Shown here: positions 1 to 64,000 of the stretch, piece by piece
Numbering within the stretch: the first letter of the stretch is position 1
Layout of the letters: each line of letters begins with the position of its first letter
Source of the DNA: Pontiella desulfatans
GTDB lineage: Bacteria; Verrucomicrobiota; Kiritimatiellia; Kiritimatiellales; Pontiellaceae
DNA length: 64,000 bases
Direction: 5' to 3'
Assembly: GCF_900890425.1 (NCBI RefSeq)
Contig: NZ_CAAHFG010000001.1
Location: 682,001-746,000, forward strand
The notes under the pieces: generated by a model
Told to the model about the DNA's origin: nothing
The model's input: the letters and a program-made list of their open reading frames with translations, nothing else
The model's database searches: none
Made by a program: the position numbers and the translations under genes

Positions 1-1
1 C

Positions 2-2266
2 TACATCAGTCCTGGCCATCTGGCGGATATCTTCGAGGCCTCAATCCATAATGGTCATTGCTACATGATGGCGCGCACGAAGGAACTTGCCGAAGCGCAC
101 GATATCGATTCCTATAAACCGCACATGGACGCGGTGATTGCGCGGGCCGTCAGCCTGGGCGTCGCACCACCGAAAATCATGATCTGCACCAAGGGTGCTG
201 TTTTTTCGGTCATGACGCCCTCGCAGGCCTCGACTTATTTCCCGGCCTACAAGGATGTCTTTGTTCCCGGAGTGGAAAACTCGAACGTCAGCGATCTGGA
301 TTGGAGTTTCGCCGAGCGGGTGGGGCTCTGGCTCAACGGCGATGTCGAAAGCTGGGGATGCAATTCCATCGGGGACAATTTGACACCTAACCGGGTGACG
401 GAATTCGGCGGCATGCGCAACGGACACGTGGTGCTGCGGCACCTGCTTTCGCAATATGCCCTCGGGGCCGATGTCTTCCGTATCACCTCAATCCAGGGCA
501 AGGAGAATCCACTTTTCCTCCGCGATGGAACCGGGCCAGAATACAGCAGCGCCTATCGGCAGGGGATCTTCAACTTTCTGAAGATGGTCGAGGCTGGCAT
601 CTACCCCAACACCCCCGACCGAAGCCGGCTCAAGGGGGTTTCTCCCGTGGCGGCCGCGCTGTACCAACCGAACCATACCCGGTTGCGGGAGCTGACCTAT
701 AACCATAACTACAAGAACTATTCCGCCCCGCCGCAGGATTATGTAATCAATCATCTGGCCTGCTGGGATGCCTACAGGGATACGCCTGATGTCGATCTAA
801 CCGTGATCATGCTGAACAACACGCGGCGGTGGGACAACCTGCTGCCCACTTCGCCGAGCGGATTTGTGCCGGTGGTTCCGTATTCAGATCGCGCGGCATT
901 GGAATCCAACGCCTGGTGCAATCGTGCATTTCAGACCGATGGCGACAGCTGGGACGAGTTCGGGAGCCTGGCGACGGCCCGCGACACGATTGCCGCCGAG
1001 CTGGTGGCCCAGAAATTCAATCAGCTTTTCTATGTTGAGAACGAATGCTTCTGGCAGGTGACCCAGCAGAAGGATGATCCGGATACCCTGTTCGGGGTTT
1101 TTATGGATTCAAACACGCTTTCCCCGGCAAACCGTTCTGTTAACCTTAAATCCGGAAGCGCGGACGGTGTATGGGAAGTCTTCGATCAATTCGGCTCGCA
1201 GTTGATCCCGCTCGGCATACTGGCAGATCCCGGCGATGAAGTGGCTGTTGATATTCCTGCCGGTTCCGTTCGCCTGCTGGTACTCAAAAAACTCCAGCCG
1301 ATCACAGTCCCGGTCATGGGTATAGCCTGGGATGGCAGCAAGGAACCGGCCCTGGCGATCACCGGCATAGGCGGAATCATTGTTCCGGGCGGGCAGGGGA
1401 TTCGGGCGGGGGCATCGTCCACCGATGGAACATTCGGGTCGGCATTCAGCGGGGTGGAAACGACGGTTAACGGTTCCTATGAAGTCCGGGGAGTGGAGCA
1501 CAGTGCCGATAAAAGCCGCATCAGCGTGTCGATCACCAACAACACCGGGTCGGCCATCCAGCTCGAGTCCATGCTGTTCGACTATTGCCGCTGGTACGAT
1601 CTGTCGCCTTCCAAGATTTCTGTCAGCTATCTGTCGGGCGATCTCGCGGTCGCGGAGAACACTCTGCTGGCAACGATCTCCGGAAACAATATCTTGGGAT
1701 GGGTGGCTGATTATGACGACTTTGAAGTCACATTAACCAATCTCCCCGACTTCACATTGGCGAACAGCGAATATGCTGTTTTCCGGCTGGAGGGTTCTAA
1801 CGCTGTAGGTCAATACTCGGGTGGCGGAATTGATAATGTGGCGATTTCGATTTCCGGCCTTGCAAACTATGAATCCTGGGCCGCTCGCTTTGGACTCTAC
1901 AGTTCCAATGCCTGGAAAACCGCCGATCTGGAACCGGATGGTGTGGATAACTGGGGCGAATATCTTTTTGGCGGGCATCCGATGGTCGATGATGCCGACT
2001 CCATTTTTCCAATGTTTGGTGTCAAGATGGATGGAGCTTCCCAGACGTTGGAATATGTCTACCGCCGTCGCAGCGACTATCTCGCCCGCGGGCTGACCTA
2101 CACCGTGAAAACAACAACCAATCTTGTTTCGGGAGCCTGGAGCACCAACGGGGTGCTCGATGCCGGTTCCGGGGCCATTAGCGCCGAAGTCGACTCCGTC
2201 ACAAACCGTGTCTCCACCGAAGGATTTCCCGAACAGTTTCTCCGCTTGATAACGCAGCCAAACTGA
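2..2266 (+). CDS. Large secreted protein, 5'-truncated by the window edge; possible glycan-active enzyme
   Basis: The reading frame is open from base 2 and runs through the ATG at 65, so the true start lies upstream. About 750 residues are visible. The N-terminal two thirds (to about residue 410 counted from the ATG at 65) is a soluble domain rich in Trp and Asp that I cannot assign. It ends in a beta-rich stretch of the kind found after the catalytic barrel of many glycoside hydrolases. Two modules follow that recur in this window: a beta-sandwich module (about 418-600; contains ITNNTGSAIQLES and GGIDNVAIS) and a C-terminal module (about 601-733; GEYLFGGHP, YVYRRRSDY, TTNLVSGAW, SVTNRVS). 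The same modules on GH16 and beta-helix proteins nearby suggest an extracellular enzyme acting on the same polysaccharide. A lambda-carrageenase-like (GH150) identity crossed my mind but is not supported by any motif I can name. Confidence 0.75.
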   Translation, partial: YISPGHLADIFEASIHNGHCYMMARTKELAEAHDIDSYKPHMDAVIARAVSLGVAPPKIMICTKGAVFSVMTPSQASTYFPAYKDVFVPGVENSNVSDLDWSFAERVGLWLNGDVESWGCNSIGDNLTPNRVTEFGGMRNGHVVLRHLLSQYALGADVFRITSIQGKENPLFLRDGTGPEYSSAYRQGIFNFLKMVEAGIYPNTPDRSRLKGVSPVAAALYQPNHTRLRELTYNHNYKNYSAPPQDYVINHLACWDAYRDTPDVDLTVIMLNNTRRWDNLLPTSPSGFVPVVPYSDRAALESNAWCNRAFQTDGDSWDEFGSLATARDTIAAELVAQKFNQLFYVENECFWQVTQQKDDPDTLFGVFMDSNTLSPANRSVNLKSGSADGVWEVFDQFGSQLIPLGILADPGDEVAVDIPAGSVRLLVLKKLQPITVPVMGIAWDGSKEPALAITGIGGIIVPGGQGIRAGASSTDGTFGSAFSGVETTVNGSYEVRGVEHSADKSRISVSITNNTGSAIQLESMLFDYCRWYDLSPSKISVSYLSGDLAVAENTLLATISGNNILGWVADYDDFEVTLTNLPDFTLANSEYAVFRLEGSNAVGQYSGGGIDNVAISISGLANYESWAARFGLYSSNAWKTADLEPDGVDNWGEYLFGGHPMVDDADSIFPMFGVKMDGASQTLEYVYRRRSDYLARGLTYTVKTTTNLVSGAWSTNGVLDAGSGAISAEVDSVTNRVSTEGFPEQFLRLITQPN

Positions 2267-2349
2267 ATACCTGTATGGTCAATCAGGACTCCTTTCAGCC
2301 CTGCAAAGCTCAAACCCTCCCGATGTTCGACCTCAACCCGTCTTTTCCC

Positions 2350-2370
2350 ACCTAGAGATTCCTCTAGTAG
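2350..2370. repeat. Palindromic intergenic repeat, copy 1
   Basis: The core is CTAGAG-ATTC-CTCTAG, a perfect 6-bp inverted repeat with a 4-bp spacer, flanked by AC and TAG. A near-identical copy (19 of 21 bases) sits at 8088-8108. Copy 1 starts 84 bp after the stop of the preceding gene and copy 2 starts 85 bp after. Its function is unknown. It could be an operator for the next gene or a conserved 3'-UTR element. Confidence 0.5.
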
Positions 2371-2485
2371 ACGACACGGCTATTCGTGATAACTTACTCT
2401 GATGTTATATTGGATACGGTATGTGGGGGTATCTTGATGTCCACGTTGATGAGTAGCACCCGAGCAGGCAAGGAAAGGAAAAGAA

Positions 2486-3124
2486 ATGAGGAAGTCAAAG
2501 CAGATAATGGCGGTTTTCACGTTGGGGGCGGTTTTTCCACTGCTGGCTGCGGCCACATTGATTACGGATACGGTTGATAATACCGATGGCTGGGCGAATC
2601 TCGGTGGAGGATTTTACACGGCCAGCATTGGTGGTTTAGCCCCGGTTTCTGGAACTCAATTCTGGACGGCGGCAAATGCGGTCAATACCCGGGGAACATG
2701 GAAGTTGTTTTCTGACACATTTGTGGAAGAGAGCCTTAAGGTAACCTATTCTGTTGGAGACCGAAACGATTTGGCCTGGACCGGTGACGTAACGGCCTTT
2801 CTGTTTGCAGATGTCAATGGCGATGGCCTTTACGCATGGACTGAACGCATCAATTCTGCCGTAACGACAGATCGTACGGATCCGGTAGATGGCTGGGAGG
2901 AATGGGTCGACACATACAACATCACCGCTACGACCAAAACGGCAAACAACGATTTGGTTCTCGGCAAAGACATCGGGTTTTTCGTGCTCAGCAATATCGG
3001 CAGCGGTGAAAATATGGCCTTCGATTCGCTGGCGATCGAAACCATCCCTGAACCGGCTACATTGGGGATAATCGCTGCGGGAGGAATCGGCCTGCTTTGG
3101 ATAAGGCGCCTTGTGATGCTATAA
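2486..3124 (+). CDS. PEP-CTERM sorting domain protein
   Basis: This is a 212-residue exported protein with an N-terminal signal peptide (about residues 1-22, AVFTLGAVFPLLAAAT). The middle is a beta-rich domain (about 25-185) with no motif I recognise. The C-terminus is a classic PEP-CTERM signal: PEPATLG at about 189-195, a hydrophobic helix (IIAAGGIGLLWI), then the basic end RRLVML. Known PEP-CTERM proteins are processed by an exosortase and are often linked to exopolysaccharide or cell-surface assembly. No exosortase is in the window. The ATG at 2486 is preceded by AAGGAAAAG, a good ribosome-binding site. It is the only clear PEP-CTERM protein here, and it lies among secreted enzymes that use different C-terminal modules. 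Confidence 0.85.
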   Translation: MRKSKQIMAVFTLGAVFPLLAAATLITDTVDNTDGWANLGGGFYTASIGGLAPVSGTQFWTAANAVNTRGTWKLFSDTFVEESLKVTYSVGDRNDLAWTGDVTAFLFADVNGDGLYAWTERINSAVTTDRTDPVDGWEEWVDTYNITATTKTANNDLVLGKDIGFFVLSNIGSGENMAFDSLAIETIPEPATLGIIAAGGIGLLWIRRLVML

Positions 3125-3354
3125 CAGCTTCAATTGCTTACGGCAGCTTCGCTACGTTCGGCGGTCTCCGCTTCACCCTTCCTACACCATCGTGGTGCTG
3201 CCATCGACTGTCGCATGTCATGACCCGGATGGAGAGGGCGATGATGAACTTACAGTAGTTTAAAACAGGGTTGATCTCTGGGCTTCTCCGGCAAGAGAGA
3301 TTTAGAAGAGTTTAATACTGCAGTACGAAAAAATGAAACTGAAACAAGGAGCGA
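3125..3354. other. Intergenic gap without a recognisable gene
   Basis: These 230 bp hold no convincing ORF. A short inverted repeat CACCA-TCG-TGGTG lies near 3185-3200. A purine-rich ribosome-binding site (AAGGAGCG) sits just before the ATG at 3355. I see no clear promoter or terminator. Confidence 0.4.
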
Positions 3355-4938
3355 ATGATGAGAATGTCAGGAGTTGGCCTGGCGGTACTGGTGGTTGGAG
3401 TTACAGCCGTTAGTTATGGCGCGGTGGTCAGTAATCTGGTCGCTGATGCGGGGTTTGAGACGTCGACGGTGTGGAGCTATCCCAATGCGGATACCGCCCC
3501 GTGGTTTTCTACGGGGGAAGGGAATCAGGCTGGATGGGTGTCGCGGGAACTGGTCATTGTAAAAAGCGGAGCGCAGGGGCTCAAGTTTTCAACATGGGCC
3601 GGCAATGCGGCCGCCCTCCAGAACCTCGGAGTCACCCTTGACTCGAACACGGTCTATGAAATCAGTTTCGCCATGCGGTTGGACAATCTGTCGACCAACC
3701 CAAGCCAGACCAATGCCACCATTATCGGTGTTGCATTGGGGAGTAGTCCGGTGTTGGGAGGTGCATATTCCTGGACGGGGAAATCATTCTACGAACTGGC
3801 CCCTTCCACAACGGGCGTCTGGGAGACAATCACGCTTACGGTCGATGGCTCGGATGCGGCTCTGGTCGACAACCATGGTGAATACCTCCAGCTCACGCTC
3901 AAGAAGTTCAACAATGCCAAGAATTCGGAATATGAGGTTTTTGTGGACGATGTTGTGTTCGGGGAGTATACGACCGGCCCGCCTCCTGCGGATCTGTTGC
4001 TGGGTTTTTACGGTTCCAGATTGGCTAATCCCGATTTCCATGCACCCGGAATTGGCGGAAGCCTTTACACCAGTACGGCGGATGGAATTGGAGTTGATAC
4101 CACGGCGGGTTCTTCCGACGGAACCTACGGCACATTTTCCGGAGCTACCATTCTACCAACGGGCTACAAGGTTCATATGGGCACCACGAACAAAAACCAA
4201 CGGGTGGATGTGCAGATTTTAAACAATACCGGGAGCCCGCTCCGGCTCGATTCAGTCAGCTTTGATTACGGACGCTGGTTGGCTGCCGGCCCGCAGGATG
4301 TGGCCTTGGCCTATGCCTATGGCGATCTTTCTGGAATTGCCAATGAAGATGTTCTTTTCACCGCAACCAATCTGGCCGTGACCGGCTCGTCTGGCGACTA
4401 CCATGATTTTGACATTTCGCTCAGCAATCTGACCGATCGCGTGCTGGCAGACGGTGAAAAAGCGACCTTCCGTCTTTCCATTGATAATGCCGTTGGTCCC
4501 TGGGATAAAGGCGCCTTCGACAATATTGCGATCTTCGGGGAAGTTATCAATGCCTCCTACGAAACCTGGGTGACCGACTATCCCTCCATGAGCGGCAGCC
4601 CGGACGCCGACCCGGATCATGATTTCGACGGGGACGGATGGGACAACCTGATGGAATACGCTTTGGGTGGAAACCCGGTCAACGGTTTTATTAACGGCCA
4701 TATTCCTGTTTATGCCAATATCGGTTCCGTGCTTGAATATGTCTATGCAATGCGCACGGACGATGCTGCGCTGACGTACCGGATTGAGGTTTCAGACGAC
4801 CTTGTTTCCTCCACGTGGACCAACAGCGGAACCATGGTTATGACGACCAACGTCACTGGCGGATCGTTTGACTTTGTGACCAACTCGATTCCAATTGACG
4901 AGATCAGGAAGTTTGCAAGACTGGTCGTTGAGCAATAG
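3355..4938 (+). CDS. Secreted carbohydrate-binding-type protein with three modules
   Basis: This 527-residue protein has a signal peptide (about 1-22) and no catalytic domain that I can see. Residues about 25-205 form a CBM4/9-like jelly roll: it opens with LVADAGFE and ends with EVFVDDVVFGE, and the same fold opens the large proteins at 5025 and 59831. Residues about 215-395 are the recurrent beta-sandwich module (ILNNTGSPLRLDS, FDYGRW, AFDNIAIFG). Residues about 398-527 are the recurrent C-terminal module, with a calcium-type Asp-rich segment (DADPDHDFDGDGWDN) followed by MEYALGGNP. A binding or scaffolding role on the same glycan is inferred from its domains and neighbours. The start at 3355 follows AAGGAGCG. 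Confidence 0.75.
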   Translation: MMRMSGVGLAVLVVGVTAVSYGAVVSNLVADAGFETSTVWSYPNADTAPWFSTGEGNQAGWVSRELVIVKSGAQGLKFSTWAGNAAALQNLGVTLDSNTVYEISFAMRLDNLSTNPSQTNATIIGVALGSSPVLGGAYSWTGKSFYELAPSTTGVWETITLTVDGSDAALVDNHGEYLQLTLKKFNNAKNSEYEVFVDDVVFGEYTTGPPPADLLLGFYGSRLANPDFHAPGIGGSLYTSTADGIGVDTTAGSSDGTYGTFSGATILPTGYKVHMGTTNKNQRVDVQILNNTGSPLRLDSVSFDYGRWLAAGPQDVALAYAYGDLSGIANEDVLFTATNLAVTGSSGDYHDFDISLSNLTDRVLADGEKATFRLSIDNAVGPWDKGAFDNIAIFGEVINASYETWVTDYPSMSGSPDADPDHDFDGDGWDNLMEYALGGNPVNGFINGHIPVYANIGSVLEYVYAMRTDDAALTYRIEVSDDLVSSTWTNSGTMVMTTNVTGGSFDFVTNSIPIDEIRKFARLVVEQ

Positions 4939-4968
4939 CCGCACTGGAAGCACCCTGCATCGATTGGC

Positions 4969-4995
4969 CATGGCCGGGCATGCTGTCCGGCCATG
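4969..4995 (+). terminator. Strong hairpin between secreted genes, possible terminator
   Basis: A perfect 9-bp inverted repeat, CATGGCCGG ... CCGGCCATG, with a 9-base loop begins 30 bp after the stop at 4938. Only a weak pyrimidine run (TTCTCCTG) follows. It could therefore be a weak terminator, an mRNA-stabilising hairpin, or an attenuator before the next gene. Confidence 0.45.
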
Positions 4996-5024
4996 TTCTC
5001 CTGAAGTAAGAAGGTCTGTATTGT

Positions 5025-8003
5025 ATGAAAAAACATAAATATACGAACCATCAAGGCATCATGCCGGGAATGCGAATGGCGGTTGCCCTTCTTATGCTGG
5101 TTGGCGCTTCCCGAGCCGCAGTGCACACAATGACGGTCGATGTGGCCGGAGCGTGGAATCTCCTGAACGACCCGGGTTTCGAAACCCTGGGCGGAAGCGA
5201 ACCGGCCGAGGGAACCAGCCCATGGTTTTCGTCCGGAGAAAAAGACGATTGGCAGTTGAGGGTATCGACCAACCGGGCGTATACGGGGCGCCAATCCGTC
5301 GTGTTCGCGAATTATTGGGAGCGGGGAGCTGTGGTTCAAAACCTGGGCGTGCAAGTGAATCCGGCCAAACACTATCGGCTATCAGTCATGATGCGGGTCG
5401 ATGAGCCCACCGATAATTCTTCATGTACCAATGTCCCGGCGCTGCATGCCTCGATCTATACCGGTGCAACACCGCAGGGCCCGTATAGCTATAGGATGGG
5501 ATTTTTCTGGAACGCGACCACCCGCCCCGGCGGTGGCTGGGAAAAGCTGGAAGGAACCATTAACGGTGCCAACCTGAGCACCCATGCAGGGGAGTACATT
5601 CAGGTCCGGATCATCAAGGCCAATGAAAAGGCGACCCACCGCATCTTCATCGACAACGCGTCAGTGATAGAGTCGGGTTCGGTGGTTGCTCCGGAAACCA
5701 TCGGTCGCTATCTGGTCGGGGCAAATGTGGTCTACACGAAGGAGGTGGGGCCGGACTGGGAAGACGGCTACAAGACCGAGGTGCTCAAGCGTGCGGGGAT
5801 GAGTAATCTGCGATACCCCGGGGGGCATGTGGTATCCTACTGGGATTGGGAATGGCCCTACCATGAGGGCTACAGGGATTTCTGGAATGCGTCCTACGCC
5901 CCGACTGCAGCCGAAAGCAATGCATTGTTCGCGGCAAACCAGCATCGGCTGTCGCTCGATGATTATCTGGATGAATGCCGGGAGACGGGTGCGGCTCCCA
6001 TAATCGGCATCAACATGCTGCAAGGCTACAAATTCAACCGCGATCAGGACTCCATTGATAAGGCTGTTCGCCTGGTGAACTATGTTAAAAACCAGATTGA
6101 CGGCCCCCGGTATTACTATCTGGATAACGAGGCTGGGCACCAGCCCGAGAAGAACAACCACGTTCCCGTCGACGATTATCTCCTGCTCATTCCGGGCTAC
6201 TCCACAGCAATCAAGGCCGCCGATCCGCTGGGCCGGATTGCGGTGAATATCATGGGAAACAACAGGGTTCAGGATATCATTCGCGATTATGGCGACCATG
6301 TGGATCTCATTGATCATCATTGGTATTACAACAACATCACCTGGGGGCAGTTCTGGCTCGATGAATGGCGCGTGGACGACGGGGACATGAATGGGCGGGT
6401 GGGTTATATCAACCAGTTTAACGGATGGATCGATACCTATGATAAACCGCATCTGAAGATCGGCTTTCTGGAGTGGAACCTAGGCCCGGCCGAGGGGGCA
6501 GACGGGTCTACCCCGGGTACTGCGCTCTATCAGGGGCTCGTGCAGGCGGACATGCTGATGGTCATGATGGACGGCAATATCCATATGGGAAGCATTTGGC
6601 CATTAACGTGGAACGATGGGGCGGACGGAGGCGGCTTCCGTGATCTTACCGATGGTTCCGCAACGTATGTATCGCCCGCATTCTATATTCACCGTGCATT
6701 CGCAAATGCCGCCGGGGGGACGATGCTGGGTCTTAACGAACCCGTTACGGCAGGGGTGTTCAGAAGCCTGGCCGTAAAATCCGCGGATGAGGGTTTCATT
6801 GATCTCTATTTTTTAAATAAATCCACGGAAACGGTCGAACTGGATATTGCACTGCCCGTACCTATCGTAGAAGCCGTGGTAATGAACTTTGCCCAGGGGG
6901 CGACCGTGGAGGATGTTAATGTGGGCGAAGCGCAGATCGTCGGTGACCTCCGCGTGCTGCCGCTCAGTGTGGGGGGTACCAGTTTCACCCATGTCCGATG
7001 CCGGTTGCCGGACCATCACGCGTGCTATGACCTGTTTTCAGATAACTTTGAAACGTCGGATGATATGGGCAACATTGCTGAGGCCCCTTATCCAGTCAGC
7101 CGTTGGCATCATCAGGGAACGGATGGTTGGAGTGCGGAAGGCTCGGATGCGTCCGTCGATATCGGCGAGTTTAACGGGGTCGAGGGCAATGAACTAAGGA
7201 TCGGTTGGGGATACGACGAAGTCGTCGCGCTCTACTCAACGCCGGTCCCGATCCATACCGGCCAGTCCTACACCTTCCGGGGACGATGGGAGATCGGAAG
7301 TGTGGTTGATGTGCAGCGGGGCTTCATCGCGGGCGTCGCCGAGTTTTCGGCCGACGACGGCGCCCTGGTTCAGCGGTTGACGCCCGACTCACTGGTGTTC
7401 GGAAAAACGAACGCCCCTGTGACCGGAGACGCCGGCATGTTCGAAGTAACGCTTGGAGCGGAGGAGCTTGCCGCGGCCGGGACCTTCCCGGGGAATCGGA
7501 TCGGCGTCTTTTTCCATCACAACAACGGCGACGACCAACTTTATGGCGACTCGAACTCGCTGAGAAACGATGTCTATTACATCGACAACGTGTCTCTTGA
7601 AGTCAGTGGTTCGATTTCTCTACTCGATCAATGGATGGTTTCCAACAAAGTCGCCAACGCGTTGATGGACTCGGACGGTGATGGAGTGGATAACCAAACC
7701 GAATATTGGCTTGGCGGTGATCCAACCATCGACGATGCCTCAACCATTCGTCCCACAGCCCGGTTCGCCATGGAGGCGGGTGCCAATTGGCTGGAATATG
7801 TCTACCGTCGTCGCAGCGATTATCTTGTCCGTGGCTTGGACTATTCGGTAGAGGCAACAACCAATCTTGTTTCCGGTTTGTGGAGTTCCTCCGGTGTGCA
7901 AGGCGCCGGCTATGGCTCCATCGACCCCGAAATCGATTCCGTCACCAACCGCGTCTCTGCCAAAGTCCATCCGGAACAATATATCCGACTGCGGGTGGAA
8001 TGA
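5025..8003 (+). CDS. Secreted clan GH-A-like glycoside hydrolase with CBM and C-terminal modules
   Basis: This 992-residue secreted enzyme has several modules. The signal peptide is about residues 1-31. A CBM4/9-like domain (about 40-215, opening LLNDPGFE) follows. The central (beta/alpha)8-like domain (about 225-530) carries LRYPGG, a candidate acid/base in YLDNEAG (E369) and a candidate nucleophile in FLEWN (E483). This pattern resembles GH39, GH51 and GH79-type enzymes of clan GH-A. A beta-sandwich (530-660) follows. Next is a roughly 200-residue module (about 665-865, GWGYDEVV and FFHH) shared with the sulfatase at 16119. The protein ends with the recurrent C-terminal module (866-992). 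The exact GH family and substrate are not settled. The catalytic Glu assignments come from motif position only. Confidence 0.7.
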   Translation: MKKHKYTNHQGIMPGMRMAVALLMLVGASRAAVHTMTVDVAGAWNLLNDPGFETLGGSEPAEGTSPWFSSGEKDDWQLRVSTNRAYTGRQSVVFANYWERGAVVQNLGVQVNPAKHYRLSVMMRVDEPTDNSSCTNVPALHASIYTGATPQGPYSYRMGFFWNATTRPGGGWEKLEGTINGANLSTHAGEYIQVRIIKANEKATHRIFIDNASVIESGSVVAPETIGRYLVGANVVYTKEVGPDWEDGYKTEVLKRAGMSNLRYPGGHVVSYWDWEWPYHEGYRDFWNASYAPTAAESNALFAANQHRLSLDDYLDECRETGAAPIIGINMLQGYKFNRDQDSIDKAVRLVNYVKNQIDGPRYYYLDNEAGHQPEKNNHVPVDDYLLLIPGYSTAIKAADPLGRIAVNIMGNNRVQDIIRDYGDHVDLIDHHWYYNNITWGQFWLDEWRVDDGDMNGRVGYINQFNGWIDTYDKPHLKIGFLEWNLGPAEGADGSTPGTALYQGLVQADMLMVMMDGNIHMGSIWPLTWNDGADGGGFRDLTDGSATYVSPAFYIHRAFANAAGGTMLGLNEPVTAGVFRSLAVKSADEGFIDLYFLNKSTETVELDIALPVPIVEAVVMNFAQGATVEDVNVGEAQIVGDLRVLPLSVGGTSFTHVRCRLPDHHACYDLFSDNFETSDDMGNIAEAPYPVSRWHHQGTDGWSAEGSDASVDIGEFNGVEGNELRIGWGYDEVVALYSTPVPIHTGQSYTFRGRWEIGSVVDVQRGFIAGVAEFSADDGALVQRLTPDSLVFGKTNAPVTGDAGMFEVTLGAEELAAAGTFPGNRIGVFFHHNNGDDQLYGDSNSLRNDVYYIDNVSLEVSGSISLLDQWMVSNKVANALMDSDGDGVDNQTEYWLGGDPTIDDASTIRPTARFAMEAGANWLEYVYRRRSDYLVRGLDYSVEATTNLVSGLWSSSGVQGAGYGSIDPEIDSVTNRVSAKVHPEQYIRLRVE

Positions 8004-8087
8004 AAAATGGCAGACGGTTCGCTGGGCCGTCCGCCCGGTGATCCTTTTCATCCTCTGTGGCTTTTGGGTTAACTATTCAGCCTGCCT

Positions 8088-8108
8088 ACCTAGAGATTTC
8101 TCCAGTAG
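8088..8108. repeat. Palindromic intergenic repeat, copy 2
   Basis: CTAGAG-ATTT-CTCCAG with the same flanks (AC before, TAG after) as the copy at 2350-2370; the palindrome has one mismatched pair. It lies 85 bp after the stop at 8003 and about 170 bp before the GH2 gene. It is either a shared regulatory site or a small dispersed repeat. Confidence 0.5.
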
Positions 8109-8279
8109 TCCATTAAGGTGGTTGCAGATAGTATGTTCACTTTGAAATCGACCTGGTTTGGAGCACTTGGCCATCTTACAGGAAAATGTGCTGCTGAAAT
8201 TGCTCCGGTGAAATTAAATAGAAGGCATCGGTTTGTTTTTAATGGATTGAATGACCGTTCATCCGATGTGTAAGGAATC

Positions 8280-10715
8280 ATGATGGAAGCTATGAAAGTA
8301 TGGATGATGGCAATGGCAACGCTGGTCGCGGTTTGTGCGACCGCGGAACGTGAAACGTTGCGTTTTAACGAGGGCTGGAGCTTTGCGCGCTTTGGTGCGA
8401 TGCCGGACGGTACGGAAAAGGCTGAACCGCAGGGGGTGGAAAAAGCGGCGTTCGATGATTCGGCCTGGCGCATGTTAAACGTACCGCACGATTGGGGCAT
8501 CGAGGGGCCGTTCCGCGCGGAATTGCCCAACCAGACCGGCAAGTTGCCTTGGGCGGGTATCGGCTGGTACCGCAAAACCTTCGATGTGCCCGCTTCGGAC
8601 TCCGGCAAAAAGGTGTTTATCGATTTCGACGGTGCAATGTCTGATTCAACGGTTTGGCTCAATGGCGAGTATGTTGGCGAGTGGCCCTACGGCTATTCCT
8701 CGTTCCGGCTGGAGCTGACCCCATTCCTGAAGCCGGGGCAGGAAAATACGCTTGCCGTTCGATTGGACAACAAACCCGAATCTTCGCGTTGGTATCCGGG
8801 CGGCGGCATCTACCGCAACGTGCGTTTGGTCAAAACGGCTAAGACGCATGTTGCGCATTGGGGCGTGTTCGTCTCTACCCCCGTGGTGTCGTCCGACTGC
8901 GCCACCGTGCAGGTGCGAGCCGAGATTGACGGGGCATACGACAAGGTGGTGCATGAGATCGTCGAGACGGGCAAAACAGGCCAGGGCACGACGTGTCGGT
9001 TGTCCATCGATTTCCCCAGGCGCTGGGATCTGGATTCCCCTAATCTCTATACGCTCAAGACCACGGTATTTAGCGGAGGAGAGGCGGTCGATGAAGTCGA
9101 AACCCCGTTCGGCATCCGCACCCTTTCGTACTCCGCGGACGGATTTTTCCTGAATGGAAAAAAGGTGCGAATGAACGGCGTCTGCCAGCATCACGACCTC
9201 GGGCCGCTTGGGGCGGCGGTCAACACCCGCGCGCTGGAGCGGCAGATCGAGATCCTGCAGGAGATGGGGTGCAACGCCATCCGCACCGCGCACAATCCGC
9301 CGTCGCCGGAATTGCTCGACCTCTGCGACCGCATGGGCATGCTGGTGCAGGTGGAGGCGTTCGATTGCTGGGGAAAAGGCAAGGCATCCAACGACTATTC
9401 CCGTCACTTTCCCGAATGGCACGAAAAGGATTTGCGCGCCATGATCAAGCGCGACCGCAACCACCCGTGCGTCGTGATGTGGAGCACGGGAAACGAGATC
9501 CGCGAGCAGGGCAACAAGGCGGGCCACGCCATTTCGCAGCGGCTTACGGATATTGCCCACGATGAGGATCCAACCCGCCTGGTTACGGCCGGGTGCAATA
9601 ATATCAAGGCGGGATTCAACGGTTTCCAGAAAACAGTCGATCTGTTCGGCTACAACTACAAACCGCATCTCTATGGCGAATTCCGGCAGAAAAATCCAAA
9701 ACAGCCGTTCTACGGTAGCGAGACGGCCTCGACCGTCAGCTCGCGCGGGGAATATTTTTTCCCGGTTTCAGATGAAAAACACTTGGGACAGGGCGGCCAT
9801 TTCCAGGTGAGTTCCTTCGATCTCACTGCACCGCCATGGGCGAACAATCCCGATGTCGAGTTTGCCGCACAGGACGAATATCCATGGGTGTTCGGCGAAT
9901 TTGTCTGGACGGGCTTCGACTATGTCGGCGAGCCGACGCCCTATAACAAGGACAAGACCAACCTGCTCAACTTTTCCGATCCGGCGGAGCGGAAACGCAT
10001 GGAAGAAGAACTGGAGAAGCTAGGCGGGAATATTCCCCCGCGCAGTTCCTATTTTGGGATTGTGGATCTCTGTGGATTCAAAAAAGACCGTTTTTACATC
10101 TATCAGGCCCGCTGGCGTCCGGAGCTGCCCATGGCGCATATTCTTCCGCATTGGAACTGGCCGGAGCGTATCGGAGAAGGTACGCCGGTGCATGTCTATA
10201 CATCGGGCGACGAAGCGGAGTTGTTTTTGAACGGGAAGTCACTTGGAAAGAAAGTGAAAGGGGAATACACCTATCGCCTGCGCTGGGATGATGTCGTTTA
10301 TCAGCCGGGTGAGTTGAAGGTTGTGGCGTATAAAAACGGGAAGCGCTGGGCGGAAAATATGACCAAAACCACCGGAGAGGCCGCCAAGATCGAGCTGAGC
10401 GCCGACCGCAAGGTGATTGCTGCGGATGGGCAGGATCTTTCGTTCATTACGGTCCAGGTGTCGGATGAGGATGGCCGGCTGGTGCCGCGCACGCACAACC
10501 TGGTCACGTTCTCGATTGAGGGCCCTGGCGAAATCATTGCCGTGGGCAATGGCGATCCGACCAGTCATGAGTCGTTCCAGGCGCTGGAGCACAAGGTGTT
10601 TAACGGCCTGGCCCTGGTGGTTGTACGATCGATGACGGGCGATCCTGGAACCATTGTAGTATCCGCAAAATCAAAAGAACTAATTGCGGGTCGTATCGAG
10701 TTGGAGGCTAAGTAA
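8280..10715 (+). CDS. GH2 beta-galactosidase-like enzyme
   Basis: This 811-residue exported glycoside hydrolase family 2 protein has a signal peptide (about 1-21). It shows the GH2 order: sugar-binding jelly roll (FNEGWSFARFG ... VPHDWGIEGPF), an immunoglobulin-like domain, a TIM barrel and C-terminal beta domains. The acid/base is E406 in MWSTGNEIRE and the likely nucleophile is E481 in YGSETAS, followed by the conserved YPWVFGEFVWTGFDY segment. The C-terminal part contains VYTSGDEAELFLNGKSLGKK, typical of the accessory domain in Bacteroidetes-type beta-galactosidases. It would release galactose-type residues from oligosaccharides. Its stop overlaps the next start by one base (TAATG), so the two are co-translated. 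It may head the gene string that runs to 23619. Confidence 0.88.
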   Translation: MMEAMKVWMMAMATLVAVCATAERETLRFNEGWSFARFGAMPDGTEKAEPQGVEKAAFDDSAWRMLNVPHDWGIEGPFRAELPNQTGKLPWAGIGWYRKTFDVPASDSGKKVFIDFDGAMSDSTVWLNGEYVGEWPYGYSSFRLELTPFLKPGQENTLAVRLDNKPESSRWYPGGGIYRNVRLVKTAKTHVAHWGVFVSTPVVSSDCATVQVRAEIDGAYDKVVHEIVETGKTGQGTTCRLSIDFPRRWDLDSPNLYTLKTTVFSGGEAVDEVETPFGIRTLSYSADGFFLNGKKVRMNGVCQHHDLGPLGAAVNTRALERQIEILQEMGCNAIRTAHNPPSPELLDLCDRMGMLVQVEAFDCWGKGKASNDYSRHFPEWHEKDLRAMIKRDRNHPCVVMWSTGNEIREQGNKAGHAISQRLTDIAHDEDPTRLVTAGCNNIKAGFNGFQKTVDLFGYNYKPHLYGEFRQKNPKQPFYGSETASTVSSRGEYFFPVSDEKHLGQGGHFQVSSFDLTAPPWANNPDVEFAAQDEYPWVFGEFVWTGFDYVGEPTPYNKDKTNLLNFSDPAERKRMEEELEKLGGNIPPRSSYFGIVDLCGFKKDRFYIYQARWRPELPMAHILPHWNWPERIGEGTPVHVYTSGDEAELFLNGKSLGKKVKGEYTYRLRWDDVVYQPGELKVVAYKNGKRWAENMTKTTGEAAKIELSADRKVIAADGQDLSFITVQVSDEDGRLVPRTHNLVTFSIEGPGEIIAVGNGDPTSHESFQALEHKVFNGLALVVVRSMTGDPGTIVVSAKSKELIAGRIELEAK

Positions 10716-12592
10716 TGAAGTCGATGCTGCCCATCATATTCGTCGCGCTGAGCGTACAAGCGGAGGGCTCGTGGCGCTTTCTGTTGCTGGCCGACTGGCA
10801 TTCGGCGGAAAAATATACGCAGACCGAAAAGAATCCCTCGTGGTTGGACGAGACGATCGCGGAGGATATTGCTACCGTGGCGATGCTTAAAAACAAGTTT
10901 GGCGGCGATTTGATCCTGATGCCGGGCGACAGCAATGGCGGGCACTGGGATACCCCGAATTTTATTAAGAACAATTATCCGGGCGCGACTCCTGAAGAGG
11001 CCATCCTGAAGGCGGGACATTTCTGTTATTCGGGCATGGTTGACTCCTTTCGCAAGGGGGGCTATTCCCGGCTGATCATGGCGGTGGGCGACCATGAAAT
11101 AGGTGATAACCCCTGGCCGGCGGGCTCGGTGGTGTCAAGGTGCCAACCGCAGTTCCGGGAAGCGTTTGCGAAGGAATTCAACAGGAACCCCGACGGTGGG
11201 CGCTTTCTTTATGAACAGCCGGTTGGCAAGGCATCCTCGCGGCCGCTGGGCACAACGTATGAAAACACGTCCTACGCCTATCGCCATAAAAATGTGTTGT
11301 TCATCACGATTGATGCATTCCATCAGGAGAATCCCGACGAGAAGATCGGCGATGAAGGTTCCGTGACCGGCACCGTGATCGGCCCGCATCTTCAATGGTT
11401 GGAAGAGGTGCTGGCCGAGGCGCGTAAAGATTCGGGTATCAAACATATCCTGGTACAGTCGCACCTGCCGGTGATCTATCCGGTGCGCAAGGTGAACAGC
11501 AGCGGCATGCTGATGGATGATGGAATCGAAAGTGCCTTTTGGAAAACATTGAGGAAGCATGGCGTCGATATCTATTTTGCTGGTGAAGTTCATGCGAATA
11601 CCGTGACGAAAGATCCGGAATCCAATGTGGTGCAACTGGTCAGTCGGGGCAATTTTTTCAACAACTTCCAGACCTTGGATATTTCGGATAACCGTATTGA
11701 AGTAACCTGCTACAACCAGCTGGGAGGCAAAGCTTCCGATGGGGAGTATGAAGTCTCCGGGCGTCTGCTGATTGATAAATCGGGTGCCGGGGTGCGCATT
11801 GAAGGCGAGGGCGAATTGGCCGTTCTGGATCCTGGTGCGCGCCATTTGCATTTCGATTTCGAGGAAACCGTTCCTCTCGTCGAACAACCCATCATGGGAA
11901 CGGCAAACCGCAAGAAAGAGGATCCGTTCAAATTGCGAGGGATCAAGTGTGCCCGCATCGTCCCAAACCGTGGAAGCTTCGGCCCCCATTACAGCGCATT
12001 GACGACCCATGTTGATTTGGTTCCGGGAATGCAGGGTATGGCTGGGCTTTTTTCAGAACAAAGCCGCTTGGGTGTTTTTGCCATGGGGCCGCTGCATGGC
12101 GATCGTGCCGTATCGTATGCCTTGTGGGTGAAAACAACTTCGCTGGAAAATCAGATCCTGATCAACACGGGATCCATCTGGGGCACTGAGTTGAAAAACT
12201 TTTTCAACCTGAATCTCGATGACGGAGTGCCGCAGGTCATGGTTTCCGAGCATCAAACTGTGACGGCGGAAGACGTTGAAAAGCTGAACGACGGCGAATG
12301 GCATCACATTGTTGCAGGCATGCCGTCCAACGGATGCAGGTTGTCCGAAGTTGAAATCCACGTGGATGGGAAACCCGTGGAGACCCGGCTCAGTGGAAAC
12401 GATGTTAAACTACACTTCAATCAGGCTGTTCGTCTTGGGATCGGGGGGCTCAACTACAGCAATAAAGCCTTTGATGTTTTGCCGGTTAAACCCTTTGTCG
12501 GATGTATGGATGAGGTTTCGGTCTGGACGCGTGGATTGACCCCGGAAGAGATTAAGGTCGCTATGGGTTTCAAAGGAGCGCAACAACGATGA
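10715..12592 (+). CDS. Calcineurin-like metallophosphoesterase with LamG-type C-terminal domain
   Basis: This 625-residue exported protein has a short signal peptide (about 1-16). Residues about 20-350 carry the metallophosphoesterase motifs in order: D27-x-H29 in LLADWH, D72 in MPGDSN, GDHE at about 125-128, SHLPV and an EVH motif (AGEVHANTV). Residues about 400-610 form a concanavalin A/LamG-like sandwich with WHHIVAG and IHVDGKPVETRL. The family hydrolyses phosphate mono- or diesters with a dinuclear metal centre, and the natural substrate here is unknown. It is translationally coupled on both sides (1-base overlap upstream, 4-base ATGA overlap downstream), so it is a real part of the glycan operon. 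That suggests a role on a phosphorylated or otherwise esterified glycan, but this is inference. Confidence 0.82.
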   Translation: MKSMLPIIFVALSVQAEGSWRFLLLADWHSAEKYTQTEKNPSWLDETIAEDIATVAMLKNKFGGDLILMPGDSNGGHWDTPNFIKNNYPGATPEEAILKAGHFCYSGMVDSFRKGGYSRLIMAVGDHEIGDNPWPAGSVVSRCQPQFREAFAKEFNRNPDGGRFLYEQPVGKASSRPLGTTYENTSYAYRHKNVLFITIDAFHQENPDEKIGDEGSVTGTVIGPHLQWLEEVLAEARKDSGIKHILVQSHLPVIYPVRKVNSSGMLMDDGIESAFWKTLRKHGVDIYFAGEVHANTVTKDPESNVVQLVSRGNFFNNFQTLDISDNRIEVTCYNQLGGKASDGEYEVSGRLLIDKSGAGVRIEGEGELAVLDPGARHLHFDFEETVPLVEQPIMGTANRKKEDPFKLRGIKCARIVPNRGSFGPHYSALTTHVDLVPGMQGMAGLFSEQSRLGVFAMGPLHGDRAVSYALWVKTTSLENQILINTGSIWGTELKNFFNLNLDDGVPQVMVSEHQTVTAEDVEKLNDGEWHHIVAGMPSNGCRLSEVEIHVDGKPVETRLSGNDVKLHFNQAVRLGIGGLNYSNKAFDVLPVKPFVGCMDEVSVWTRGLTPEEIKVAMGFKGAQQR

Positions 12593-14466
12593 AAAGGCGA
12601 AGCTTCAACCGGATCGTGAGTGCCGCAGGCATTGCCGCCATCGGACAAAAGGCACTGGCGGGGAAAGCAAAGCAACCGAACCTTTTGATCATCCATACCG
12701 ATGAGCACAATTTTCGCACCCTCGGTTGCTACCGCGACCTGATGGGTGAGGATCAGGCGTATGTCTGGGGGAAGGGCGTGAAGGTCGATACGCCGCATAT
12801 TGATTCGCTGGCCCGTGAGGGAGCAATTGCCACGAGTTATTATGCCGCCTCGCCGGTTTGCACACCATCGCGTGCCGCACTGGTTTCCGGTCTCTATCCC
12901 GTGCATGCCGGATCACCTTCGAACGACATGCCGATGCATGATGGTCTGGTTACCTTTGCCGACGTGTTGCGACGCAACGGCTATGCAACCTCGTATGTCG
13001 GGAAATGGCATTTGGACGGCGATGCCAAACCGGGGTTTGCTCCGGCGCGGAAGTTTGGGTTCGACGACAATCGCTATATGATTAACCGTGGCCATTGGAA
13101 GTTGCTGAAGAAAGAGGGGAACACGGCGAACTTCATCGGGAGCTTCAATGCGAGCAGGAATCAGTATGAATTCAATATCGGCGAAGCCGATGAGCAATCC
13201 TTTACCACCGATTTTCTGTGCGACCGGGCGATAGAGATTATGGAGCGGGATAAAACCAAACCGTTCTGTGTGATGGTCTCCATACCGGATCCGCATGGGC
13301 CGAACCATGTTCGCGAACCCTATGCCTCCATGTTCAAGGATATGCATTTCCTGAATCCGCGCACCATGGATGCCATGACCGAGGAGACCGCACCGGGGTG
13401 GGTTGGCATCAAAGGCAAGAATGCGGCTGCAGACGAGCTGAAGCAGGAGCAAATGCAGTGGTATTTCGGCATGGTCAAGTGCATCGACGACAATGTCGGT
13501 AAAATCCTCAACTACCTGGAGTCACAGGGGCTGGATGGAAATACGATTGTCGTCTTTTCTTCGGATCACGGTGACCTGATGGGGGAACATAGGAAGCATA
13601 ACAAAGGCAATCCCTATGAAGCCTCTGCAAAAATTCCGTTCCTGATTCGCTGGCCGGGACACATTCCTGCCGGCAAGGTGGTACGTTCGGCGCAGTGCAA
13701 TGTCGACTTTGCGCCCATGGCGCTTTCAATGATGGGCGTCACGAACGGTCTGCCGGAGTTTCATGGAACGGATACTTCCTCTGATTACCTTGGAAGTCGG
13801 GGCGACGTTGCCGAAGACCGCATCGTCTATCTAACCCATGCGGCCAGTAAATGGGTGGCCGCTATCGACCGTCGGTACAAACTGGTGCTTTCGACGATGG
13901 ATGATCCATGGCTGTTCGATCTGAAAAATGATCCGGATGAACTCATCAACTTCCATACTCATCCAGAGTACAGGCAGATTGCCGAAAAGCTGCAGGACGA
14001 ACTGGTGGCCCAGATGGAACGCTATGAAGAGCCGGCGTTGGAAAAAGGCGGGCTCATCTATAAAACCGGTGGAGCCGGAACTCGGGAAGTTCAAACCGCA
14101 TTGCCGACCACGGACGGGTATCTGATTGATAGTGGCGGCCATGCGATGAAAGGAACCAAAAAAGGGGCATGGAGTCGTGCGGTAACGGTTCCGGCAGACC
14201 GGTTTGAGCCGAACTGCAGGTATGAACTCGAGCTGGAGTGGGAATCCAGGGGTCTCGACGACGGAGCGGCGTTTTTCGCTAATTTCCTCGACCCGAAAAA
14301 TAAAAAAGACAAACAAACCGAACTCTGGACGACTGTTTCCGGGGAAACAGGCGTTGTCGGGAAAACGCTCAAGACCACAAATACCAAGGGGTGGACTTTG
14401 CACGTTGGAGTTCGCGATGTCGGTGAGATTCTGGTGAAAAGTTTGAAGGTTAAGAAGGCGGATTGA
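12589..14466 (+). CDS. S1 family sulfatase (CTPSR) with C-terminal beta domain
   Basis: This is a 625-residue sulfatase. The N-terminus (KRRSFNRIVSAAG) resembles a twin-arginine signal, unlike the Sec signals of the other sulfatases here. The metal and catalytic features are HTDEHN near the start, the formylglycine motif C91-TPSR, VGKWHLDG and SSDHGDLMGEH. C91 must be converted to formylglycine for activity. The core ends at about 480, and a further roughly 140 residues look like a beta-sandwich accessory domain that may bind glycan. The start overlaps the preceding stop (ATGA). The substrate is unknown but is presumably the same sulfated polysaccharide as its neighbours. Confidence 0.88.
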   Translation: MKRRSFNRIVSAAGIAAIGQKALAGKAKQPNLLIIHTDEHNFRTLGCYRDLMGEDQAYVWGKGVKVDTPHIDSLAREGAIATSYYAASPVCTPSRAALVSGLYPVHAGSPSNDMPMHDGLVTFADVLRRNGYATSYVGKWHLDGDAKPGFAPARKFGFDDNRYMINRGHWKLLKKEGNTANFIGSFNASRNQYEFNIGEADEQSFTTDFLCDRAIEIMERDKTKPFCVMVSIPDPHGPNHVREPYASMFKDMHFLNPRTMDAMTEETAPGWVGIKGKNAAADELKQEQMQWYFGMVKCIDDNVGKILNYLESQGLDGNTIVVFSSDHGDLMGEHRKHNKGNPYEASAKIPFLIRWPGHIPAGKVVRSAQCNVDFAPMALSMMGVTNGLPEFHGTDTSSDYLGSRGDVAEDRIVYLTHAASKWVAAIDRRYKLVLSTMDDPWLFDLKNDPDELINFHTHPEYRQIAEKLQDELVAQMERYEEPALEKGGLIYKTGGAGTREVQTALPTTDGYLIDSGGHAMKGTKKGAWSRAVTVPADRFEPNCRYELELEWESRGLDDGAAFFANFLDPKNKKDKQTELWTTVSGETGVVGKTLKTTNTKGWTLHVGVRDVGEILVKSLKVKKAD

Positions 14467-14503
14467 TCAGTCGGGCCAGGCTGCTTTGTCAGGTGGGAGT
14501 ACA

Positions 14504-16114
14504 ATGAAAAACCTAATGTTTGTATTTTTTATTTTAGCGGTTGCTTTGGCGCACGGTGCCCGCAAGCCCAACATGATCGTCATTATGTGCGACGATCTTG
14601 GTTATGCGGATGTCGGCTTTAACGGCTGCAAGGACATCCCGACACCGAACATTGACCGCATTGCTGAAAACGGCGTGCGGTGCACCAGCGGCTACACGTC
14701 GTATTCGGTCTGTGGGCCGAGCCGCGCGGGTTTTATGACGGGACGCTATGGGCAACGGTTTGGATTTGAGCGCAATCCGCAGTATAGAACCGATGATCCG
14801 AACATGGGGTTGCCGAAGGAGGAAAAAACTTTCGGCGAAGCGCTGGGGCCGGTGGGGTATGCGACCGGCGTGGTTGGCAAGTGGCATTTGGGTGCCCATC
14901 CGAGCAATCATCCGCTGAACCGCGGGTTTGACTATTTTTATGGCCATCTGGGCGGTGGCCACCGCTTTATGCCGGAAGAGCTGACCATTCAGGATGGCTA
15001 CACCGCAACGAATGAGGAGGAAAGCTATCGTACCTGGATTATGAAAAACCATGAGGCGATCCCTCCTGCAAAATACCTGACGGATGAATTTTCCGATGCG
15101 GCCGTGGAGTTTATTGATCGAAGCAAAGACCGGCCGTTTTTTCTCTTCCTTTCATACAATGCTCCGCATTTGCCTTTGCAGGCAACGGATGAATATCTTG
15201 CCCGTTTCCCGAAGCTGGAAGGGGATCGGAAAATCTATGCCGCGATGGTCAGTGCTATCGACGACGGGGTCGGTCAGGTTTTTGATAAACTGGAAGAGTA
15301 CAAGCTGCTGGAAAAAACAATTCTTGTATTCCTCTCGGACAATGGTGGGCCCGAACCAAAGAATGCATCGGATAATGGACCTCTGCGTGGCGGGAAGGGC
15401 GATTCCTGGGAAGGCGGCTTCCGCGTCCCCTTTGCCGTGCAGTGGAAGGGGACGCTGCCGGCTGGGACAGAATACCACCATCCGGTCAGTGCGTTGGATA
15501 TTATGGGTACCATCGTGGATCTCGCCGATGCTCCGGTTGATCCCAAACGTCCGCTGGACGGCATTAATCTGATTCCCTATTTGGCGGGTAAAAAAAAAGG
15601 GATTCCGCATGAGGCCATTTATCTGCGCAAGTTCGATGGGGGAAAATATACGGTTCGAAGTGGAGCCTATAAAATGCATCTCGGCCCATGGCAGGGGGCT
15701 AAGCCGGAGCTTTATAACCTAGATGAGGATGTCGGCGAACAGAACAATGTCGCCGGGGATCATCCTGAAAAGATCCAGCACCTGGAAAAACTTCGCAAGC
15801 GGTGGGACGCAGAGTTGATCGAACCGATTTTCCTGGGGTTGATTCATACCCCGGAGTGGCAGGATAAACTCAAAAAACAGAATACGAAAAAATCACAAAC
15901 CGATAACCCCCAATGGGATTGGTTTTCTGCTCTGGACAAAAACAAGGATGGTGGCGTAACAGAAGTAGAGTGGCTTAACTGGACGATGAGTGAGGCAAAG
16001 AGAAAGGGCCGCAGCTCCACCGAAGCGCGCCAGCGCAAATTTTTTGCAGGGCGGGATTTGGATGGCGATGAAATCATTACACGTGAAGAACTCGAAGCCG
16101 GGATAAAAAGGTAG
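14504..16114 (+). CDS. S1 family sulfatase (CGPSR) with C-terminal EF-hand pair
   Basis: An arylsulfatase-type enzyme of 536 residues from the ATG at 14504. That start is preceded by AGGTGGGA; an in-frame TTG at 14486 is a poorer choice. A Sec signal peptide covers about 1-18. The catalytic motif is C70-GPSR, with MCDDLGYADVG upstream for metal binding, then GVVGKWHLG and FLSDNGGP. After the sulfatase core the tail (about 465-536) holds two EF-hand-like calcium loops, DKNKDGGVTEVE and DLDGDEIITREE. This resembles the tails of the sulfatases at 21796, 32110 and 33836. The tail could stabilise the enzyme in seawater calcium or mediate association between enzymes; this is inference. Confidence 0.9.
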   Translation: MKNLMFVFFILAVALAHGARKPNMIVIMCDDLGYADVGFNGCKDIPTPNIDRIAENGVRCTSGYTSYSVCGPSRAGFMTGRYGQRFGFERNPQYRTDDPNMGLPKEEKTFGEALGPVGYATGVVGKWHLGAHPSNHPLNRGFDYFYGHLGGGHRFMPEELTIQDGYTATNEEESYRTWIMKNHEAIPPAKYLTDEFSDAAVEFIDRSKDRPFFLFLSYNAPHLPLQATDEYLARFPKLEGDRKIYAAMVSAIDDGVGQVFDKLEEYKLLEKTILVFLSDNGGPEPKNASDNGPLRGGKGDSWEGGFRVPFAVQWKGTLPAGTEYHHPVSALDIMGTIVDLADAPVDPKRPLDGINLIPYLAGKKKGIPHEAIYLRKFDGGKYTVRSGAYKMHLGPWQGAKPELYNLDEDVGEQNNVAGDHPEKIQHLEKLRKRWDAELIEPIFLGLIHTPEWQDKLKKQNTKKSQTDNPQWDWFSALDKNKDGGVTEVEWLNWTMSEAKRKGRSSTEARQRKFFAGRDLDGDEIITREELEAGIKR

Positions 16115-16118
16115 AACA

Positions 16119-18959
16119 ATGAAATGGATCGGAATCATTGTTATGGTTGGGTGCGCGGCCGTTGCCGATCTGCCGAATGTCGTCATGATCATGGCGGATG
16201 ACTGGGGTTGGTCGGATATCGCCGCCTATCGACGTCATCAGGGGCTGGATGATCCGATCCCGACTCCAAATCTCGACCGTATGGTGGAGCAGGGCATGAT
16301 GTTTACGGATGCCCATTCGCCTGCGGCATTGTGCGCTCCGACGCGCTTTTCGATGATGACCGGATCCAATCCCTACCGGAACGGCATGCAGTGGGGTACT
16401 TGGGGTTTCACTGCCACCAGTGCGTTTTCCACTGGGCGCAAACATGTGACAGTAGGGGAAATTGCCAAAACCGCAGGATATCGAACCGCCTTTTTCGGTA
16501 AGATGCATTTCGGGGGTGGGATCGAAAACTATGAAATAACGATGCCGAATTTCCCAACAAGTTATGGATTCGACTACACCTTCTGCACGCACGGCGGTAT
16601 TCAGGACTCGCCCTATCTCTATTTTGAAAATGACCGGTTTGTAAGGATTGATCCCTCGGATCCGCTGAATCCATCGCAGCCAGGGGTGAACTCGAACACC
16701 GTCTTCTGGACTAAAGGAAACTATACGATCCCGAACGGTACTGGGATCATCCAGACGGGCAAGGCTGATAATCCGAACCAGCATGAAGGCATTGGGGACG
16801 TGTATTGGAACTCCAGCCAGAACGGGATCATCAACTCGAAGAAGGCTGCGGCATTCATCAACGATCATTTGGACCGCCACCCGGATTCTCCCTTTATGAT
16901 GTATTATTGTGCTCCCCAGGTTCATTTGCCACATACTCCGCCGGTTGATTTCGAACCGAATGCGGACGGAACTCCGGGGGTGCCTCCGAATGTTCCTGTG
17001 GCCGGGGCGACGGGAGGCTCGAGCATTGCCGATGTCATTTATGAACTCGATCTGCAAGTGGGGCATATTCTGAGCGCGTTGGACGACCCCAATGGCGATG
17101 GCGATATCTCGGACAGTATTCTAACCAAAACACTGGTTATGTTCACTTCCGACAACGGCGGACTGGGAACCGACCGCGGTTTGCCGGATTATGATTCAAC
17201 GGGGGTGTTGCGTGGATGGAAAGCCCAAATGGAGGAGGGAGGCCACCGCGTTCCTTTTGTTGCGATGTGGCCGGGAATGATCGAAACCAATTCCGTGAGC
17301 GACCAGCTCATTTGCGGCCATGACTGGGTGGGCATCATGTATGCGTTGACCACGAACAGCATGGCTGCCGATCAGGCCATGGACTGTGCGAATATTCTCC
17401 CCATCCTGCTCGGTGAACAGGATGAAAATGTGCCGGTGCACGAGTTCATGCTTCACCAGAGCCAGAATTCAAAACTATATCCCTATGCCATCCGGCAGGG
17501 CGACTATGTGATGTTTTTCGACCAGGCTAAAGGGGGCGGGCCGCTCTATAATCTAGCAGACGATCTGGGGCAATCCACCAATCTGCTGGAAGGGGGGGGC
17601 TTGCCGGAACACGTTTCTTTGAGCAACCAACTGCATACCCTCTATCTTCAGCATGACCAGATGAACGACCCTCGGACAACGACCGCCTATATGGCCCCCG
17701 ATGTGCATCCGCCGCTGCCGAATCCTGCCGGTTTTTCGCTTGTGCCCAAGGCGATTGGATCTTCTGCGATATCCATGAAGTCCTATTCAGGCGCTGACGT
17801 CAGTAGGCCGGTGGAGTATCGCTTCACAGAAAACAGTGGTCATGAGGGCGGTACGTCGTCGGGGTGGCAAACCTCTTCGTCTTTTATCGATGATCGGTTG
17901 TTACCCGGCCTGACCTATTCCTATTCCGTGCAAATGCGTGATGCACTCGGTCATGTCGGAGCGGTGAGCTCCGTTTTTCACGTCACCACGGACACGAATA
18001 GCGCGATCTTTGCCGATGACTTTGAGAATTCTTCCGACGCGGGCGATATCGCCGCCGCACCCTATCCCTCGGGCATCTGGCACCATCAGGCCACGGAGGA
18101 TTGGGCGTGGGATGAATCTGCGGCCGACACCTCGGTGCACATCGGAGACTACGGCAACCTCGCCGGAAAAGAGCTTCGTTTGGGCTGGGGCTATGACGAA
18201 GTGGTTACGATGGTCTCCACTACGGTTGCGATTGATACCAACCGCACCTACACGCTGAGCGGTAGCTGGGAAATGGACAGCACTCCGTTCCTGCCGTTGG
18301 GCTTCATTGCCGGGCTGGCTGAATTCAGTGCGGCAGACGGGGTGCTGGTGCAGCGGCTTACGCCCGACTTCCACGTCTTCGGCAACACCAATGCCCCAAC
18401 TCTCGGCGATACCGGCACGTTCGAGATTGTTCTTTCGCCCGTCGACATGGCCGATGCCGGGATTGCTCCCGGCAACACCCTCGGCATCTTTTTCCATCAT
18501 GACGACGACGGCGTACTCTACAGTGAACATGGTTCGGAAAAGGGCGATGTTTATCTGGTGGATGACATATTGCTGTCTGCCGACATCGATGGAATGTTTG
18601 GGCAGTGGTTGGTCAACTATGGCATTACCGGTCAAATGGCCGATCCGGATGGCGACGGGGTGGGCAACCTTCATGAATTTGCATTGGGCGGGAATCCGAC
18701 GAACCCGGGATCCACTGGTCATGCGCCGGAATTAGGAACGGAATCGAATGTGTTCCGCTATGTTTATCCGCGCCGCGCCGATTCCGGCCTGAACTATGCC
18801 CTGGAAGCAACCTCGAACCTTCTTTCCAACGATTGGAAAACGGGGGAGCACATCGAACTGCCGGTTGCCGGGATGCTCGACGCTGATTTCGAATCGGTTA
18901 CCAATGAGCTTCCCGTCTCCACCAGCCAGATGTTCCTTCGCTTGCTCATTGAAGAATAA
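16119..18959 (+). CDS. Multidomain S1 sulfatase (CAPTR) with FnIII-like and recurrent modules
   Basis: This 946-residue exported protein is almost twice the length of a normal sulfatase. After a signal peptide (about 1-16) the sulfatase domain (about 17-520) shows MADDWGWSD, the formylglycine motif C72-APTR, FFGKMHFGGG and FTSDNGGLG. A fibronectin III-like stretch (about 530-630) follows. Next is the roughly 190-residue module (635-825, GWGYDEVV, GFIAGLAEFSA, IFFHHDDDG) shared with the GH-A-like enzyme at 5025. The recurrent C-terminal module (828-946, DPDGDGVGN, LGGNP) completes it. It starts 4 bp after the previous stop. Sharing two C-terminal modules with a glycoside hydrolase suggests both enzymes are targeted to the same surface or glycan. 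Confidence 0.88.
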   Translation: MKWIGIIVMVGCAAVADLPNVVMIMADDWGWSDIAAYRRHQGLDDPIPTPNLDRMVEQGMMFTDAHSPAALCAPTRFSMMTGSNPYRNGMQWGTWGFTATSAFSTGRKHVTVGEIAKTAGYRTAFFGKMHFGGGIENYEITMPNFPTSYGFDYTFCTHGGIQDSPYLYFENDRFVRIDPSDPLNPSQPGVNSNTVFWTKGNYTIPNGTGIIQTGKADNPNQHEGIGDVYWNSSQNGIINSKKAAAFINDHLDRHPDSPFMMYYCAPQVHLPHTPPVDFEPNADGTPGVPPNVPVAGATGGSSIADVIYELDLQVGHILSALDDPNGDGDISDSILTKTLVMFTSDNGGLGTDRGLPDYDSTGVLRGWKAQMEEGGHRVPFVAMWPGMIETNSVSDQLICGHDWVGIMYALTTNSMAADQAMDCANILPILLGEQDENVPVHEFMLHQSQNSKLYPYAIRQGDYVMFFDQAKGGGPLYNLADDLGQSTNLLEGGGLPEHVSLSNQLHTLYLQHDQMNDPRTTTAYMAPDVHPPLPNPAGFSLVPKAIGSSAISMKSYSGADVSRPVEYRFTENSGHEGGTSSGWQTSSSFIDDRLLPGLTYSYSVQMRDALGHVGAVSSVFHVTTDTNSAIFADDFENSSDAGDIAAAPYPSGIWHHQATEDWAWDESAADTSVHIGDYGNLAGKELRLGWGYDEVVTMVSTTVAIDTNRTYTLSGSWEMDSTPFLPLGFIAGLAEFSAADGVLVQRLTPDFHVFGNTNAPTLGDTGTFEIVLSPVDMADAGIAPGNTLGIFFHHDDDGVLYSEHGSEKGDVYLVDDILLSADIDGMFGQWLVNYGITGQMADPDGDGVGNLHEFALGGNPTNPGSTGHAPELGTESNVFRYVYPRRADSGLNYALEATSNLLSNDWKTGEHIELPVAGMLDADFESVTNELPVSTSQMFLRLLIEE

Positions 18960-18978
18960 ATCCAACTAAAAGGTTTCT

Positions 18979-20154
18979 ATGAAACAATACTTAAAACTTA
19001 TCGTTCTGACGCTGTTTGCCGGCTCTTTCGCGGCGGAACACGCTTATGCATCGATTGCGTCCGGGGAAATTTGGCGCGATGATCGCGGCGTTCATATCAA
19101 TGCTCATGGAGGTGGAATTCTCCGCCACAAGAATACCTACTATTGGTTTGGTGAGCATAAAATCGAAGGGAAGGCGGGCAACCGTGCGCATGTCGGTGTG
19201 CATGTCTATTCATCGAAGAATCTGCAGGACTGGTCGGACTGCGGTATCGCGCTGAACGTTTCGAACGATCCTAAATCGGAAATTACGAAAGGTTGCATTC
19301 TCGAACGGCCGAAGGTGGTGTTCAACGAGAAGACCCGAAAATTTGTAATGTGGTTTCATCTGGAACATAAAGATGCCAAGCCGCAACCCTATTCGACGGC
19401 CCGCTCCGCCGTCGCCGTCGCGGACGAGGTGACGGGCCCCTACACGTTCCTTCACAGCCTGCGCGGCACTCCGGAAAACTGGCCGATCAATTTTCCGGAA
19501 GAGATGAGGAACCAGTTCGACGTGAAAGACGACTATTACCACGGCTCTGCATCCTGGGAGGAAAAAGCGGAGACCCATCAGCGCGGGCTTGCGGTGAATA
19601 CCTGTTTTCACGAAGGGCAGATGAGCCGCGACCAGACGGTTTTCGTGGATGACGATGGCACAGCTTATCACATCGCGGCTTCGGAACATAACGCGACGTT
19701 GCATATCCGCGAACTGAACGAGAGCTACACCGGTTATACCGGAAAATATATCCGCATTTTCCCGGGGCGCTATCATGAAGCTCCGGCGGTTTTCAAGCGG
19801 GAGGGCAAATATTATCTGATTTCCAGCGGGTGCACCGGTTGGGCTCCCAATGCGGCACGCTCGGCGGTTGCCGACGACATCATGGGGGAATGGACTGAAC
19901 TGGGGAATCCCTGCGTGGGCATTAATCCGGGCAACAACATGGGCCCCGAAAAAACCTTTGGTGCCCAGAGTACCTTTGTTTTGCCGGTCACCGGAAAAAA
20001 AGATGCCTATATCGCGATGTTCGATATCTGGAGCCCGGGAAACGCGATTGATGGACGCTATGTCTGGCTGCCCATTGAATTCGCCGATGAAGGTTTCTAC
20101 GTGCCTTGGAAGAGCGCGTGGTCGATTTCCTCGTTTGAAGATATGGAGAATTGA
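18979..20154 (+). CDS. GH43-like five-bladed beta-propeller glycosidase
   Basis: This 391-residue exported protein has a signal peptide (about 1-25). The sequence has the GH43 propeller pattern: the opening HINAHGGGILRHKNTYYWFGE, then LERPKVVFNEKTRKFVMW, DQTVFVDDDGTAYHI and HEAPAVFKREGKYYLISSG. The combination most resembles GH43 subfamilies related to exo-beta-1,3-galactanases (43_24 and 43_34 types). That subfamily call is from memory and needs a profile search. It would remove terminal sugars from a galactan or xylose/arabinose-decorated chain. It lies 19 bp after one sulfatase and 1 bp before another, so it is co-transcribed with them. Confidence 0.78.
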   Translation: MKQYLKLIVLTLFAGSFAAEHAYASIASGEIWRDDRGVHINAHGGGILRHKNTYYWFGEHKIEGKAGNRAHVGVHVYSSKNLQDWSDCGIALNVSNDPKSEITKGCILERPKVVFNEKTRKFVMWFHLEHKDAKPQPYSTARSAVAVADEVTGPYTFLHSLRGTPENWPINFPEEMRNQFDVKDDYYHGSASWEEKAETHQRGLAVNTCFHEGQMSRDQTVFVDDDGTAYHIAASEHNATLHIRELNESYTGYTGKYIRIFPGRYHEAPAVFKREGKYYLISSGCTGWAPNAARSAVADDIMGEWTELGNPCVGINPGNNMGPEKTFGAQSTFVLPVTGKKDAYIAMFDIWSPGNAIDGRYVWLPIEFADEGFYVPWKSAWSISSFEDMEN

Positions 20155-20155
20155 T

Positions 20156-21592
20156 ATGAAGCAACTGGCTTTAATCGTGGGGATAGGCCTGGCACTCACT
20201 GTTGCCTCGGCAGGCAATAGGCCGAACATTCTGTTTATTGCGATCGACGATATGAACGACTGGACGGGCTTTCTCGGCGGGCATCCGCAGGCGCAGACAC
20301 CCAACATGGATAAGTTGGCAAAGAAGGGGATCAATTTCACCAATGCGCATTGTTCCGCACCCGGTTGCTCGCCGAGCCGAAACGCATTGCTCTACGGAGT
20401 GGAGCCGTTCAATTCCGGGCTCTATGCCTTTTATGACCAGGAAGGCTTCTCGGATAAAGTGCTCGAGGATTATGCATCGATTCCACAGTTTTTTAAAAAC
20501 AAGGGCTACCGCACCTATGGTTCGGGCAAGATCCACCACCGGCGAGTTCCAACTGACGTGGAGTGGACGGAGTTTTATGAATTGGAAAAGTCCAATCCTC
20601 TGAAGTTCGACGACGTCGAGGGCTACCGCCAGGGCAAATCGAACAAAATGCGTTTTTCGCCGACGCTCAGTCCGCTGGAAGACCATACCGACTACAAAAA
20701 CACCGCGTTCGGTGTGGATGTGTTGTCGCGCGAACACGACAAGCCGTTCTTTCTGGCGGTCGGTATCGTGAGACCGCATCTTCCGTTTACCTGCCCTAAG
20801 CAGTTCTTCGACCTCTATCCCAAGGAGGTGGAACCTCCCCGGATCAACCCGACCGATCATTCCGACATTCCGGCGGTTGGCAAGGCAATGGCGAAGGTGA
20901 GCGACGACCGCCGTTTTAAACAAGACGAGGCCTGGAACAAAGTGAGGCGTGCCTATCTTGCCTGCATTTCATGGGCGGACTACAACGTCGGTCGTCTGCT
21001 CGATGCGCTCGATGCCAGCCCGTATGCCGGAAACACAGTGGTAGTCCTATGGTCGGACCACGGCTACGGTTTGGGCGAGAAAAAGCATTTCCGCAAATTT
21101 GCCCTGTGGGAGGAGACGACCCGTGTTCCGTTCATTATCTGGGATGCACGTGAGGGCAAGCCGGTTGCCGGGCGAGAGGTGAAGGAGGGTGTTTCGCTCA
21201 TCAACATTTACCGTACGCTGGCTGAACTCTCGAATCTCGATTCTCCGGAGTATGTGGATGGATTCAGTTTGGTGCCTCAATTGAGAGATCATGAGGCTCC
21301 GGTGGAGGGGCAGGCGATCTGTTCGTGGGGCAGGGGCAACTATACCGTGCGCACCCGCGACTGGCGCTACACCCGCTACTACAACGGCGGGGAAGAACTG
21401 TACGACCATACCAAGGATCCCGACGAATGGACCAACCTCGCGAAGAATCCTGAATATACCGAGGTGAAAAACCGTTTGTCCTCCAAGCTTCCGCGGCAGG
21501 AGGCTCCCATCGTGTTGGATGGGCTGGAGGGCTGGAGTATTCCTTACAGCGCTGACAAACCGCTGGAAAAAACGAATAAGGGTGAAGAATGA
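20156..21592 (+). CDS. S1 family sulfatase (CSPSR), short form
   Basis: I place the start at the ATG at 20156, one base after the preceding stop. It opens a normal Sec signal peptide (MKQLALIVGIGLALTVASA), whereas the longer frame upstream only reads across the GH43 gene. The 478-residue protein resembles iduronate-2-sulfatase-type enzymes: FIAIDDMNDW for metal binding, C71-SPSR as formylglycine site, GIVRPHLPF, WSDHGYGLGEKKHF, and a C-terminal YTRYYNGGEELYDHTKDP. It has no EF-hand tail, unlike the next gene. The substrate is unknown. The iduronate-2-sulfatase label is only a fold-level resemblance. Confidence 0.9.
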   Translation: MKQLALIVGIGLALTVASAGNRPNILFIAIDDMNDWTGFLGGHPQAQTPNMDKLAKKGINFTNAHCSAPGCSPSRNALLYGVEPFNSGLYAFYDQEGFSDKVLEDYASIPQFFKNKGYRTYGSGKIHHRRVPTDVEWTEFYELEKSNPLKFDDVEGYRQGKSNKMRFSPTLSPLEDHTDYKNTAFGVDVLSREHDKPFFLAVGIVRPHLPFTCPKQFFDLYPKEVEPPRINPTDHSDIPAVGKAMAKVSDDRRFKQDEAWNKVRRAYLACISWADYNVGRLLDALDASPYAGNTVVVLWSDHGYGLGEKKHFRKFALWEETTRVPFIIWDAREGKPVAGREVKEGVSLINIYRTLAELSNLDSPEYVDGFSLVPQLRDHEAPVEGQAICSWGRGNYTVRTRDWRYTRYYNGGEELYDHTKDPDEWTNLAKNPEYTEVKNRLSSKLPRQEAPIVLDGLEGWSIPYSADKPLEKTNKGEE

Positions 21593-21795
21593 GGAGGCAA
21601 GTGGCTGTCGCATTTGCTTTGGCCCGGCCTCTTTATGGCCGCCCGGGAAAGTCCATCGGGCCTGTTGCCTGAGGCTCTGGAGGAGTGGACTCCTTCGTGG
21701 CATGGCGTGAAGGTAATAACGGATTCCGACGGTATGTTGACGTATGCGCAGGAACCTTGCGACAGGCCGCAGGTTGCCGAAAATGGAGAACAGAA
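21593..21795. other. Gap of 203 bp within the sulfatase string
   Basis: This stretch separates two sulfatase genes that are otherwise part of a tight string. One frame (about 21614-21811) is open without stops and has coding-like codon use, but I recognise nothing in it. It may be the remnant of a deleted gene. I see no clear terminator. AATGGAGAA just before 21796 serves as ribosome-binding site for the next gene. Confidence 0.35.
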
Positions 21796-23619
21796 ATGGA
21801 TAAGAAGCTGACTGCCGCCGCTGTGGCTGCGTTGCTGGTTGGCGGCGTTTTTGCCGCACAGCCCCCCAATGTGGTGCTGATTGTCTGCGACGATCTTAAT
21901 GATTACATCACCGGCATTCCCGGAGCGACGGGGCATCCGCAGGCAATTACGCCGAACCTGGAAAAGCTGGCAACGTCGGGCGTCGCTTTCCGCCGCGCCT
22001 ATTCGAACCATCCGGTCTGTGCGCCATCGCGCTCCAGCTTCCTGACGGGCATCTATGGCCATACATCCGGCAATCTGTTTTGGAACAAGTGGTTCCAGAA
22101 CCCCGTGCTGAAAAACTCCCGCTCGTTGATGGATCATTTCAAGCAGAATGGCTACCACGTGGCTGGTTCCGGCAAGCTGATGCACCACGACAAACCCGAT
22201 GAGTGGAGCGAATTCAAATATAAAGCCGACTATGGCCCGATGGCCTATGATGGTGAAAAGCGGGTGGCGCATCCGGGCGTGCCGAAACCGTTCAGCGATA
22301 TCGGCTCGGTGGATGGCTCCTGGGGCGCGCTGGAAGATGTGCCCTATGCCAATGACGGTAATCCGGAATCGGGATGGATTTATGGTGACTGGAGCAAGCT
22401 GAAGTCGATGAAGCCGGGCGACCCGACTCCGGATGAACGCAATGCGGATTGGGCTGCGGGCAAAATCGCTGATTTTTCAAAACAGAAAAACGGGAAGCCC
22501 TTTTTCCTTGGAGTCGGTTTTATCCGTCCGCATACGCCGCTGCATGTCTCGCAGAAATATTTCGACATGTATCCGCTCGATCAGTTGGAACTTCCGATAA
22601 TTAAAACCGATGATGCGGCGGATACGCACTACAGGGAAATCTTTGACCCGAACCACAAAGGGTTGCGGTATTACCGGACTCTGGTTGAAGCTTTTAATGG
22701 AGATGAGGAAAAGGCCGTTAAGGTCTTTGCCCAGGCCTATCTGGCCTGTGTGACGGCCGTGGACGAATGTATCGGCACCGTGGTCGATGCCATCGATAAC
22801 AGCCCCTTCAAAGACAATACGATTATTGTGGTGACGTCCGACCATGGATGGCAGATGGGGCAGAAAGACTACCTTTTCAAAAATTCCCCATGGGAAGAGA
22901 GTACCCGTATTCCGTTTGTCGTGCGGGCTCCCGGAATCGCCCAGGCTGGTGCGGTTGCTGAGCATCCGGTTTCACTGGTCGATCTCTATCCGACCTTGGT
23001 GGACTTGTGCGGTTTGCCGAAAGAGACGCGTAAGAATGAAAACGGCGCCGCGCTGGATGGCCACAGTATTCGCCCGTTCCTCGTGAATCCGGAAAGCCGC
23101 AGTTGGGCGGGGCCGGAAGGGGCTCTTTCCATGATTTATATTGGAGAACTCAATAAAGGATATACAGCGGAAGAAAAAAACAGGATTGAAAACCAGCATT
23201 GGAGCTACCGCACTGAACGGTGGCGGTACATCCGCTATAACGACGGCGTGGAAGAGCTATACGATCATGAAAACGATCCGCGCGAGTGGAAGAATCTGGC
23301 AAACTCGCCCGAACATCAAGCCATTAGGAAGCAGCTCAACCAGCAGGTCTTCAGCCTCGTTAACGAGACGGCCATAAGGCAGCAACCCCAAACGAAACCT
23401 GTGACCCCGAAAAAAAAATGGGATTGGTTTACTGCCCTGGATTCGAACAAGGACGATAGGGTAACGGAAGGCGAGTGGCTGACCTGGAATAAAAAATCTG
23501 CCGTTAAAAAGGGCGAGGCCTTCAATGAAACACAGCAGAAAACCTACTTTGCCGAGCGTGATACCAACGGCGACGGGTGGCTGACCCGTCAGGAACTCGA
23601 AAAAGCCAAAAATAAGTGA
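21796..23619 (+). CDS. S1 family sulfatase (CAPSR) with C-terminal EF-hand pair
   Basis: The ATG at 21796 (after GGAGAA) opens a good signal peptide (MDKKLTAAAVAALLVGGVFA). An in-frame start at 21685 would bury it. The 607-residue protein has VCDDLNDYITG, the formylglycine motif C75-APSR, GSGKLMHH, GFIRPHTPLHV and TSDHGWQMGQKDY, a pattern typical of iduronate-2-sulfatase-like S1 enzymes. Its tail holds two calcium loops, DSNKDDRVTEGE and DTNGDGWLTRQE. It is closely related over the catalytic domain to the sulfatase at 53757 in the right block, which lacks the tail. It is the last gene before the tRNA fragment. Confidence 0.9.
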   Translation: MDKKLTAAAVAALLVGGVFAAQPPNVVLIVCDDLNDYITGIPGATGHPQAITPNLEKLATSGVAFRRAYSNHPVCAPSRSSFLTGIYGHTSGNLFWNKWFQNPVLKNSRSLMDHFKQNGYHVAGSGKLMHHDKPDEWSEFKYKADYGPMAYDGEKRVAHPGVPKPFSDIGSVDGSWGALEDVPYANDGNPESGWIYGDWSKLKSMKPGDPTPDERNADWAAGKIADFSKQKNGKPFFLGVGFIRPHTPLHVSQKYFDMYPLDQLELPIIKTDDAADTHYREIFDPNHKGLRYYRTLVEAFNGDEEKAVKVFAQAYLACVTAVDECIGTVVDAIDNSPFKDNTIIVVTSDHGWQMGQKDYLFKNSPWEESTRIPFVVRAPGIAQAGAVAEHPVSLVDLYPTLVDLCGLPKETRKNENGAALDGHSIRPFLVNPESRSWAGPEGALSMIYIGELNKGYTAEEKNRIENQHWSYRTERWRYIRYNDGVEELYDHENDPREWKNLANSPEHQAIRKQLNQQVFSLVNETAIRQQPQTKPVTPKKKWDWFTALDSNKDDRVTEGEWLTWNKKSAVKKGEAFNETQQKTYFAERDTNGDGWLTRQELEKAKNK

Positions 23620-23699
23620 ATTACAGGTTGCGAGTCATTGTCCTGCGTGGGTAAAGAAAACCGCCCTCGCCCCGTCTTTGGTGGAGAACCCCAAAAATA

Positions 23700-23725
23700 A
23701 AGGCCGGAACGTGTGTTCCGGCCTT
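23700..23725 (-). terminator. Rho-independent terminator downstream of the tRNA fragment
   Basis: A perfect 11-bp stem, AAGGCCGGAAC / GTTCCGGCCTT, has a 4-base loop and, read on the minus strand, is followed by TATTTTTGG. It begins 5 bases beyond the CCA end of the tRNA fragment. It therefore looks like the native terminator of that tRNA gene. It could also stop + strand transcripts from the sulfatase at 21796, but there is no T-run on that side. Confidence 0.8.
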
Positions 23726-23730
23726 GAAGT

Positions 23731-23775
23731 TGGTAGCGGGGATTGGATTTGAACCAATGACCTTCAGGTTATGAG
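23731..23775 (-). tRNA. 3' half of a tRNA with CAU anticodon (fragment)
   Basis: Read on the minus strand it gives the anticodon loop CTCATAA (anticodon CAT), the 3' anticodon stem CCTGA, a short variable loop, a complete T-arm (ATTGG TTCAAAT CCAAT), the acceptor strand CCCCGCT and ACCA. The 5' half is missing: the bases before the loop do not complete the anticodon stem, and there is no D-arm or matching AGCGGGG. This is the form left at one junction when an integrative element inserts at the anticodon loop/3' end of a tRNA gene. The intact copy should be at the other end of the element. It is not functional as it stands. Confidence 0.8.
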
Positions 23776-24102
23776 AATGATTGTGGCCATTTTCATAACC
23801 TTTTATCATTCTGTAATTTATAAATAACCCGTTCTCCAGTAGATGCTTAATTGATTCCGTATCTACCAACATGCCCGGCATGCCGGGCACCGTTTGTCCA
23901 CAAAATGTCCACAATTCTAGATGTGGAGTCAATCTGTAACGCCATCTATAAAGCATGGGCGAGTTTGGAGGGTGCGGTTGGGTGTCGCGTCCAGAAGTGA
24001 CAGGGAAGCAAGAGTTGGACGAACGAAATTGAGCTGAAAAATTTGGAAACACAACGCGGAAACACATAGAAAGAAGTATGGGAAGGTGGGCATCAACTGA
24101 AG
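23776..24102. other. Non-coding stretch next to the tRNA fragment, with a perfect palindrome
   Basis: About 330 bp without a believable gene. A minus-strand frame of 166 codons runs through it but reads through the tRNA fragment and its terminator, so I treat it as spurious. At 23872-23889 there is a perfect 18-bp palindrome, TGCCCGGCA-TGCCGGGCA. The minus strand near it (an in-frame FCGQTVPG) could be a remnant from the end of an integrase gene, but this is weak. Confidence 0.4.
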
Positions 24103-25437
24103 TTACACAATCAGGGCGCACGATAGCGACCGTTCATAATGAACGGGCAGGGGTGTTTTGATGCTGACAACCAGGCAACTACGCGGCGGCGCGGTAATAG
24201 TGCGAAATGATTCCGCCGAGCCTCTTTTCCCGTTTAATTTCACCTTCAGTCGTGGGTGTGAAATCAACGTTAAGAACCGTATTGCTGATCTCTTTTCCTT
24301 GGTGAGGCCGTGTGAAATTGTAATGCGCCAACCACTCTCGGTTGATGTAGTCAAGGTGTTCAAGACTCAGGCAAACAAAGTGATCGAGGCACTGCGCTTT
24401 AATGGTAGAAATATAGCTCTCCGCGTATCCATTCGCTTGTGGGGTGCGTGGTGGAGTTCGGATTATTGTCGTTCCCGAACCTTTCCAGAAGGCATCGAAG
24501 CTCGCCGCGAATTTCGTATCGCGGTCACGGATGAGGTGACTTGCTCCGACTCCAATATCATCCAGCCACATGGAGGCGTTCCGCGCTTGTTGAAGCACCC
24601 ATTTTTCATCGGGATGAAACGTGGCCGGACTCATGAAGACGCGGCGGCTGCCGAGATGGATAAACACCAGCACATACGCGTCAATTTTCCCCATGAGCGT
24701 ATAGACCGGCTTCGTAAAAAAGTCGATCGCGACGAGCGTTTCAATATGCGAGCTGATAAACTTCGACCATGTACTGTCCGGGTTCTTCAGCGCTTTATCC
24801 GGAACCGGATTGAGGCCGTTGCGTTTCATAATGTCGCGGATAGTCGTCAGTCCAATTTTGATTCCCAACTTTTTCAGTTCCCCAAAGATTCGCTTATATC
24901 CCCATCCAAGGTTTTCGGAGGCGAGTCTGATAATCAATTGGATGGTTCCCTCATCCGTTTCCGGGCGACCGCCCTTGCGCTTCGGCTTTTTACCCGCCTT
25001 CTTCCGCAACCAATCACGATAGGTGCGGGGCTTTACCACCAGCATGACATCGGAAATGTCATGATCGATCAAAGCCCCCAGCCGCATAAGTTCCGTACGC
25101 TCCCTTTCCTCCGTAATGATCCGCGGGTCGTCAATTCGGTCGCGCAGCATTTCGATCTGGTACTTCAGTATCTGAAGACGCGCATCGTAGCGCGGCATGA
25201 AAAACCGCGAGATGAGAATGAATACCACCTGCAAAAACCAAGAATCCCCGTTGCTCTTCTCCAAAATCAATCCCTCTCAAATTCGTTGCTACCCATGAGC
25301 TTGCAGGAAGCGATACCTTTCCGCACCCCTAAGAAATCAACTAAACGTGAAAATTTACCGAAGAAGAGTGAGTCGAGCCACCGAAAAGCTGGATTTGTCG
25401 TCGGGTTTATGGGAATCTCTGGACCGTTAATTTGTTA
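24103..25437 (-). mobile_element. Insertion element carrying a DDE integrase/transposase
   Basis: The element is about 1.3 kb around one transposase gene on the minus strand. I place the ends at weak imperfect inverted repeats. The left end reads TTACACAATCAGGGCGCA inward (24103-24120). The right end reads TAACAAATTAACGGTCCA inward on the minus strand (25420-25437). They agree at 11 of 18 positions. I could not see a target-site duplication, so the borders are tentative. The left end also contains a perfect palindrome, CCGTTCAT-A-ATGAACGG (24130-24146). The right border lies 14 bp before the DUF4160 start. Confidence 0.45.
24179..25270 (-). CDS. Integrase core domain (rve) transposase
   Basis: A 363-residue protein on the opposite strand from every other protein gene here. 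Residues about 10-60 form a hydrophobic then helical N-terminus that is usual for this group of integrase-core proteins. About 95-160 is a helix-turn-helix-type region (GWGYKRIFGELKKLGIKIG). The catalytic core (about 170-320) has the DDE triad: D183 in VAIDFFTK, D249 (or D251) in IRDRDTKF and E284 in GYAESYISTIK. The end NFTRPHQG is typical of the family. It would cut and join the ends of its own element. The frame is intact, so the element may still be active. Confidence 0.85.
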   Translation of the reverse strand: MILEKSNGDSWFLQVVFILISRFFMPRYDARLQILKYQIEMLRDRIDDPRIITEERERTELMRLGALIDHDISDVMLVVKPRTYRDWLRKKAGKKPKRKGGRPETDEGTIQLIIRLASENLGWGYKRIFGELKKLGIKIGLTTIRDIMKRNGLNPVPDKALKNPDSTWSKFISSHIETLVAIDFFTKPVYTLMGKIDAYVLVFIHLGSRRVFMSPATFHPDEKWVLQQARNASMWLDDIGVGASHLIRDRDTKFAASFDAFWKGSGTTIIRTPPRTPQANGYAESYISTIKAQCLDHFVCLSLEHLDYINREWLAHYNFTRPHQGKEISNTVLNVDFTPTTEGEIKREKRLGGIISHYYRAAA

Positions 25438-25451
25438 GAGAGGTTTTATCT

Positions 25452-25724
25452 ATGCCGACTATTTCCATATTTTACGGGATTTTGATTAAGATGTTTTTCT
25501 ATGACACGGAAAAACATCATGTGCCGCATATCCATGCGGAGTATCAGGATGATATGGCAGTGTATTCTATCGAGAATGGAGACGTGCTGGCCGGTAAGCT
25601 ACCGCCTAAAAAGAACAAGTTGGTTGTCGCGTGGATCGAAATTCATAAAGAAGATCTCATGGCCGACTGGGAACTCGCTGTTAATGGTCAAAACCCTTTA
25701 CCAATCCGGGGGTTGGATCAATGA
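25452..25724 (+). CDS. DUF4160 domain protein, putative toxin-antitoxin partner
   Basis: This 90-residue cytoplasmic protein has the DUF4160 signature: an opening MPTISIFYGILIKMFFYD, the HHVPHIHAEY motif that follows it, and the closing WIEIHKEDLMADWELA. The four-base ATGA overlap with the next gene and the pairing with DUF2442 are typical of a common two-gene module in bacterial genomes. That module is often placed among putative toxin-antitoxin systems, without firm biochemical proof that I know of. It lies 14 bp beyond the proposed end of the insertion element, so its own promoter may have been lost or replaced. Confidence 0.85.
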   Translation: MPTISIFYGILIKMFFYDTEKHHVPHIHAEYQDDMAVYSIENGDVLAGKLPPKKNKLVVAWIEIHKEDLMADWELAVNGQNPLPIRGLDQ

Positions 25725-25951
25725 TTATTCAGGAAGTAAAACCCCTAGAGGCTGGAGTACTCCAAGTAGTAGCTGAAGATGGTCGTTCAGGAACAGTCGA
25801 TGTTAGCCCGTATCTTGATTCTCCTGCGTTTGCTCCTTTGAAGAACTGGGATGCCTTTGTTCAGATTAGGAATGGGAAGTATTACGTGGAATGGACCTGT
25901 GGGGCAGATCTGTCTGCCGACACACTTGAGGCCAAAATGAAATGGTCGTGA
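25721..25951 (+). CDS. DUF2442 domain protein, partner of DUF4160
   Basis: This 76-residue protein matches DUF2442: IIQEVKPLEAGVLQVVAEDGRSGTVDVSPYL at the start and a central YVEWTCGADLSADTLEAK (split here by reading, not in the gene). It overlaps the DUF4160 stop by 4 bases and is surely translated with it. The pair is unrelated to glycan metabolism and marks this stretch as accessory DNA. Confidence 0.82.
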   Translation: MIIQEVKPLEAGVLQVVAEDGRSGTVDVSPYLDSPAFAPLKNWDAFVQIRNGKYYVEWTCGADLSADTLEAKMKWS

Positions 25952-26453
25952 ATGGTTCGAAATGCTGTTCGAGAAACTGGGGTTGTGGAAGGACCTAAGT
26001 TCGCTTTCCCATCCTGTCAGGAGTAGCTGGTTAGATGGTGATTCAAAAAGCGAAAACAGGGTCGATTTGGCTCAGTTTCGCACTTTCTTGATGCAACTAG
26101 TTGTCGTCACGAAACTTAACTTTTCGAAGCCCAAGTTCGCATCGCTATCCTAATCGGTACCTGGTCGGATGGAGAGTCGATTTAGAGAAGTTTGTATCGC
26201 TATCCAACCGGGCCGACCACATTTTTCTATTTTGTGCATTGGGTCGGCCGCCAACAGAATTGGCCCTGATTTTATGCACCTATTAATACTGCTAGTTGAA
26301 CCACATCGTGGTTCAGCGTTATACCTGTTCCTGATATTCAGAATACGGTATTAAACAACGTGGGTTTTCCGCTGAACTGTCGAGTTGGAGAAGTGCAATG
26401 TCCGTTGGCTAAAGCGGGTTATTTGTTTGATCCAGTTATAGGAGAAAAAACAT
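25952..26453. other. 500-bp intergenic region before the sugar-catabolism operon
   Basis: I find no convincing gene; the short open frames have no family features. It is more AT-rich than the flanking operons and contains two degenerate stretches around ATCGCTATCC (near 26140 and 26196). Near its 3' end is the palindrome described at 26297-26315. A good ribosome-binding site (TAGGAG) precedes the ATG at 26454. The promoter of the right-hand operon should lie here. Confidence 0.5.
26297..26315. promoter_or_regulatory. Candidate operator upstream of the RhaT-like operon
   Basis: A perfect 8-bp inverted repeat TGAACCAC-ATC-GTGGTTCA lies 138 bp before the start of the symporter gene. Its length and symmetry fit a dimeric transcription factor site. 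No regulator gene is present in the window, so the partner is unknown. Confidence 0.45.
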
Positions 26454-27488
26454 ATGAATGAATTAATGGTGCCGATTTTTATTGTGATCCTGGCCAGTGT
26501 CTTTCAGGGCACGTTCGGGCTGGGGATGAAATATATTAAGCCGATGGCCTGGGAGGCCTGGTGGATAGTTCATGCCACGGTGGCGATGGTGATCTTCCCT
26601 CTGATATGGGCCTCGCTGGTGGTGCCGGATCTGGGTGGCGTATTGGCGCAGGCTCCGATGAATGAGGTGGTCGGCGGAGCAGTTATGGGATTTGTTTGGG
26701 GGATCGGCGGGATTATGTTCGGGGTATCGGTGGGATACATCGGCATGTCGCTGACCTATGGTATTGTGATGGGACTGTGCTCGATTGCCGGTGCATTGAT
26801 CCCTTTTTTCCTGCGTTTCGATTCCGTCAACAAAGCAAGCATTCCCTTTATTATTATCGGTTTGGTTCTGTTAGCCGTTGCGGTTTATATCGTAACTGTT
26901 GCCGGTTTGAAGCGGGACAAGCTTCTGGCTGAAGAAGGCAAGGACATTCAGGGGATCCAGAAAGGAGCCGCCTTTAAAAAGGGACTGTTGATTGCGTCGG
27001 TCTGCGGAATTCTCTCCGCATTGTTGGCAGTGGGGTTTGATAATACCATCGAAATCGGAAAACTGGCTCGTGAGGCGGGTGCGTTGGAACGTAATACCGC
27101 ACTGGCCCGATGGGTGGTGGTGCTGGCCGGCGCCTATCTGATGAATGTGGCCTATGCACTGTTCCTCCTCTTTAAGAATAAATCATTCGGTTCATTCAAG
27201 ACTCCCGGGATGATTAAGGCGCTAAAGTGGTCGATCATTGCCGGTCTGCTTTGGTTTGCGGCGCTTGGAACCTACGGCCAGGGCGTTGCACTAATGGGTG
27301 AAATCGGCACCATGATCTGTTGGCCCGTAATGCTGGGGCTCTCGCTGATTGTAAGTAACGTTGCCGGAATGATCACCGGCGAATGGAAAGGCGTTGCCGG
27401 GCCGTTCAAAATCATGCTGCTCGGGGTGACGGTGATTATTCTGGCTACCGTCGTGATGGCCTATGCCTCTACGTTGAAGACGGTATAA
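26454..27488 (+). CDS. rhaT: RhaT-like sugar/proton symporter
   Basis: A 344-residue integral membrane protein with about ten hydrophobic segments. It resembles the L-rhamnose/H+ symporter RhaT, part of the drug/metabolite transporter superfamily: ASVFQGTFGLGMKYIKPMAWEAWW at the start (read as two parts), GGIMFGVSVGYIGMSLTYGIVMGLCS in the middle and WKGV near the end. It would import a monosaccharide into the cytoplasm. It is the first gene of a tight string and is 1 bp from the next gene. The family name implies rhamnose. The downstream kinase and aldolase do not fit a 6-deoxy sugar, so the cargo may be a related sugar such as an anhydrohexose. Confidence 0.88.
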   Translation: MNELMVPIFIVILASVFQGTFGLGMKYIKPMAWEAWWIVHATVAMVIFPLIWASLVVPDLGGVLAQAPMNEVVGGAVMGFVWGIGGIMFGVSVGYIGMSLTYGIVMGLCSIAGALIPFFLRFDSVNKASIPFIIIGLVLLAVAVYIVTVAGLKRDKLLAEEGKDIQGIQKGAAFKKGLLIASVCGILSALLAVGFDNTIEIGKLAREAGALERNTALARWVVVLAGAYLMNVAYALFLLFKNKSFGSFKTPGMIKALKWSIIAGLLWFAALGTYGQGVALMGEIGTMICWPVMLGLSLIVSNVAGMITGEWKGVAGPFKIMLLGVTVIILATVVMAYASTLKTV

Positions 27489-27489
27489 T

Positions 27490-28668
27490 ATGATTTCATC
27501 GATTAAAACCTATCGTCTGCAGCATAAACTTGAAGAATCTTTTGGTTTTTCACAGTGGCACTACGATACGCGCAATAACCTGATCGTTGAAATTATTGAT
27601 GATTCCGGCACGGTGGGATACGGGGAGTGCTACGGCCCGGCCACGGTGACGCAGAATGCGGTCGATACCTTTTATGCTCCGCTTCTATTGGGCAGGGATC
27701 CGCTGAAAAATGAAGCGGCTTGGCAGCACTGCTGGCGTGCTTCGCTCGATTTCGCGATGAAAGGCCCAATGATGGGGGCAATTTCAGGGCTGGATATGGC
27801 TCTACTTGACCTTAAAGGAAAATTGTTGGGTATATCCGTCTCTGAGCTGATGGGAGGGCGGCTGCGCGATGAAGTAGCGTGCTATGCCACGGGTATGTAT
27901 TTTCGCAAGCAACCGGAAGAAGAATTACTGCAGACGATTCTCGAAGAAGCAACGGACTATGTTGGGCAGGGATTCGGTGCGCTTAAAATTAAGATCGGGA
28001 AAAATATGCCTTTTGATAAAAGGCTGATTGTTGCGATGCGCAATACCTTTCCCGATGTCCGATTGATGGCCGATTCGAATCATGCTTATGATCTTTCGGA
28101 AGCGGTAGAGATCGGCCGCCTGCTCAGCGAGCATGATTACAAATGGTTTGAGGAGCCGCTCTCCCCGACACATCCTGACCTTTTCCGGCAGTTGGCCGAT
28201 AAAGTTGATGTTCCGATTGCTGCAGGAGAGTGCGAGCAAACCCGGTATGGTTTCCAGGCGCTGCTTTCCAAAGGTGGCGTGCAGATTGCGCAGCCCGATC
28301 TGGCTTATTGCGGTGGACCAACCGAAGCGCTTAAAATCCGTGCTGTTGCATCATCCATGGGTATCAACACCATCGCCCACTGCTGGGGCACCCAGCTCAA
28401 TCTTGCCTGTGCTTTGCACTACCTCGCCACGACCTATATTGAGCCCGGAAGAGCCACGCCCACCGAGCCGCTTTTGGAAAGGGACCTGACTCCCAACCCC
28501 ATGCGCGACGCTATGTATTCCATGGGAATTGCCATTGAAAACGGTGTGGCGAAGGTTCCTGTCGGGCCGGGATTAGGGGTCGAGCCGGATCGTATGGAAA
28601 TGGAAAAATATTGTGTTCAGAAAACGGAGAAAACCCATGTCGGAAAAAAAATACCCGATGCTGATTAA
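27490..28668 (+). CDS. Enolase-superfamily sugar-acid dehydratase or cycloisomerase
   Basis: A 392-residue cytoplasmic protein of the mandelate racemase/muconate-lactonising group. Visible active-site residues are the K166-x-K168 pair (LKIKIG), the metal ligands D195 (ADSNH), E221 (WFEEP) and E247 (AGECE), and the base H297 (IAHCWGTQ). Known relatives dehydrate galactonate, fuconate or rhamnonate, or open 3,6-anhydrogalactonate (cycloisomerase of agar and carrageenan catabolism). All give a 2-keto-3-deoxy acid. Placement between a sugar symporter and an aldehyde dehydrogenase, upstream of KDG kinase and KDPG aldolase, favours a hexonate substrate. The exact reaction is not decided by the sequence. 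Confidence 0.88.
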   Translation: MISSIKTYRLQHKLEESFGFSQWHYDTRNNLIVEIIDDSGTVGYGECYGPATVTQNAVDTFYAPLLLGRDPLKNEAAWQHCWRASLDFAMKGPMMGAISGLDMALLDLKGKLLGISVSELMGGRLRDEVACYATGMYFRKQPEEELLQTILEEATDYVGQGFGALKIKIGKNMPFDKRLIVAMRNTFPDVRLMADSNHAYDLSEAVEIGRLLSEHDYKWFEEPLSPTHPDLFRQLADKVDVPIAAGECEQTRYGFQALLSKGGVQIAQPDLAYCGGPTEALKIRAVASSMGINTIAHCWGTQLNLACALHYLATTYIEPGRATPTEPLLERDLTPNPMRDAMYSMGIAIENGVAKVPVGPGLGVEPDRMEMEKYCVQKTEKTHVGKKIPDAD

Positions 28669-30034
28669 CGGCGAGAAGATCAGCACGAAACAGTCGTTTA
28701 ACGTCGTCAATCCATCTACGGGTGAAGTGCTCGGACAGGTGCCGGAAATTGATGCGGACAGCATTCAGTTGACGCTTAAATCAGCCGATGCGGGCTTCAA
28801 AGCCTGGTCGGCTAAAACGCCTGCAGAGCGAAAAACTGTGATTCTCCGTTATGCGGAAGTGCTGGAGCAAAACAGCAAACGGATCATTGCGCTACTACGT
28901 GCGGAAACGGGCAAGCCGCAGGATAATGCTGAATATGATTTCGGTATGCTGGGAAATTGTCTCCGCTTTTTTGTGGAGGAAATGGAGCGCCTTGATCAGC
29001 CGGTGCTGCATGATCCCGATGGCCGTTTTATGCACTATATGCTGCGTCAGCCTCTGGGTGTCTGTGTCGGTATGCTTGCCTGGAACTTTCCGTTACTGAA
29101 CGTGGCCTATAAGATCGGACCGGCCTTGGCCGCAGGATGCTCGGTTATTCTCAAGCCGTCAACCGAGACGCCGCTTGCCTCGTTGGAAGTGGCGTATTTG
29201 GCGAAAGAGGCGGGATTGCCGGACGGGGTGATCAATATGGTCACCGGCCGAGACCATGAGATGATGAAAAACATGCTGAAAAGTGATATCCCCTCCATGG
29301 TGACCATGATCGGTTCCACGCGCGGCGGGTTGGAAGTCATGAATGCGGCCTGTACCAGCATCAAACATTTCTCAGTAGAACTGGGCGGCAATGCGCCGGT
29401 TGTGGTTTATCCGGATGCCGATGTGGCCGATGCCGCAACTAAAGTAGTTGATCTGAAATTTGCCAACTGCGGCCAGGTTTGTGTTTCTCCCAACCGTTGT
29501 TTTGTCCATGAATCAGTCTACGATGAGTTTGTCGAAGCCGCTAAAGCCCGTGCCATGGAAGTGGAAATGGGGCCGCTGATTTCTGAAAAGGCGCGGGCTT
29601 ATATTCTGGGTTTGGTCGAATCAGCCGTCGCTGATGGCGCAGATGTGGTTTGTGGCGGACAGGCGAAAGATGGCGAAGGATTCTTCATGGAACCGACCAT
29701 CCTTGCCAACGTGGTAAGAAAAATGAACGTGGCCTATGAAGAAATCTTTGGTCCCGTACTGCCTATTATTAAGTATTCTGATTCTGATGATGAAATTGCG
29801 TTGGCAAACGATACGCAATACGGGTTGGCGGCCTATGTTTTCACTACTAACCTGAAAAACGGGTTGCGTGCCGCTCGCGATATTCAGGCCGGCAGCGTGT
29901 GTGTCAATGAGCCTCATTATTCCGTACAATTGCCGCATGGAGGTCTGAAGCAGAGCGGGGTGGGAAAAGATTGCTCGCGTTACAGTCTGGAAGAATACCT
30001 GACTCTCAAGCGTGTATCCGTATTGGTCGATTAA
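28637..30034 (+). CDS. NAD(P)-dependent aldehyde dehydrogenase
   Basis: A 465-residue member of the aldehyde dehydrogenase superfamily. I chose the ATG at 28637 (MSEKKYPMLING) because it follows ACGGAGA; an in-frame GTG at 28613 is possible. The start overlaps the preceding gene by 32 bases. The catalytic C282 lies in NCGQVCVSPNR and the base E248 in VELGGNAP. The cofactor region LGVCVGMLAWNFPL is present. The closest functional classes are lactaldehyde, succinate-semialdehyde or anhydrogalactose dehydrogenases. In this operon it could oxidise the imported sugar (for example 3,6-anhydrogalactose) to its aldonate, or lactaldehyde if a 6-deoxy sugar is used. Confidence 0.9.
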   Translation: MSEKKYPMLINGEKISTKQSFNVVNPSTGEVLGQVPEIDADSIQLTLKSADAGFKAWSAKTPAERKTVILRYAEVLEQNSKRIIALLRAETGKPQDNAEYDFGMLGNCLRFFVEEMERLDQPVLHDPDGRFMHYMLRQPLGVCVGMLAWNFPLLNVAYKIGPALAAGCSVILKPSTETPLASLEVAYLAKEAGLPDGVINMVTGRDHEMMKNMLKSDIPSMVTMIGSTRGGLEVMNAACTSIKHFSVELGGNAPVVVYPDADVADAATKVVDLKFANCGQVCVSPNRCFVHESVYDEFVEAAKARAMEVEMGPLISEKARAYILGLVESAVADGADVVCGGQAKDGEGFFMEPTILANVVRKMNVAYEEIFGPVLPIIKYSDSDDEIALANDTQYGLAAYVFTTNLKNGLRAARDIQAGSVCVNEPHYSVQLPHGGLKQSGVGKDCSRYSLEEYLTLKRVSVLVD

Positions 30035-30047
30035 CCGGGAAATAGAA

Positions 30048-30704
30048 ATGTTTTCAAAGGAATTAATGGGGCGTCTGAAACGCTCGGGTGTTGTGGCTGG
30101 TTTTGCAGTCGATCAGGTTGAGCATGCCGTTCCGACCGCCGAGGCCCTGTTGGCCGCGGGTATTGACGCCATTGAGTTGACGCTTCGCACAGATGTTGCG
30201 CTCGATGCGGTAAAGGCCATTGCTGACGGTTTGCCTGATATCCTGCTGGGGGTCGGTACGATTCTCACACCGGAACAGCTCGTTCAGGTGAAGGAGGCCG
30301 GAGCCCATTTCGGGGTGTCGCCGGGCATGAATCCGCGTGTCGTCCAGGCTGCTGTTGAACATGGGCTGCCCTTTGCGCCGGGGATTTGTACACCTTCCGA
30401 TCTTGAAGCGGCTATCGAGCTGGGGTGCCGGTTTGTGAAATTCTTTCCGGCCGAGGCGAGTGGAGGCGTGAACTATCTAAAAAGCATGGCGGCCCCGTAT
30501 CGGCATCTTGGGATTCAGTACTTCCCGTTGGGCGGCCTGAATGCGGGTAACATGAAGGACTACCTCGAGTTGGATAATGTTCCCACCATCGGAGGCTCGT
30601 GGATCGTGGAGAAGGGCCTTGTTGAATCCGGTGACTGGAACGGATTGAGCGCTCGTGCCGCCGAAGTGCGGGAAATGATTAATAAAGGAGCATGCAATGT
30701 ATAA
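30048..30704 (+). CDS. eda: KDPG/KDPGal-type aldolase (Eda family)
   Basis: From the ATG at 30048, 13 bp after the preceding stop, the protein is 218 residues, the usual size for the family. It has the class I KDPG aldolase features: E43 in IELTLRT, GVGTILTPEQ, the Schiff-base lysine K131 in FVKFFPAEASGG, and PLGGLNAGN. It cleaves 2-keto-3-deoxy-6-phosphogluconate or the galactonate epimer to pyruvate and glyceraldehyde-3-phosphate. Its substrate would be made by the kinase at 30999. An upstream in-frame start at 30012 overlaps the dehydrogenase and is less likely. Confidence 0.92.
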   Translation: MFSKELMGRLKRSGVVAGFAVDQVEHAVPTAEALLAAGIDAIELTLRTDVALDAVKAIADGLPDILLGVGTILTPEQLVQVKEAGAHFGVSPGMNPRVVQAAVEHGLPFAPGICTPSDLEAAIELGCRFVKFFPAEASGGVNYLKSMAAPYRHLGIQYFPLGGLNAGNMKDYLELDNVPTIGGSWIVEKGLVESGDWNGLSARAAEVREMINKGACNV

Positions 30705-31002
30705 ACATGTGGTTTTATGGAAGTTGAAAGATGAAGCGAATGGATTGAACAAGGCCGAGCTGGCTATTGAAGTCAAACGCCGGTTGGACGAACTTCCGGG
30801 GATCATCCCCGAGATCAGCGATTATGAAACGGCCATCAATATCGGCGACTATGGTGCTTCCTTTTTTGATGTCAGTCTGATCGCCGCCTATCCGGATGAG
30901 GAAGCGTTCAAAAAATACTGCGTCTATCCCGCACACGATGCCGTGGTTGCCTATATTCAATCGGTTACTATAGCTGAAGAAATTGTGGATTATACCGTAT
31001 GA
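30697..31002 (+). CDS. Dabb (stress-responsive alpha-beta barrel) domain protein
   Basis: This 101-residue protein has the Dabb pattern: MYKHVVLWKLKDEA at the start, a helix with LPGI, then DVSLIAAYPDEEAFKKYC and HDAVVAYI. It is a ferredoxin-like fold that dimerises into a small barrel. It overlaps both neighbours (8 bases before, 4 after), so it is coupled to the aldolase and the kinase. The family function is poorly known. Sugar mutarotases such as RhaM have a similar size and fold class, so a helper role in sugar conversion is conceivable, but I see no mutarotase motif. Confidence 0.85.
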   Translation: MYKHVVLWKLKDEANGLNKAELAIEVKRRLDELPGIIPEISDYETAINIGDYGASFFDVSLIAAYPDEEAFKKYCVYPAHDAVVAYIQSVTIAEEIVDYTV

Positions 31003-32087
31003 AATCTGTTGTAACCTTTGGAGAAATCATGGCGCGTATTGCGGCGCCCGAGAATTTGCGCCTGCGGCAGACGCGTACGTTTGATGTGACCTATGCAGGG
31101 GCGGAAGCCAGTGTGGCGGCATCGATCTGCAATTTTGGCGGTAAGGCGCGTTACGTCACAGCACTGCCAAAGCATGCGATGGCCGAAGCCACGATGGATT
31201 CGGTACGCGCCGTGGGTATCGACACCCAGTTCATTCTGCGGACAGACGAGGGACGACTTGGGCTCTATTTTCTGGAAACAGGCGCTAATCAGCGACCGAG
31301 CAATGTTATCTATGACCGCGCGGATTCCGCAGTGGCCATCACTCCGGTTGAGGCCTATGACTGGGATTCCATTTTTGATGGAGCGCAGTGGCTACATTTA
31401 AGCGGGATCACGCCGGCACTTTCAAAGACGGCCGCGGATGCAACACTGGTGGCCGCGCAAAAGGCGAAAGCCGCCGGTTGCCGGGTTTCAATTGATCTGA
31501 ATTTTCGCGGTAAGCTCTGGAAGTGGGACGCATCAAAAACCGCCCGCGAGCTGGCCCGGGAAACTATGTGCGGTGTGCTGCCCCTCATCGATGTGGTCAT
31601 TGCCAATGAAGAAGACTGCCACGATGTGCTTGGGATTTGTGCGGGTGAAACCGACGTGCATTCCGGTGAACTCGATACCGCGCGGTATCCGGATGTCGCC
31701 CGCCAGGTGGTTAAACAGTTTCCGAATGTTTCGCTGGTGGCCATCACGCTACGTGAAAGCCTGTCGGCCACCCATAATAACTGGGGTGCTATGCTGTATG
31801 ATGCTGCGTCGGACACGCCGTGTTTTGCGCCGCTTGATGCGGATGGCGGCTACCAGTCTTATCCCATTAAAAACATTGTCGACCGGGTCGGTGGCGGCGA
31901 TTCCTTTGCCGGCGGTCTGATCTTTGCTTTGGTTACCCCCGAGCTGGCCGAGCCGCATAAGGCGGTGAAGTATGCGGTGGCCGCCTCGTGTCTGAAGCAT
32001 TCAATCAAGGGCGACTTTAACTATTCAACCCGGGCGGAAGTCGAGGCGCTGATGGGCGGTTCTGCATCCGGTCGGGTTGTGCGCTGA
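30999..32087 (+). CDS. kdgK: 2-keto-3-deoxygluconate/galactonate kinase, PfkB family
   Basis: A 362-residue PfkB/ribokinase-fold kinase. The early GEIMARI segment, the substrate-side YAGAEASVAA, ISIDLNFRGKLW-like and VIANEED segments, and the catalytic motif DRVGGGDSFAGGL with D301 are in the family order and match KDG kinases. It would phosphorylate the 2-keto-3-deoxy acid at C6 with ATP, feeding the aldolase at 30048. C6 phosphorylation requires a 6-hydroxyl, so the acid cannot derive from fucose or rhamnose. The start overlaps the Dabb stop (ATGA). Confidence 0.9.
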   Translation: MKSVVTFGEIMARIAAPENLRLRQTRTFDVTYAGAEASVAASICNFGGKARYVTALPKHAMAEATMDSVRAVGIDTQFILRTDEGRLGLYFLETGANQRPSNVIYDRADSAVAITPVEAYDWDSIFDGAQWLHLSGITPALSKTAADATLVAAQKAKAAGCRVSIDLNFRGKLWKWDASKTARELARETMCGVLPLIDVVIANEEDCHDVLGICAGETDVHSGELDTARYPDVARQVVKQFPNVSLVAITLRESLSATHNNWGAMLYDAASDTPCFAPLDADGGYQSYPIKNIVDRVGGGDSFAGGLIFALVTPELAEPHKAVKYAVAASCLKHSIKGDFNYSTRAEVEALMGGSASGRVVR

Positions 32088-32109
32088 ATGATCAGTTTTG
32101 AGGAACGGT

Positions 32110-33831
32110 ATGAAAATATGGATTCAAGCAGGATATATTGCCCTGTTCGTGCTGTGCGGAAGTTTATCCCATGCAGTCAAACCGAATGTGATTCTTATTA
32201 TCTGCGATGATCTGAATGACTATGTCGGGGTTTTCGGTGGTCATCCGCAGGCTAAAACGCCGAATATGGACCGATTGGCGGCGAGCGGGGTTTCGTTTCA
32301 GCAGGCGCACTGCACCATTCCGATCTGTAATCCTTCGCGTGCGAGTTTCCTGACCGGGCTGTATCCGCATACCTCGCAGTGTTATGGCTTTGATAACTGG
32401 GATGGTTATGAGGTGCTGAAAAATTCACGTACCCTGATGGATCATTTCCGTAAGAATGGCTACGTCTCTCTCGGTACGGGTAAAATGATGCATAACCGGG
32501 GCGAGCAGGAATGGACGCAATTCGGTCATCCGTCCGACTATGGCCCATTTGCGTATAACGAAGAAAAGACGGTGGCGCATCCCTGGAATAAAGCGCCGTT
32601 CCGTGATGATTTCGGGGCAATCGATGGTTCTTTCGGTCCGCTCTTTAAATTGCAGGGTGAAATTTCGCCGGAGAACGGAAAGCCATTTACCTGGCGGACC
32701 GGCAACTGGAAAAAGATGCGCGAACTGCGGTATGAATCGGACGCTGACCGGGATCCGACCGGCGACGAATTAAATGCCCGGTGGGCTGTTGAGCACCTGA
32801 ATGCATACGCAAAGAAACCGAAAGATAAACCCTTCTTCATGGGCGTAGGTTTTCTTCGGCCTCATACGCCTTTGATTGTGCCGCAGGAATATTTTGATCG
32901 ATTTCCGCTCGAATCCATCGAACTGCCGAGCATTCTGGAGAACGATGCTGCTGATACTTTCAAGCATACGATTACTTCCAGTGAAGATGATCGGAGTGGT
33001 GATCGTGGAACCAAAATTTATGACAGTCTGATTGCGTCGTTTGATGGCGACCGTGAACTGGCGTTGAAGAAATTTGTTCAGGCTTATCTGGCCAGCGTGG
33101 CTTCGGTGGATGATCTGGTTGGCGATATTTTAGATGTGGTTGATTCCTCTCCGCTGAAAGACAACACGATCGTAATTCTTACGAGCGATCATGGTTGGGG
33201 GAACGGAGAAAAAGATTATCTGTATAAGAATTCGCTCTGGCAGGAGAGTACCCGCGTGCCGCTGGTGATCCGGGCGCCGGGCGTTTCCAAAGCCGGGCAA
33301 TCGGCTGTTGTGCCGGTCTCGCTGGTGGATCTATATCCCTCCCTGATCGATCTTTGCGGATTGGAAGGGGATACCCGCAAGAATGAAAAGGGGCGACGGC
33401 TGGATGGATACAGCCTGAAGCCGCTACTGGAAAATCCAATGACTGGAACGTGGGATGGACCGGATGCGGCGCTGACCGCGTTGTATAAATGGGACAGTTA
33501 TTATGATCCGGCAAAGCAGAGCTATTCCCTGCGTTTCAAGGACTGGCGGTATATCCGGTATCAAAATGGGAAAGAAGAGCTGTATCATACCGCGCAGGAT
33601 CCAAAGGAATGGACCAACCTGGCCCTGAATCCGGAATATGCCGAACAGCTTGCCGGTTTCCGTGCAAAACTGATGACGCGAATTCCCGAGTCGAAGCCGC
33701 GTCCGGCACCGACTGCGGGCGATAATGAAAAATGGAAAAGCAGCTATTTCAAGAAACATCCCGAGGCTGATACGAATGGGGATGGCTCCCTGAGCTGGGC
33801 CGAGCTGAAAGCGCATAAGGATGGGGAATAG
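32110..33831 (+). CDS. S1 family sulfatase (CNPSR) with EF-hand tail
   Basis: Start placed at the ATG at 32110 after GAGGAACGG; the upstream in-frame start at 32098 lacks a comparable site. The 573-residue exported protein has the signal MKIWIQAGYIALFVLCGSLSH, ICDDLNDYVGVFGGHPQ, the formylglycine motif C73-NPSR, GTGKMMH, GVGFLRPHTPL and TSDHGWGNGEKDY. The C-terminus carries one calcium loop, DTNGDGSLSWAE. It follows the KDG kinase by 22 bp, so desulfation and sugar catabolism appear to be on one transcript. It is related to the next gene and to the sulfatases at 21796 and 53757. Confidence 0.9.
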   Translation: MKIWIQAGYIALFVLCGSLSHAVKPNVILIICDDLNDYVGVFGGHPQAKTPNMDRLAASGVSFQQAHCTIPICNPSRASFLTGLYPHTSQCYGFDNWDGYEVLKNSRTLMDHFRKNGYVSLGTGKMMHNRGEQEWTQFGHPSDYGPFAYNEEKTVAHPWNKAPFRDDFGAIDGSFGPLFKLQGEISPENGKPFTWRTGNWKKMRELRYESDADRDPTGDELNARWAVEHLNAYAKKPKDKPFFMGVGFLRPHTPLIVPQEYFDRFPLESIELPSILENDAADTFKHTITSSEDDRSGDRGTKIYDSLIASFDGDRELALKKFVQAYLASVASVDDLVGDILDVVDSSPLKDNTIVILTSDHGWGNGEKDYLYKNSLWQESTRVPLVIRAPGVSKAGQSAVVPVSLVDLYPSLIDLCGLEGDTRKNEKGRRLDGYSLKPLLENPMTGTWDGPDAALTALYKWDSYYDPAKQSYSLRFKDWRYIRYQNGKEELYHTAQDPKEWTNLALNPEYAEQLAGFRAKLMTRIPESKPRPAPTAGDNEKWKSSYFKKHPEADTNGDGSLSWAELKAHKDGE

Positions 33832-33835
33832 ATTG

Positions 33836-35548
33836 ATGAAGATCAATAGTGTCATAGTGCTGTTGGCTGCTTTGTCCATCCAGACCGTTTCTGCAGAAAA
33901 GCAGAATGTCATGATGATTGTCCTTGATGATATGAATGATTGGTTAGGCTTAATGGGAGGCCATCCGCAGGCACAGACTCCGAATATGGATCGGCTGGCC
34001 GGGGAAGGGGTACTGTTCCTTAACGCGCACGCCAACGTCGGCGTCTGTTCACCGTCGCGCGCCAGTTTTATGTCGGGCATCCATCCGCTCACAAGCGGAT
34101 GCTGGGGATTTAATAATCCGCTGAAAAACAACGTGGTCAACAACTCAAAAAACCTGCCGGAATATGCGCGCGAAAACGGATTTAAAACATACCAGACCGG
34201 AAAGATCTTTCACCATGTCCCTAAGGATGCCTGGACGCAGAAGGGGATAAAAAAATATCACGGTCCGATGGCATGGGATGGCAAAAAGGTGGCGTTTCAT
34301 CCGTCGTGTCCGGCAACGATGGCTGAGCTCGGCGCATTGGATTCCACCTATGCCTCTTTGGCGGATGTTCCTTCAACTTCAGGGTATACCGGTTGGTGGG
34401 ATTCCAGCAGCAATGTGCCGTTTCGCTATGTTTCCGAGGATGACCGCGACCGGATGACGGATGAAAAAAGTGTGCAGTGGTTCCGCGAAAAGATGGTCGC
34501 GCTGGAACGCAACAACAATGCCGAACCGTTTATGATGGCGTTCGGGATCATGCGCCCGCACACGCCGCTGGTGGTGCCGCAGAAATATTTCGAACTATTC
34601 CCGCTCGATACGGTCGAGTTTCCCGAAATAAAGGAAGACGATATCGCTGATCTGCCGTGGGGAGAGGATTCCCGCGGAAGACAGACGATTGAAGCACTGC
34701 GCGCCGGGGCGGCCGATCCGGTCGCGGAATTCCGCAAATATGTACAAGCCTACCTGGCCTCCGTCGCCTTTGCCGATGATATCGTCGGGCAGGCGCTCGG
34801 GATTCTCGACAACAGTCGGTTTAAAGAAAATACGACCGTCATACTGTTCAGCGATCACGGCTACAATATCGGTGAAAAGGAATATCTCTGGAAATACAAC
34901 CTCTGGGAGGAGAGCACCCGCGTACCGCTGATTATCCGCGATACACGCTATGCGGTGAATGCCGGAAAAACCGTCGATCATCCCGTGAGCTTGATTGATG
35001 TTTTTCCGACCATTACTGACTTGTGCGGAATGACCGGTGAAACGGTGAAAGGGCCCGGTGGCGCACCGGTTGACGGACATTCTCTTCGGCCGTTTTTAGA
35101 AAATCCGGCTGCCACGGAGTGGGATGGGCCGGACGCCGCGTTGTCCGTGATCGCGAGTTGGAAATCGAAGCGGCCCATCGATCAGCACCTTTCAATACGC
35201 ACCAAGGATCATCGTTACACCCGGTATTATGGTGGTGGCGAAGAGCTGTATGATCATCGCAACGATCCGTTTGAATGGAATAATCTGGCCTCCAGTCCTG
35301 AGCATGCTGAAATTAAGGCAAAGCTTGGTAAACAGATGAATGCAATGGTTCCCGAAACCACGCCGAAAACCGAACCGAAAAAGAAGGCTGCGGTAAAGTC
35401 CGCCAAAGTAAAGACGAGTGATGAGCAGTGGAAAGATAAATATTTCGGGTGGCATCCCGATGCCGATACCGACAAGGATGGCGAGTTGACCTGGGCGGAA
35501 TATCGGAAGCACAAAGATGCGCTCGACGCAAAGAAGGCCGGGAAATAA
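33836..35548 (+). CDS. S1 family sulfatase (CSPSR) with EF-hand tail
   Basis: Start at the ATG at 33836, four bases after the previous stop (TAG ATTG ATG). The 570-residue exported enzyme has a signal peptide (about 1-20), VLDDMNDWLGLMGGHPQ, C71-SPSR, QTGKIFHH, GIMRPHTPL and FSDHGYNIGEKEY. A Lys-rich linker leads to a calcium loop, DTDKDGELTWAE. Adjacent location and similar architecture suggest it arose with the sulfatase at 32110 by duplication, then diverged to act on a different sulfate position. That is inference. Its stop overlaps the next start by one base. Confidence 0.9.
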   Translation: MKINSVIVLLAALSIQTVSAEKQNVMMIVLDDMNDWLGLMGGHPQAQTPNMDRLAGEGVLFLNAHANVGVCSPSRASFMSGIHPLTSGCWGFNNPLKNNVVNNSKNLPEYARENGFKTYQTGKIFHHVPKDAWTQKGIKKYHGPMAWDGKKVAFHPSCPATMAELGALDSTYASLADVPSTSGYTGWWDSSSNVPFRYVSEDDRDRMTDEKSVQWFREKMVALERNNNAEPFMMAFGIMRPHTPLVVPQKYFELFPLDTVEFPEIKEDDIADLPWGEDSRGRQTIEALRAGAADPVAEFRKYVQAYLASVAFADDIVGQALGILDNSRFKENTTVILFSDHGYNIGEKEYLWKYNLWEESTRVPLIIRDTRYAVNAGKTVDHPVSLIDVFPTITDLCGMTGETVKGPGGAPVDGHSLRPFLENPAATEWDGPDAALSVIASWKSKRPIDQHLSIRTKDHRYTRYYGGGEELYDHRNDPFEWNNLASSPEHAEIKAKLGKQMNAMVPETTPKTEPKKKAAVKSAKVKTSDEQWKDKYFGWHPDADTDKDGELTWAEYRKHKDALDAKKAGK

Positions 35549-38394
35549 TGACTGTATCAACGCTCCTGACTGCGGCTGTGACTACGCTGCTGCTTACGGG
35601 CGGGGCGTATGCGCGTGATGTGCAATCGCTGGATGGCACGTGGCGGATTGCCTTCGATGGTTCTAATGAAGGTCGTGCAGCGGCGTGGCATACACGCGAA
35701 ATTTTCCAGACCTTGGAAGAGGTGCGGGACATTCAGGTGCCGAGCTGCTGGGAAGAAATTGAGCAGGACTATGAAGGCGTGGCGTTCTATGGAACCACCT
35801 TCCGGGTTTCCAGTGATTGGAAAAACCAGACCGTGCGGCTGCAGTTCGGAGCAGTGAATTATATTGCCGAAGTCTGGCTGAATGAAACCTGCGTGGGCCG
35901 CCATGAGGGGGGGTATGGTCCCTTTGAGTTTCGGGTCGATGACCTGTTGAATTTCGAGGACGATAATTTTCTGAGTCTCCGTGTGCTGGGCCCCATTCTT
36001 CATGAAGATAAGATAATTGACGGCATCGGCCCGAATGACATGCCGCATTGGCGCGGGGCGATTGCCGGCGGGATCTGGCAGTCGGTCCAGCTGGTTGCAA
36101 CAGGACCGGTTTTTGTGGATGACATTTTTATTATTCCTCAGCTGAAGGATGATACGGCCACGGTACAGCTGCAACTGGAGAATACGAATCTGAATAGCAG
36201 CAGGCAGGATGTTGTTCTTTCGGTTTCCAATGAGGGCCGGGTGGTCTCCGAACAGTGTGAAACCATCCGCCTCAAGCCTGGAAAAAACGGTGTCGAATGG
36301 GCGCTGGCGATACCGGATACAAAAACCTGGTCTCCGAACGAGCCCAACCTTTACACACTTACAGTAAAGCTGGGCAACTCGGATGAAGAAACGGTTCGCT
36401 TCGGCATGCGGGAGCTGACGATCCGCAACAACCGCTTTGAACTCAACGGCGAACCGGTAACCATCAAGGCCGCATTTTTTGAAGGACTTTACCCGAACAG
36501 GCTGGCGCTGCCGGACAGCATTGAAATGGCCCGGCTTGAAATCCGACTGGCAAAGGAGGCCGGGTTTAATATGATCCGGCCATGGCGCAAGCCGCCACCG
36601 CCTGAATGGCTGGATCTGTGCGATGAAATGGGCGTCATGGTGGTCGGTGGATTTCCGATCGAATGCATGAATAACTGGCCGTCGGTTACGCCGCATCTGC
36701 GCGACCGCATAGAGCATGAGGTGCGCTCAGCGATCCAGCGCGACCGCAACCGCGCCTGCATCGTGCAGTGGGAAATCTTTAATGAAATCTACAGGGAAGA
36801 CCTCCATCGCTTTAAACACAGTACATCGTTGCTGGCGCGCAAGCTGGATCCCTCACGATTGATTCTCGACGAGTCGGGTGGCTTTGCCGGGGGATCGAAT
36901 ATCTATCTTCCGTACCAGCTAGAACCCGAAGTTTTCAATGATGTGCACAGCTATCCCGGAGCTCCGCTGAGTCAGGCGGGTTATGACGGGTTCCTGACGC
37001 TGGCCAAAACCGAAGAGGAAATCCAGGCGCTCGACCTGAAGGTTCCCGCGATTTCCTCCCGCAGTGTAATCCAACCGGGGTTACTGACGTATGTGTCCGA
37101 GATCGGCTATGGCAGCCTGCCGGATCTGGAGAACAACAATAAACGTTTTGAACAGAATGGTAATCCGCTGGTGCCGGCGTACCGCTACCATCGGGAATTA
37201 GCACAAACCTATCGTGCTGCGCTGCAGGAAAGCGGACTCGATGCGGTCTATCCGGATCTCCGCGATTTCTGCATGGATCAGCAGCAGATCCATGGCGAAG
37301 CGAACAAACGCATGATCGAAGCCATCCGCCTGAATTCCAGCACCTGCGGTTATGCCGTCCACGCACTGACCGATGGTGACTGGGTAGTGGGGGCCGGCCT
37401 GCTGGATTTGTTTCGTAATCCAAAACCCGCAGTTTATGAAGCCACCAGGGACGCCAACGCGGAACGCTATATTGCGGTGAATGTGCAGCCTCGGAATGTG
37501 TATGCTGAAAAGGGCGCAACGCTTAGACTTACGGGTATCAACGATTTGTCGGCCGTGGGCGGGCGGCTCAGTATCGAAGTGGTGGACGCCGATGGAGCGA
37601 TTGTATTTAAGAAAGAACAGGATGTTGTACTGAAGCCGGGCATTGGCCAGCTTGATGAACTGCAGCTGGACACGGCGGACTGGTCAGGCCGATATACCGT
37701 AAAGGTTCAGCTGGTTGAACCGAACGGCAAAGAGACTGCCCGGAATGAGTTTGAACTGGAAGTATTCAGTGCCGACGTGCTGAAGGTGCCGGAGGAGAAA
37801 CTTGCCGTGGTTGATTCCCATGATGTGCTGCATCCTTTTCTTATGGGCAGAGGAATCCGCTGTTCCGATTTTAATCCTGAAACCCCGGTGACACTGCCGG
37901 TATTGGTTGTCGGATCGGTGTCCGCAAAAAAGAGCGCCAAACTAAAGGCATTTGCGGAAAAAGGCGGTACCGTGGTTTTTCTGGAATGCGGAGAATATCC
38001 CTTGCCGGTGCGTGGAGGGAAACGCGGGGTGAAAGGGCTGTGGGTCGGTGTCGGGCATGTGGTGACAGATCATCCTGTTTTTGAGGGATTACCCTCGGAC
38101 GGGCTGATGGACCAGACCTATGAAAATGTCTGGGCCATGAAAACGCTGACGGGACTCAAAACGCAGCCCATCGTGGGATCGGTGACCCATGATTTTTATC
38201 CCATGAAACGTAATATACCCAATTATCTGGGGCCGGAACCGGCCTGGTGGGGAACGGATCTGGGCATAATTCAGCAGGGCGAGGGGCGTTTGATCCTCTC
38301 TGCTCTCCGTTTGGTGAATAATCTGGATAAGGATCCTGTGGCGGATAAAATCCTGTTTAACCTCATCGGGTTTGCAGCACGTCCGGCCAATTAG
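35548..38394 (+). CDS. GH2 family glycosidase, tandem copy 1
   Basis: I take the ATG at 35548 (TAATG overlap with the previous stop) because it opens a signal peptide (MTVSTLLTAAVTTLLLTGG); the longer frame would overlap the sulfatase. The 948-residue protein shows the GH2 order: jelly roll (VQSLDGTWRIAFD ... VPSCWEEIEQDYEG), Ig-like domain (SPNEPNLYTLTV), and a barrel with acid/base E413 in WEIFNEI and nucleophile candidate E518 in YVSEIGYGS. The last 180 or so residues (LPVLVVGSVSAKK ... VTDHPVFEGLP ... GRLILSALRL) look like a glutamine-amidotransferase-like fold, as in some large beta-galactosidases. Substrate specificity cannot be read from this. Confidence 0.86.
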   Translation: MTVSTLLTAAVTTLLLTGGAYARDVQSLDGTWRIAFDGSNEGRAAAWHTREIFQTLEEVRDIQVPSCWEEIEQDYEGVAFYGTTFRVSSDWKNQTVRLQFGAVNYIAEVWLNETCVGRHEGGYGPFEFRVDDLLNFEDDNFLSLRVLGPILHEDKIIDGIGPNDMPHWRGAIAGGIWQSVQLVATGPVFVDDIFIIPQLKDDTATVQLQLENTNLNSSRQDVVLSVSNEGRVVSEQCETIRLKPGKNGVEWALAIPDTKTWSPNEPNLYTLTVKLGNSDEETVRFGMRELTIRNNRFELNGEPVTIKAAFFEGLYPNRLALPDSIEMARLEIRLAKEAGFNMIRPWRKPPPPEWLDLCDEMGVMVVGGFPIECMNNWPSVTPHLRDRIEHEVRSAIQRDRNRACIVQWEIFNEIYREDLHRFKHSTSLLARKLDPSRLILDESGGFAGGSNIYLPYQLEPEVFNDVHSYPGAPLSQAGYDGFLTLAKTEEEIQALDLKVPAISSRSVIQPGLLTYVSEIGYGSLPDLENNNKRFEQNGNPLVPAYRYHRELAQTYRAALQESGLDAVYPDLRDFCMDQQQIHGEANKRMIEAIRLNSSTCGYAVHALTDGDWVVGAGLLDLFRNPKPAVYEATRDANAERYIAVNVQPRNVYAEKGATLRLTGINDLSAVGGRLSIEVVDADGAIVFKKEQDVVLKPGIGQLDELQLDTADWSGRYTVKVQLVEPNGKETARNEFELEVFSADVLKVPEEKLAVVDSHDVLHPFLMGRGIRCSDFNPETPVTLPVLVVGSVSAKKSAKLKAFAEKGGTVVFLECGEYPLPVRGGKRGVKGLWVGVGHVVTDHPVFEGLPSDGLMDQTYENVWAMKTLTGLKTQPIVGSVTHDFYPMKRNIPNYLGPEPAWWGTDLGIIQQGEGRLILSALRLVNNLDKDPVADKILFNLIGFAARPAN

Positions 38395-38415
38395 TTTTTA
38401 AGAAAGGAACGAGAT

Positions 38416-41301
38416 ATGAAAGTGATAATTACAATGGTGGTTCTACTGGCTTTCTCGATGGCGGGGCATGCCGGCTTGCGTGATGTTCAGTCTCTGGACG
38501 GGGAGTGGAATATTGTTTTTGATGAAGCCAATGAAGGACGTCAAGCTGCGTGGCATGTGCAGGAGACCTTCAACGAGCTGGAATCCCGCCCGATTCAGGT
38601 GCCGAGCTGCTGGGAAGAAATTGAGCAGGATTATGAAGGGGTCGCCACCTATGGTAAAACCTTCAAGGTTTCCAGGGACTGGAAAGGAAAGACCGTTCGC
38701 CTGCAGTTCGATGCCGTGAACTATATCGCTGAAGTCTGGCTGAATGATCATTGTGTCGGTCGCCATGAAGGCGGCTATGGTCCGTTCGAGTTTCAGGTGG
38801 ATGACCTGCTGAAATTCGGGCAAGAGAACTTTCTCTCGCTGCGTGTGGTGGGACCCATTGTGACGCGGGAAGATCTGGTGATCGACGGTCTGGGGAAGAA
38901 CGATGCCCCGCATTGGCGAGGTGCCATTGTCGGCGGCATCTGGCAGTCAGTGCGCCTGGTGGCTTCCGGCTCGGTAACGGTCGACGATCTCTTTGTGATT
39001 CCTCAACTTAAGGATGATACGGCCCGGGTGCAGCTGCAACTGGAGAACACGGATACGAAACGCGGGGATGCCCGGGTTTCGGTAAGCGTTTCCGATGAAA
39101 ACGGCGTGGTTGCCGAAAAAAGCAAGAAGCTCAAACTGCTGCCTGGAAAAAATAAAGCGGACTGGACGCTGCAGATTCCGGATGCAAAATACTGGTCGCC
39201 CGATGCGCCGAACCTTTACACCGTTTCGGTAACGGTAGAGGGCTCTGATGCGGAGACGGTCCGGTTTGGTATGCGTGAGCTGACGGTCAAGGACAAGGAG
39301 TTTGTACTGAACGGCAAGCCGATCTATATCAAGGCCGCTTTCTTTGAAGGGCTCTATCCGACCAGGCTGGCGTTGCCGGACAATCGCGAAATGGCGATTC
39401 GGGAAATCCAGCTGGCGAAGGATGCCGGCTTTAACATGATCCGTCCGTGGCGCAAGCCGCCCCCGCCGGAATGGCTCGATCTATGCGATGAAATGGGGGT
39501 GCTGGTCATCGGCGGACTGCCGATCGAATGCATGCGCCAGTGGCCGACGGTGACGCCGGAAATGCCGCGCCGCATTGAAAACGAAGTGCGCACCGCGATC
39601 CTGCGCGACCGCAACCGCGCCTGCATTGTGCAGTGGGAAATCTTTAATGAAATCTGGCGCAAGGAACTCAAGCGCATGAAGCATCCGATGTCGATGCTGG
39701 CGCGCGAGCTGGATCCTTCGCGTATGATCCTGGACGAGTCGGGCGGATTCGCGGACGGTGCAAACATTTATCTTCCCTACGAAGTGGAGCCGGTAAAGTT
39801 TAACGACATTCACATGTATCTGGGTGCTCCGCTCAACGACAAAACCTATGCCCAGATTCTGGCACTGGGTATGACGGACGCTGAAATGCAGGCGCTGGGC
39901 TATGAACCGGATGAGTTGAAAAATAAGCATGCCCACGCGGGTCTGATGTCGCTGGTTTCGGAAATTGGTTACGGCAGCATTCCGGATGTGGTGGACAATA
40001 ACCGTCGGTTCCGCGAGAAGGGGAATCCACTGGTTCCGCCGTACCGCTATCATCAGATGCTGGAAGAAACCACCGCTGCCGTTTTGAAAGAGAGCGGACT
40101 CGATGCGATTTATCCTGATGTGCAGCAGTTCTGCATTGAGCAGCAGAAGATCCATTCCGATGTTAATAAACGGATGGTGGAAGCGATTCGTTCCAATCCA
40201 ATGGTGCGGGGCTACTGTGTACACGCGCTGACCGGTGGGGACTGGGTGCTGGGCGCCGGTCTGCTGGATCTTTGGCGCAATCCGAAGGCGTCCTACTATG
40301 GAACCAAAGAGGCCAATGCGCCCCGTTATCTTGCGGTTCGTGTGATGCCTCGTAATATCTATGCAGGGCAGCCTGCCAAGGTGACCGTGACCGGAATCAA
40401 CGATCTGGATGCCGTGGACGGTAAGTTGGAAGTCAGGTTGCTGGATGCCGATGGCAAGGTGGTTAAAAAATGGAAACACAAGGTGGAGCTGGCCGGCGGC
40501 ATATCCGGCCTGCTGGAAGAAGCGCTGGATGCTTCGAAGCTTTCGGGGGCTTATAAAGCGGAAGTCAAACTGACCGGAAAGAGCGGCGTGATGGCGCAGA
40601 ACACCTTCGGGTTTAATGTGTTCGGAGCGGCGGATCTTCAAGTTCCCTCCGCAAAAATTGCGGTGCTGGATTCGACGGATGCACTGACCCCCTTCCTGAA
40701 AGGTCGGGGCATTGCATTTGTTGAATTTGATGAAACAACGCCGAAGTCGATGCCGGTTTATGTCGTGGACAATGTGGCGAATACCAAGCCGTTGAAGGCA
40801 ACCTTCCGGGCGTTGGAAAATTTTGTAAAGCAGGGCGGTACGGCCGTGTATCTGCAGGCGATGCTCCGTCCGGGAAATATCTACTGGAGCGGAAAGCTGC
40901 CGTCAGACGAAGTGCTGCCGATCAAAAAGGGCAAGAAGCATGCGCTCGGTTTATGGGTCGGCGTTTCGCATATCGTAACGGACCATCCCGTTTTTGCCGG
41001 CCTTCCCGTGAATACGATGATGGGGCAGGAATATGAAAATGTCTGGTCGCCTTATGTACTCAGTGATATGGGCAATGACCTGATTGTCGGTTCCGTCAGT
41101 TATGGATTCTATGCCGGCGATAAAACCCATATGCAGAGTTATATCGGTCCGGAGCCGGCCTTCTACGGCATGGACATGGGGATCGTAAAGCATGGTGACG
41201 GGCGCTATGTGCTCAGCACCCTGCGCCTGATTGAAAACCTCGGCTCCGATCCGGTGGCCGACAAGATTCTCTTCAACCTGATTAACTGGACGGCCAGATA
41301 A
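38416..41301 (+). CDS. GH2 family glycosidase, tandem copy 2
   Basis: The 961-residue exported paralogue of the preceding gene, 21 bp downstream after AAGGAACGAG. The two share long identical stretches (for example VPSCWEEIEQDYEG, NYIAEVWLN, KPPPPEWLDLCDEMGV) and the same domain order, including the amidotransferase-like C-terminal domain (VTDHPVFAGLP). The acid/base is E412 (WEIFNEIW) and the nucleophile candidate E516 (LVSEIGYGS). Both copies keep intact catalytic residues, so they are probably specialised for two linkages or sulfation states. Signal peptide about 1-20. Confidence 0.88.
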   Translation: MKVIITMVVLLAFSMAGHAGLRDVQSLDGEWNIVFDEANEGRQAAWHVQETFNELESRPIQVPSCWEEIEQDYEGVATYGKTFKVSRDWKGKTVRLQFDAVNYIAEVWLNDHCVGRHEGGYGPFEFQVDDLLKFGQENFLSLRVVGPIVTREDLVIDGLGKNDAPHWRGAIVGGIWQSVRLVASGSVTVDDLFVIPQLKDDTARVQLQLENTDTKRGDARVSVSVSDENGVVAEKSKKLKLLPGKNKADWTLQIPDAKYWSPDAPNLYTVSVTVEGSDAETVRFGMRELTVKDKEFVLNGKPIYIKAAFFEGLYPTRLALPDNREMAIREIQLAKDAGFNMIRPWRKPPPPEWLDLCDEMGVLVIGGLPIECMRQWPTVTPEMPRRIENEVRTAILRDRNRACIVQWEIFNEIWRKELKRMKHPMSMLARELDPSRMILDESGGFADGANIYLPYEVEPVKFNDIHMYLGAPLNDKTYAQILALGMTDAEMQALGYEPDELKNKHAHAGLMSLVSEIGYGSIPDVVDNNRRFREKGNPLVPPYRYHQMLEETTAAVLKESGLDAIYPDVQQFCIEQQKIHSDVNKRMVEAIRSNPMVRGYCVHALTGGDWVLGAGLLDLWRNPKASYYGTKEANAPRYLAVRVMPRNIYAGQPAKVTVTGINDLDAVDGKLEVRLLDADGKVVKKWKHKVELAGGISGLLEEALDASKLSGAYKAEVKLTGKSGVMAQNTFGFNVFGAADLQVPSAKIAVLDSTDALTPFLKGRGIAFVEFDETTPKSMPVYVVDNVANTKPLKATFRALENFVKQGGTAVYLQAMLRPGNIYWSGKLPSDEVLPIKKGKKHALGLWVGVSHIVTDHPVFAGLPVNTMMGQEYENVWSPYVLSDMGNDLIVGSVSYGFYAGDKTHMQSYIGPEPAFYGMDMGIVKHGDGRYVLSTLRLIENLGSDPVADKILFNLINWTAR

Positions 41302-43575
41302 ATGAAGTTGCAAGCCTGTTTACTGTTTCTCTGCTGCGCATTATCCGCTGTTGCAACAACAGATTGGAAGGCGCAGTGGATCTGGATGCCGGAGGCGGAA
41401 ACCTCCGACATGATGCTGGCGCGAAAGACCTTCGACCTTTCAGAGGTTCCGGGCAATGCGTCACTGTCCATTACGGCTGGGTCGAGGTATGAACTGTTTG
41501 TGAATGGAAACTCCGTTGCGCAGGGGCCGGCCCGATGCGCTCCGCACGATCAGTCGTACGACGTGCATGCGCTATCCCATGTTCTTCAGGTCGGAAAAAA
41601 TGTGATTGCGGTGCGGGTGCATCATCAGCGCGATACCGTTTCATACTATAATGCAACCCGGGGAGGGCTGTTGGCACAGCTGGACGGACTGGAGGTGCAG
41701 ACGGATTCGAGCTGGCGGGTTTCCGCGGATAATAGCTGGAACCGTTCATCGCCGGTCATGGCCCGGTTTCATTATGAAGTTTGTGACGATGTCGACCTGC
41801 GGAATATTCCCAATGACTGGAACACCGCCGAGTTTGATGACAGCGGGTGGGAAACTGCACGCGTGCTGCAACGTGAGACCGGTTGGCCGAGCCCGCAGGC
41901 GAACGAGCAACCCGGCCATCTGATACCGCCTTGGACCTCCTTGGAGGAACGGGAACTTCCGTATTTGAAAACCCGCATCGTCGATGGCGGTACGCCGCTG
42001 GCCGAGCCGGTGCCGGTTCCCTCGGCCAAAGGACGTCCGGTAAAAGTCTATGATCTGGGTGAAGTCTGTTATGGCAATCCGATGCTGGAGCTCCGGGCCA
42101 AAGCGGGAACGGAGGTTGAAGTGATATGCGCACCGTATCTTCTCGATGGCAAAATCAAGTCGCCGATTGCGGCCTCCAGATACATTGACCGGATCATCTG
42201 TTCCGGAGAGCGGGATCAGTGGACAGCGTTTTATGCGAAACCGGTTCGCTGGCTGGCGGTGGTGGGCGACGTTGAGGTTCATTATGCCGGCGTTCGCTGC
42301 GCAGATTATCCTTTCGAAGAGCAAGGAACTTTCCAATGTCCGGAAAAACCGGAACTCGAGGCAATATGGAAGGCGTCGGCAAAAACGGTGAAGGTCTGCA
42401 CGTCGGATGCCTATACCGATAACTACCGGGAGCGGCGTCAGTATGCACAGACCGCCTGGTATGCGTGTTTGGGGAACTATGCTGTCTTTGGTGACACCGC
42501 GCTGCAACGCCGGTATCTGGTTCAGATTGCTCAGGAGCAACTGCCGAATGGGATTATGCCGGCCTATGCCCCGTACCATGGCGGCGACTTTATGGTGATT
42601 CTGGATTCCAACTGTTTCTGGATTCGGGGACTGCATCAGTATCTGCTTTATTCGGGAGATGATCAGACGGTGCGTGATCTATTGCCGGCCGCCCGCCGAT
42701 TGATGGGGCTGCTCAGCAGTTATTCCCATGAATCCGAATTGATCGAGAGCCCTCCATACCCTTATTGGCTGGACCATGCGGTACAGGACCGGCGCGGTGC
42801 GAATTTCTGCCTTAATGCGCATTATCTGGGTGCGGTTGAGGATTTTGCACAGGTGCTGAATTGGCTGGCTGAACCGGATGCCGGGCTCTATACCGATCGC
42901 GCGGTGCAGATGCGTGAGGGGTTGAAAGAATTCTGGGACGCCGAGCGGCAGGCGTTCGCCGATGCGTCGATAAATGGTGAACGCTCTACGTTGTTCAGCG
43001 AACATGCCGATGCAATGGCGCTGGCTATGAAAATTGCAACACCGGAACAGTCCGTTGCTGTTGCTTCCCGCATCCTGCAGGCCGGGAAGAGTGATTTTGT
43101 AAAACATACCGACGGGACCACCATGGTGACTCCCGCCATGTCCTATTTCCTGCACACCGGGCTGTGCGAAGCCGGGAAAACGGTAGAATCTATGGCCTTA
43201 CTGCAGGAGCGGTTCAAGCATATGCTGGAGCCCGGAACAAACGGCACCTTGTGGGAAGAGTGGTGGCTGGATGCCACCGGGCGCTCGGGCACGCTAAGGC
43301 CGTTTCCTGCCGGCCGAAGCGATGCTCAGACGGAAAGTGCATTTCCACCGGCTTTGTTTGTCCGCTACCTGTTGGGCATAGAGCCGGTCGCCCCGGGCAT
43401 GCGGAAGGTGCTGATTCATCCGGTACCCGCCGGGCTCAATTGCAAGGGGGCGATTCCGACTCCGTCCGGATTGCTGGAAGTGGAATGGAACGGTTCGGAG
43501 GTGACGGTATCGGCTCCGCATGGAATTGATGTTCAGCTCGCGCCGGAATGTCCCGAAGGAACGATTTTGAATTAA
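41302..43575 (+). CDS. GH78-like alpha-L-rhamnosidase family protein
   Basis: A 757-residue exported protein, immediately after the previous stop. After a signal peptide (about 1-18) come two beta domains (QWIWMPEAE; SRYELFVNGNSVAQGP) and an (alpha/alpha)6 barrel. The barrel has the GH78-type acid segment DNYRERRQY (E377 candidate) and the base region LWEEWW (E652/E653), then the C-terminal beta domain (PVAPGMRKVLIHPVP). GH78 enzymes invert alpha-L-rhamnosides. Many divergent members have other or unknown substrates, so rhamnose is a family-level expectation. With the RhaT-like symporter it argues for some deoxyhexose in the substrate. Likely the last gene of the operon before the REP-like element. 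Confidence 0.83.
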   Translation: MKLQACLLFLCCALSAVATTDWKAQWIWMPEAETSDMMLARKTFDLSEVPGNASLSITAGSRYELFVNGNSVAQGPARCAPHDQSYDVHALSHVLQVGKNVIAVRVHHQRDTVSYYNATRGGLLAQLDGLEVQTDSSWRVSADNSWNRSSPVMARFHYEVCDDVDLRNIPNDWNTAEFDDSGWETARVLQRETGWPSPQANEQPGHLIPPWTSLEERELPYLKTRIVDGGTPLAEPVPVPSAKGRPVKVYDLGEVCYGNPMLELRAKAGTEVEVICAPYLLDGKIKSPIAASRYIDRIICSGERDQWTAFYAKPVRWLAVVGDVEVHYAGVRCADYPFEEQGTFQCPEKPELEAIWKASAKTVKVCTSDAYTDNYRERRQYAQTAWYACLGNYAVFGDTALQRRYLVQIAQEQLPNGIMPAYAPYHGGDFMVILDSNCFWIRGLHQYLLYSGDDQTVRDLLPAARRLMGLLSSYSHESELIESPPYPYWLDHAVQDRRGANFCLNAHYLGAVEDFAQVLNWLAEPDAGLYTDRAVQMREGLKEFWDAERQAFADASINGERSTLFSEHADAMALAMKIATPEQSVAVASRILQAGKSDFVKHTDGTTMVTPAMSYFLHTGLCEAGKTVESMALLQERFKHMLEPGTNGTLWEEWWLDATGRSGTLRPFPAGRSDAQTESAFPPALFVRYLLGIEPVAPGMRKVLIHPVPAGLNCKGAIPTPSGLLEVEWNGSEVTVSAPHGIDVQLAPECPEGTILN

Positions 43576-43583
43576 CTCAAGGT

Positions 43584-43633
43584 GGAGGGACGATGTTCTC
43601 ATCGTCCGCAGACAGCGGGGACGCTGTCCCTCC
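43584..43633. repeat. REP-like compound palindrome
   Basis: A 50-bp structure between two operon segments. Outer arms GGAGGGAC ... GTCCCTCC enclose two smaller hairpins, GACGATG-TTCT-CATCGTC and CAGCG-GGGA-CGCTG. It sits just after the GH78 stop in a 171-bp gap and looks like a dispersed extragenic palindrome. It may also end or stabilise the upstream transcript. Confidence 0.6.
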
Positions 43634-43746
43634 AGCAGGCAGTGTTTAATCGCCGGAGCAGCAGGATGAAGAAGCAGGATGAAATTATATAGGTCCCAGA
43701 ACATCGGAAGAATGGATTTTCGATGATCTAATTTTATGGAGGCAGG

Positions 43747-46086
43747 ATGATGCGCGGGATATTTTTATGCTTGATGGTGCTAACAGTCGGATTAAGGGCG
43801 CATGGCGGATGGACTGAACTGACCAATGACGATTTTGAATCGGGTTTCGGTAGCTGGGTGGACGGAGGTAACGATGCTGCTTTATCAGCCACGCATGCCA
43901 TCGGGACGCAGTGCCTGAATCTGCAGGATAATTCAGGCGCCGCTTCCTCAGCATGGTTGAGCAGCAGTCTGGATCTGCAGACCTATGCCCGGCTGAAGGT
44001 CGAGTTCACCTGTGTGACGGTCGATTTCAGCGGGGTGGAGAATTTTCTGGTGGAATTCAGTGAGGACGGCGGTTCCTCCTGGGAGATCGCCGGGGATTAT
44101 GTACATGGAACGGACTTCAGCAACGGGGTCCGCGAAAACCCGGTTCTGACCATTACGGATACAACGTATAACTTTACCTCCAATGTGAACATCCGCATCC
44201 GCTGCGATGCCGGTGGCAACAATAAAGATGTCTTTATTGATAACGTGGTTCTCTCCGCTGATGTCGGTGATTCAGATGCGGATGGGCTGCCGGATACGTG
44301 GGAGGTGGAGCAGTTCGGGAACCTGACCGCCAGTGACGGGGGCAACGATAACTATGACGGCGATCCCAGTTCCGATCTGGAAGAGTGTGCAGCCGGAACC
44401 AGTGCAACCAATCCTGCATCGTTTTTCCATACACCGTTGACCCTTACCGGCAGCGGAACCTTTGATGTGTCCATAGACACTGTTTCCAACCGCACCTATG
44501 TGCTGGAAGTCAGCGACGAGCTCTCCCCCTCAAACGACTGGACCTATTCGGAATCGATTGGGCCCATCTTGAGCAATCGTACCGTAACACTCAGCGGTGA
44601 AGCTCCTGGAATAACTCAGGCTCAGACCGTGATCGGATCCTGGTATGCATTTGATGCCAACACCTCCCGGCACACTGAAGCGGCGGACACCAATGCAACG
44701 GGGTGGGCTGCAAGCCTGATCACCAGCACGTTGGGATCCGATACAACGAATACGTGGCAGTCTAACGACTTAATAGCCGGCGATACCGGCCCGGTTGTTC
44801 CGGACACGGGGGATTCCGGCCTGCGTTCCAATGCCGCCAATGAGAACAACAAGACCATAACATTTACGTTTACCAACACCAGCGGCATGGATATCGCTCT
44901 GAGTGCATTCCACTACGACTACAGGAAAGAGGCATTTGGCGAGGATTTGTCAAATCAGACCGAAGATTGGGCCAACATTGATCTCATCGCGATATCCAAT
45001 GTTACAGGAGCTGCCGACGGTTCCATCGTACATTCCCGTGCCATCGGAACGGGCAATTATGCATGGCTTGATGTAGATGCTTCTTTGGCGGGGCTGTCGA
45101 TTGCGAATGGCGCCACCGCAAGCTTCGAGCTGTACCTGACTCTGACGATCGCAAACAGTGGAACAAAGCCTGGTTGGGGCAGGAATGCGAAATTCGACAA
45201 TCTTGCCATGGTGGGCAGCAAGGTGTCCGGTGATCCCGACAGCCTTTTCGGAAGGGTGCAGGTTTCTGAAGCACGTTTCGAAGATCCATCCGCCCGGTAT
45301 GTACCGGGCGGCTATTCCTTTGTCTGGGGGGACCACTTCGGAAACAATGCCCTGGATCCGGATAAATGGTTTGTCGGAATGCGCGATCCGGTTTCGGGAA
45401 ACCTTATCCCGGGTGCGGACGGCGACTATCTGTTGAATAATAAATATGCCGGCTATGTAACCGAGGAAGACTCGTTTGTGGAAGAGGGTTCGCTGATCCT
45501 CCGAAACCAGAAGCGCAGCTATTCCGGGACCAGCCCTGCCGGAACCTATCAGTATACCTCGGGGTGGGTTGCGTCGATGCACCGCGGCCACCTCAATAAA
45601 GGCTATATCGAAGTCCGGGCTAAATTTCCGGCGGGCGATAAGGTCTGGCCGGCCATCTGGCTGGTGGCTGAAGATCTCGTGTGGGGCCCGGAATGGGATC
45701 TGTGGGAATATTTCGGCTACCGCGAAGACGTCGGATACGACAACATGGGCATGCATCTGATGACGGGCTATGAACAGCAGGGCAATTTGTGGCCGGACCA
45801 GGATCCTGCCAGGTGGAATACAGGGTGGAGTAAGCCGTTCGATACCCTTTATGATGCCGAAGCATGGCACATCTACGGCTGGGAGTGGACCGATACCGAT
45901 GCCAAGTGGTATATCGACGGAAACCTTGTCCGGACCCTGGACAGAAGCTCATCGATCGATCCTGCTGCCTGGCCGGATGAAGAGATGTACATCATCCTCA
46001 ACAACGGCGTGCGAACCGCGTCGCCCGACACCACGACCACCTGGCCGAACAGGTTACAGATCGACTATATCGAGGTCTATCAGTGA
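43747..46086 (+). CDS. GH16 family endo-glycanase with N-terminal accessory modules
   Basis: A 779-residue exported protein. Signal peptide about 1-19; a beta-sandwich (20-175, DDFESGFGSW ... DVFIDNVVL); an Asp-rich calcium-type linker (176-225, DSDADGLPD); a partial copy of the recurrent C-terminal module (YVLEVSDELSPSNDW); the recurrent beta-sandwich module (about 292-490, FTNTSGMDIALSAFHYDYRK, AKFDNLAMVG). The GH16 domain is at the C-terminus (about 520-779), with the catalytic motif E649-WD-LW-E654 (E-x-D-x-x-E), GYIEVRAKFPAGDKVWPAIWL, and the closing RLQIDYIEVYQ. GH16 members cut laminarin, agar, porphyran or kappa-carrageenan internally. A galactanase role fits the neighbours but is inferred. 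Confidence 0.9.
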   Translation: MMRGIFLCLMVLTVGLRAHGGWTELTNDDFESGFGSWVDGGNDAALSATHAIGTQCLNLQDNSGAASSAWLSSSLDLQTYARLKVEFTCVTVDFSGVENFLVEFSEDGGSSWEIAGDYVHGTDFSNGVRENPVLTITDTTYNFTSNVNIRIRCDAGGNNKDVFIDNVVLSADVGDSDADGLPDTWEVEQFGNLTASDGGNDNYDGDPSSDLEECAAGTSATNPASFFHTPLTLTGSGTFDVSIDTVSNRTYVLEVSDELSPSNDWTYSESIGPILSNRTVTLSGEAPGITQAQTVIGSWYAFDANTSRHTEAADTNATGWAASLITSTLGSDTTNTWQSNDLIAGDTGPVVPDTGDSGLRSNAANENNKTITFTFTNTSGMDIALSAFHYDYRKEAFGEDLSNQTEDWANIDLIAISNVTGAADGSIVHSRAIGTGNYAWLDVDASLAGLSIANGATASFELYLTLTIANSGTKPGWGRNAKFDNLAMVGSKVSGDPDSLFGRVQVSEARFEDPSARYVPGGYSFVWGDHFGNNALDPDKWFVGMRDPVSGNLIPGADGDYLLNNKYAGYVTEEDSFVEEGSLILRNQKRSYSGTSPAGTYQYTSGWVASMHRGHLNKGYIEVRAKFPAGDKVWPAIWLVAEDLVWGPEWDLWEYFGYREDVGYDNMGMHLMTGYEQQGNLWPDQDPARWNTGWSKPFDTLYDAEAWHIYGWEWTDTDAKWYIDGNLVRTLDRSSSIDPAAWPDEEMYIILNNGVRTASPDTTTTWPNRLQIDYIEVYQ

Positions 46087-46135
46087 TCCATGGCTGAGTA
46101 GGTGAAGGTGCGGGCTTTTTTAAGGAGATAGGATT

Positions 46136-48817
46136 ATGCGCAGAATAATTTTTTACTTGCTGGTATTAACAGTTGGATTAAGGGCCGAGGAGTTTCGCCC
46201 GGAATTCTCGACCGCCGGTTTTTTCCAGACCGACGCAACGGTGCGGGAAGCGATTAATTTCAATGTCGGTTGGCGCTTTATCAAGCACGATGTTCCGGGC
46301 GCGGAAGCCGCCGGGTTTGATGATAAGGATTGGGCGGTGGTAAATCTGCCCGATGGCATGGAGCTGCTGCCGTTGGCGGCAAGCGGTGGCGTCAACTATC
46401 AGGGGCCGTCGTGGTACCGCAAGCACTTCAAGGTCGATGCGGCGCTTGAAGGGAAAAAGGTCATGATTCATTTTGAGGGAATCATGGGTAAAGCGAAAAT
46501 CTGGGTCAACGGCCATCTGGTTAAGGAAAATTTCGGAGGCTATTTCCCTGTCCATCTGGACGTGACCGGGCATTTGAAATACGGGCAGGACAATGTGATC
46601 GCCGTGCGTGCGGACAACAGCAACGACTCGGATTATCCGCCGGGAAAGCCGCAGGAATCACTGGACTTTACCTACTTTGGCGGGATTTACCGTGACGTCT
46701 GGTTCATTACCCATAACGATGTTTATGTCACGCACCCGCTGGCCGTGGACAAGGTTGCGGGCGGAGGGGTCTTTGTGCATTACGAGGATGTGTCGGAAAA
46801 ATCCGCGCAGGTTTTTGTGGATGTTGATGTGGCTAACGACGGACCGGAACAAAACGTCCAGGTTCAGTTGGAGCTGAAAGATAAAAATGGAAAAACCGCC
46901 GCATCCGGAAAAACGGAGCTCGCACTTGCATTCCAGGGGTCGAAAAAAACATCCATGGCATTTAATGTGGAAAAACCCCGGCTTTGGAAGCCGGATCAAC
47001 CGCATCTTTATAACCTTTTTGTGACGATCAAAGATCCTTCCGGCAACGTGCTCGACACCTTCCGTAACCGCATCGGCATCCGAACCATCGAGATGCGCGG
47101 CCCGGAGGGATTGTTCCTCAATGGGAAACCGTATCCGCAAAAATTGATCGGAGCCAACCGCCATCAGGACTTTGCCCACATCGGTCATGCCCTGCCTAAC
47201 AACCTGCACTGGCGCGATGCGCTGAAGCTGCGACAAACCGGAATGCGCGTGATGCGTTCGGCGCACTACATCCAGGATCCTGCGTTTATGGATGCCTGTG
47301 ACGAGCTGGGTCTTTTTATTGTGACCGCCATCCCCGGCTGGCAGTTCTGGAATGAAAAACCCATATTCATGGAGCGGATGCTGAAAGATGTACGCAATCT
47401 CGTCCGCCTGGAGCGCAACCGCCCTTCGGTGCTTTTGTGGGAGATGATTCCCAACGAGACGCATTTCCCCGATGAATTTGCCAGCCGCTCTGCGGAGGCG
47501 ACTGCGGAGGAGTATCCCTATCCCGGCTGCTATACCGCCACGGATGCGCGGACCCACCGGACGAAATCGCAGCATTATTTTGATGTGCTGTATGCCAACG
47601 ATATGGTTCCGGAGCACCCGGACAAGAGCATCTTTAAACGCGAGTGGGGTGACTTTGTGGATAACTGGGTCGACCACAATTCCATTAGCCGCGTGGCCAA
47701 GCAGTGGGGCGAAGTGCCGCAGATCCGCCAGTCGATGCACTACTTCAGCGAAGAGTGGGTGGATGACGGGCAAGAGAACGAGTGGCCCTCCATGACCATG
47801 GTGTATGGTTCAAGTCCGTCGATGTTCGGAGCGACGCTCTGGCACTCCTTTGATCACCAGCGTGGATATCACCCCGATCCCTTCTGGGGCGGGATTATGG
47901 ATGCTTACCGCCAGCCGAAGTTTTCGTATTACCTGTTTAAAAGCCTGCTGCCGACCAGCGGGCTTGAGCATGTTCCGCTGGTTCAGGCCGAGCCGTTTGT
48001 TTACATCGCGCATTTGATGACCCCTTTCTCTCCTGAGGATGTGATCGTTTTTACCAATTGCGAAGAGGTTAAACTGACCCTGTATGGAAAAGAGGTCGGG
48101 GTGAAGAAGGCTACCGCCGAGAACAGCCCGGTGCCGCGCGTGCCCGTGGTTTTTGAAAACGTTTTCCGCCATGTGGATGCCAGAAACAAAAACAAGAAAG
48201 GGTATGGAAAAATCGACCAGGAATTTGTTGATGGTGCCATGATGAAGGCCGAGGGGCTGATTGACGGAAAGATTGCCGCCGAGCACATACGCTGGCCGGT
48301 CGGTCGAAAACGCAGGTTGGTATTGAAGGTGGACGACTCCGAGATCCAACCGGTTGCGGACGGCAGTGACATTACCCCGGTGGTGGCCTATCTGGTCGAC
48401 GCAGGCGGTGCTGTAAAACGCCTGAGTGATGAATATATCCGTTTCAGTATTGAAGGAGAAGGGGAGCTGGTTGGCGGAGCGGAACATGGAATCAACCCGC
48501 AAAAGCTGCTCTGGGGCGAAGCCGTGGCGCTGGTTCGTTCGGGGATTAATCCCGGAACCATTAGGATCAGAGCCGACGTGCTGAAGGATGGCATCAATGG
48601 GCCAGACAGCGCTGAGATTGAGTTCAGTACCACCGTGTCCGCACAACCGCTGCTTTACCAGGAGCTGCCGGACAATGGCCAGGCCAAGGCTTCTGTCTTT
48701 ATCGACGAAAGCGCGGAGTTGAAGAAACTACGAGAACAGTTGCGCAACACACAGAAGCAGTTGCAGGAATACCGGCTGAATGAAGTCGGCCGGCAGCAAC
48801 AGGATTTTATACAATAA
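46136..48817 (+). CDS. GH2 beta-galactosidase-like enzyme with coiled-coil tail
   Basis: An 893-residue exported GH2 protein (signal about 1-17, MRRIIFYLLVLTVGLRA, nearly the same as the GH16 signal upstream). Jelly roll (INFNVGWRFIKHDVPG, WYRKHFKV), Ig-like domain (KPDQPHLYNLFV), barrel with acid/base E441 (EMIPNETHF) and nucleophile candidate E503 (FKREWGDF), then accessory beta domains. The last 30 or so residues (ELKKLREQLRNTQKQLQEYRL) form a predicted coiled coil, which is unusual for GH2 and could oligomerise the enzyme. It lies 49 bp after the GH16 gene behind AAGGAGATAGG. Confidence 0.87.
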   Translation: MRRIIFYLLVLTVGLRAEEFRPEFSTAGFFQTDATVREAINFNVGWRFIKHDVPGAEAAGFDDKDWAVVNLPDGMELLPLAASGGVNYQGPSWYRKHFKVDAALEGKKVMIHFEGIMGKAKIWVNGHLVKENFGGYFPVHLDVTGHLKYGQDNVIAVRADNSNDSDYPPGKPQESLDFTYFGGIYRDVWFITHNDVYVTHPLAVDKVAGGGVFVHYEDVSEKSAQVFVDVDVANDGPEQNVQVQLELKDKNGKTAASGKTELALAFQGSKKTSMAFNVEKPRLWKPDQPHLYNLFVTIKDPSGNVLDTFRNRIGIRTIEMRGPEGLFLNGKPYPQKLIGANRHQDFAHIGHALPNNLHWRDALKLRQTGMRVMRSAHYIQDPAFMDACDELGLFIVTAIPGWQFWNEKPIFMERMLKDVRNLVRLERNRPSVLLWEMIPNETHFPDEFASRSAEATAEEYPYPGCYTATDARTHRTKSQHYFDVLYANDMVPEHPDKSIFKREWGDFVDNWVDHNSISRVAKQWGEVPQIRQSMHYFSEEWVDDGQENEWPSMTMVYGSSPSMFGATLWHSFDHQRGYHPDPFWGGIMDAYRQPKFSYYLFKSLLPTSGLEHVPLVQAEPFVYIAHLMTPFSPEDVIVFTNCEEVKLTLYGKEVGVKKATAENSPVPRVPVVFENVFRHVDARNKNKKGYGKIDQEFVDGAMMKAEGLIDGKIAAEHIRWPVGRKRRLVLKVDDSEIQPVADGSDITPVVAYLVDAGGAVKRLSDEYIRFSIEGEGELVGGAEHGINPQKLLWGEAVALVRSGINPGTIRIRADVLKDGINGPDSAEIEFSTTVSAQPLLYQELPDNGQAKASVFIDESAELKKLREQLRNTQKQLQEYRLNEVGRQQQDFIQ

Positions 48818-48836
48818 GCGGCATGCGGATTAAGTG

Positions 48837-50411
48837 ATGAGATTTTTTATTTCCCCTATTATTTTTGTCGGCCTGTCCTTGGGGATAGTTGCCGCGGAAA
48901 AACCGAATGTTGTGGTGATTATCGCCGACGATTTGGGGTATGCCGATATGTCGTTTCTGCCTCAGGCTCCGGCCGATGTGAAACGGTTCGGCACGCCCGG
49001 GCTGGATAAGCTGGCTCGAACGGGAACCTACTTTAAAAACGGCTATGGCACCTCTCCGATCTGCAGTCCGTCGCGTGCCGGTCTGATTACGGGGCGCTAT
49101 CAGCAACGGTGGGGCAATTATTCCTATAACGAGGGCGGCTTGCCTTTAGCGGAGCAGACCATACCTGAAGCACTGTTGAAGGCGGGATATACAACGGCAA
49201 AATACGGCAAGACGCATTTAAACGGCGGACCTAAGAAATATCCAACCCGGCACGGGTTTGAAGAGTCGCTGGGATTTATGTTCCATACATGGGATTACAT
49301 CCGGCTGAGCCAGAAAGATGTTGAGGCCTATCAGCAGCGAGACGGGTTTAAGGGTAATTTCGGTTGTCAGGTCGTTGGACCGCTACTGAAGGCAACAGCC
49401 TTGGGAACGAAGCCGGAAGCGTATGAAAAGGTTTCTTTTGAAAACAGTTTCAGCACAAAGATCTTCACCGATAAGGCGGTTGAATACATCAGGAAGAAAA
49501 AGTCGGGCCGCCCTTTTTATCTTCACATCGCCTACAACGCCGTCCATATGCCGACTTATGTTGTCGATAAAAAATGGGCGGAGAAGGTTGGCGCACGTTA
49601 TGTGGAATGGAACCGTGATGCCGAAGAATGGGGCTATCCGTATTGGGAGCCTAATCGTGAAACCCATCAGTTGTTTCATAAGAAATGGGGGCACATGGGT
49701 GAGATTGATAAAGATGGCCGCCGTGCTTATCTTTCGAATCTGCTCGCGCTCGACTTTGGAGTGTCTCAAATCCTGACGGCCCTGGAGCAGACCGGACAAC
49801 GGGAAAACACCATCGTCTTCTTTATCTCGGACAATGGCGGAACCATCAACACCTATGCCAATAATGCTCCGCTGCGTGGTTATAAATATATGCTGGGCGA
49901 AGGCGGCATCCGGGTGCCCTTCATCGTTTCCATGCCTGGATCCCTGCCTCAGAATGTGGTGAATGAAAAAGCGATCATCTCTACGATGGATATCTTCCCG
50001 ACCATTCTTGATTTAGCCGGGGAAGACATTCCCGGAAATCTGGATGGCAGGAGCCTGCTGCCGGTCCTTATGGGGGAAAGGGAAGATCATCACCCGTATC
50101 TGGCCTGGGCGCTGAACCGTGACCGCTGGGTGCTGCGGATGGGCCCATGGAAGCTGACCAACGGGGCTGGCTGGCGGCACCGTGATTTCGAGTTTAATGA
50201 GCAGGGCGATGTGGTTGGGGCCGCAAAGGATTTCACCTACTCGAATGAGCCGCAGTTGTTCAACCTGGAAAACGATATCGGTGAAACCGCCAACCTGATC
50301 GATCAATACCCCGAAGTCGTTGCTGAAATGAGGGAACAGTATCGCAATTGGGATCAGCAAATGCCCGGGCCATTGACGCCTGAAGGAAAACCGAAAAAGA
50401 AAAAGAAGTGA
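48837..50411 (+). CDS. S1 family sulfatase (CSPSR)
   Basis: The ATG at 48837 directly follows an in-frame GTG at 48834; either gives the same protein within one residue. The enzyme is 524 residues, with a signal peptide (about 1-20), IIADDLGYADMSFLPQ, C76-SPSR, KYGKTHLNGG, and FISDNGGTINTYANNAPLRGYK as typical arylsulfatase features. The Lys-rich C-terminus (KPKKKKK) is an unusual basic tail, also seen on the sulfatase at 52297. It is 19 bp after the GH2 gene. Substrate unknown. Confidence 0.9.
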   Translation: MRFFISPIIFVGLSLGIVAAEKPNVVVIIADDLGYADMSFLPQAPADVKRFGTPGLDKLARTGTYFKNGYGTSPICSPSRAGLITGRYQQRWGNYSYNEGGLPLAEQTIPEALLKAGYTTAKYGKTHLNGGPKKYPTRHGFEESLGFMFHTWDYIRLSQKDVEAYQQRDGFKGNFGCQVVGPLLKATALGTKPEAYEKVSFENSFSTKIFTDKAVEYIRKKKSGRPFYLHIAYNAVHMPTYVVDKKWAEKVGARYVEWNRDAEEWGYPYWEPNRETHQLFHKKWGHMGEIDKDGRRAYLSNLLALDFGVSQILTALEQTGQRENTIVFFISDNGGTINTYANNAPLRGYKYMLGEGGIRVPFIVSMPGSLPQNVVNEKAIISTMDIFPTILDLAGEDIPGNLDGRSLLPVLMGEREDHHPYLAWALNRDRWVLRMGPWKLTNGAGWRHRDFEFNEQGDVVGAAKDFTYSNEPQLFNLENDIGETANLIDQYPEVVAEMREQYRNWDQQMPGPLTPEGKPKKKKK

Positions 50412-50446
50412 ATGGAAAAGCTACCATGGCTATCGAGAGGATTCGA

Positions 50447-52300
50447 ATGAAGATAATTGTTATGATGTACGTGACCTTGTCGGTTTTAGTGCTCGGTTCG
50501 CTGGCCGCCGAAAAACCCAATATCCTGTGGATTTATGCTGAAGATACATCGCCGTGGATAGGATGTTATGGCGATGAAATCAATGCTGGGAAAACACCGA
50601 ATATTGATTCCATGGCCGATGCCGGCGTTCTTTTCACGCGGGCGTTTGTTCCGGCACCGGTCTGTTCCGCAACGCGTTCGGCTCTGATGGTCGGGCAAAA
50701 TTCCATCCGCTTCGGGGGGCACGAACATCGCTCTTCGCGGGGCGGTACCAAAATCCACCTTCCGGACGGATATAAGCTGCTGCCGCAGATTATGCAGGAG
50801 CATGGATACACCACCTTCAATAACGGGAAAACGGATTATAACTATATCTGGGATCAGGGTGCCTACAGCTACACATCCAAAAGTAAAGCCGACTTCTCGG
50901 ACCTGATTAACCGTCAGCCCTTTTTCGGGCAGATTCAAACGAAGGGCGGTAAAAACAATACGTCAAAGTTTCCGGAGGCAAGGAAGGTAAAGTCCTCCGG
51001 GGTCACGGTTCCGGCCGATTATCCGGATAATACGATCTTCCGCGATGTCGTTGCGCAGCATTATGACGCCATCCGGATGGATGATGACCTGATCGGTGCA
51101 ATCCTCAACGGCCTGAAAGAGGCCGGGCTGGCCGAAAAAACGATTGTCGTCTATTTTTCCGATCACGGAGCCAATAATCTGCTGCGGCATAAACAGATGA
51201 CGACGGAAGGCGGTTTGCATGTACCGTTTGTTGTTCTGGGGCCGGAAAACTATGTGCCGAAGAAAACGGTGCGGAACGATCTGGTGGATATGCTGGATCT
51301 GACGGCCACCACATTGGCGTGGGCGGGAATCGAGCAACCGTCCTGGTATGAAGGGCAGAATCTGTTTGCGGACGATTTTGAGGAACGTTCCTTCGTCGGT
51401 GCGCAGAAAGACCGGCTGGATCACACGATTGACCGGGTTCGTTCCATTCGCACCGACCAATACCGCTACGTCCGGAATTATAAGCTGGACCGCATCTTCC
51501 TTCAGCCGCAGTACCGGGATCGTAAAAACTATACGCAGAATCTGCATCAGCTCTACCGGGAAGGGAAACTCTCGGCCCGGCATAAAGCGATCTATTTCGG
51601 GGAGCGCCCGGCCGAGGAGCTCTATGAGGTGTCCATCGATCCCTGCATGATGCAGGACCTCGCCGGAGATCCGGCCTTTGCCGGTGAACTGATACGCCAC
51701 CGAAACCTGATGGACACATGGTTGGCCGTGGGGGATCTCGGAGCAGGAGAAGAGTCGGTTGAAACCCTGAAATTCAATGGCGAGAATCAGAAGTGGGGCG
51801 AGGGCGTTAATGTTGAATATGAAACGGTTCGCCCAGACAGCGATGGAGACGGGCTCTCGGACAAGTGGGAAAAGCTGAACAACCGCGATCCGAACGATGG
51901 CCTGCTGCTTTTTGAATTTGATTGCGGAGGCTGGCAGACTGAAGGCTGGGACTCGGATGACATAAAGTCAAACCTGGCTGGTTATCTCGGCTATCTTGAA
52001 TTTGCGTTGGATGAAAACCATGGAACCATCCGGAGAAAGGGCCTGAAAATTACTGCATCAGAGAGTGATGAGGCGCTTGTAATAAAACTCCGCACCGATG
52101 CCGATCTTGAAATCAGCGCTTCCGCCAATGGTAGAGAAATCGGCGGCGGAACACTTCAGGGGAATAACGAATTCGGTTCCGTGAAAATCGGTTTGGACCC
52201 ATCCACCTGGAGTGGTTCCATCCAGACGCTGGAAATTATGTTTACTGGTGCTGCCGGAGCAGCGGTTGAGATTGATTCGATTAAGGTGGAAAGAGAATGA
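50447..52300 (+). CDS. S1 family sulfatase with CSATR motif and C-terminal beta module
   Basis: The ATG at 50447 follows GAGAGG and opens the signal peptide; a GTG at 50408 would overlap the preceding gene. The 617-residue protein has WIYAEDTSPWIGCYGDE, the formylglycine site C73-SATR (Ala and Thr in place of the usual Pro-Ser), NNGKTDYNYIW and FSDHGANNLLRHKQ. After about residue 455 an Asp-rich calcium-type segment (DSDGDGLSDKWE) leads to a beta-sandwich (about 485-617) that may bind glycan. The altered motif is still of the C-x-[PA]-x-R type, so modification is plausible. Confidence 0.87.
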   Translation: MKIIVMMYVTLSVLVLGSLAAEKPNILWIYAEDTSPWIGCYGDEINAGKTPNIDSMADAGVLFTRAFVPAPVCSATRSALMVGQNSIRFGGHEHRSSRGGTKIHLPDGYKLLPQIMQEHGYTTFNNGKTDYNYIWDQGAYSYTSKSKADFSDLINRQPFFGQIQTKGGKNNTSKFPEARKVKSSGVTVPADYPDNTIFRDVVAQHYDAIRMDDDLIGAILNGLKEAGLAEKTIVVYFSDHGANNLLRHKQMTTEGGLHVPFVVLGPENYVPKKTVRNDLVDMLDLTATTLAWAGIEQPSWYEGQNLFADDFEERSFVGAQKDRLDHTIDRVRSIRTDQYRYVRNYKLDRIFLQPQYRDRKNYTQNLHQLYREGKLSARHKAIYFGERPAEELYEVSIDPCMMQDLAGDPAFAGELIRHRNLMDTWLAVGDLGAGEESVETLKFNGENQKWGEGVNVEYETVRPDSDGDGLSDKWEKLNNRDPNDGLLLFEFDCGGWQTEGWDSDDIKSNLAGYLGYLEFALDENHGTIRRKGLKITASESDEALVIKLRTDADLEISASANGREIGGGTLQGNNEFGSVKIGLDPSTWSGSIQTLEIMFTGAAGAAVEIDSIKVERE

Positions 52301-53760
52301 ACAATAAACTAGCTAAACATCTGGCGATGGGTTCGGTGCTGGGCGCTTTGGTAACGTTCGGTATGGCCTCAGAAAAGCCGAATGTGATTTATATCCTGGC
52401 GGATGATCTTGGGTATGGAGAGGTCGGCTACAACGGCCAGAAAATGATACAAACGCCGGAACTGGATGCGATGGCGGCGGCCGGAATGAAGTTTACGGCC
52501 CATTATTGCGGCAATGCGGTCTGCGCGCCGACGCGCTGCTCATTGATGACCGGGCTGCATCCGGGCCATGCCTACATTCGCGCGAACAGTCCGGGTTATC
52601 CGAACGGTCAGACGCCGTTGCCGGAGGGAATGGAAACGGTGGCCACACTGGCGAAACGTGCGGGGTATACCACGGCGATCATCGGTAAGTGGGGGCTGGG
52701 CGGCGTGCTCGAGGATGTGCCGAACCCAGTGCTGAACAGCGGCCATCCCAACAAGCAGGGCTTCGATCACTTTTTCGGCTATCTCGACCAGCGCAAGGCG
52801 CACAACTATTATCCGGATCATCTCTGGCGTAACAGCGAGTTTGTGAAGCTGGATAATCCGGGTGGGGCCTGGGGAAAAGGCAACAAAGACTACAGCCACG
52901 ACCTGATGACGGAAGAGGCGGTCAACTGGATCACGACCAATAAGGACAAACCGATGTTCCTGTATCTGGCCTATTGCATTCCGCATACCCATTGGCAGGT
53001 GCCTGAACTGGGTCAGTATGAAGATAAAGATTGGCCGGAAGAAAAATTTAAAATCCAGGCGGCGATGGTGTCGCGTATGGACCGCGATATCGGCCGGATC
53101 AAACGGCTGCTGGAGGAGTTGGGCATCGCGGAAAATACGCTGATCATGTTCAACTCCGATAATGGAGCGCATGGCCAGGGCGGTACGCGCGAGTTTTTCG
53201 ATACCACAGCTGGGCTGAAGGGTAAAAAGCGCCAAATGACCGAGGGTGGCGTGCGTTCCCCGATGTTGGCCTACTGGCCGGGTAACGTTCCCGCCGGCAC
53301 CAGCTCGGACCATATTTCGGCCTTCTGGGATATTCTTCCAACCCTGGCGGAGCTGACCGGAGAAAAGATTTCGGGCCGCACCGATGGAATATCCATGCTG
53401 CCTGAACTGTTGGGAAAACCGGAAAAACAGCAGAAGCATAACTATCTCTATTGGGAACTGTATGAAGGGCGCCCCAATTGCGGGGTGCGCATGGGCAAGT
53501 GGAAGGGGATTGCTCTGGATCGTCGGAAGGGCATGAATATCGAGCTGTATGATCTGGAGGCGGATGAAACCGAACAGGTGAATGTGGCGCATGAACATCC
53601 GGAAGTGGTGGAGCGCATTCGCGAAGCCATGCTGGAAGCCCACGAGCCGAGCCCGTTCTGGGACAAAGACAACCGTCCGCTCTATAATGCAAAGGCCGCA
53701 TGTGCATTGAACGACGTGAACTATGTGCCTCGAAAACCCAAAGCAAAAAAGAAGAAATGA
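52297..53760 (+). CDS. S1 family sulfatase (CAPTR), arylsulfatase A type
   Basis: A 487-residue exported enzyme; its start overlaps the preceding stop by 4 bases. Signal peptide about 1-24. Features: ILADDLGYGEVGYNGQ, C76-APTR, IIGKWGLGG, DHFFGYLDQRKAHNYYPDHLW, FNSDNGAHGQGG and GGVRSPMLAYWPG. Length and order fit arylsulfatases of the 6-sulfatase/arylsulfatase A type. The end is a basic tail (KPKAKKKK) like that of the sulfatase at 48837. Its stop overlaps the next start by 4 bases. Confidence 0.9.
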   Translation: MNNKLAKHLAMGSVLGALVTFGMASEKPNVIYILADDLGYGEVGYNGQKMIQTPELDAMAAAGMKFTAHYCGNAVCAPTRCSLMTGLHPGHAYIRANSPGYPNGQTPLPEGMETVATLAKRAGYTTAIIGKWGLGGVLEDVPNPVLNSGHPNKQGFDHFFGYLDQRKAHNYYPDHLWRNSEFVKLDNPGGAWGKGNKDYSHDLMTEEAVNWITTNKDKPMFLYLAYCIPHTHWQVPELGQYEDKDWPEEKFKIQAAMVSRMDRDIGRIKRLLEELGIAENTLIMFNSDNGAHGQGGTREFFDTTAGLKGKKRQMTEGGVRSPMLAYWPGNVPAGTSSDHISAFWDILPTLAELTGEKISGRTDGISMLPELLGKPEKQQKHNYLYWELYEGRPNCGVRMGKWKGIALDRRKGMNIELYDLEADETEQVNVAHEHPEVVERIREAMLEAHEPSPFWDKDNRPLYNAKAACALNDVNYVPRKPKAKKKK

Positions 53761-55379
53761 AAATAATGAACCGGATTAATTTATGCGTTGTTTTGGCAGT
53801 AAGTATTTTGGCTTCTGCCGAGGCAAAACCGCGTCCGAATGTGGTGCTGATTGTCTGCGACGACCTGAATGATTATATCACCGGAATTCCCGGGCAGACG
53901 GGGCATTCGCAGAGTTTGACCCCGAATGTGGAAAAGCTGGCGAGATCGGGCGTGGCCTTCCGCCGGGCCTACAGCAACAATCCGGTCTGTGCACCGTCGA
54001 GGTCGAGCTTCCTGACGGGGATCTATCCGCATACGTCCGGCAATCTGTTCTGGAGCAAGTGGTATGAAAACGATGTGCTGAAAAATTCCAATACCTTGAT
54101 GGAGCATTTCAGGAACAACGGATATCACGTGGCCGGAACGGGGAAACTGATGCACCATCACTGGCCTGAATCGTGGAGCGGCGGGGAGTACAAAAACAAG
54201 ACCGACTATGGCCCCTACTGGTTTAACGGTGAGAAGCGGTGGTCGCACCCATCGGTTCCGGAACCCTTTGCCGGCATCGGTCCTATCGACGGTTCGTTTG
54301 CCCCGCTGGGTCCGAAACCGGACGGAGTGCCGGAGAATGCCGGCTGGAAATATGGCTGGGGCAAAGAGCAACCTCTTGATTTTTCTGACTCTGAATCACG
54401 TGCGCTGACTCCTGATGAACTGAATGCGGCATGGGCGGTTAAAAAGATCGGCGAGTTCGGGCGGCAGAAGGGATCCGACCCATTCTTCCTCGCCGTGGGA
54501 TTTGTCCGTCCGCATACTCCGTTGCATGTGCCTCAGGAATATTTTGACCGGTTTCCGATGGATGAAATCAACCTGCCGGAAATCAAGGAGAATGATGCAG
54601 CCGATACGCATTATAAGGACATATTTGATCCGGAGCAGAAAGGATTGCGCTACTACCGCACCTTGCTTGAATCGTATGATGGCGATAAAGAACAGGCGCT
54701 GAAAAAGTTTACACAGGCCTATCTGGCATGTGTCGCTGCAGTGGATGACTGCATCGGCCAGGTGGTCGGTGCAATAGATAACAGTCCGCTCAAAGACAAC
54801 ACCATCATTGTGGTCACCAGCGATCATGGCTGGCAGATGGGGCAGAAGGAATATCTCTTTAAAAATTCGCCATGGGAAGAGAGCCTGCGCATTCCCTTTA
54901 TTGTACGTGCGCCGGGGATTGCAAAGCCCGGCGGCATAGCAGAGCATCCAATTTCGCTGATTGATCTATATCCCACGCTGGTTGATCTGTGTGGATTGGA
55001 GGGGGATACCAGTAAGAACAATCGGGGCGCCAAGCTAGATGGGTACAGCGTACGTTCGTTTCTGGAAGATCCCGTCAGTGGAAAATGGGAGGGCCCGGAA
55101 GGCGCACTTTCGATGATCTACGGTGAGTTGAACAACAGTATTCCTGCCGGTAAAGACGATGATCTTGAGAGCCAGGTCTGGACATATCGAACCGAACGCT
55201 GGCGCTACATTCGCTACAACGACGGAGTGGAAGAGCTCTATGATCATGAGAATGATCCGCGCGAGTGGCACAACCTTGCTGGAAATCCTGAATATGCTTC
55301 TGTTAAAAAGAAACTGAATGCATTTATGCCATCGCAAGAGGAACCGGGTACGCGGACGAAGGAAGCCGCTGGAAAGTAA
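53757..55379 (+). CDS. S1 family sulfatase (CAPSR), paralogue of the 21796 enzyme
   Basis: The start at 53757 overlaps the previous stop (ATGA) and opens a signal peptide. The longer upstream frame only reads through the neighbour. The 540-residue protein has VCDDLNDYITG, C78-APSR, GTGKLMHHHWPESW, GFVRPHTPLHV and TSDHGWQMGQKEY. It is close to the sulfatase at 21796 over the whole catalytic domain (for example VAFRRAYSN, YIRYNDGVEELYDHENDPREW) but lacks its EF-hand tail. The pair links the left and right blocks and suggests a shared substrate or a duplication across the junction. Confidence 0.9.
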   Translation: MKIMNRINLCVVLAVSILASAEAKPRPNVVLIVCDDLNDYITGIPGQTGHSQSLTPNVEKLARSGVAFRRAYSNNPVCAPSRSSFLTGIYPHTSGNLFWSKWYENDVLKNSNTLMEHFRNNGYHVAGTGKLMHHHWPESWSGGEYKNKTDYGPYWFNGEKRWSHPSVPEPFAGIGPIDGSFAPLGPKPDGVPENAGWKYGWGKEQPLDFSDSESRALTPDELNAAWAVKKIGEFGRQKGSDPFFLAVGFVRPHTPLHVPQEYFDRFPMDEINLPEIKENDAADTHYKDIFDPEQKGLRYYRTLLESYDGDKEQALKKFTQAYLACVAAVDDCIGQVVGAIDNSPLKDNTIIVVTSDHGWQMGQKEYLFKNSPWEESLRIPFIVRAPGIAKPGGIAEHPISLIDLYPTLVDLCGLEGDTSKNNRGAKLDGYSVRSFLEDPVSGKWEGPEGALSMIYGELNNSIPAGKDDDLESQVWTYRTERWRYIRYNDGVEELYDHENDPREWHNLAGNPEYASVKKKLNAFMPSQEEPGTRTKEAAGK

Positions 55380-55422
55380 TTTGCTGTTAATTTATGAACG
55401 TAACAATAAAAAGGAATTCACG

Positions 55423-56964
55423 ATGAAAAATCTGTTTTATGCCGCCATTTTCTCTTTGTTTTCGGTCTCTGTTTACGCCGAAAACCAAACCTATTATGTG
55501 AATAGCGATATCGGGAATGATGCAAACCCCGGAACCTCCCGTGCGAACCCCTGGGCCAGCCTGGAGAAGGTGAACTCCGTGACGTTTGAGCCCGGCGACC
55601 GGATTCTGTTCCAGGCCGGGTCGGTGTATAAGGGGCAGTTGAAGCTGAAGGGTTCGGGAGCAGAAGGCAGTCCGATCGTGATCGATATGTACGGCGTCGG
55701 TGGCAAGCCGCGCATTGATGGGGAAGGCAAGGTGCTCGATACCGTTTTGCTGGAAAACGTTGAGTACTGGGAAGTCAATAATCTCGAAATTACCAACCTG
55801 GGTCCCGAACGCCGGGAATGGCAGACGGGTATCAAGGCCTGGGCCAACAGCTATGGAACGATCCATCATATCCAGTTTAAAAACCTGTATGTTCATGATG
55901 TGAACGGGCATCTAAAGAAAGATGTCGAAGGCTGCGGGATCTTTGCTCAGGCTTCAGGAGATAAATTCTCAAATTTTGATGGGCTTCTTGTTGAAGACTG
56001 CCATGTGGTCCGTACGGATCGAAACGGCATCTGCATGAGCAGCGACTTTACGAATCGATCGAAAAACTGGTTCCCGAGTTATAATGTCGTGATGCGCGGC
56101 AATCTGGTCGAGGACTGCGGCGGCGACGGTATCAAGCCGTGGGGAACAGTTGGCTGTGTGGTCGAATATAATACCGTGCACTATGCAAGACAGCGCTGCG
56201 ACGGATACGCGGTGGGCATCTGGCCGTGGAGTGCGGATAACACCCTGATTCAATATAATGAAGTATCGCACACCAAAGGCGCGGTTGACGGGCAGGGATT
56301 TGACTCGGACTACAACTGCAACAACACGACCTTCCAGTATAACTACAGCCATGATAACGATGGCGGGTTTATGCTCATGTGCACCCCGACGCCGGATGAA
56401 GATAATATTGGATGCAACGGAACGGTTGTACGCTATAACATCAGCCAGAATGATATGCAGCGCATCTTCCAGATCAACGGGCGCGTAAAAGACACGCAGG
56501 TTTACAATAATATTATCTACACCAGAAAGGAACTGAATGTTCCTCTCGTGCTGGCGGTTAATATTGACGGGGACTACGCCCAGAATCTGAGCTTCTATAA
56601 CAATATTTTCTACACCGATGGAACTATGCGTTATTCGCACTCAACAAAATGGCTTCCAAAAGGGTTGCACCGCCATGCGCCGGGTCTGGCCAAAATGGAT
56701 GTGATCTTCTCCAACAACGCCTACTTTGGTAACCACGAGAACCGGCCTGAAGATAAACATGCGATCACGGACGATCCGATGCTGGTAAATCCCGGCAGCG
56801 GTGGAAACGGACTCGATTCCCTGGACGGTTATAAATTGAAAGCCGGCTCGCCGTGCATCGCGACCGGCAAAGCCATCGCCGAATCCGGCGTGCTGGATTT
56901 CTGGGGGAACAAGCTGGATGGTGGAAAGCCTTCGATCGGCGTACACGAACCGAAATCCCATTGA
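55423..56964 (+). CDS. Secreted right-handed beta-helix protein, putative polysaccharide lyase or hydrolase
   Basis: The ATG at 55423 follows AAGGAATTC and opens a signal peptide (about 1-18). The 513-residue protein starts with the typical opening of secreted beta-helix enzymes (YYVNSDIGNDANPGTS, NPWASLEKVN, then a G-rich turn and PIVIDMYGVGG). It continues with repeated rungs such as VVEYNTVHYAR, TLIQYNEVSH and TFQYNYSHDNDGG. No catalytic residues can be assigned. Families with this fold include pectate lyases, GH28, GH82 (iota-carrageenase) and GH110. The first half is similar to the beta-helix in the 1066-residue protein at 59831. Confidence 0.78.
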   Translation: MKNLFYAAIFSLFSVSVYAENQTYYVNSDIGNDANPGTSRANPWASLEKVNSVTFEPGDRILFQAGSVYKGQLKLKGSGAEGSPIVIDMYGVGGKPRIDGEGKVLDTVLLENVEYWEVNNLEITNLGPERREWQTGIKAWANSYGTIHHIQFKNLYVHDVNGHLKKDVEGCGIFAQASGDKFSNFDGLLVEDCHVVRTDRNGICMSSDFTNRSKNWFPSYNVVMRGNLVEDCGGDGIKPWGTVGCVVEYNTVHYARQRCDGYAVGIWPWSADNTLIQYNEVSHTKGAVDGQGFDSDYNCNNTTFQYNYSHDNDGGFMLMCTPTPDEDNIGCNGTVVRYNISQNDMQRIFQINGRVKDTQVYNNIIYTRKELNVPLVLAVNIDGDYAQNLSFYNNIFYTDGTMRYSHSTKWLPKGLHRHAPGLAKMDVIFSNNAYFGNHENRPEDKHAITDDPMLVNPGSGGNGLDSLDGYKLKAGSPCIATGKAIAESGVLDFWGNKLDGGKPSIGVHEPKSH

Positions 56965-57000
56965 TCTTCCGCAAGGGTCGCCAACTATAGGAGCAGCAAG

Positions 57001-58566
57001 ATGAAGAGGGTTACGCCAAGCCGGCAGTTGATCGTTTTTGTGCGAATTACAGTGATGCTTTTGACCTGCTTATCCATGCAGGCTTTTGCCGAGGTCCATC
57101 TCCCCAATATGTTTAGCGATCATATGATACTGCAACGGGAGCAGGAAAATCCTGTTTGGGGAACGGATCGGCCCAACCAAAAAATAGAGGTGTCCATCGC
57201 GGGAGAATCTGTTTCGACGGTTGCGGATGCTGAAGGGAAATGGCGCGTCCGGCTTCCGGCGCTTCCTGCGGGTGGCCCCCATGCCATTAAGGTTGCGGGG
57301 AGCAGTACCACGACGATTAAAGACGTCCTGGTTGGAGAGGTGTGGTTCTGCTCGGGACAATCCAATATGCAATGGCCGGTCGAAAAAACGTATGGGGCGG
57401 ACGTTGAAATTGCTGCGGCAAATCAACCGAAAATCCGCCTGCTAAGTGTGACGCAGCACGGAACGAGTATTCCCCAGGATGATATAAAAGGTCAATGGCA
57501 GGTGTGCTCTCCGCAAACGGTGTCGGAATTTTCGGCGGTGGGATATTATTATGGCCAATTCCTGCACCAGGCCCTGGGGGTGCCGGTGGGGTTGATTGAT
57601 AATTCGTGGGGCGGGTCAACGGCAGAAGCATGGCTTCCGCGCAGTGCGCTTGAGGCTTCCGGCGACTATGACGAGATGCTGGAACTCTGGGATGAGCAGG
57701 TCGAAAATTTTGATCCGGCGGAATTTGAAGCTTATAAAAAGAGATACCAGGCGTGGGCAAAGGGGGGATACAAGGGCCCGGCCATGGAATGGTACCGAAC
57801 GGTTCATCCCGTCAACGGGCAGATCACGCCGGCTAATATATACAACGGAATGGTGCATCCCTTGAAAGGTTATGGGATCCGTGGTGTGATCTGGTATCAG
57901 GGGGAATCCAACCGGGCGCGGGCTGAACAGTACAGACAGCTTTTTCCAACCCTGGTGGAACAGTGGCGCAAGGAATGGAATCAGGGCGACTTCCCGTTCT
58001 ATTGGGTGCAGCTGGCCGATTTCGGGAAAGAAATAGACGAACCGGCCGATGACGAGTGGGCTGAGCTTCGTGAAGCACAAACCATCGCTTTTGATGAGCT
58101 GTCGAATGCGGGCCAGACCGTGATCATTGATCTGGGGGAAGGGCGCGATATCCATCCCCGCAATAAAAAAACCGTCGCCAGCCGTCTGGCGCGCTGGCCG
58201 CTGGCCAATGACTACGGGTTCGATATGGCGTGCCAGAGCCCGAGGTACAAGGCGATGGAAATCGTCGGCAGCAAGGTGCGCATTACACTCGATCATGTCA
58301 GTGCAGAGGGACTCTGGAGCTTTGATACCCATGAAGTGATCGGTTTCAGCATCTCGGGCGCGGACAAGGAATTTGTCTGGGCCAAAGCGAGAATCATCGA
58401 TGGGTCAACAGTCGAAATCTGGAGCGATACGGTGGAAAAACCTGTCGCAGTCCGTTACGGCTGGGCGCAAAACCCGAAGGTGAACCTGTTTGATCGCAAT
58501 GGACTACCGCTTACCCCTTTTCGTACCGATGATTGGCCGATGCTTTCGTCTGGACGGGTTAAATAG
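57001..58566 (+). CDS. SGNH-family sialate O-acetylesterase-like carbohydrate esterase
   Basis: A 521-residue exported protein. After the signal peptide (about 1-30) a beta-rich N-terminal domain (LPNMFSDHMILQRE) is followed by the SGNH hydrolase core: GQSNMQWP with S121, SWGGSTAEAW, IWYQGESN, and D383-x-H385 in GRDIHPRNK. This is the order seen in sialate 9-O-acetylesterase-like proteins, which in environmental bacteria often remove acetyl groups from plant or algal glycans. It would act with the sulfatases to expose the backbone. It starts 36 bp after the beta-helix gene behind TAGGAGCAG. Confidence 0.88.
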   Translation: MKRVTPSRQLIVFVRITVMLLTCLSMQAFAEVHLPNMFSDHMILQREQENPVWGTDRPNQKIEVSIAGESVSTVADAEGKWRVRLPALPAGGPHAIKVAGSSTTTIKDVLVGEVWFCSGQSNMQWPVEKTYGADVEIAAANQPKIRLLSVTQHGTSIPQDDIKGQWQVCSPQTVSEFSAVGYYYGQFLHQALGVPVGLIDNSWGGSTAEAWLPRSALEASGDYDEMLELWDEQVENFDPAEFEAYKKRYQAWAKGGYKGPAMEWYRTVHPVNGQITPANIYNGMVHPLKGYGIRGVIWYQGESNRARAEQYRQLFPTLVEQWRKEWNQGDFPFYWVQLADFGKEIDEPADDEWAELREAQTIAFDELSNAGQTVIIDLGEGRDIHPRNKKTVASRLARWPLANDYGFDMACQSPRYKAMEIVGSKVRITLDHVSAEGLWSFDTHEVIGFSISGADKEFVWAKARIIDGSTVEIWSDTVEKPVAVRYGWAQNPKVNLFDRNGLPLTPFRTDDWPMLSSGRVK

Positions 58567-58625
58567 TTCGGACCATTTCATAGGCACCGTATTTTTCTGA
58601 AATTTGAAGGCTATGGTATAGTTAA

Positions 58626-59531
58626 ATGACTATGAAGATTGCTTTGATTACTATGTTGGGATTGACCATCTTTTCGGCACTTGCCGCAGGTAAATCTCGT
58701 GGCAGGCCTCCTATGGCGGCCATTGATGTTCCGGTTGATGTCAGTTATACCGTTCATCAATACCGTGAAGGGGCGTTTCCCCGCGCGGGGCAGGTGGGTA
58801 TTGCCGTTGCAAAGGAGCATTTGGATAAAGATAATACACTTCCGGTCGTCGTATTTATTCATGGCGGAGGCTGGGCGAAAGGTGACAAAGATCAGTTGGC
58901 CTGGCAATGTATTCGCTATGCTCAGAAAGGGTATGTTGCGGCAACAGTTTCGTATCGCCTGATTGATGAGGCCCCTTTTCCTGCCTGCATTCAGGATGTG
59001 ATGGAGGCGATCCGATATATCAAATCCATCTGCCCGGAAATTTCAGGCGATCCGGATAATATCGGTTTGCAGGGATATTCCGCCGGGGCCCATTTGGCTC
59101 TCATGATTGCGCTGGCCTCCGATGAAGAGACGTTTCATTCCGGCGCTTATGCTGAATATGACTCCTCAGTGAAATGTGCCTTTGTAATCTCTGCTCCTAC
59201 AGATTTTCCGGAGCGGAAGAACAGGGGCGAAGCCTTAACGCAGCTCCACGAGCAGCAAAGAGGCGATTCGGAATTTTTACGACGCGTTTCACCGGTTGAG
59301 CATGTCGTTGCGGACCAGGTCCCGATCCTGATGGTACATGGAACGAACGATGAACTGGTCCCGTCGTTCCATTACGAACATTTTAAAATCCGCTGCAGTG
59401 AAGCCGGCGTCGAGAATTTTAAGCTGATCACCGAGCCCGGGGGCGGGCACATGTTTTTCTTTAAAGAGCGAAAAACCTATCAACCGATCATGGATGCTTT
59501 TTTTCGGGAGCATCTAGGGCCTGCTAATTAG
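58626..59531 (+). CDS. Alpha/beta-hydrolase esterase
   Basis: A 301-residue exported protein (signal about 1-20; the ATG at 58632 is an equally good start). It has the oxyanion motif HGGGW, the nucleophile elbow GYSAGAH with S152, an Asp in HGTNDELVP and the catalytic His in GGGHMFF, as in carbohydrate-active acetyl and feruloyl esterases of the BD-FAE type. Two exported esterases side by side suggest the substrate carries O-acetyl groups. The gap before it is 59 bp. It is the last gene before a 300-bp intergenic region. Confidence 0.87.
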   Translation: MTMKIALITMLGLTIFSALAAGKSRGRPPMAAIDVPVDVSYTVHQYREGAFPRAGQVGIAVAKEHLDKDNTLPVVVFIHGGGWAKGDKDQLAWQCIRYAQKGYVAATVSYRLIDEAPFPACIQDVMEAIRYIKSICPEISGDPDNIGLQGYSAGAHLALMIALASDEETFHSGAYAEYDSSVKCAFVISAPTDFPERKNRGEALTQLHEQQRGDSEFLRRVSPVEHVVADQVPILMVHGTNDELVPSFHYEHFKIRCSEAGVENFKLITEPGGGHMFFFKERKTYQPIMDAFFREHLGPAN

Positions 59532-59830
59532 GCCTCTATTAGCTCGAAAAGTGCCGCGTTGCAAAGCTTGCAGAACAGACTTAGCGCGTACGGCGGGAAA
59601 AGGCATAAAAGCCTTATTATTAGCCCGTAATAATGAGGCACCTATTAATTCCTATAGGTATACGTATCCAGAATTCTGGGGTAATTTTGAACGATAAGAG
59701 AAAAAAGATGCTCTAAATTCGTAACTGTGATTGGCCAATAAGAGGAATGAACGGGTGCAACCGCTTGCTGTAATATCTGATGAAGCAGAACCGGGTATGC
59801 AGTGCGGTATGGCCCTCATAAGGTAATTTT
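59532..59830. other. 299-bp intergenic region with a hairpin and a palindrome
   Basis: No gene is visible. At 59611-59639 lies an inverted repeat, GCCTTATTATTA-GCCCG-TAATAATGAGGC, which pairs fully as RNA if one G-U is allowed. At 59668-59679 is the perfect palindrome CCAGAATTCTGG. The hairpin could end the upstream transcript, although there is no T-run. AAGGTAATTTT precedes the ATG at 59831. Confidence 0.5.
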
Positions 59831-62800
59831 ATGCATAGACAAATAGGAATGAACGTATTCGGTCTATTGCTGATCTGTGCGGCAGCGTCAAGCGGCAGTG
59901 CAAATCTGTTGTTGGATCCGGGGTTTGAGGCGATCAGCGGTACGGAGCCGAATGACGGCACATCGCCCTGGTCAACCGTAAATGAAAACCAGAACGGCAG
60001 CTTTGTCACCGGGACGGATAAATACCGGCCCGGAGGAAGCCAATCGGCCAAGTTTACCTTTTATTTTGATGATGGTGCTATCGTTCAGAACCTGACAAAC
60101 CAGGTTGATTCGACGATGGATTATACGGCATCGATCTGGATGCTGACCGATGAACAGAGCAGCAGTACGAACCATGTCAATGCACCTTCTGTGTCGGTTG
60201 AATTATTTACGAGTGTGACTCAGGGATCCGGTTATACGAAGGCCGGAACATTTAATGCGGAAATCCTGAACATTTCCTATGGTACCTGGGAGCAGTTTGT
60301 CGGGACGGTTCCGGCGAGTATTTTAAACGATCGCGATGGGGAATATATTCAGATCCGTTTCACCCGGGATAATCCGGATGCCAGCCACAGAATCTGGATT
60401 GATGATGCAAGCCTGACCACATCGATCCCTGTTGCAGCAACATTCTATATCGATGCGGTTAGCGGCAGTGATACCAACAATGGAACCAGTATGGCGACGG
60501 CCTGGCAGTCCTTGGATCGCGTAAACAGTGAAGCGTATGGCGAGGGGTCTGAGATTCTGTTGAAACGGAATCAAACGCATTTTGGAAAAATTTATTTATC
60601 CGGACAGGGCGGATCCTCCAATGCTCCCTTGGTCATTGGTGCGTATGGTACGGGTGAGCGACCGGTTGTAGATGCCGGAGGATATTTAGCCGGGGTTCAT
60701 ATTGAAGACTGCGAACATATTCTGGTGCGTGATCTTGAAATTACGGGCGACAGCACGAATACCGTGGACGGGAGCGATTCCGGGGATCAGTACGGGGTTT
60801 ATGTCAATGCCACCTGGGGAAACAGCAGTGATTTTATCACCCTGACCAATCTGCATATTCGCGATATTTATCCGGAGACAGATACCGCAAGTGAGGGCGC
60901 CAACCCGACGACCTATATTGGAACCGCGATCTCATTTCAAGGCAGCGGCAATACCAGTGTGAGTTATCGGGTTAATGATATTCTGGTGGTGGATTGCACC
61001 ATCTCCAACGTGGGGTATAAGGCGATATCCATGAACCGCAGTAACCGGATACTGCTTGAACATAATATGATGTGGGATATCGGCGGGCCGGCCCTTCAGC
61101 CGGGGCGCTGCAGCAATGTGGTTGTTCGCGGAAATCTGGTGGATAAATCGGGTTCGTTTTCTGACCCGCGCATGCATGGACGCGGCAGCGGGATCTGGCC
61201 GTGGACCTGCGATGATGTCCTCATCGAAGAAAATACCTTCATGCATGCCCGGGGTCGGGCGGACTCGTGCGGCGTGCATATTGACTTCGGTAACCGGGAC
61301 GTGATTGTACAGCGTAACCTCAGCATCGATAATGCGGGAGGGTTTCTGGAAATTCTGGGGAACAACAGCAATTGCACCTATCGGTATAACATTAGTGTTG
61401 ATGATGGGACCCGGGTGAAGGGTGTTGTTGATCAGGGCACCATTCCCAACAATCAGGACGGTCACATTTTCTGGTTGAGCGGATTTGTGGGATCGGGGAA
61501 TGATCCGTTTGGACCCTACAACAGTTACATCTACAACAATACGATTTATGTGAACACCAATATTACCAGCACCTTCAGTTTCCAGGAATGGAGCGAAGGG
61601 GTATTAATCGCGAACAATATTTTTCATGTGGACGGCGCTACCACCAACATCACCGGCGACTTTGCTGACGACTACACGCCGGAGATGATTGCGGGCGTAT
61701 TCTGGACCAATAATCTGTATTCCCGTTCCGGCATAATTCCACCCGGTTTCCCGTTTGAAGAAGTCGATCAAACGATTGGCGATCCCAGGTTTGCTCAGGC
61801 CGGCGGTTTTAATGCCGTGGACTATGTTCCGGATTCGTCGATCTATGTGGATGATAAGGGCATCGTGATCACTAACATTCCCGGAGATGTTATTGGGATT
61901 GTCGGGGGACTTGAGATGACGGAGGACTTTTTTGGAAATCCGATCACTGGTGCTCCCGACATGGGGGCGATTGAAATGGCGCTTCCATTGGAACAGGAAG
62001 GCATACTGGCTGGCTGGAACTATTTCGCGCCGAACAATAATGTGGTGAATGATTATGTGGATGACTCCACGCCTGATGTCGCGAGACCCGGGATTTTCGG
62101 CTTAATCGGAGGGGAAGTGAATCCCGAATTTTCTTCGACAGGAGGTGGTTCTCGTTCCGCACCCGCTTATGACCAGATCGGGTTCGCATTCGGTGGCCTG
62201 GTTGGAACCGGATCGGATGATGCCGAGGCTTCCGGCGTTCAGCTGACTCGCGATTTTGACGGGAACAACCATAGAGAACGTCTTGATTTGAAGGTCACCA
62301 ACACTACCGGCGATGATATTGAAGTGAACGGTATTCATTTTGACATTAAGACGAACTTCAAAGGTGGTCAGGCTGTGACCAACTACGGAACGGTTAAAGT
62401 GATTCATTTTACCCCGGTCAGCGATTTGAACGATGCTTTCGCGTGGCGGACAATCGGCGAGTCAAATTTGTATAACTTTGCCTGGCAGCATATTGACTAT
62501 ACGACGGATGCTATGGCTGATGTGATTCTGGAAACCGGCGAAACCGCCTCGTTCCGTATTGAGATCGACTGGGCCGATCCCGCCGCAACCGGTGACCCAA
62601 CATGGTTCGTGGATAACGTGGCCATTTCCGGTTTTGCGGTGAATCCCGGTGAGCCGGGATATTCCTCCTGGGCGGCAGAGTACGGCCTGCTGGAAGATGA
62701 GAATGGGGATGATGACGATGATGGGCTGCTGAACCTCTATGAATATGGTCTGGGTGGTAATCCGACCAACGGATTTGTGGATGGGCATATTCCAGTGTTT

Positions 62801-63031
62801 GGAAAAGCTGAGTCGGGGATGCAGTTTATTCACGTTCAGCGCAACGACGATACGAATCTGGTCTATGAACTGGAAACGTCGGTTGATCTGATTTCCGGGA
62901 CATGGACCAATGCGGGTTATGAAATTTCAGGAACCAATACCCTGTTTGGAGAAGACTTTGATGAAGTCACGAATGCGGTGCCGACTGATGTTTCTCAAAA
63001 ATTCATCCGTTTAAATATTACCTCTCAGTAA
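59831..63031 (+). CDS. Large secreted CBM/beta-helix protein with recurrent C-terminal modules
   Basis: A 1066-residue exported protein. Signal peptide about 1-25; CBM4/9-like domain (about 25-205, LLLDPGFEAISG ... RIWIDDASL); right-handed beta-helix (about 210-700) with the opening FYIDAVSGSDTNNGTS, shared with the protein at 55423, and rungs such as VLIEENTFMHARG and YIYNNTIYVN. Next is the recurrent beta-sandwich module (about 712-935, NTTGDDIEVNGIHFD, FVDNVAISG), then the C-terminal module (about 937-1066, NGDDDDDGLLN, YEYGLGGNP). A polysaccharide lyase or hydrolase activity is likely but not proven. The CBM and tail modules match those of the enzymes at 3355 and 5025, so it belongs to the same set. 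Confidence 0.8.
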   Translation: MHRQIGMNVFGLLLICAAASSGSANLLLDPGFEAISGTEPNDGTSPWSTVNENQNGSFVTGTDKYRPGGSQSAKFTFYFDDGAIVQNLTNQVDSTMDYTASIWMLTDEQSSSTNHVNAPSVSVELFTSVTQGSGYTKAGTFNAEILNISYGTWEQFVGTVPASILNDRDGEYIQIRFTRDNPDASHRIWIDDASLTTSIPVAATFYIDAVSGSDTNNGTSMATAWQSLDRVNSEAYGEGSEILLKRNQTHFGKIYLSGQGGSSNAPLVIGAYGTGERPVVDAGGYLAGVHIEDCEHILVRDLEITGDSTNTVDGSDSGDQYGVYVNATWGNSSDFITLTNLHIRDIYPETDTASEGANPTTYIGTAISFQGSGNTSVSYRVNDILVVDCTISNVGYKAISMNRSNRILLEHNMMWDIGGPALQPGRCSNVVVRGNLVDKSGSFSDPRMHGRGSGIWPWTCDDVLIEENTFMHARGRADSCGVHIDFGNRDVIVQRNLSIDNAGGFLEILGNNSNCTYRYNISVDDGTRVKGVVDQGTIPNNQDGHIFWLSGFVGSGNDPFGPYNSYIYNNTIYVNTNITSTFSFQEWSEGVLIANNIFHVDGATTNITGDFADDYTPEMIAGVFWTNNLYSRSGIIPPGFPFEEVDQTIGDPRFAQAGGFNAVDYVPDSSIYVDDKGIVITNIPGDVIGIVGGLEMTEDFFGNPITGAPDMGAIEMALPLEQEGILAGWNYFAPNNNVVNDYVDDSTPDVARPGIFGLIGGEVNPEFSSTGGGSRSAPAYDQIGFAFGGLVGTGSDDAEASGVQLTRDFDGNNHRERLDLKVTNTTGDDIEVNGIHFDIKTNFKGGQAVTNYGTVKVIHFTPVSDLNDAFAWRTIGESNLYNFAWQHIDYTTDAMADVILETGETASFRIEIDWADPAATGDPTWFVDNVAISGFAVNPGEPGYSSWAAEYGLLEDENGDDDDDGLLNLYEYGLGGNPTNGFVDGHIPVFGKAESGMQFIHVQRNDDTNLVYELETSVDLISGTWTNAGYEISGTNTLFGEDFDEVTNAVPTDVSQKFIRLNITSQ

Positions 63032-63103
63032 AGGTAGGAATATATAAATCAATGTAAGGAATAGGGAGATTTATACGAACGATTGAAAACAGCAGGAGGA
63101 AAA

Positions 63104-64000
63104 ATGAAAAAATCAGCGGTAATTAAGTCGTGTATATTATTAACGGGAATTTGTGCAATCGGACCCGTTTATGCCGATTTTGTCAGTGGGCCAGGCGGAG
63201 GTTCGGTCACCGAGTCCAACAATTGGAGTAAAGGTGTTTTTGATCCAACGGAAAATCCGGTGACTGTAACCTCTACCGGAGATAATGAAGATCTCATTGG
63301 TGGTGATCGAATCATGTACCTTCTCTCTGATTTTGCCACATTTAATAATTTTTCGCTCGGTGCCACTAGCAATACAAGAGGTGGCCACCTCGTAATCTCA
63401 AATGGAACTTTTACGGCAGAAAATGTGAGGATAAACCAGAATACAGGAGCGATTGCGGATGCCTGTACGCTCACACAGCTGGGAGGGACGGCAAACATTG
63501 GCGTGCTGAATATCGGGTTGAATACATCAGGCGAAGCCACCTACACGGTTGCCGGTGGGATACTCAATGTTACAGGATCCATCAACTTTACCGACGGACA
63601 GGAAAATCAGGAACATACCCTCGAGATTGATGGGCAGGGTGCTTCAAGTATAACGGTTGGAGGGGATGTTTTCCTCGGAGCAGGAACCGGCATCGCGTAT
63701 CAGAATATACGCTTCAATCTTGGACCGACCGGAATTACCCCGCTTCAAATTACCGGCAGCATTTTTGCGGATGAACAGTCGGAATATATCATCGATGGAG
63801 CCAACTACACGGGAGGCGAGAACAGTATTACGCTTTTGACTGCTGGTAACTTCTTTGCATCGCAGTCCAATTCCGTGACTGTTACGTTCCTGAATTTTAA
63901 TGATTACATTCCGTCGTTATCCTTTGTGAATAAGGAATTGACCCTCACGATCATCGATAACCCTTATCCGGAGCTGTTGGAGGATCCGAGTTTTGAAAGC
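63104..64000 (+). CDS. Secreted beta-rich protein, 3'-truncated by the window edge
   Basis: An open frame begins with the ATG at 63104 after AGCAGGAGGAAAA, an excellent ribosome-binding site, and runs to the end of the window with no stop. About 299 residues are visible. The signal peptide is about 1-25 (ending GPVYA). The following sequence is a Gly/Asn/Thr-rich repetitive beta structure (GGHLVISNGTFTAENVRI, GVLNIGLNTSGEATYTVAGG) of the kind found in autotransporter-like and PEP-CTERM surface proteins. The last visible residues, LLEDPSFES, match the opening of the CBM4/9-like domains elsewhere in the window, so a CBM probably follows. Confidence 0.75.
   Translation, partial: MKKSAVIKSCILLTGICAIGPVYADFVSGPGGGSVTESNNWSKGVFDPTENPVTVTSTGDNEDLIGGDRIMYLLSDFATFNNFSLGATSNTRGGHLVISNGTFTAENVRINQNTGAIADACTLTQLGGTANIGVLNIGLNTSGEATYTVAGGILNVTGSINFTDGQENQEHTLEIDGQGASSITVGGDVFLGAGTGIAYQNIRFNLGPTGITPLQITGSIFADEQSEYIIDGANYTGGENSITLLTAGNFFASQSNSVTVTFLNFNDYIPSLSFVNKELTLTIIDNPYPELLEDPSFES

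Follow-up and report, generated by a model that had tools for sequence, protein, structure and literature searches.

A six-gene run in the genome of Pontiella desulfatans is, very probably, a dau operon for the catabolism of D-3,6-anhydrogalactose (D-AHG), the anhydro sugar of kappa-family carrageenans, as judged from comparisons of gene content and protein sequence. The DNA stretch analysed (hereafter the window) comprises 64,000 nucleotides (C1:682001-746000), the whole genome totalling 8.66 Mb on 6 contigs, and contains the following genes of the run.

26454..27488, + strand: RhaT/DMT-family sugar:H+ symporter (PF06379), proposed 3,6-anhydro-D-galactose importer, with the RBS TAGGAGA upstream
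27490..28668, + strand: DauB-like 3,6-anhydro-D-galactonate cycloisomerase of the enolase superfamily, assigned by its top PDB match (5OLC), its clade and its conserved catalytic residues
28637..30034, + strand: DauA-like 3,6-anhydro-D-galactose dehydrogenase of the aldehyde dehydrogenase family, best PDB match 6PNU/6POP
30048..30704, + strand: KDPG/KHG (EDA)-type aldolase (PF01081, 1.3e-60), a putative distant or non-orthologous replacement of DauD
30697..31002, + strand: Dabb-domain (PF07876, 4.4e-14) protein of 101 aa, with its own AGGAG
30999..32087, + strand: PfkB-family putative 2-keto-3-deoxy-hexonate kinase (PfkB, 2e-29), apparently replacing the DGOK-type DauC non-orthologously

The remaining Pfam values are 1.7e-27 for RhaT, 3.7e-142 for Aldedh, and 2.8e-14 and 1.8e-51 for the N and C domains of MR_MLE in the enolase-superfamily protein. 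The symporter gene stops at 27488 and dauB starts at 27490, the dauA-type gene adjoins and overlaps dauB (dauB stop 28668, dauA start 28637), and the Dabb gene, lying between the aldolase and kinase genes, overlaps the stop of the former and the start of the latter. Since the genes overlap or abut, the run is likely a single transcription unit, and the recurrence of the gene set in many genomes excludes its chance assembly. The initial annotation had named five of these genes (RhaT, enolase superfamily, aldehyde dehydrogenase, KDPG-type aldolase and PfkB), and all five were found, with the order and families it gave and on a single strand; the Dabb gene it had overlooked. Its coordinates hold apart from two starts, which are most likely ATG 28637 instead of GTG 28613 for the dehydrogenase and ATG 30048 instead of GTG 30012 for the aldolase.

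The kinship of the enolase-superfamily protein to DauB is evident at several levels. Among the 188 PDB sequences matching it, the top position is held by 5OLC, the assayed DauB of Zobellia (PMC5698469), with 333 bits and 43-44% identity, and the catalytic base and acid and the metal ligands (K168, H297, D195, E221 and E247) are kept together with D87 and W299. A galactarolactone/galacturonate-type pathway, in which this enzyme would be a galactarolactone cycloisomerase, was also considered, AtGCI (4GGB/4HPN) being the second-best PDB match with 285 bits, 40% identity and the same catalytic residues; this small distance in score between AtGCI and 5OLC and the moderate identity to the characterised enzymes (37-44%) count against the dau reading. 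However, the lid motif FSQWxY, common to the window protein, 5OLC and most dau relatives, is missing from AtGCI, and the first enzyme of the operon is an aldehyde dehydrogenase nearest to DauA and no uronate dehydrogenase of the SDR type. The products of GCI are not known to be processed by KDG kinase and KDPG aldolase, and the galactarolactone route, hardly credible on these points, was rejected.

In a tree of 93 sequences, the window DauB falls with PVC and proteobacterial proteins, among them that of Colwellia echini (L027), in a clade of 48 members (support 100/99), with E. coli RhmD, E. coli DgoD and AtGCI outside it; owing to long branches, the tree does not fix the deep order of the clade with the window DauB and the clade of Bacteroidetes DauB with respect to AtGCI. 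The clustering that had been named beforehand as contrary evidence, tested for L-rhamnonate dehydratases only, did not occur, as RhmD is 27% identical to the window protein and lies outside the clade of the latter, and the named rhamnonate dehydratases of the PDB score at most 94 bits. No fuconate dehydratase is named among the 60 PDB matches listed of the 188. Searching plasmids for named relatives of the dau proteins yielded nothing beyond GCI-like proteins of about 40% identity.

The kinship of the dehydrogenase to DauA is likewise visible in the PDB, where its top match is 6PNU/6POP, DauA of Pseudoalteromonas (377 bits, 40% identity; next match 328 bits), which is among the structures of the study where DauA was characterised and assayed on D-AHG (PMC6923384). 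The pathway put forward by the initial annotation, namely 3,6-anhydrogalactose dehydrogenase, cycloisomerase, kinase and aldolase, is well supported, and the enantiomer can be narrowed down to D. Catabolism of L-3,6-anhydrogalactose from agar or porphyran would involve identical reaction types, agarase and GH117 families are reported in the genome description (PMC7356697), and many DauB relatives come from genera with agar-degrading members. Nevertheless, this alternative was rejected as very unlikely, considering that the L-AHG cycloisomerase structure 5XD7 reaches 104 bits against 333 for 5OLC and that in the P. atlantica-type route the cycloisomerase has to be followed by two more dehydrogenases (PMC5943477), which the operon does not contain. 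Moreover, P. desulfatans grows on kappa-carrageenan and neither on iota-carrageenan nor on agar (PMC7356697), and the D-AHG genes of C. echini are induced by carrageenan and kept in the carrageenan cluster, not the agar cluster (PMC6952198).

Returning to the D-AHG operon, its symporter had been announced as a new transporter type, which is not borne out, RhaT homologues being ordinary neighbours of dauB. The window RhaT is 48% identical to the RhaT adjoining dauB in a Zobellia-type locus (L119), whose DauB is identical to 5OLC at 375 of 378 residues and whose order of aldolase, DGOK kinase, DauA, DauB and symporter is that of ZGAL_3153-3157; ZGAL_3157, adjoining dauB, was already given as a sugar/H+ symporter (DMT) (PMC5698469). 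RhaT proteins of 50-90% identity lie near dau genes in 23 of 80 loci of DauB relatives. In a sample of 388 genomes of the phylum, which was not selected by dauB, all seven RhaT matches of at least 62% identity directly adjoin dauB, and 7 of the 10 dauB matches have RhaT alongside. The dauB-linked RhaT proteins, common in Flavobacteriia and PVC bacteria, form a clade of their own (96/96), which excludes E. coli RhaT as well as two paralogues in the genome. A literature search found no AHG transporter of the rhamnose-symporter type, and no solved homologue of the window RhaT was found. It can be proposed from this linkage that the window RhaT is the importer usual for the D-AHG pathway, with D-AHG as its substrate.

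The family name, together with a GH78-like gene at 41302-43575 and many sulfatases, could instead bring to mind an ulvan-like substrate, with RhaT importing L-rhamnose and the kinase and aldolase processing uronate-derived KDG, as the initial annotation had suggested. Rhamnose import by the window RhaT was considered and rejected, as the protein shares 24% identity with E. coli RhaT, misses every RhaT equivalog cut-off and is tied to dauB in all seven of the close phylum homologues. The two paralogues, which score 252 and 244 bits against PF06379 compared with 97 for the window RhaT, adjoin Fucose_iso_C isomerases, one of them also near GH78, and are better candidates for deoxy-sugar uptake. 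The ulvan route was discarded too and deserves scarcely any credence, in view of the lack of an ulvan-lyase or unsaturated-uronyl-hydrolase Pfam match among the window proteins scanned and its having no use for DauA and DauB.

Comparison with known systems places the D-AHG operon among its relatives. The PUL ZGAL_3145-3159 of Zobellia galactanivorans (dauABCD; PMC5698469) likewise combines a DMT/RhaT symporter gene with adjoining dauB and dauA, followed by kinase and aldolase genes, and GH127 occurs both in that system and in the P. desulfatans genome. DauB and DauA of the Zobellia-type locus are 43% and 37% identical to those of the window; however, that locus has a DGOK kinase and a DgoA-like aldolase (28%) where the window has a PfkB kinase and an EDA-type aldolase, and the window copy includes a Dabb gene but lacks a nearby GH127. 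The CAR PUL of Colwellia echini (Ce349/Ce350, Ce358/Ce359; PMC6952198) is closer in DauB (60%) and DauA (58%), but differs in its DGOK kinase and DgoA-like aldolase and in having no RhaT match within the 21 kb covered; a gene for a transporter of MFS type lies some 6 kb from its dauB. The dau locus of Pontiella sulfatireligans F21 (L017) shows 63% identity in RhaT, 75% in DauB, 79% in DauA, 73% in the aldolase and 88% in the PfkB kinase; unlike in the window, genes for MFS transporter, GH127 and sulfatase lie immediately upstream of it, and no Dabb match was found. E. coli RhaT and RhmD belong to the same superfamilies as the window proteins but lie outside the dau clades.

Two of the four pathway enzymes here would accordingly belong, by sequence, to families other than those characterised in Zobellia. 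The window kinase has no similarity to DGOK kinases, the type present in the Zobellia-type locus and C. echini, and scores 210 bits to the NCBIfam model of bifunctional KDG/KDGal kinase, below the cut-off of that model. No DGOK match occurs anywhere in the genome; the same holds for seven genomes of the PfkB type (this one and that of Rhodopirellula rubra included), whereas C. echini and Paraglaciecola arctica have DGOK matches, and none of the dau loci examined has a PfkB relative together with a DGOK kinase. The kinase family is widespread (90 of 376 phylum genomes, most matches away from any dauB match), so that the kinase alone says nothing of D-AHG, although six of the seven phylum matches of at least 77% identity are in dauB-linked loci. 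This distribution is consistent with the recruitment of a local KDG kinase. Since the operon encodes a kinase of a fitting class, the phosphorylation step can be filled, and the operon would work like the dau pathway with a replaced kinase. The aldolase is 28% identical to the DgoA-like DauD of the Zobellia type and nearer to EDA-type models. EDA-type aldolases often favour the gluco over the galacto epimer, a point against the dau reading, in which galacto specificity is predicted for both kinase and aldolase. The Dabb protein, which is without a role in the known D-AHG pathway and is thus a further point against, has copies of 70-85% identity in six other dau loci, one from Algibacter (L075).

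A second complete operon copy, adjoining a GH127 gene, is located at C2:262141-268134; its enzymes are 67-85% identical to those of the window copy and its RhaT, the most diverged, 62%. A further GH127 gene at C1:1722929 shares 62% identity with the GH127 adjoining the P. sulfatireligans dau operon, and both GH127 genes are predicted to be of anhydrogalactosidase type; no GH127 match was seen in the window. The surroundings of the window copy include the following genes.

14486..16114, + strand: S1_19-type sulfatase, kappa/iota-carrageenan context, 10 kb upstream of the operon
32098..33831, + strand: sulfatase (PF00884) directly downstream of the operon
38416..41301, + strand: GH2 enzyme (Pfam GH2 domains), recurrent near dau genes

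The S1_19-type sulfatase scores 345 bits to 6PRM (exo-4S-kappa-carrageenan sulfatase) and 336 to 6B0J (iota-carrageenan sulfatase), and the downstream sulfatase recurs at 63-80% identity beside dau genes in L019, L020, L028 and L054. The GH2 enzyme recurs in L020, L028, L054, L063, L064, L069, L071, L072 and L084; it was rejected as a firm companion gene, since some 5 kb separate it from dauB in G301 while in other genomes it is distant or on another contig. The window also encodes a lambda-carrageenase-domain protein, for which no solved homologue was found, several GH2 enzymes and many other sulfatases. Against the dau reading, neither a kappa-carrageenase, its GH16 resembling laminarinases, nor a GH127 match was identified in it.

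The presence of two full copies whose RhaT proteins have diverged the most, the conserved Dabb gene, foreign to the known pathway, and the lack of a GH127 match near the window copy could mean that one copy serves D-AHG and the other another, related hexose of anhydro or modified form. The window operon might then serve a modified or different anhydro-hexose for which no catabolism is known so far, Dabb adding an enzymatic step, its RhaT being a paralogue specific to that sugar and the second copy handling ordinary D-AHG, an improbable proposal. Both copies, however, carry the Dabb gene, their DauB proteins fall among the same close relatives, and there is no independent sign of another sugar, which leaves such a division of labour improbable.

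Taken as a D-AHG operon, the run would operate as follows. Exported hydrolases and sulfatases would trim carrageenan, and anhydrogalactosidases of GH127 type, their genes lying outside the window, would free D-AHG, which the RhaT-like symporter would take up with H+. DauA would then oxidise D-AHG to 3,6-anhydro-D-galactonate, and DauB would open the anhydro ring to yield 2-keto-3-deoxy-D-galactonate, which after C6 phosphorylation by the PfkB kinase would be split by the EDA-type aldolase into pyruvate and glyceraldehyde-3-phosphate; all these activities, and D-AHG as the transported sugar, are predicted from homology.

Overall, the analysis places a complete candidate D-AHG route in anaerobic Kiritimatiellota and delineates a RhaT-family subclade putatively tied to D-AHG across phyla, whose members should, on account of this link, not carry a rhamnose-transporter annotation. 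Some species with the carrageenan system are without dauC, and a non-phosphorylative route was suggested for them (PMC5698469). In Rhodopirellula rubra (L022) and Kiritimatiellota a PfkB kinase adjoins the aldolase; such a kinase would take over the phosphorylation where dauC is missing and is possibly the simpler answer, at least for Planctomycetes and Kiritimatiellota.

Between the two copies of the D-3,6-anhydrogalactose (dau) operon in the Pontiella desulfatans genome (G000; contigs C1 and C2), the RhaT symporter is the most diverged protein (62% identity), and the second copy is adjoined by a GH127 gene of another type than the GH127 adjoining most dau loci. The third enolase-superfamily gene of the genome encodes a protein with 37% identity to the cycloisomerase DauB, and groups with the galactarolactone cycloisomerase AtGCI in a tree with long branches.

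L088 12142-18138 (G000:C2:262141-268134): complete second operon copy
L090 8568-9743 (G000:C1:3493573-3494745): third enolase-superfamily gene
Window 30697-31002: Dabb-domain gene, flanked by the aldolase and kinase genes
Window 32098-48817: sulfatase, two GH2 genes and a GH78-like gene

At the left end of the flavobacterial locus L122, a few kb away from its dau operon, a separate cluster encodes relatives of DauA (34%), DauB (29%) and RhaT (24%); it may represent a sister pathway that handles a different sugar.

Shortly upstream of the window operon lies a transposase-like rve_3 integrase-core gene (24179-25270, minus strand). The large GH16 protein (43747-46086) has laminarinases, not kappa-carrageenases, as relatives with solved structure. 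The GH43-family protein (18979-20154) matches 6EUG at 373 bits and galactan 1,3-beta-galactosidases more weakly.

The Dabb gene is 70–85% conserved across six other dau loci (Kiritimatiellota, Verrucomicrobia and Algibacter). The sulfatase, GH2 and GH78-like genes partly recur adjoining dau genes in loci of Verrucomicrobia and Flavobacteriaceae (L020, L028, L054, L063, L069 and L084), which suggests a conserved cassette larger than the dau genes themselves.
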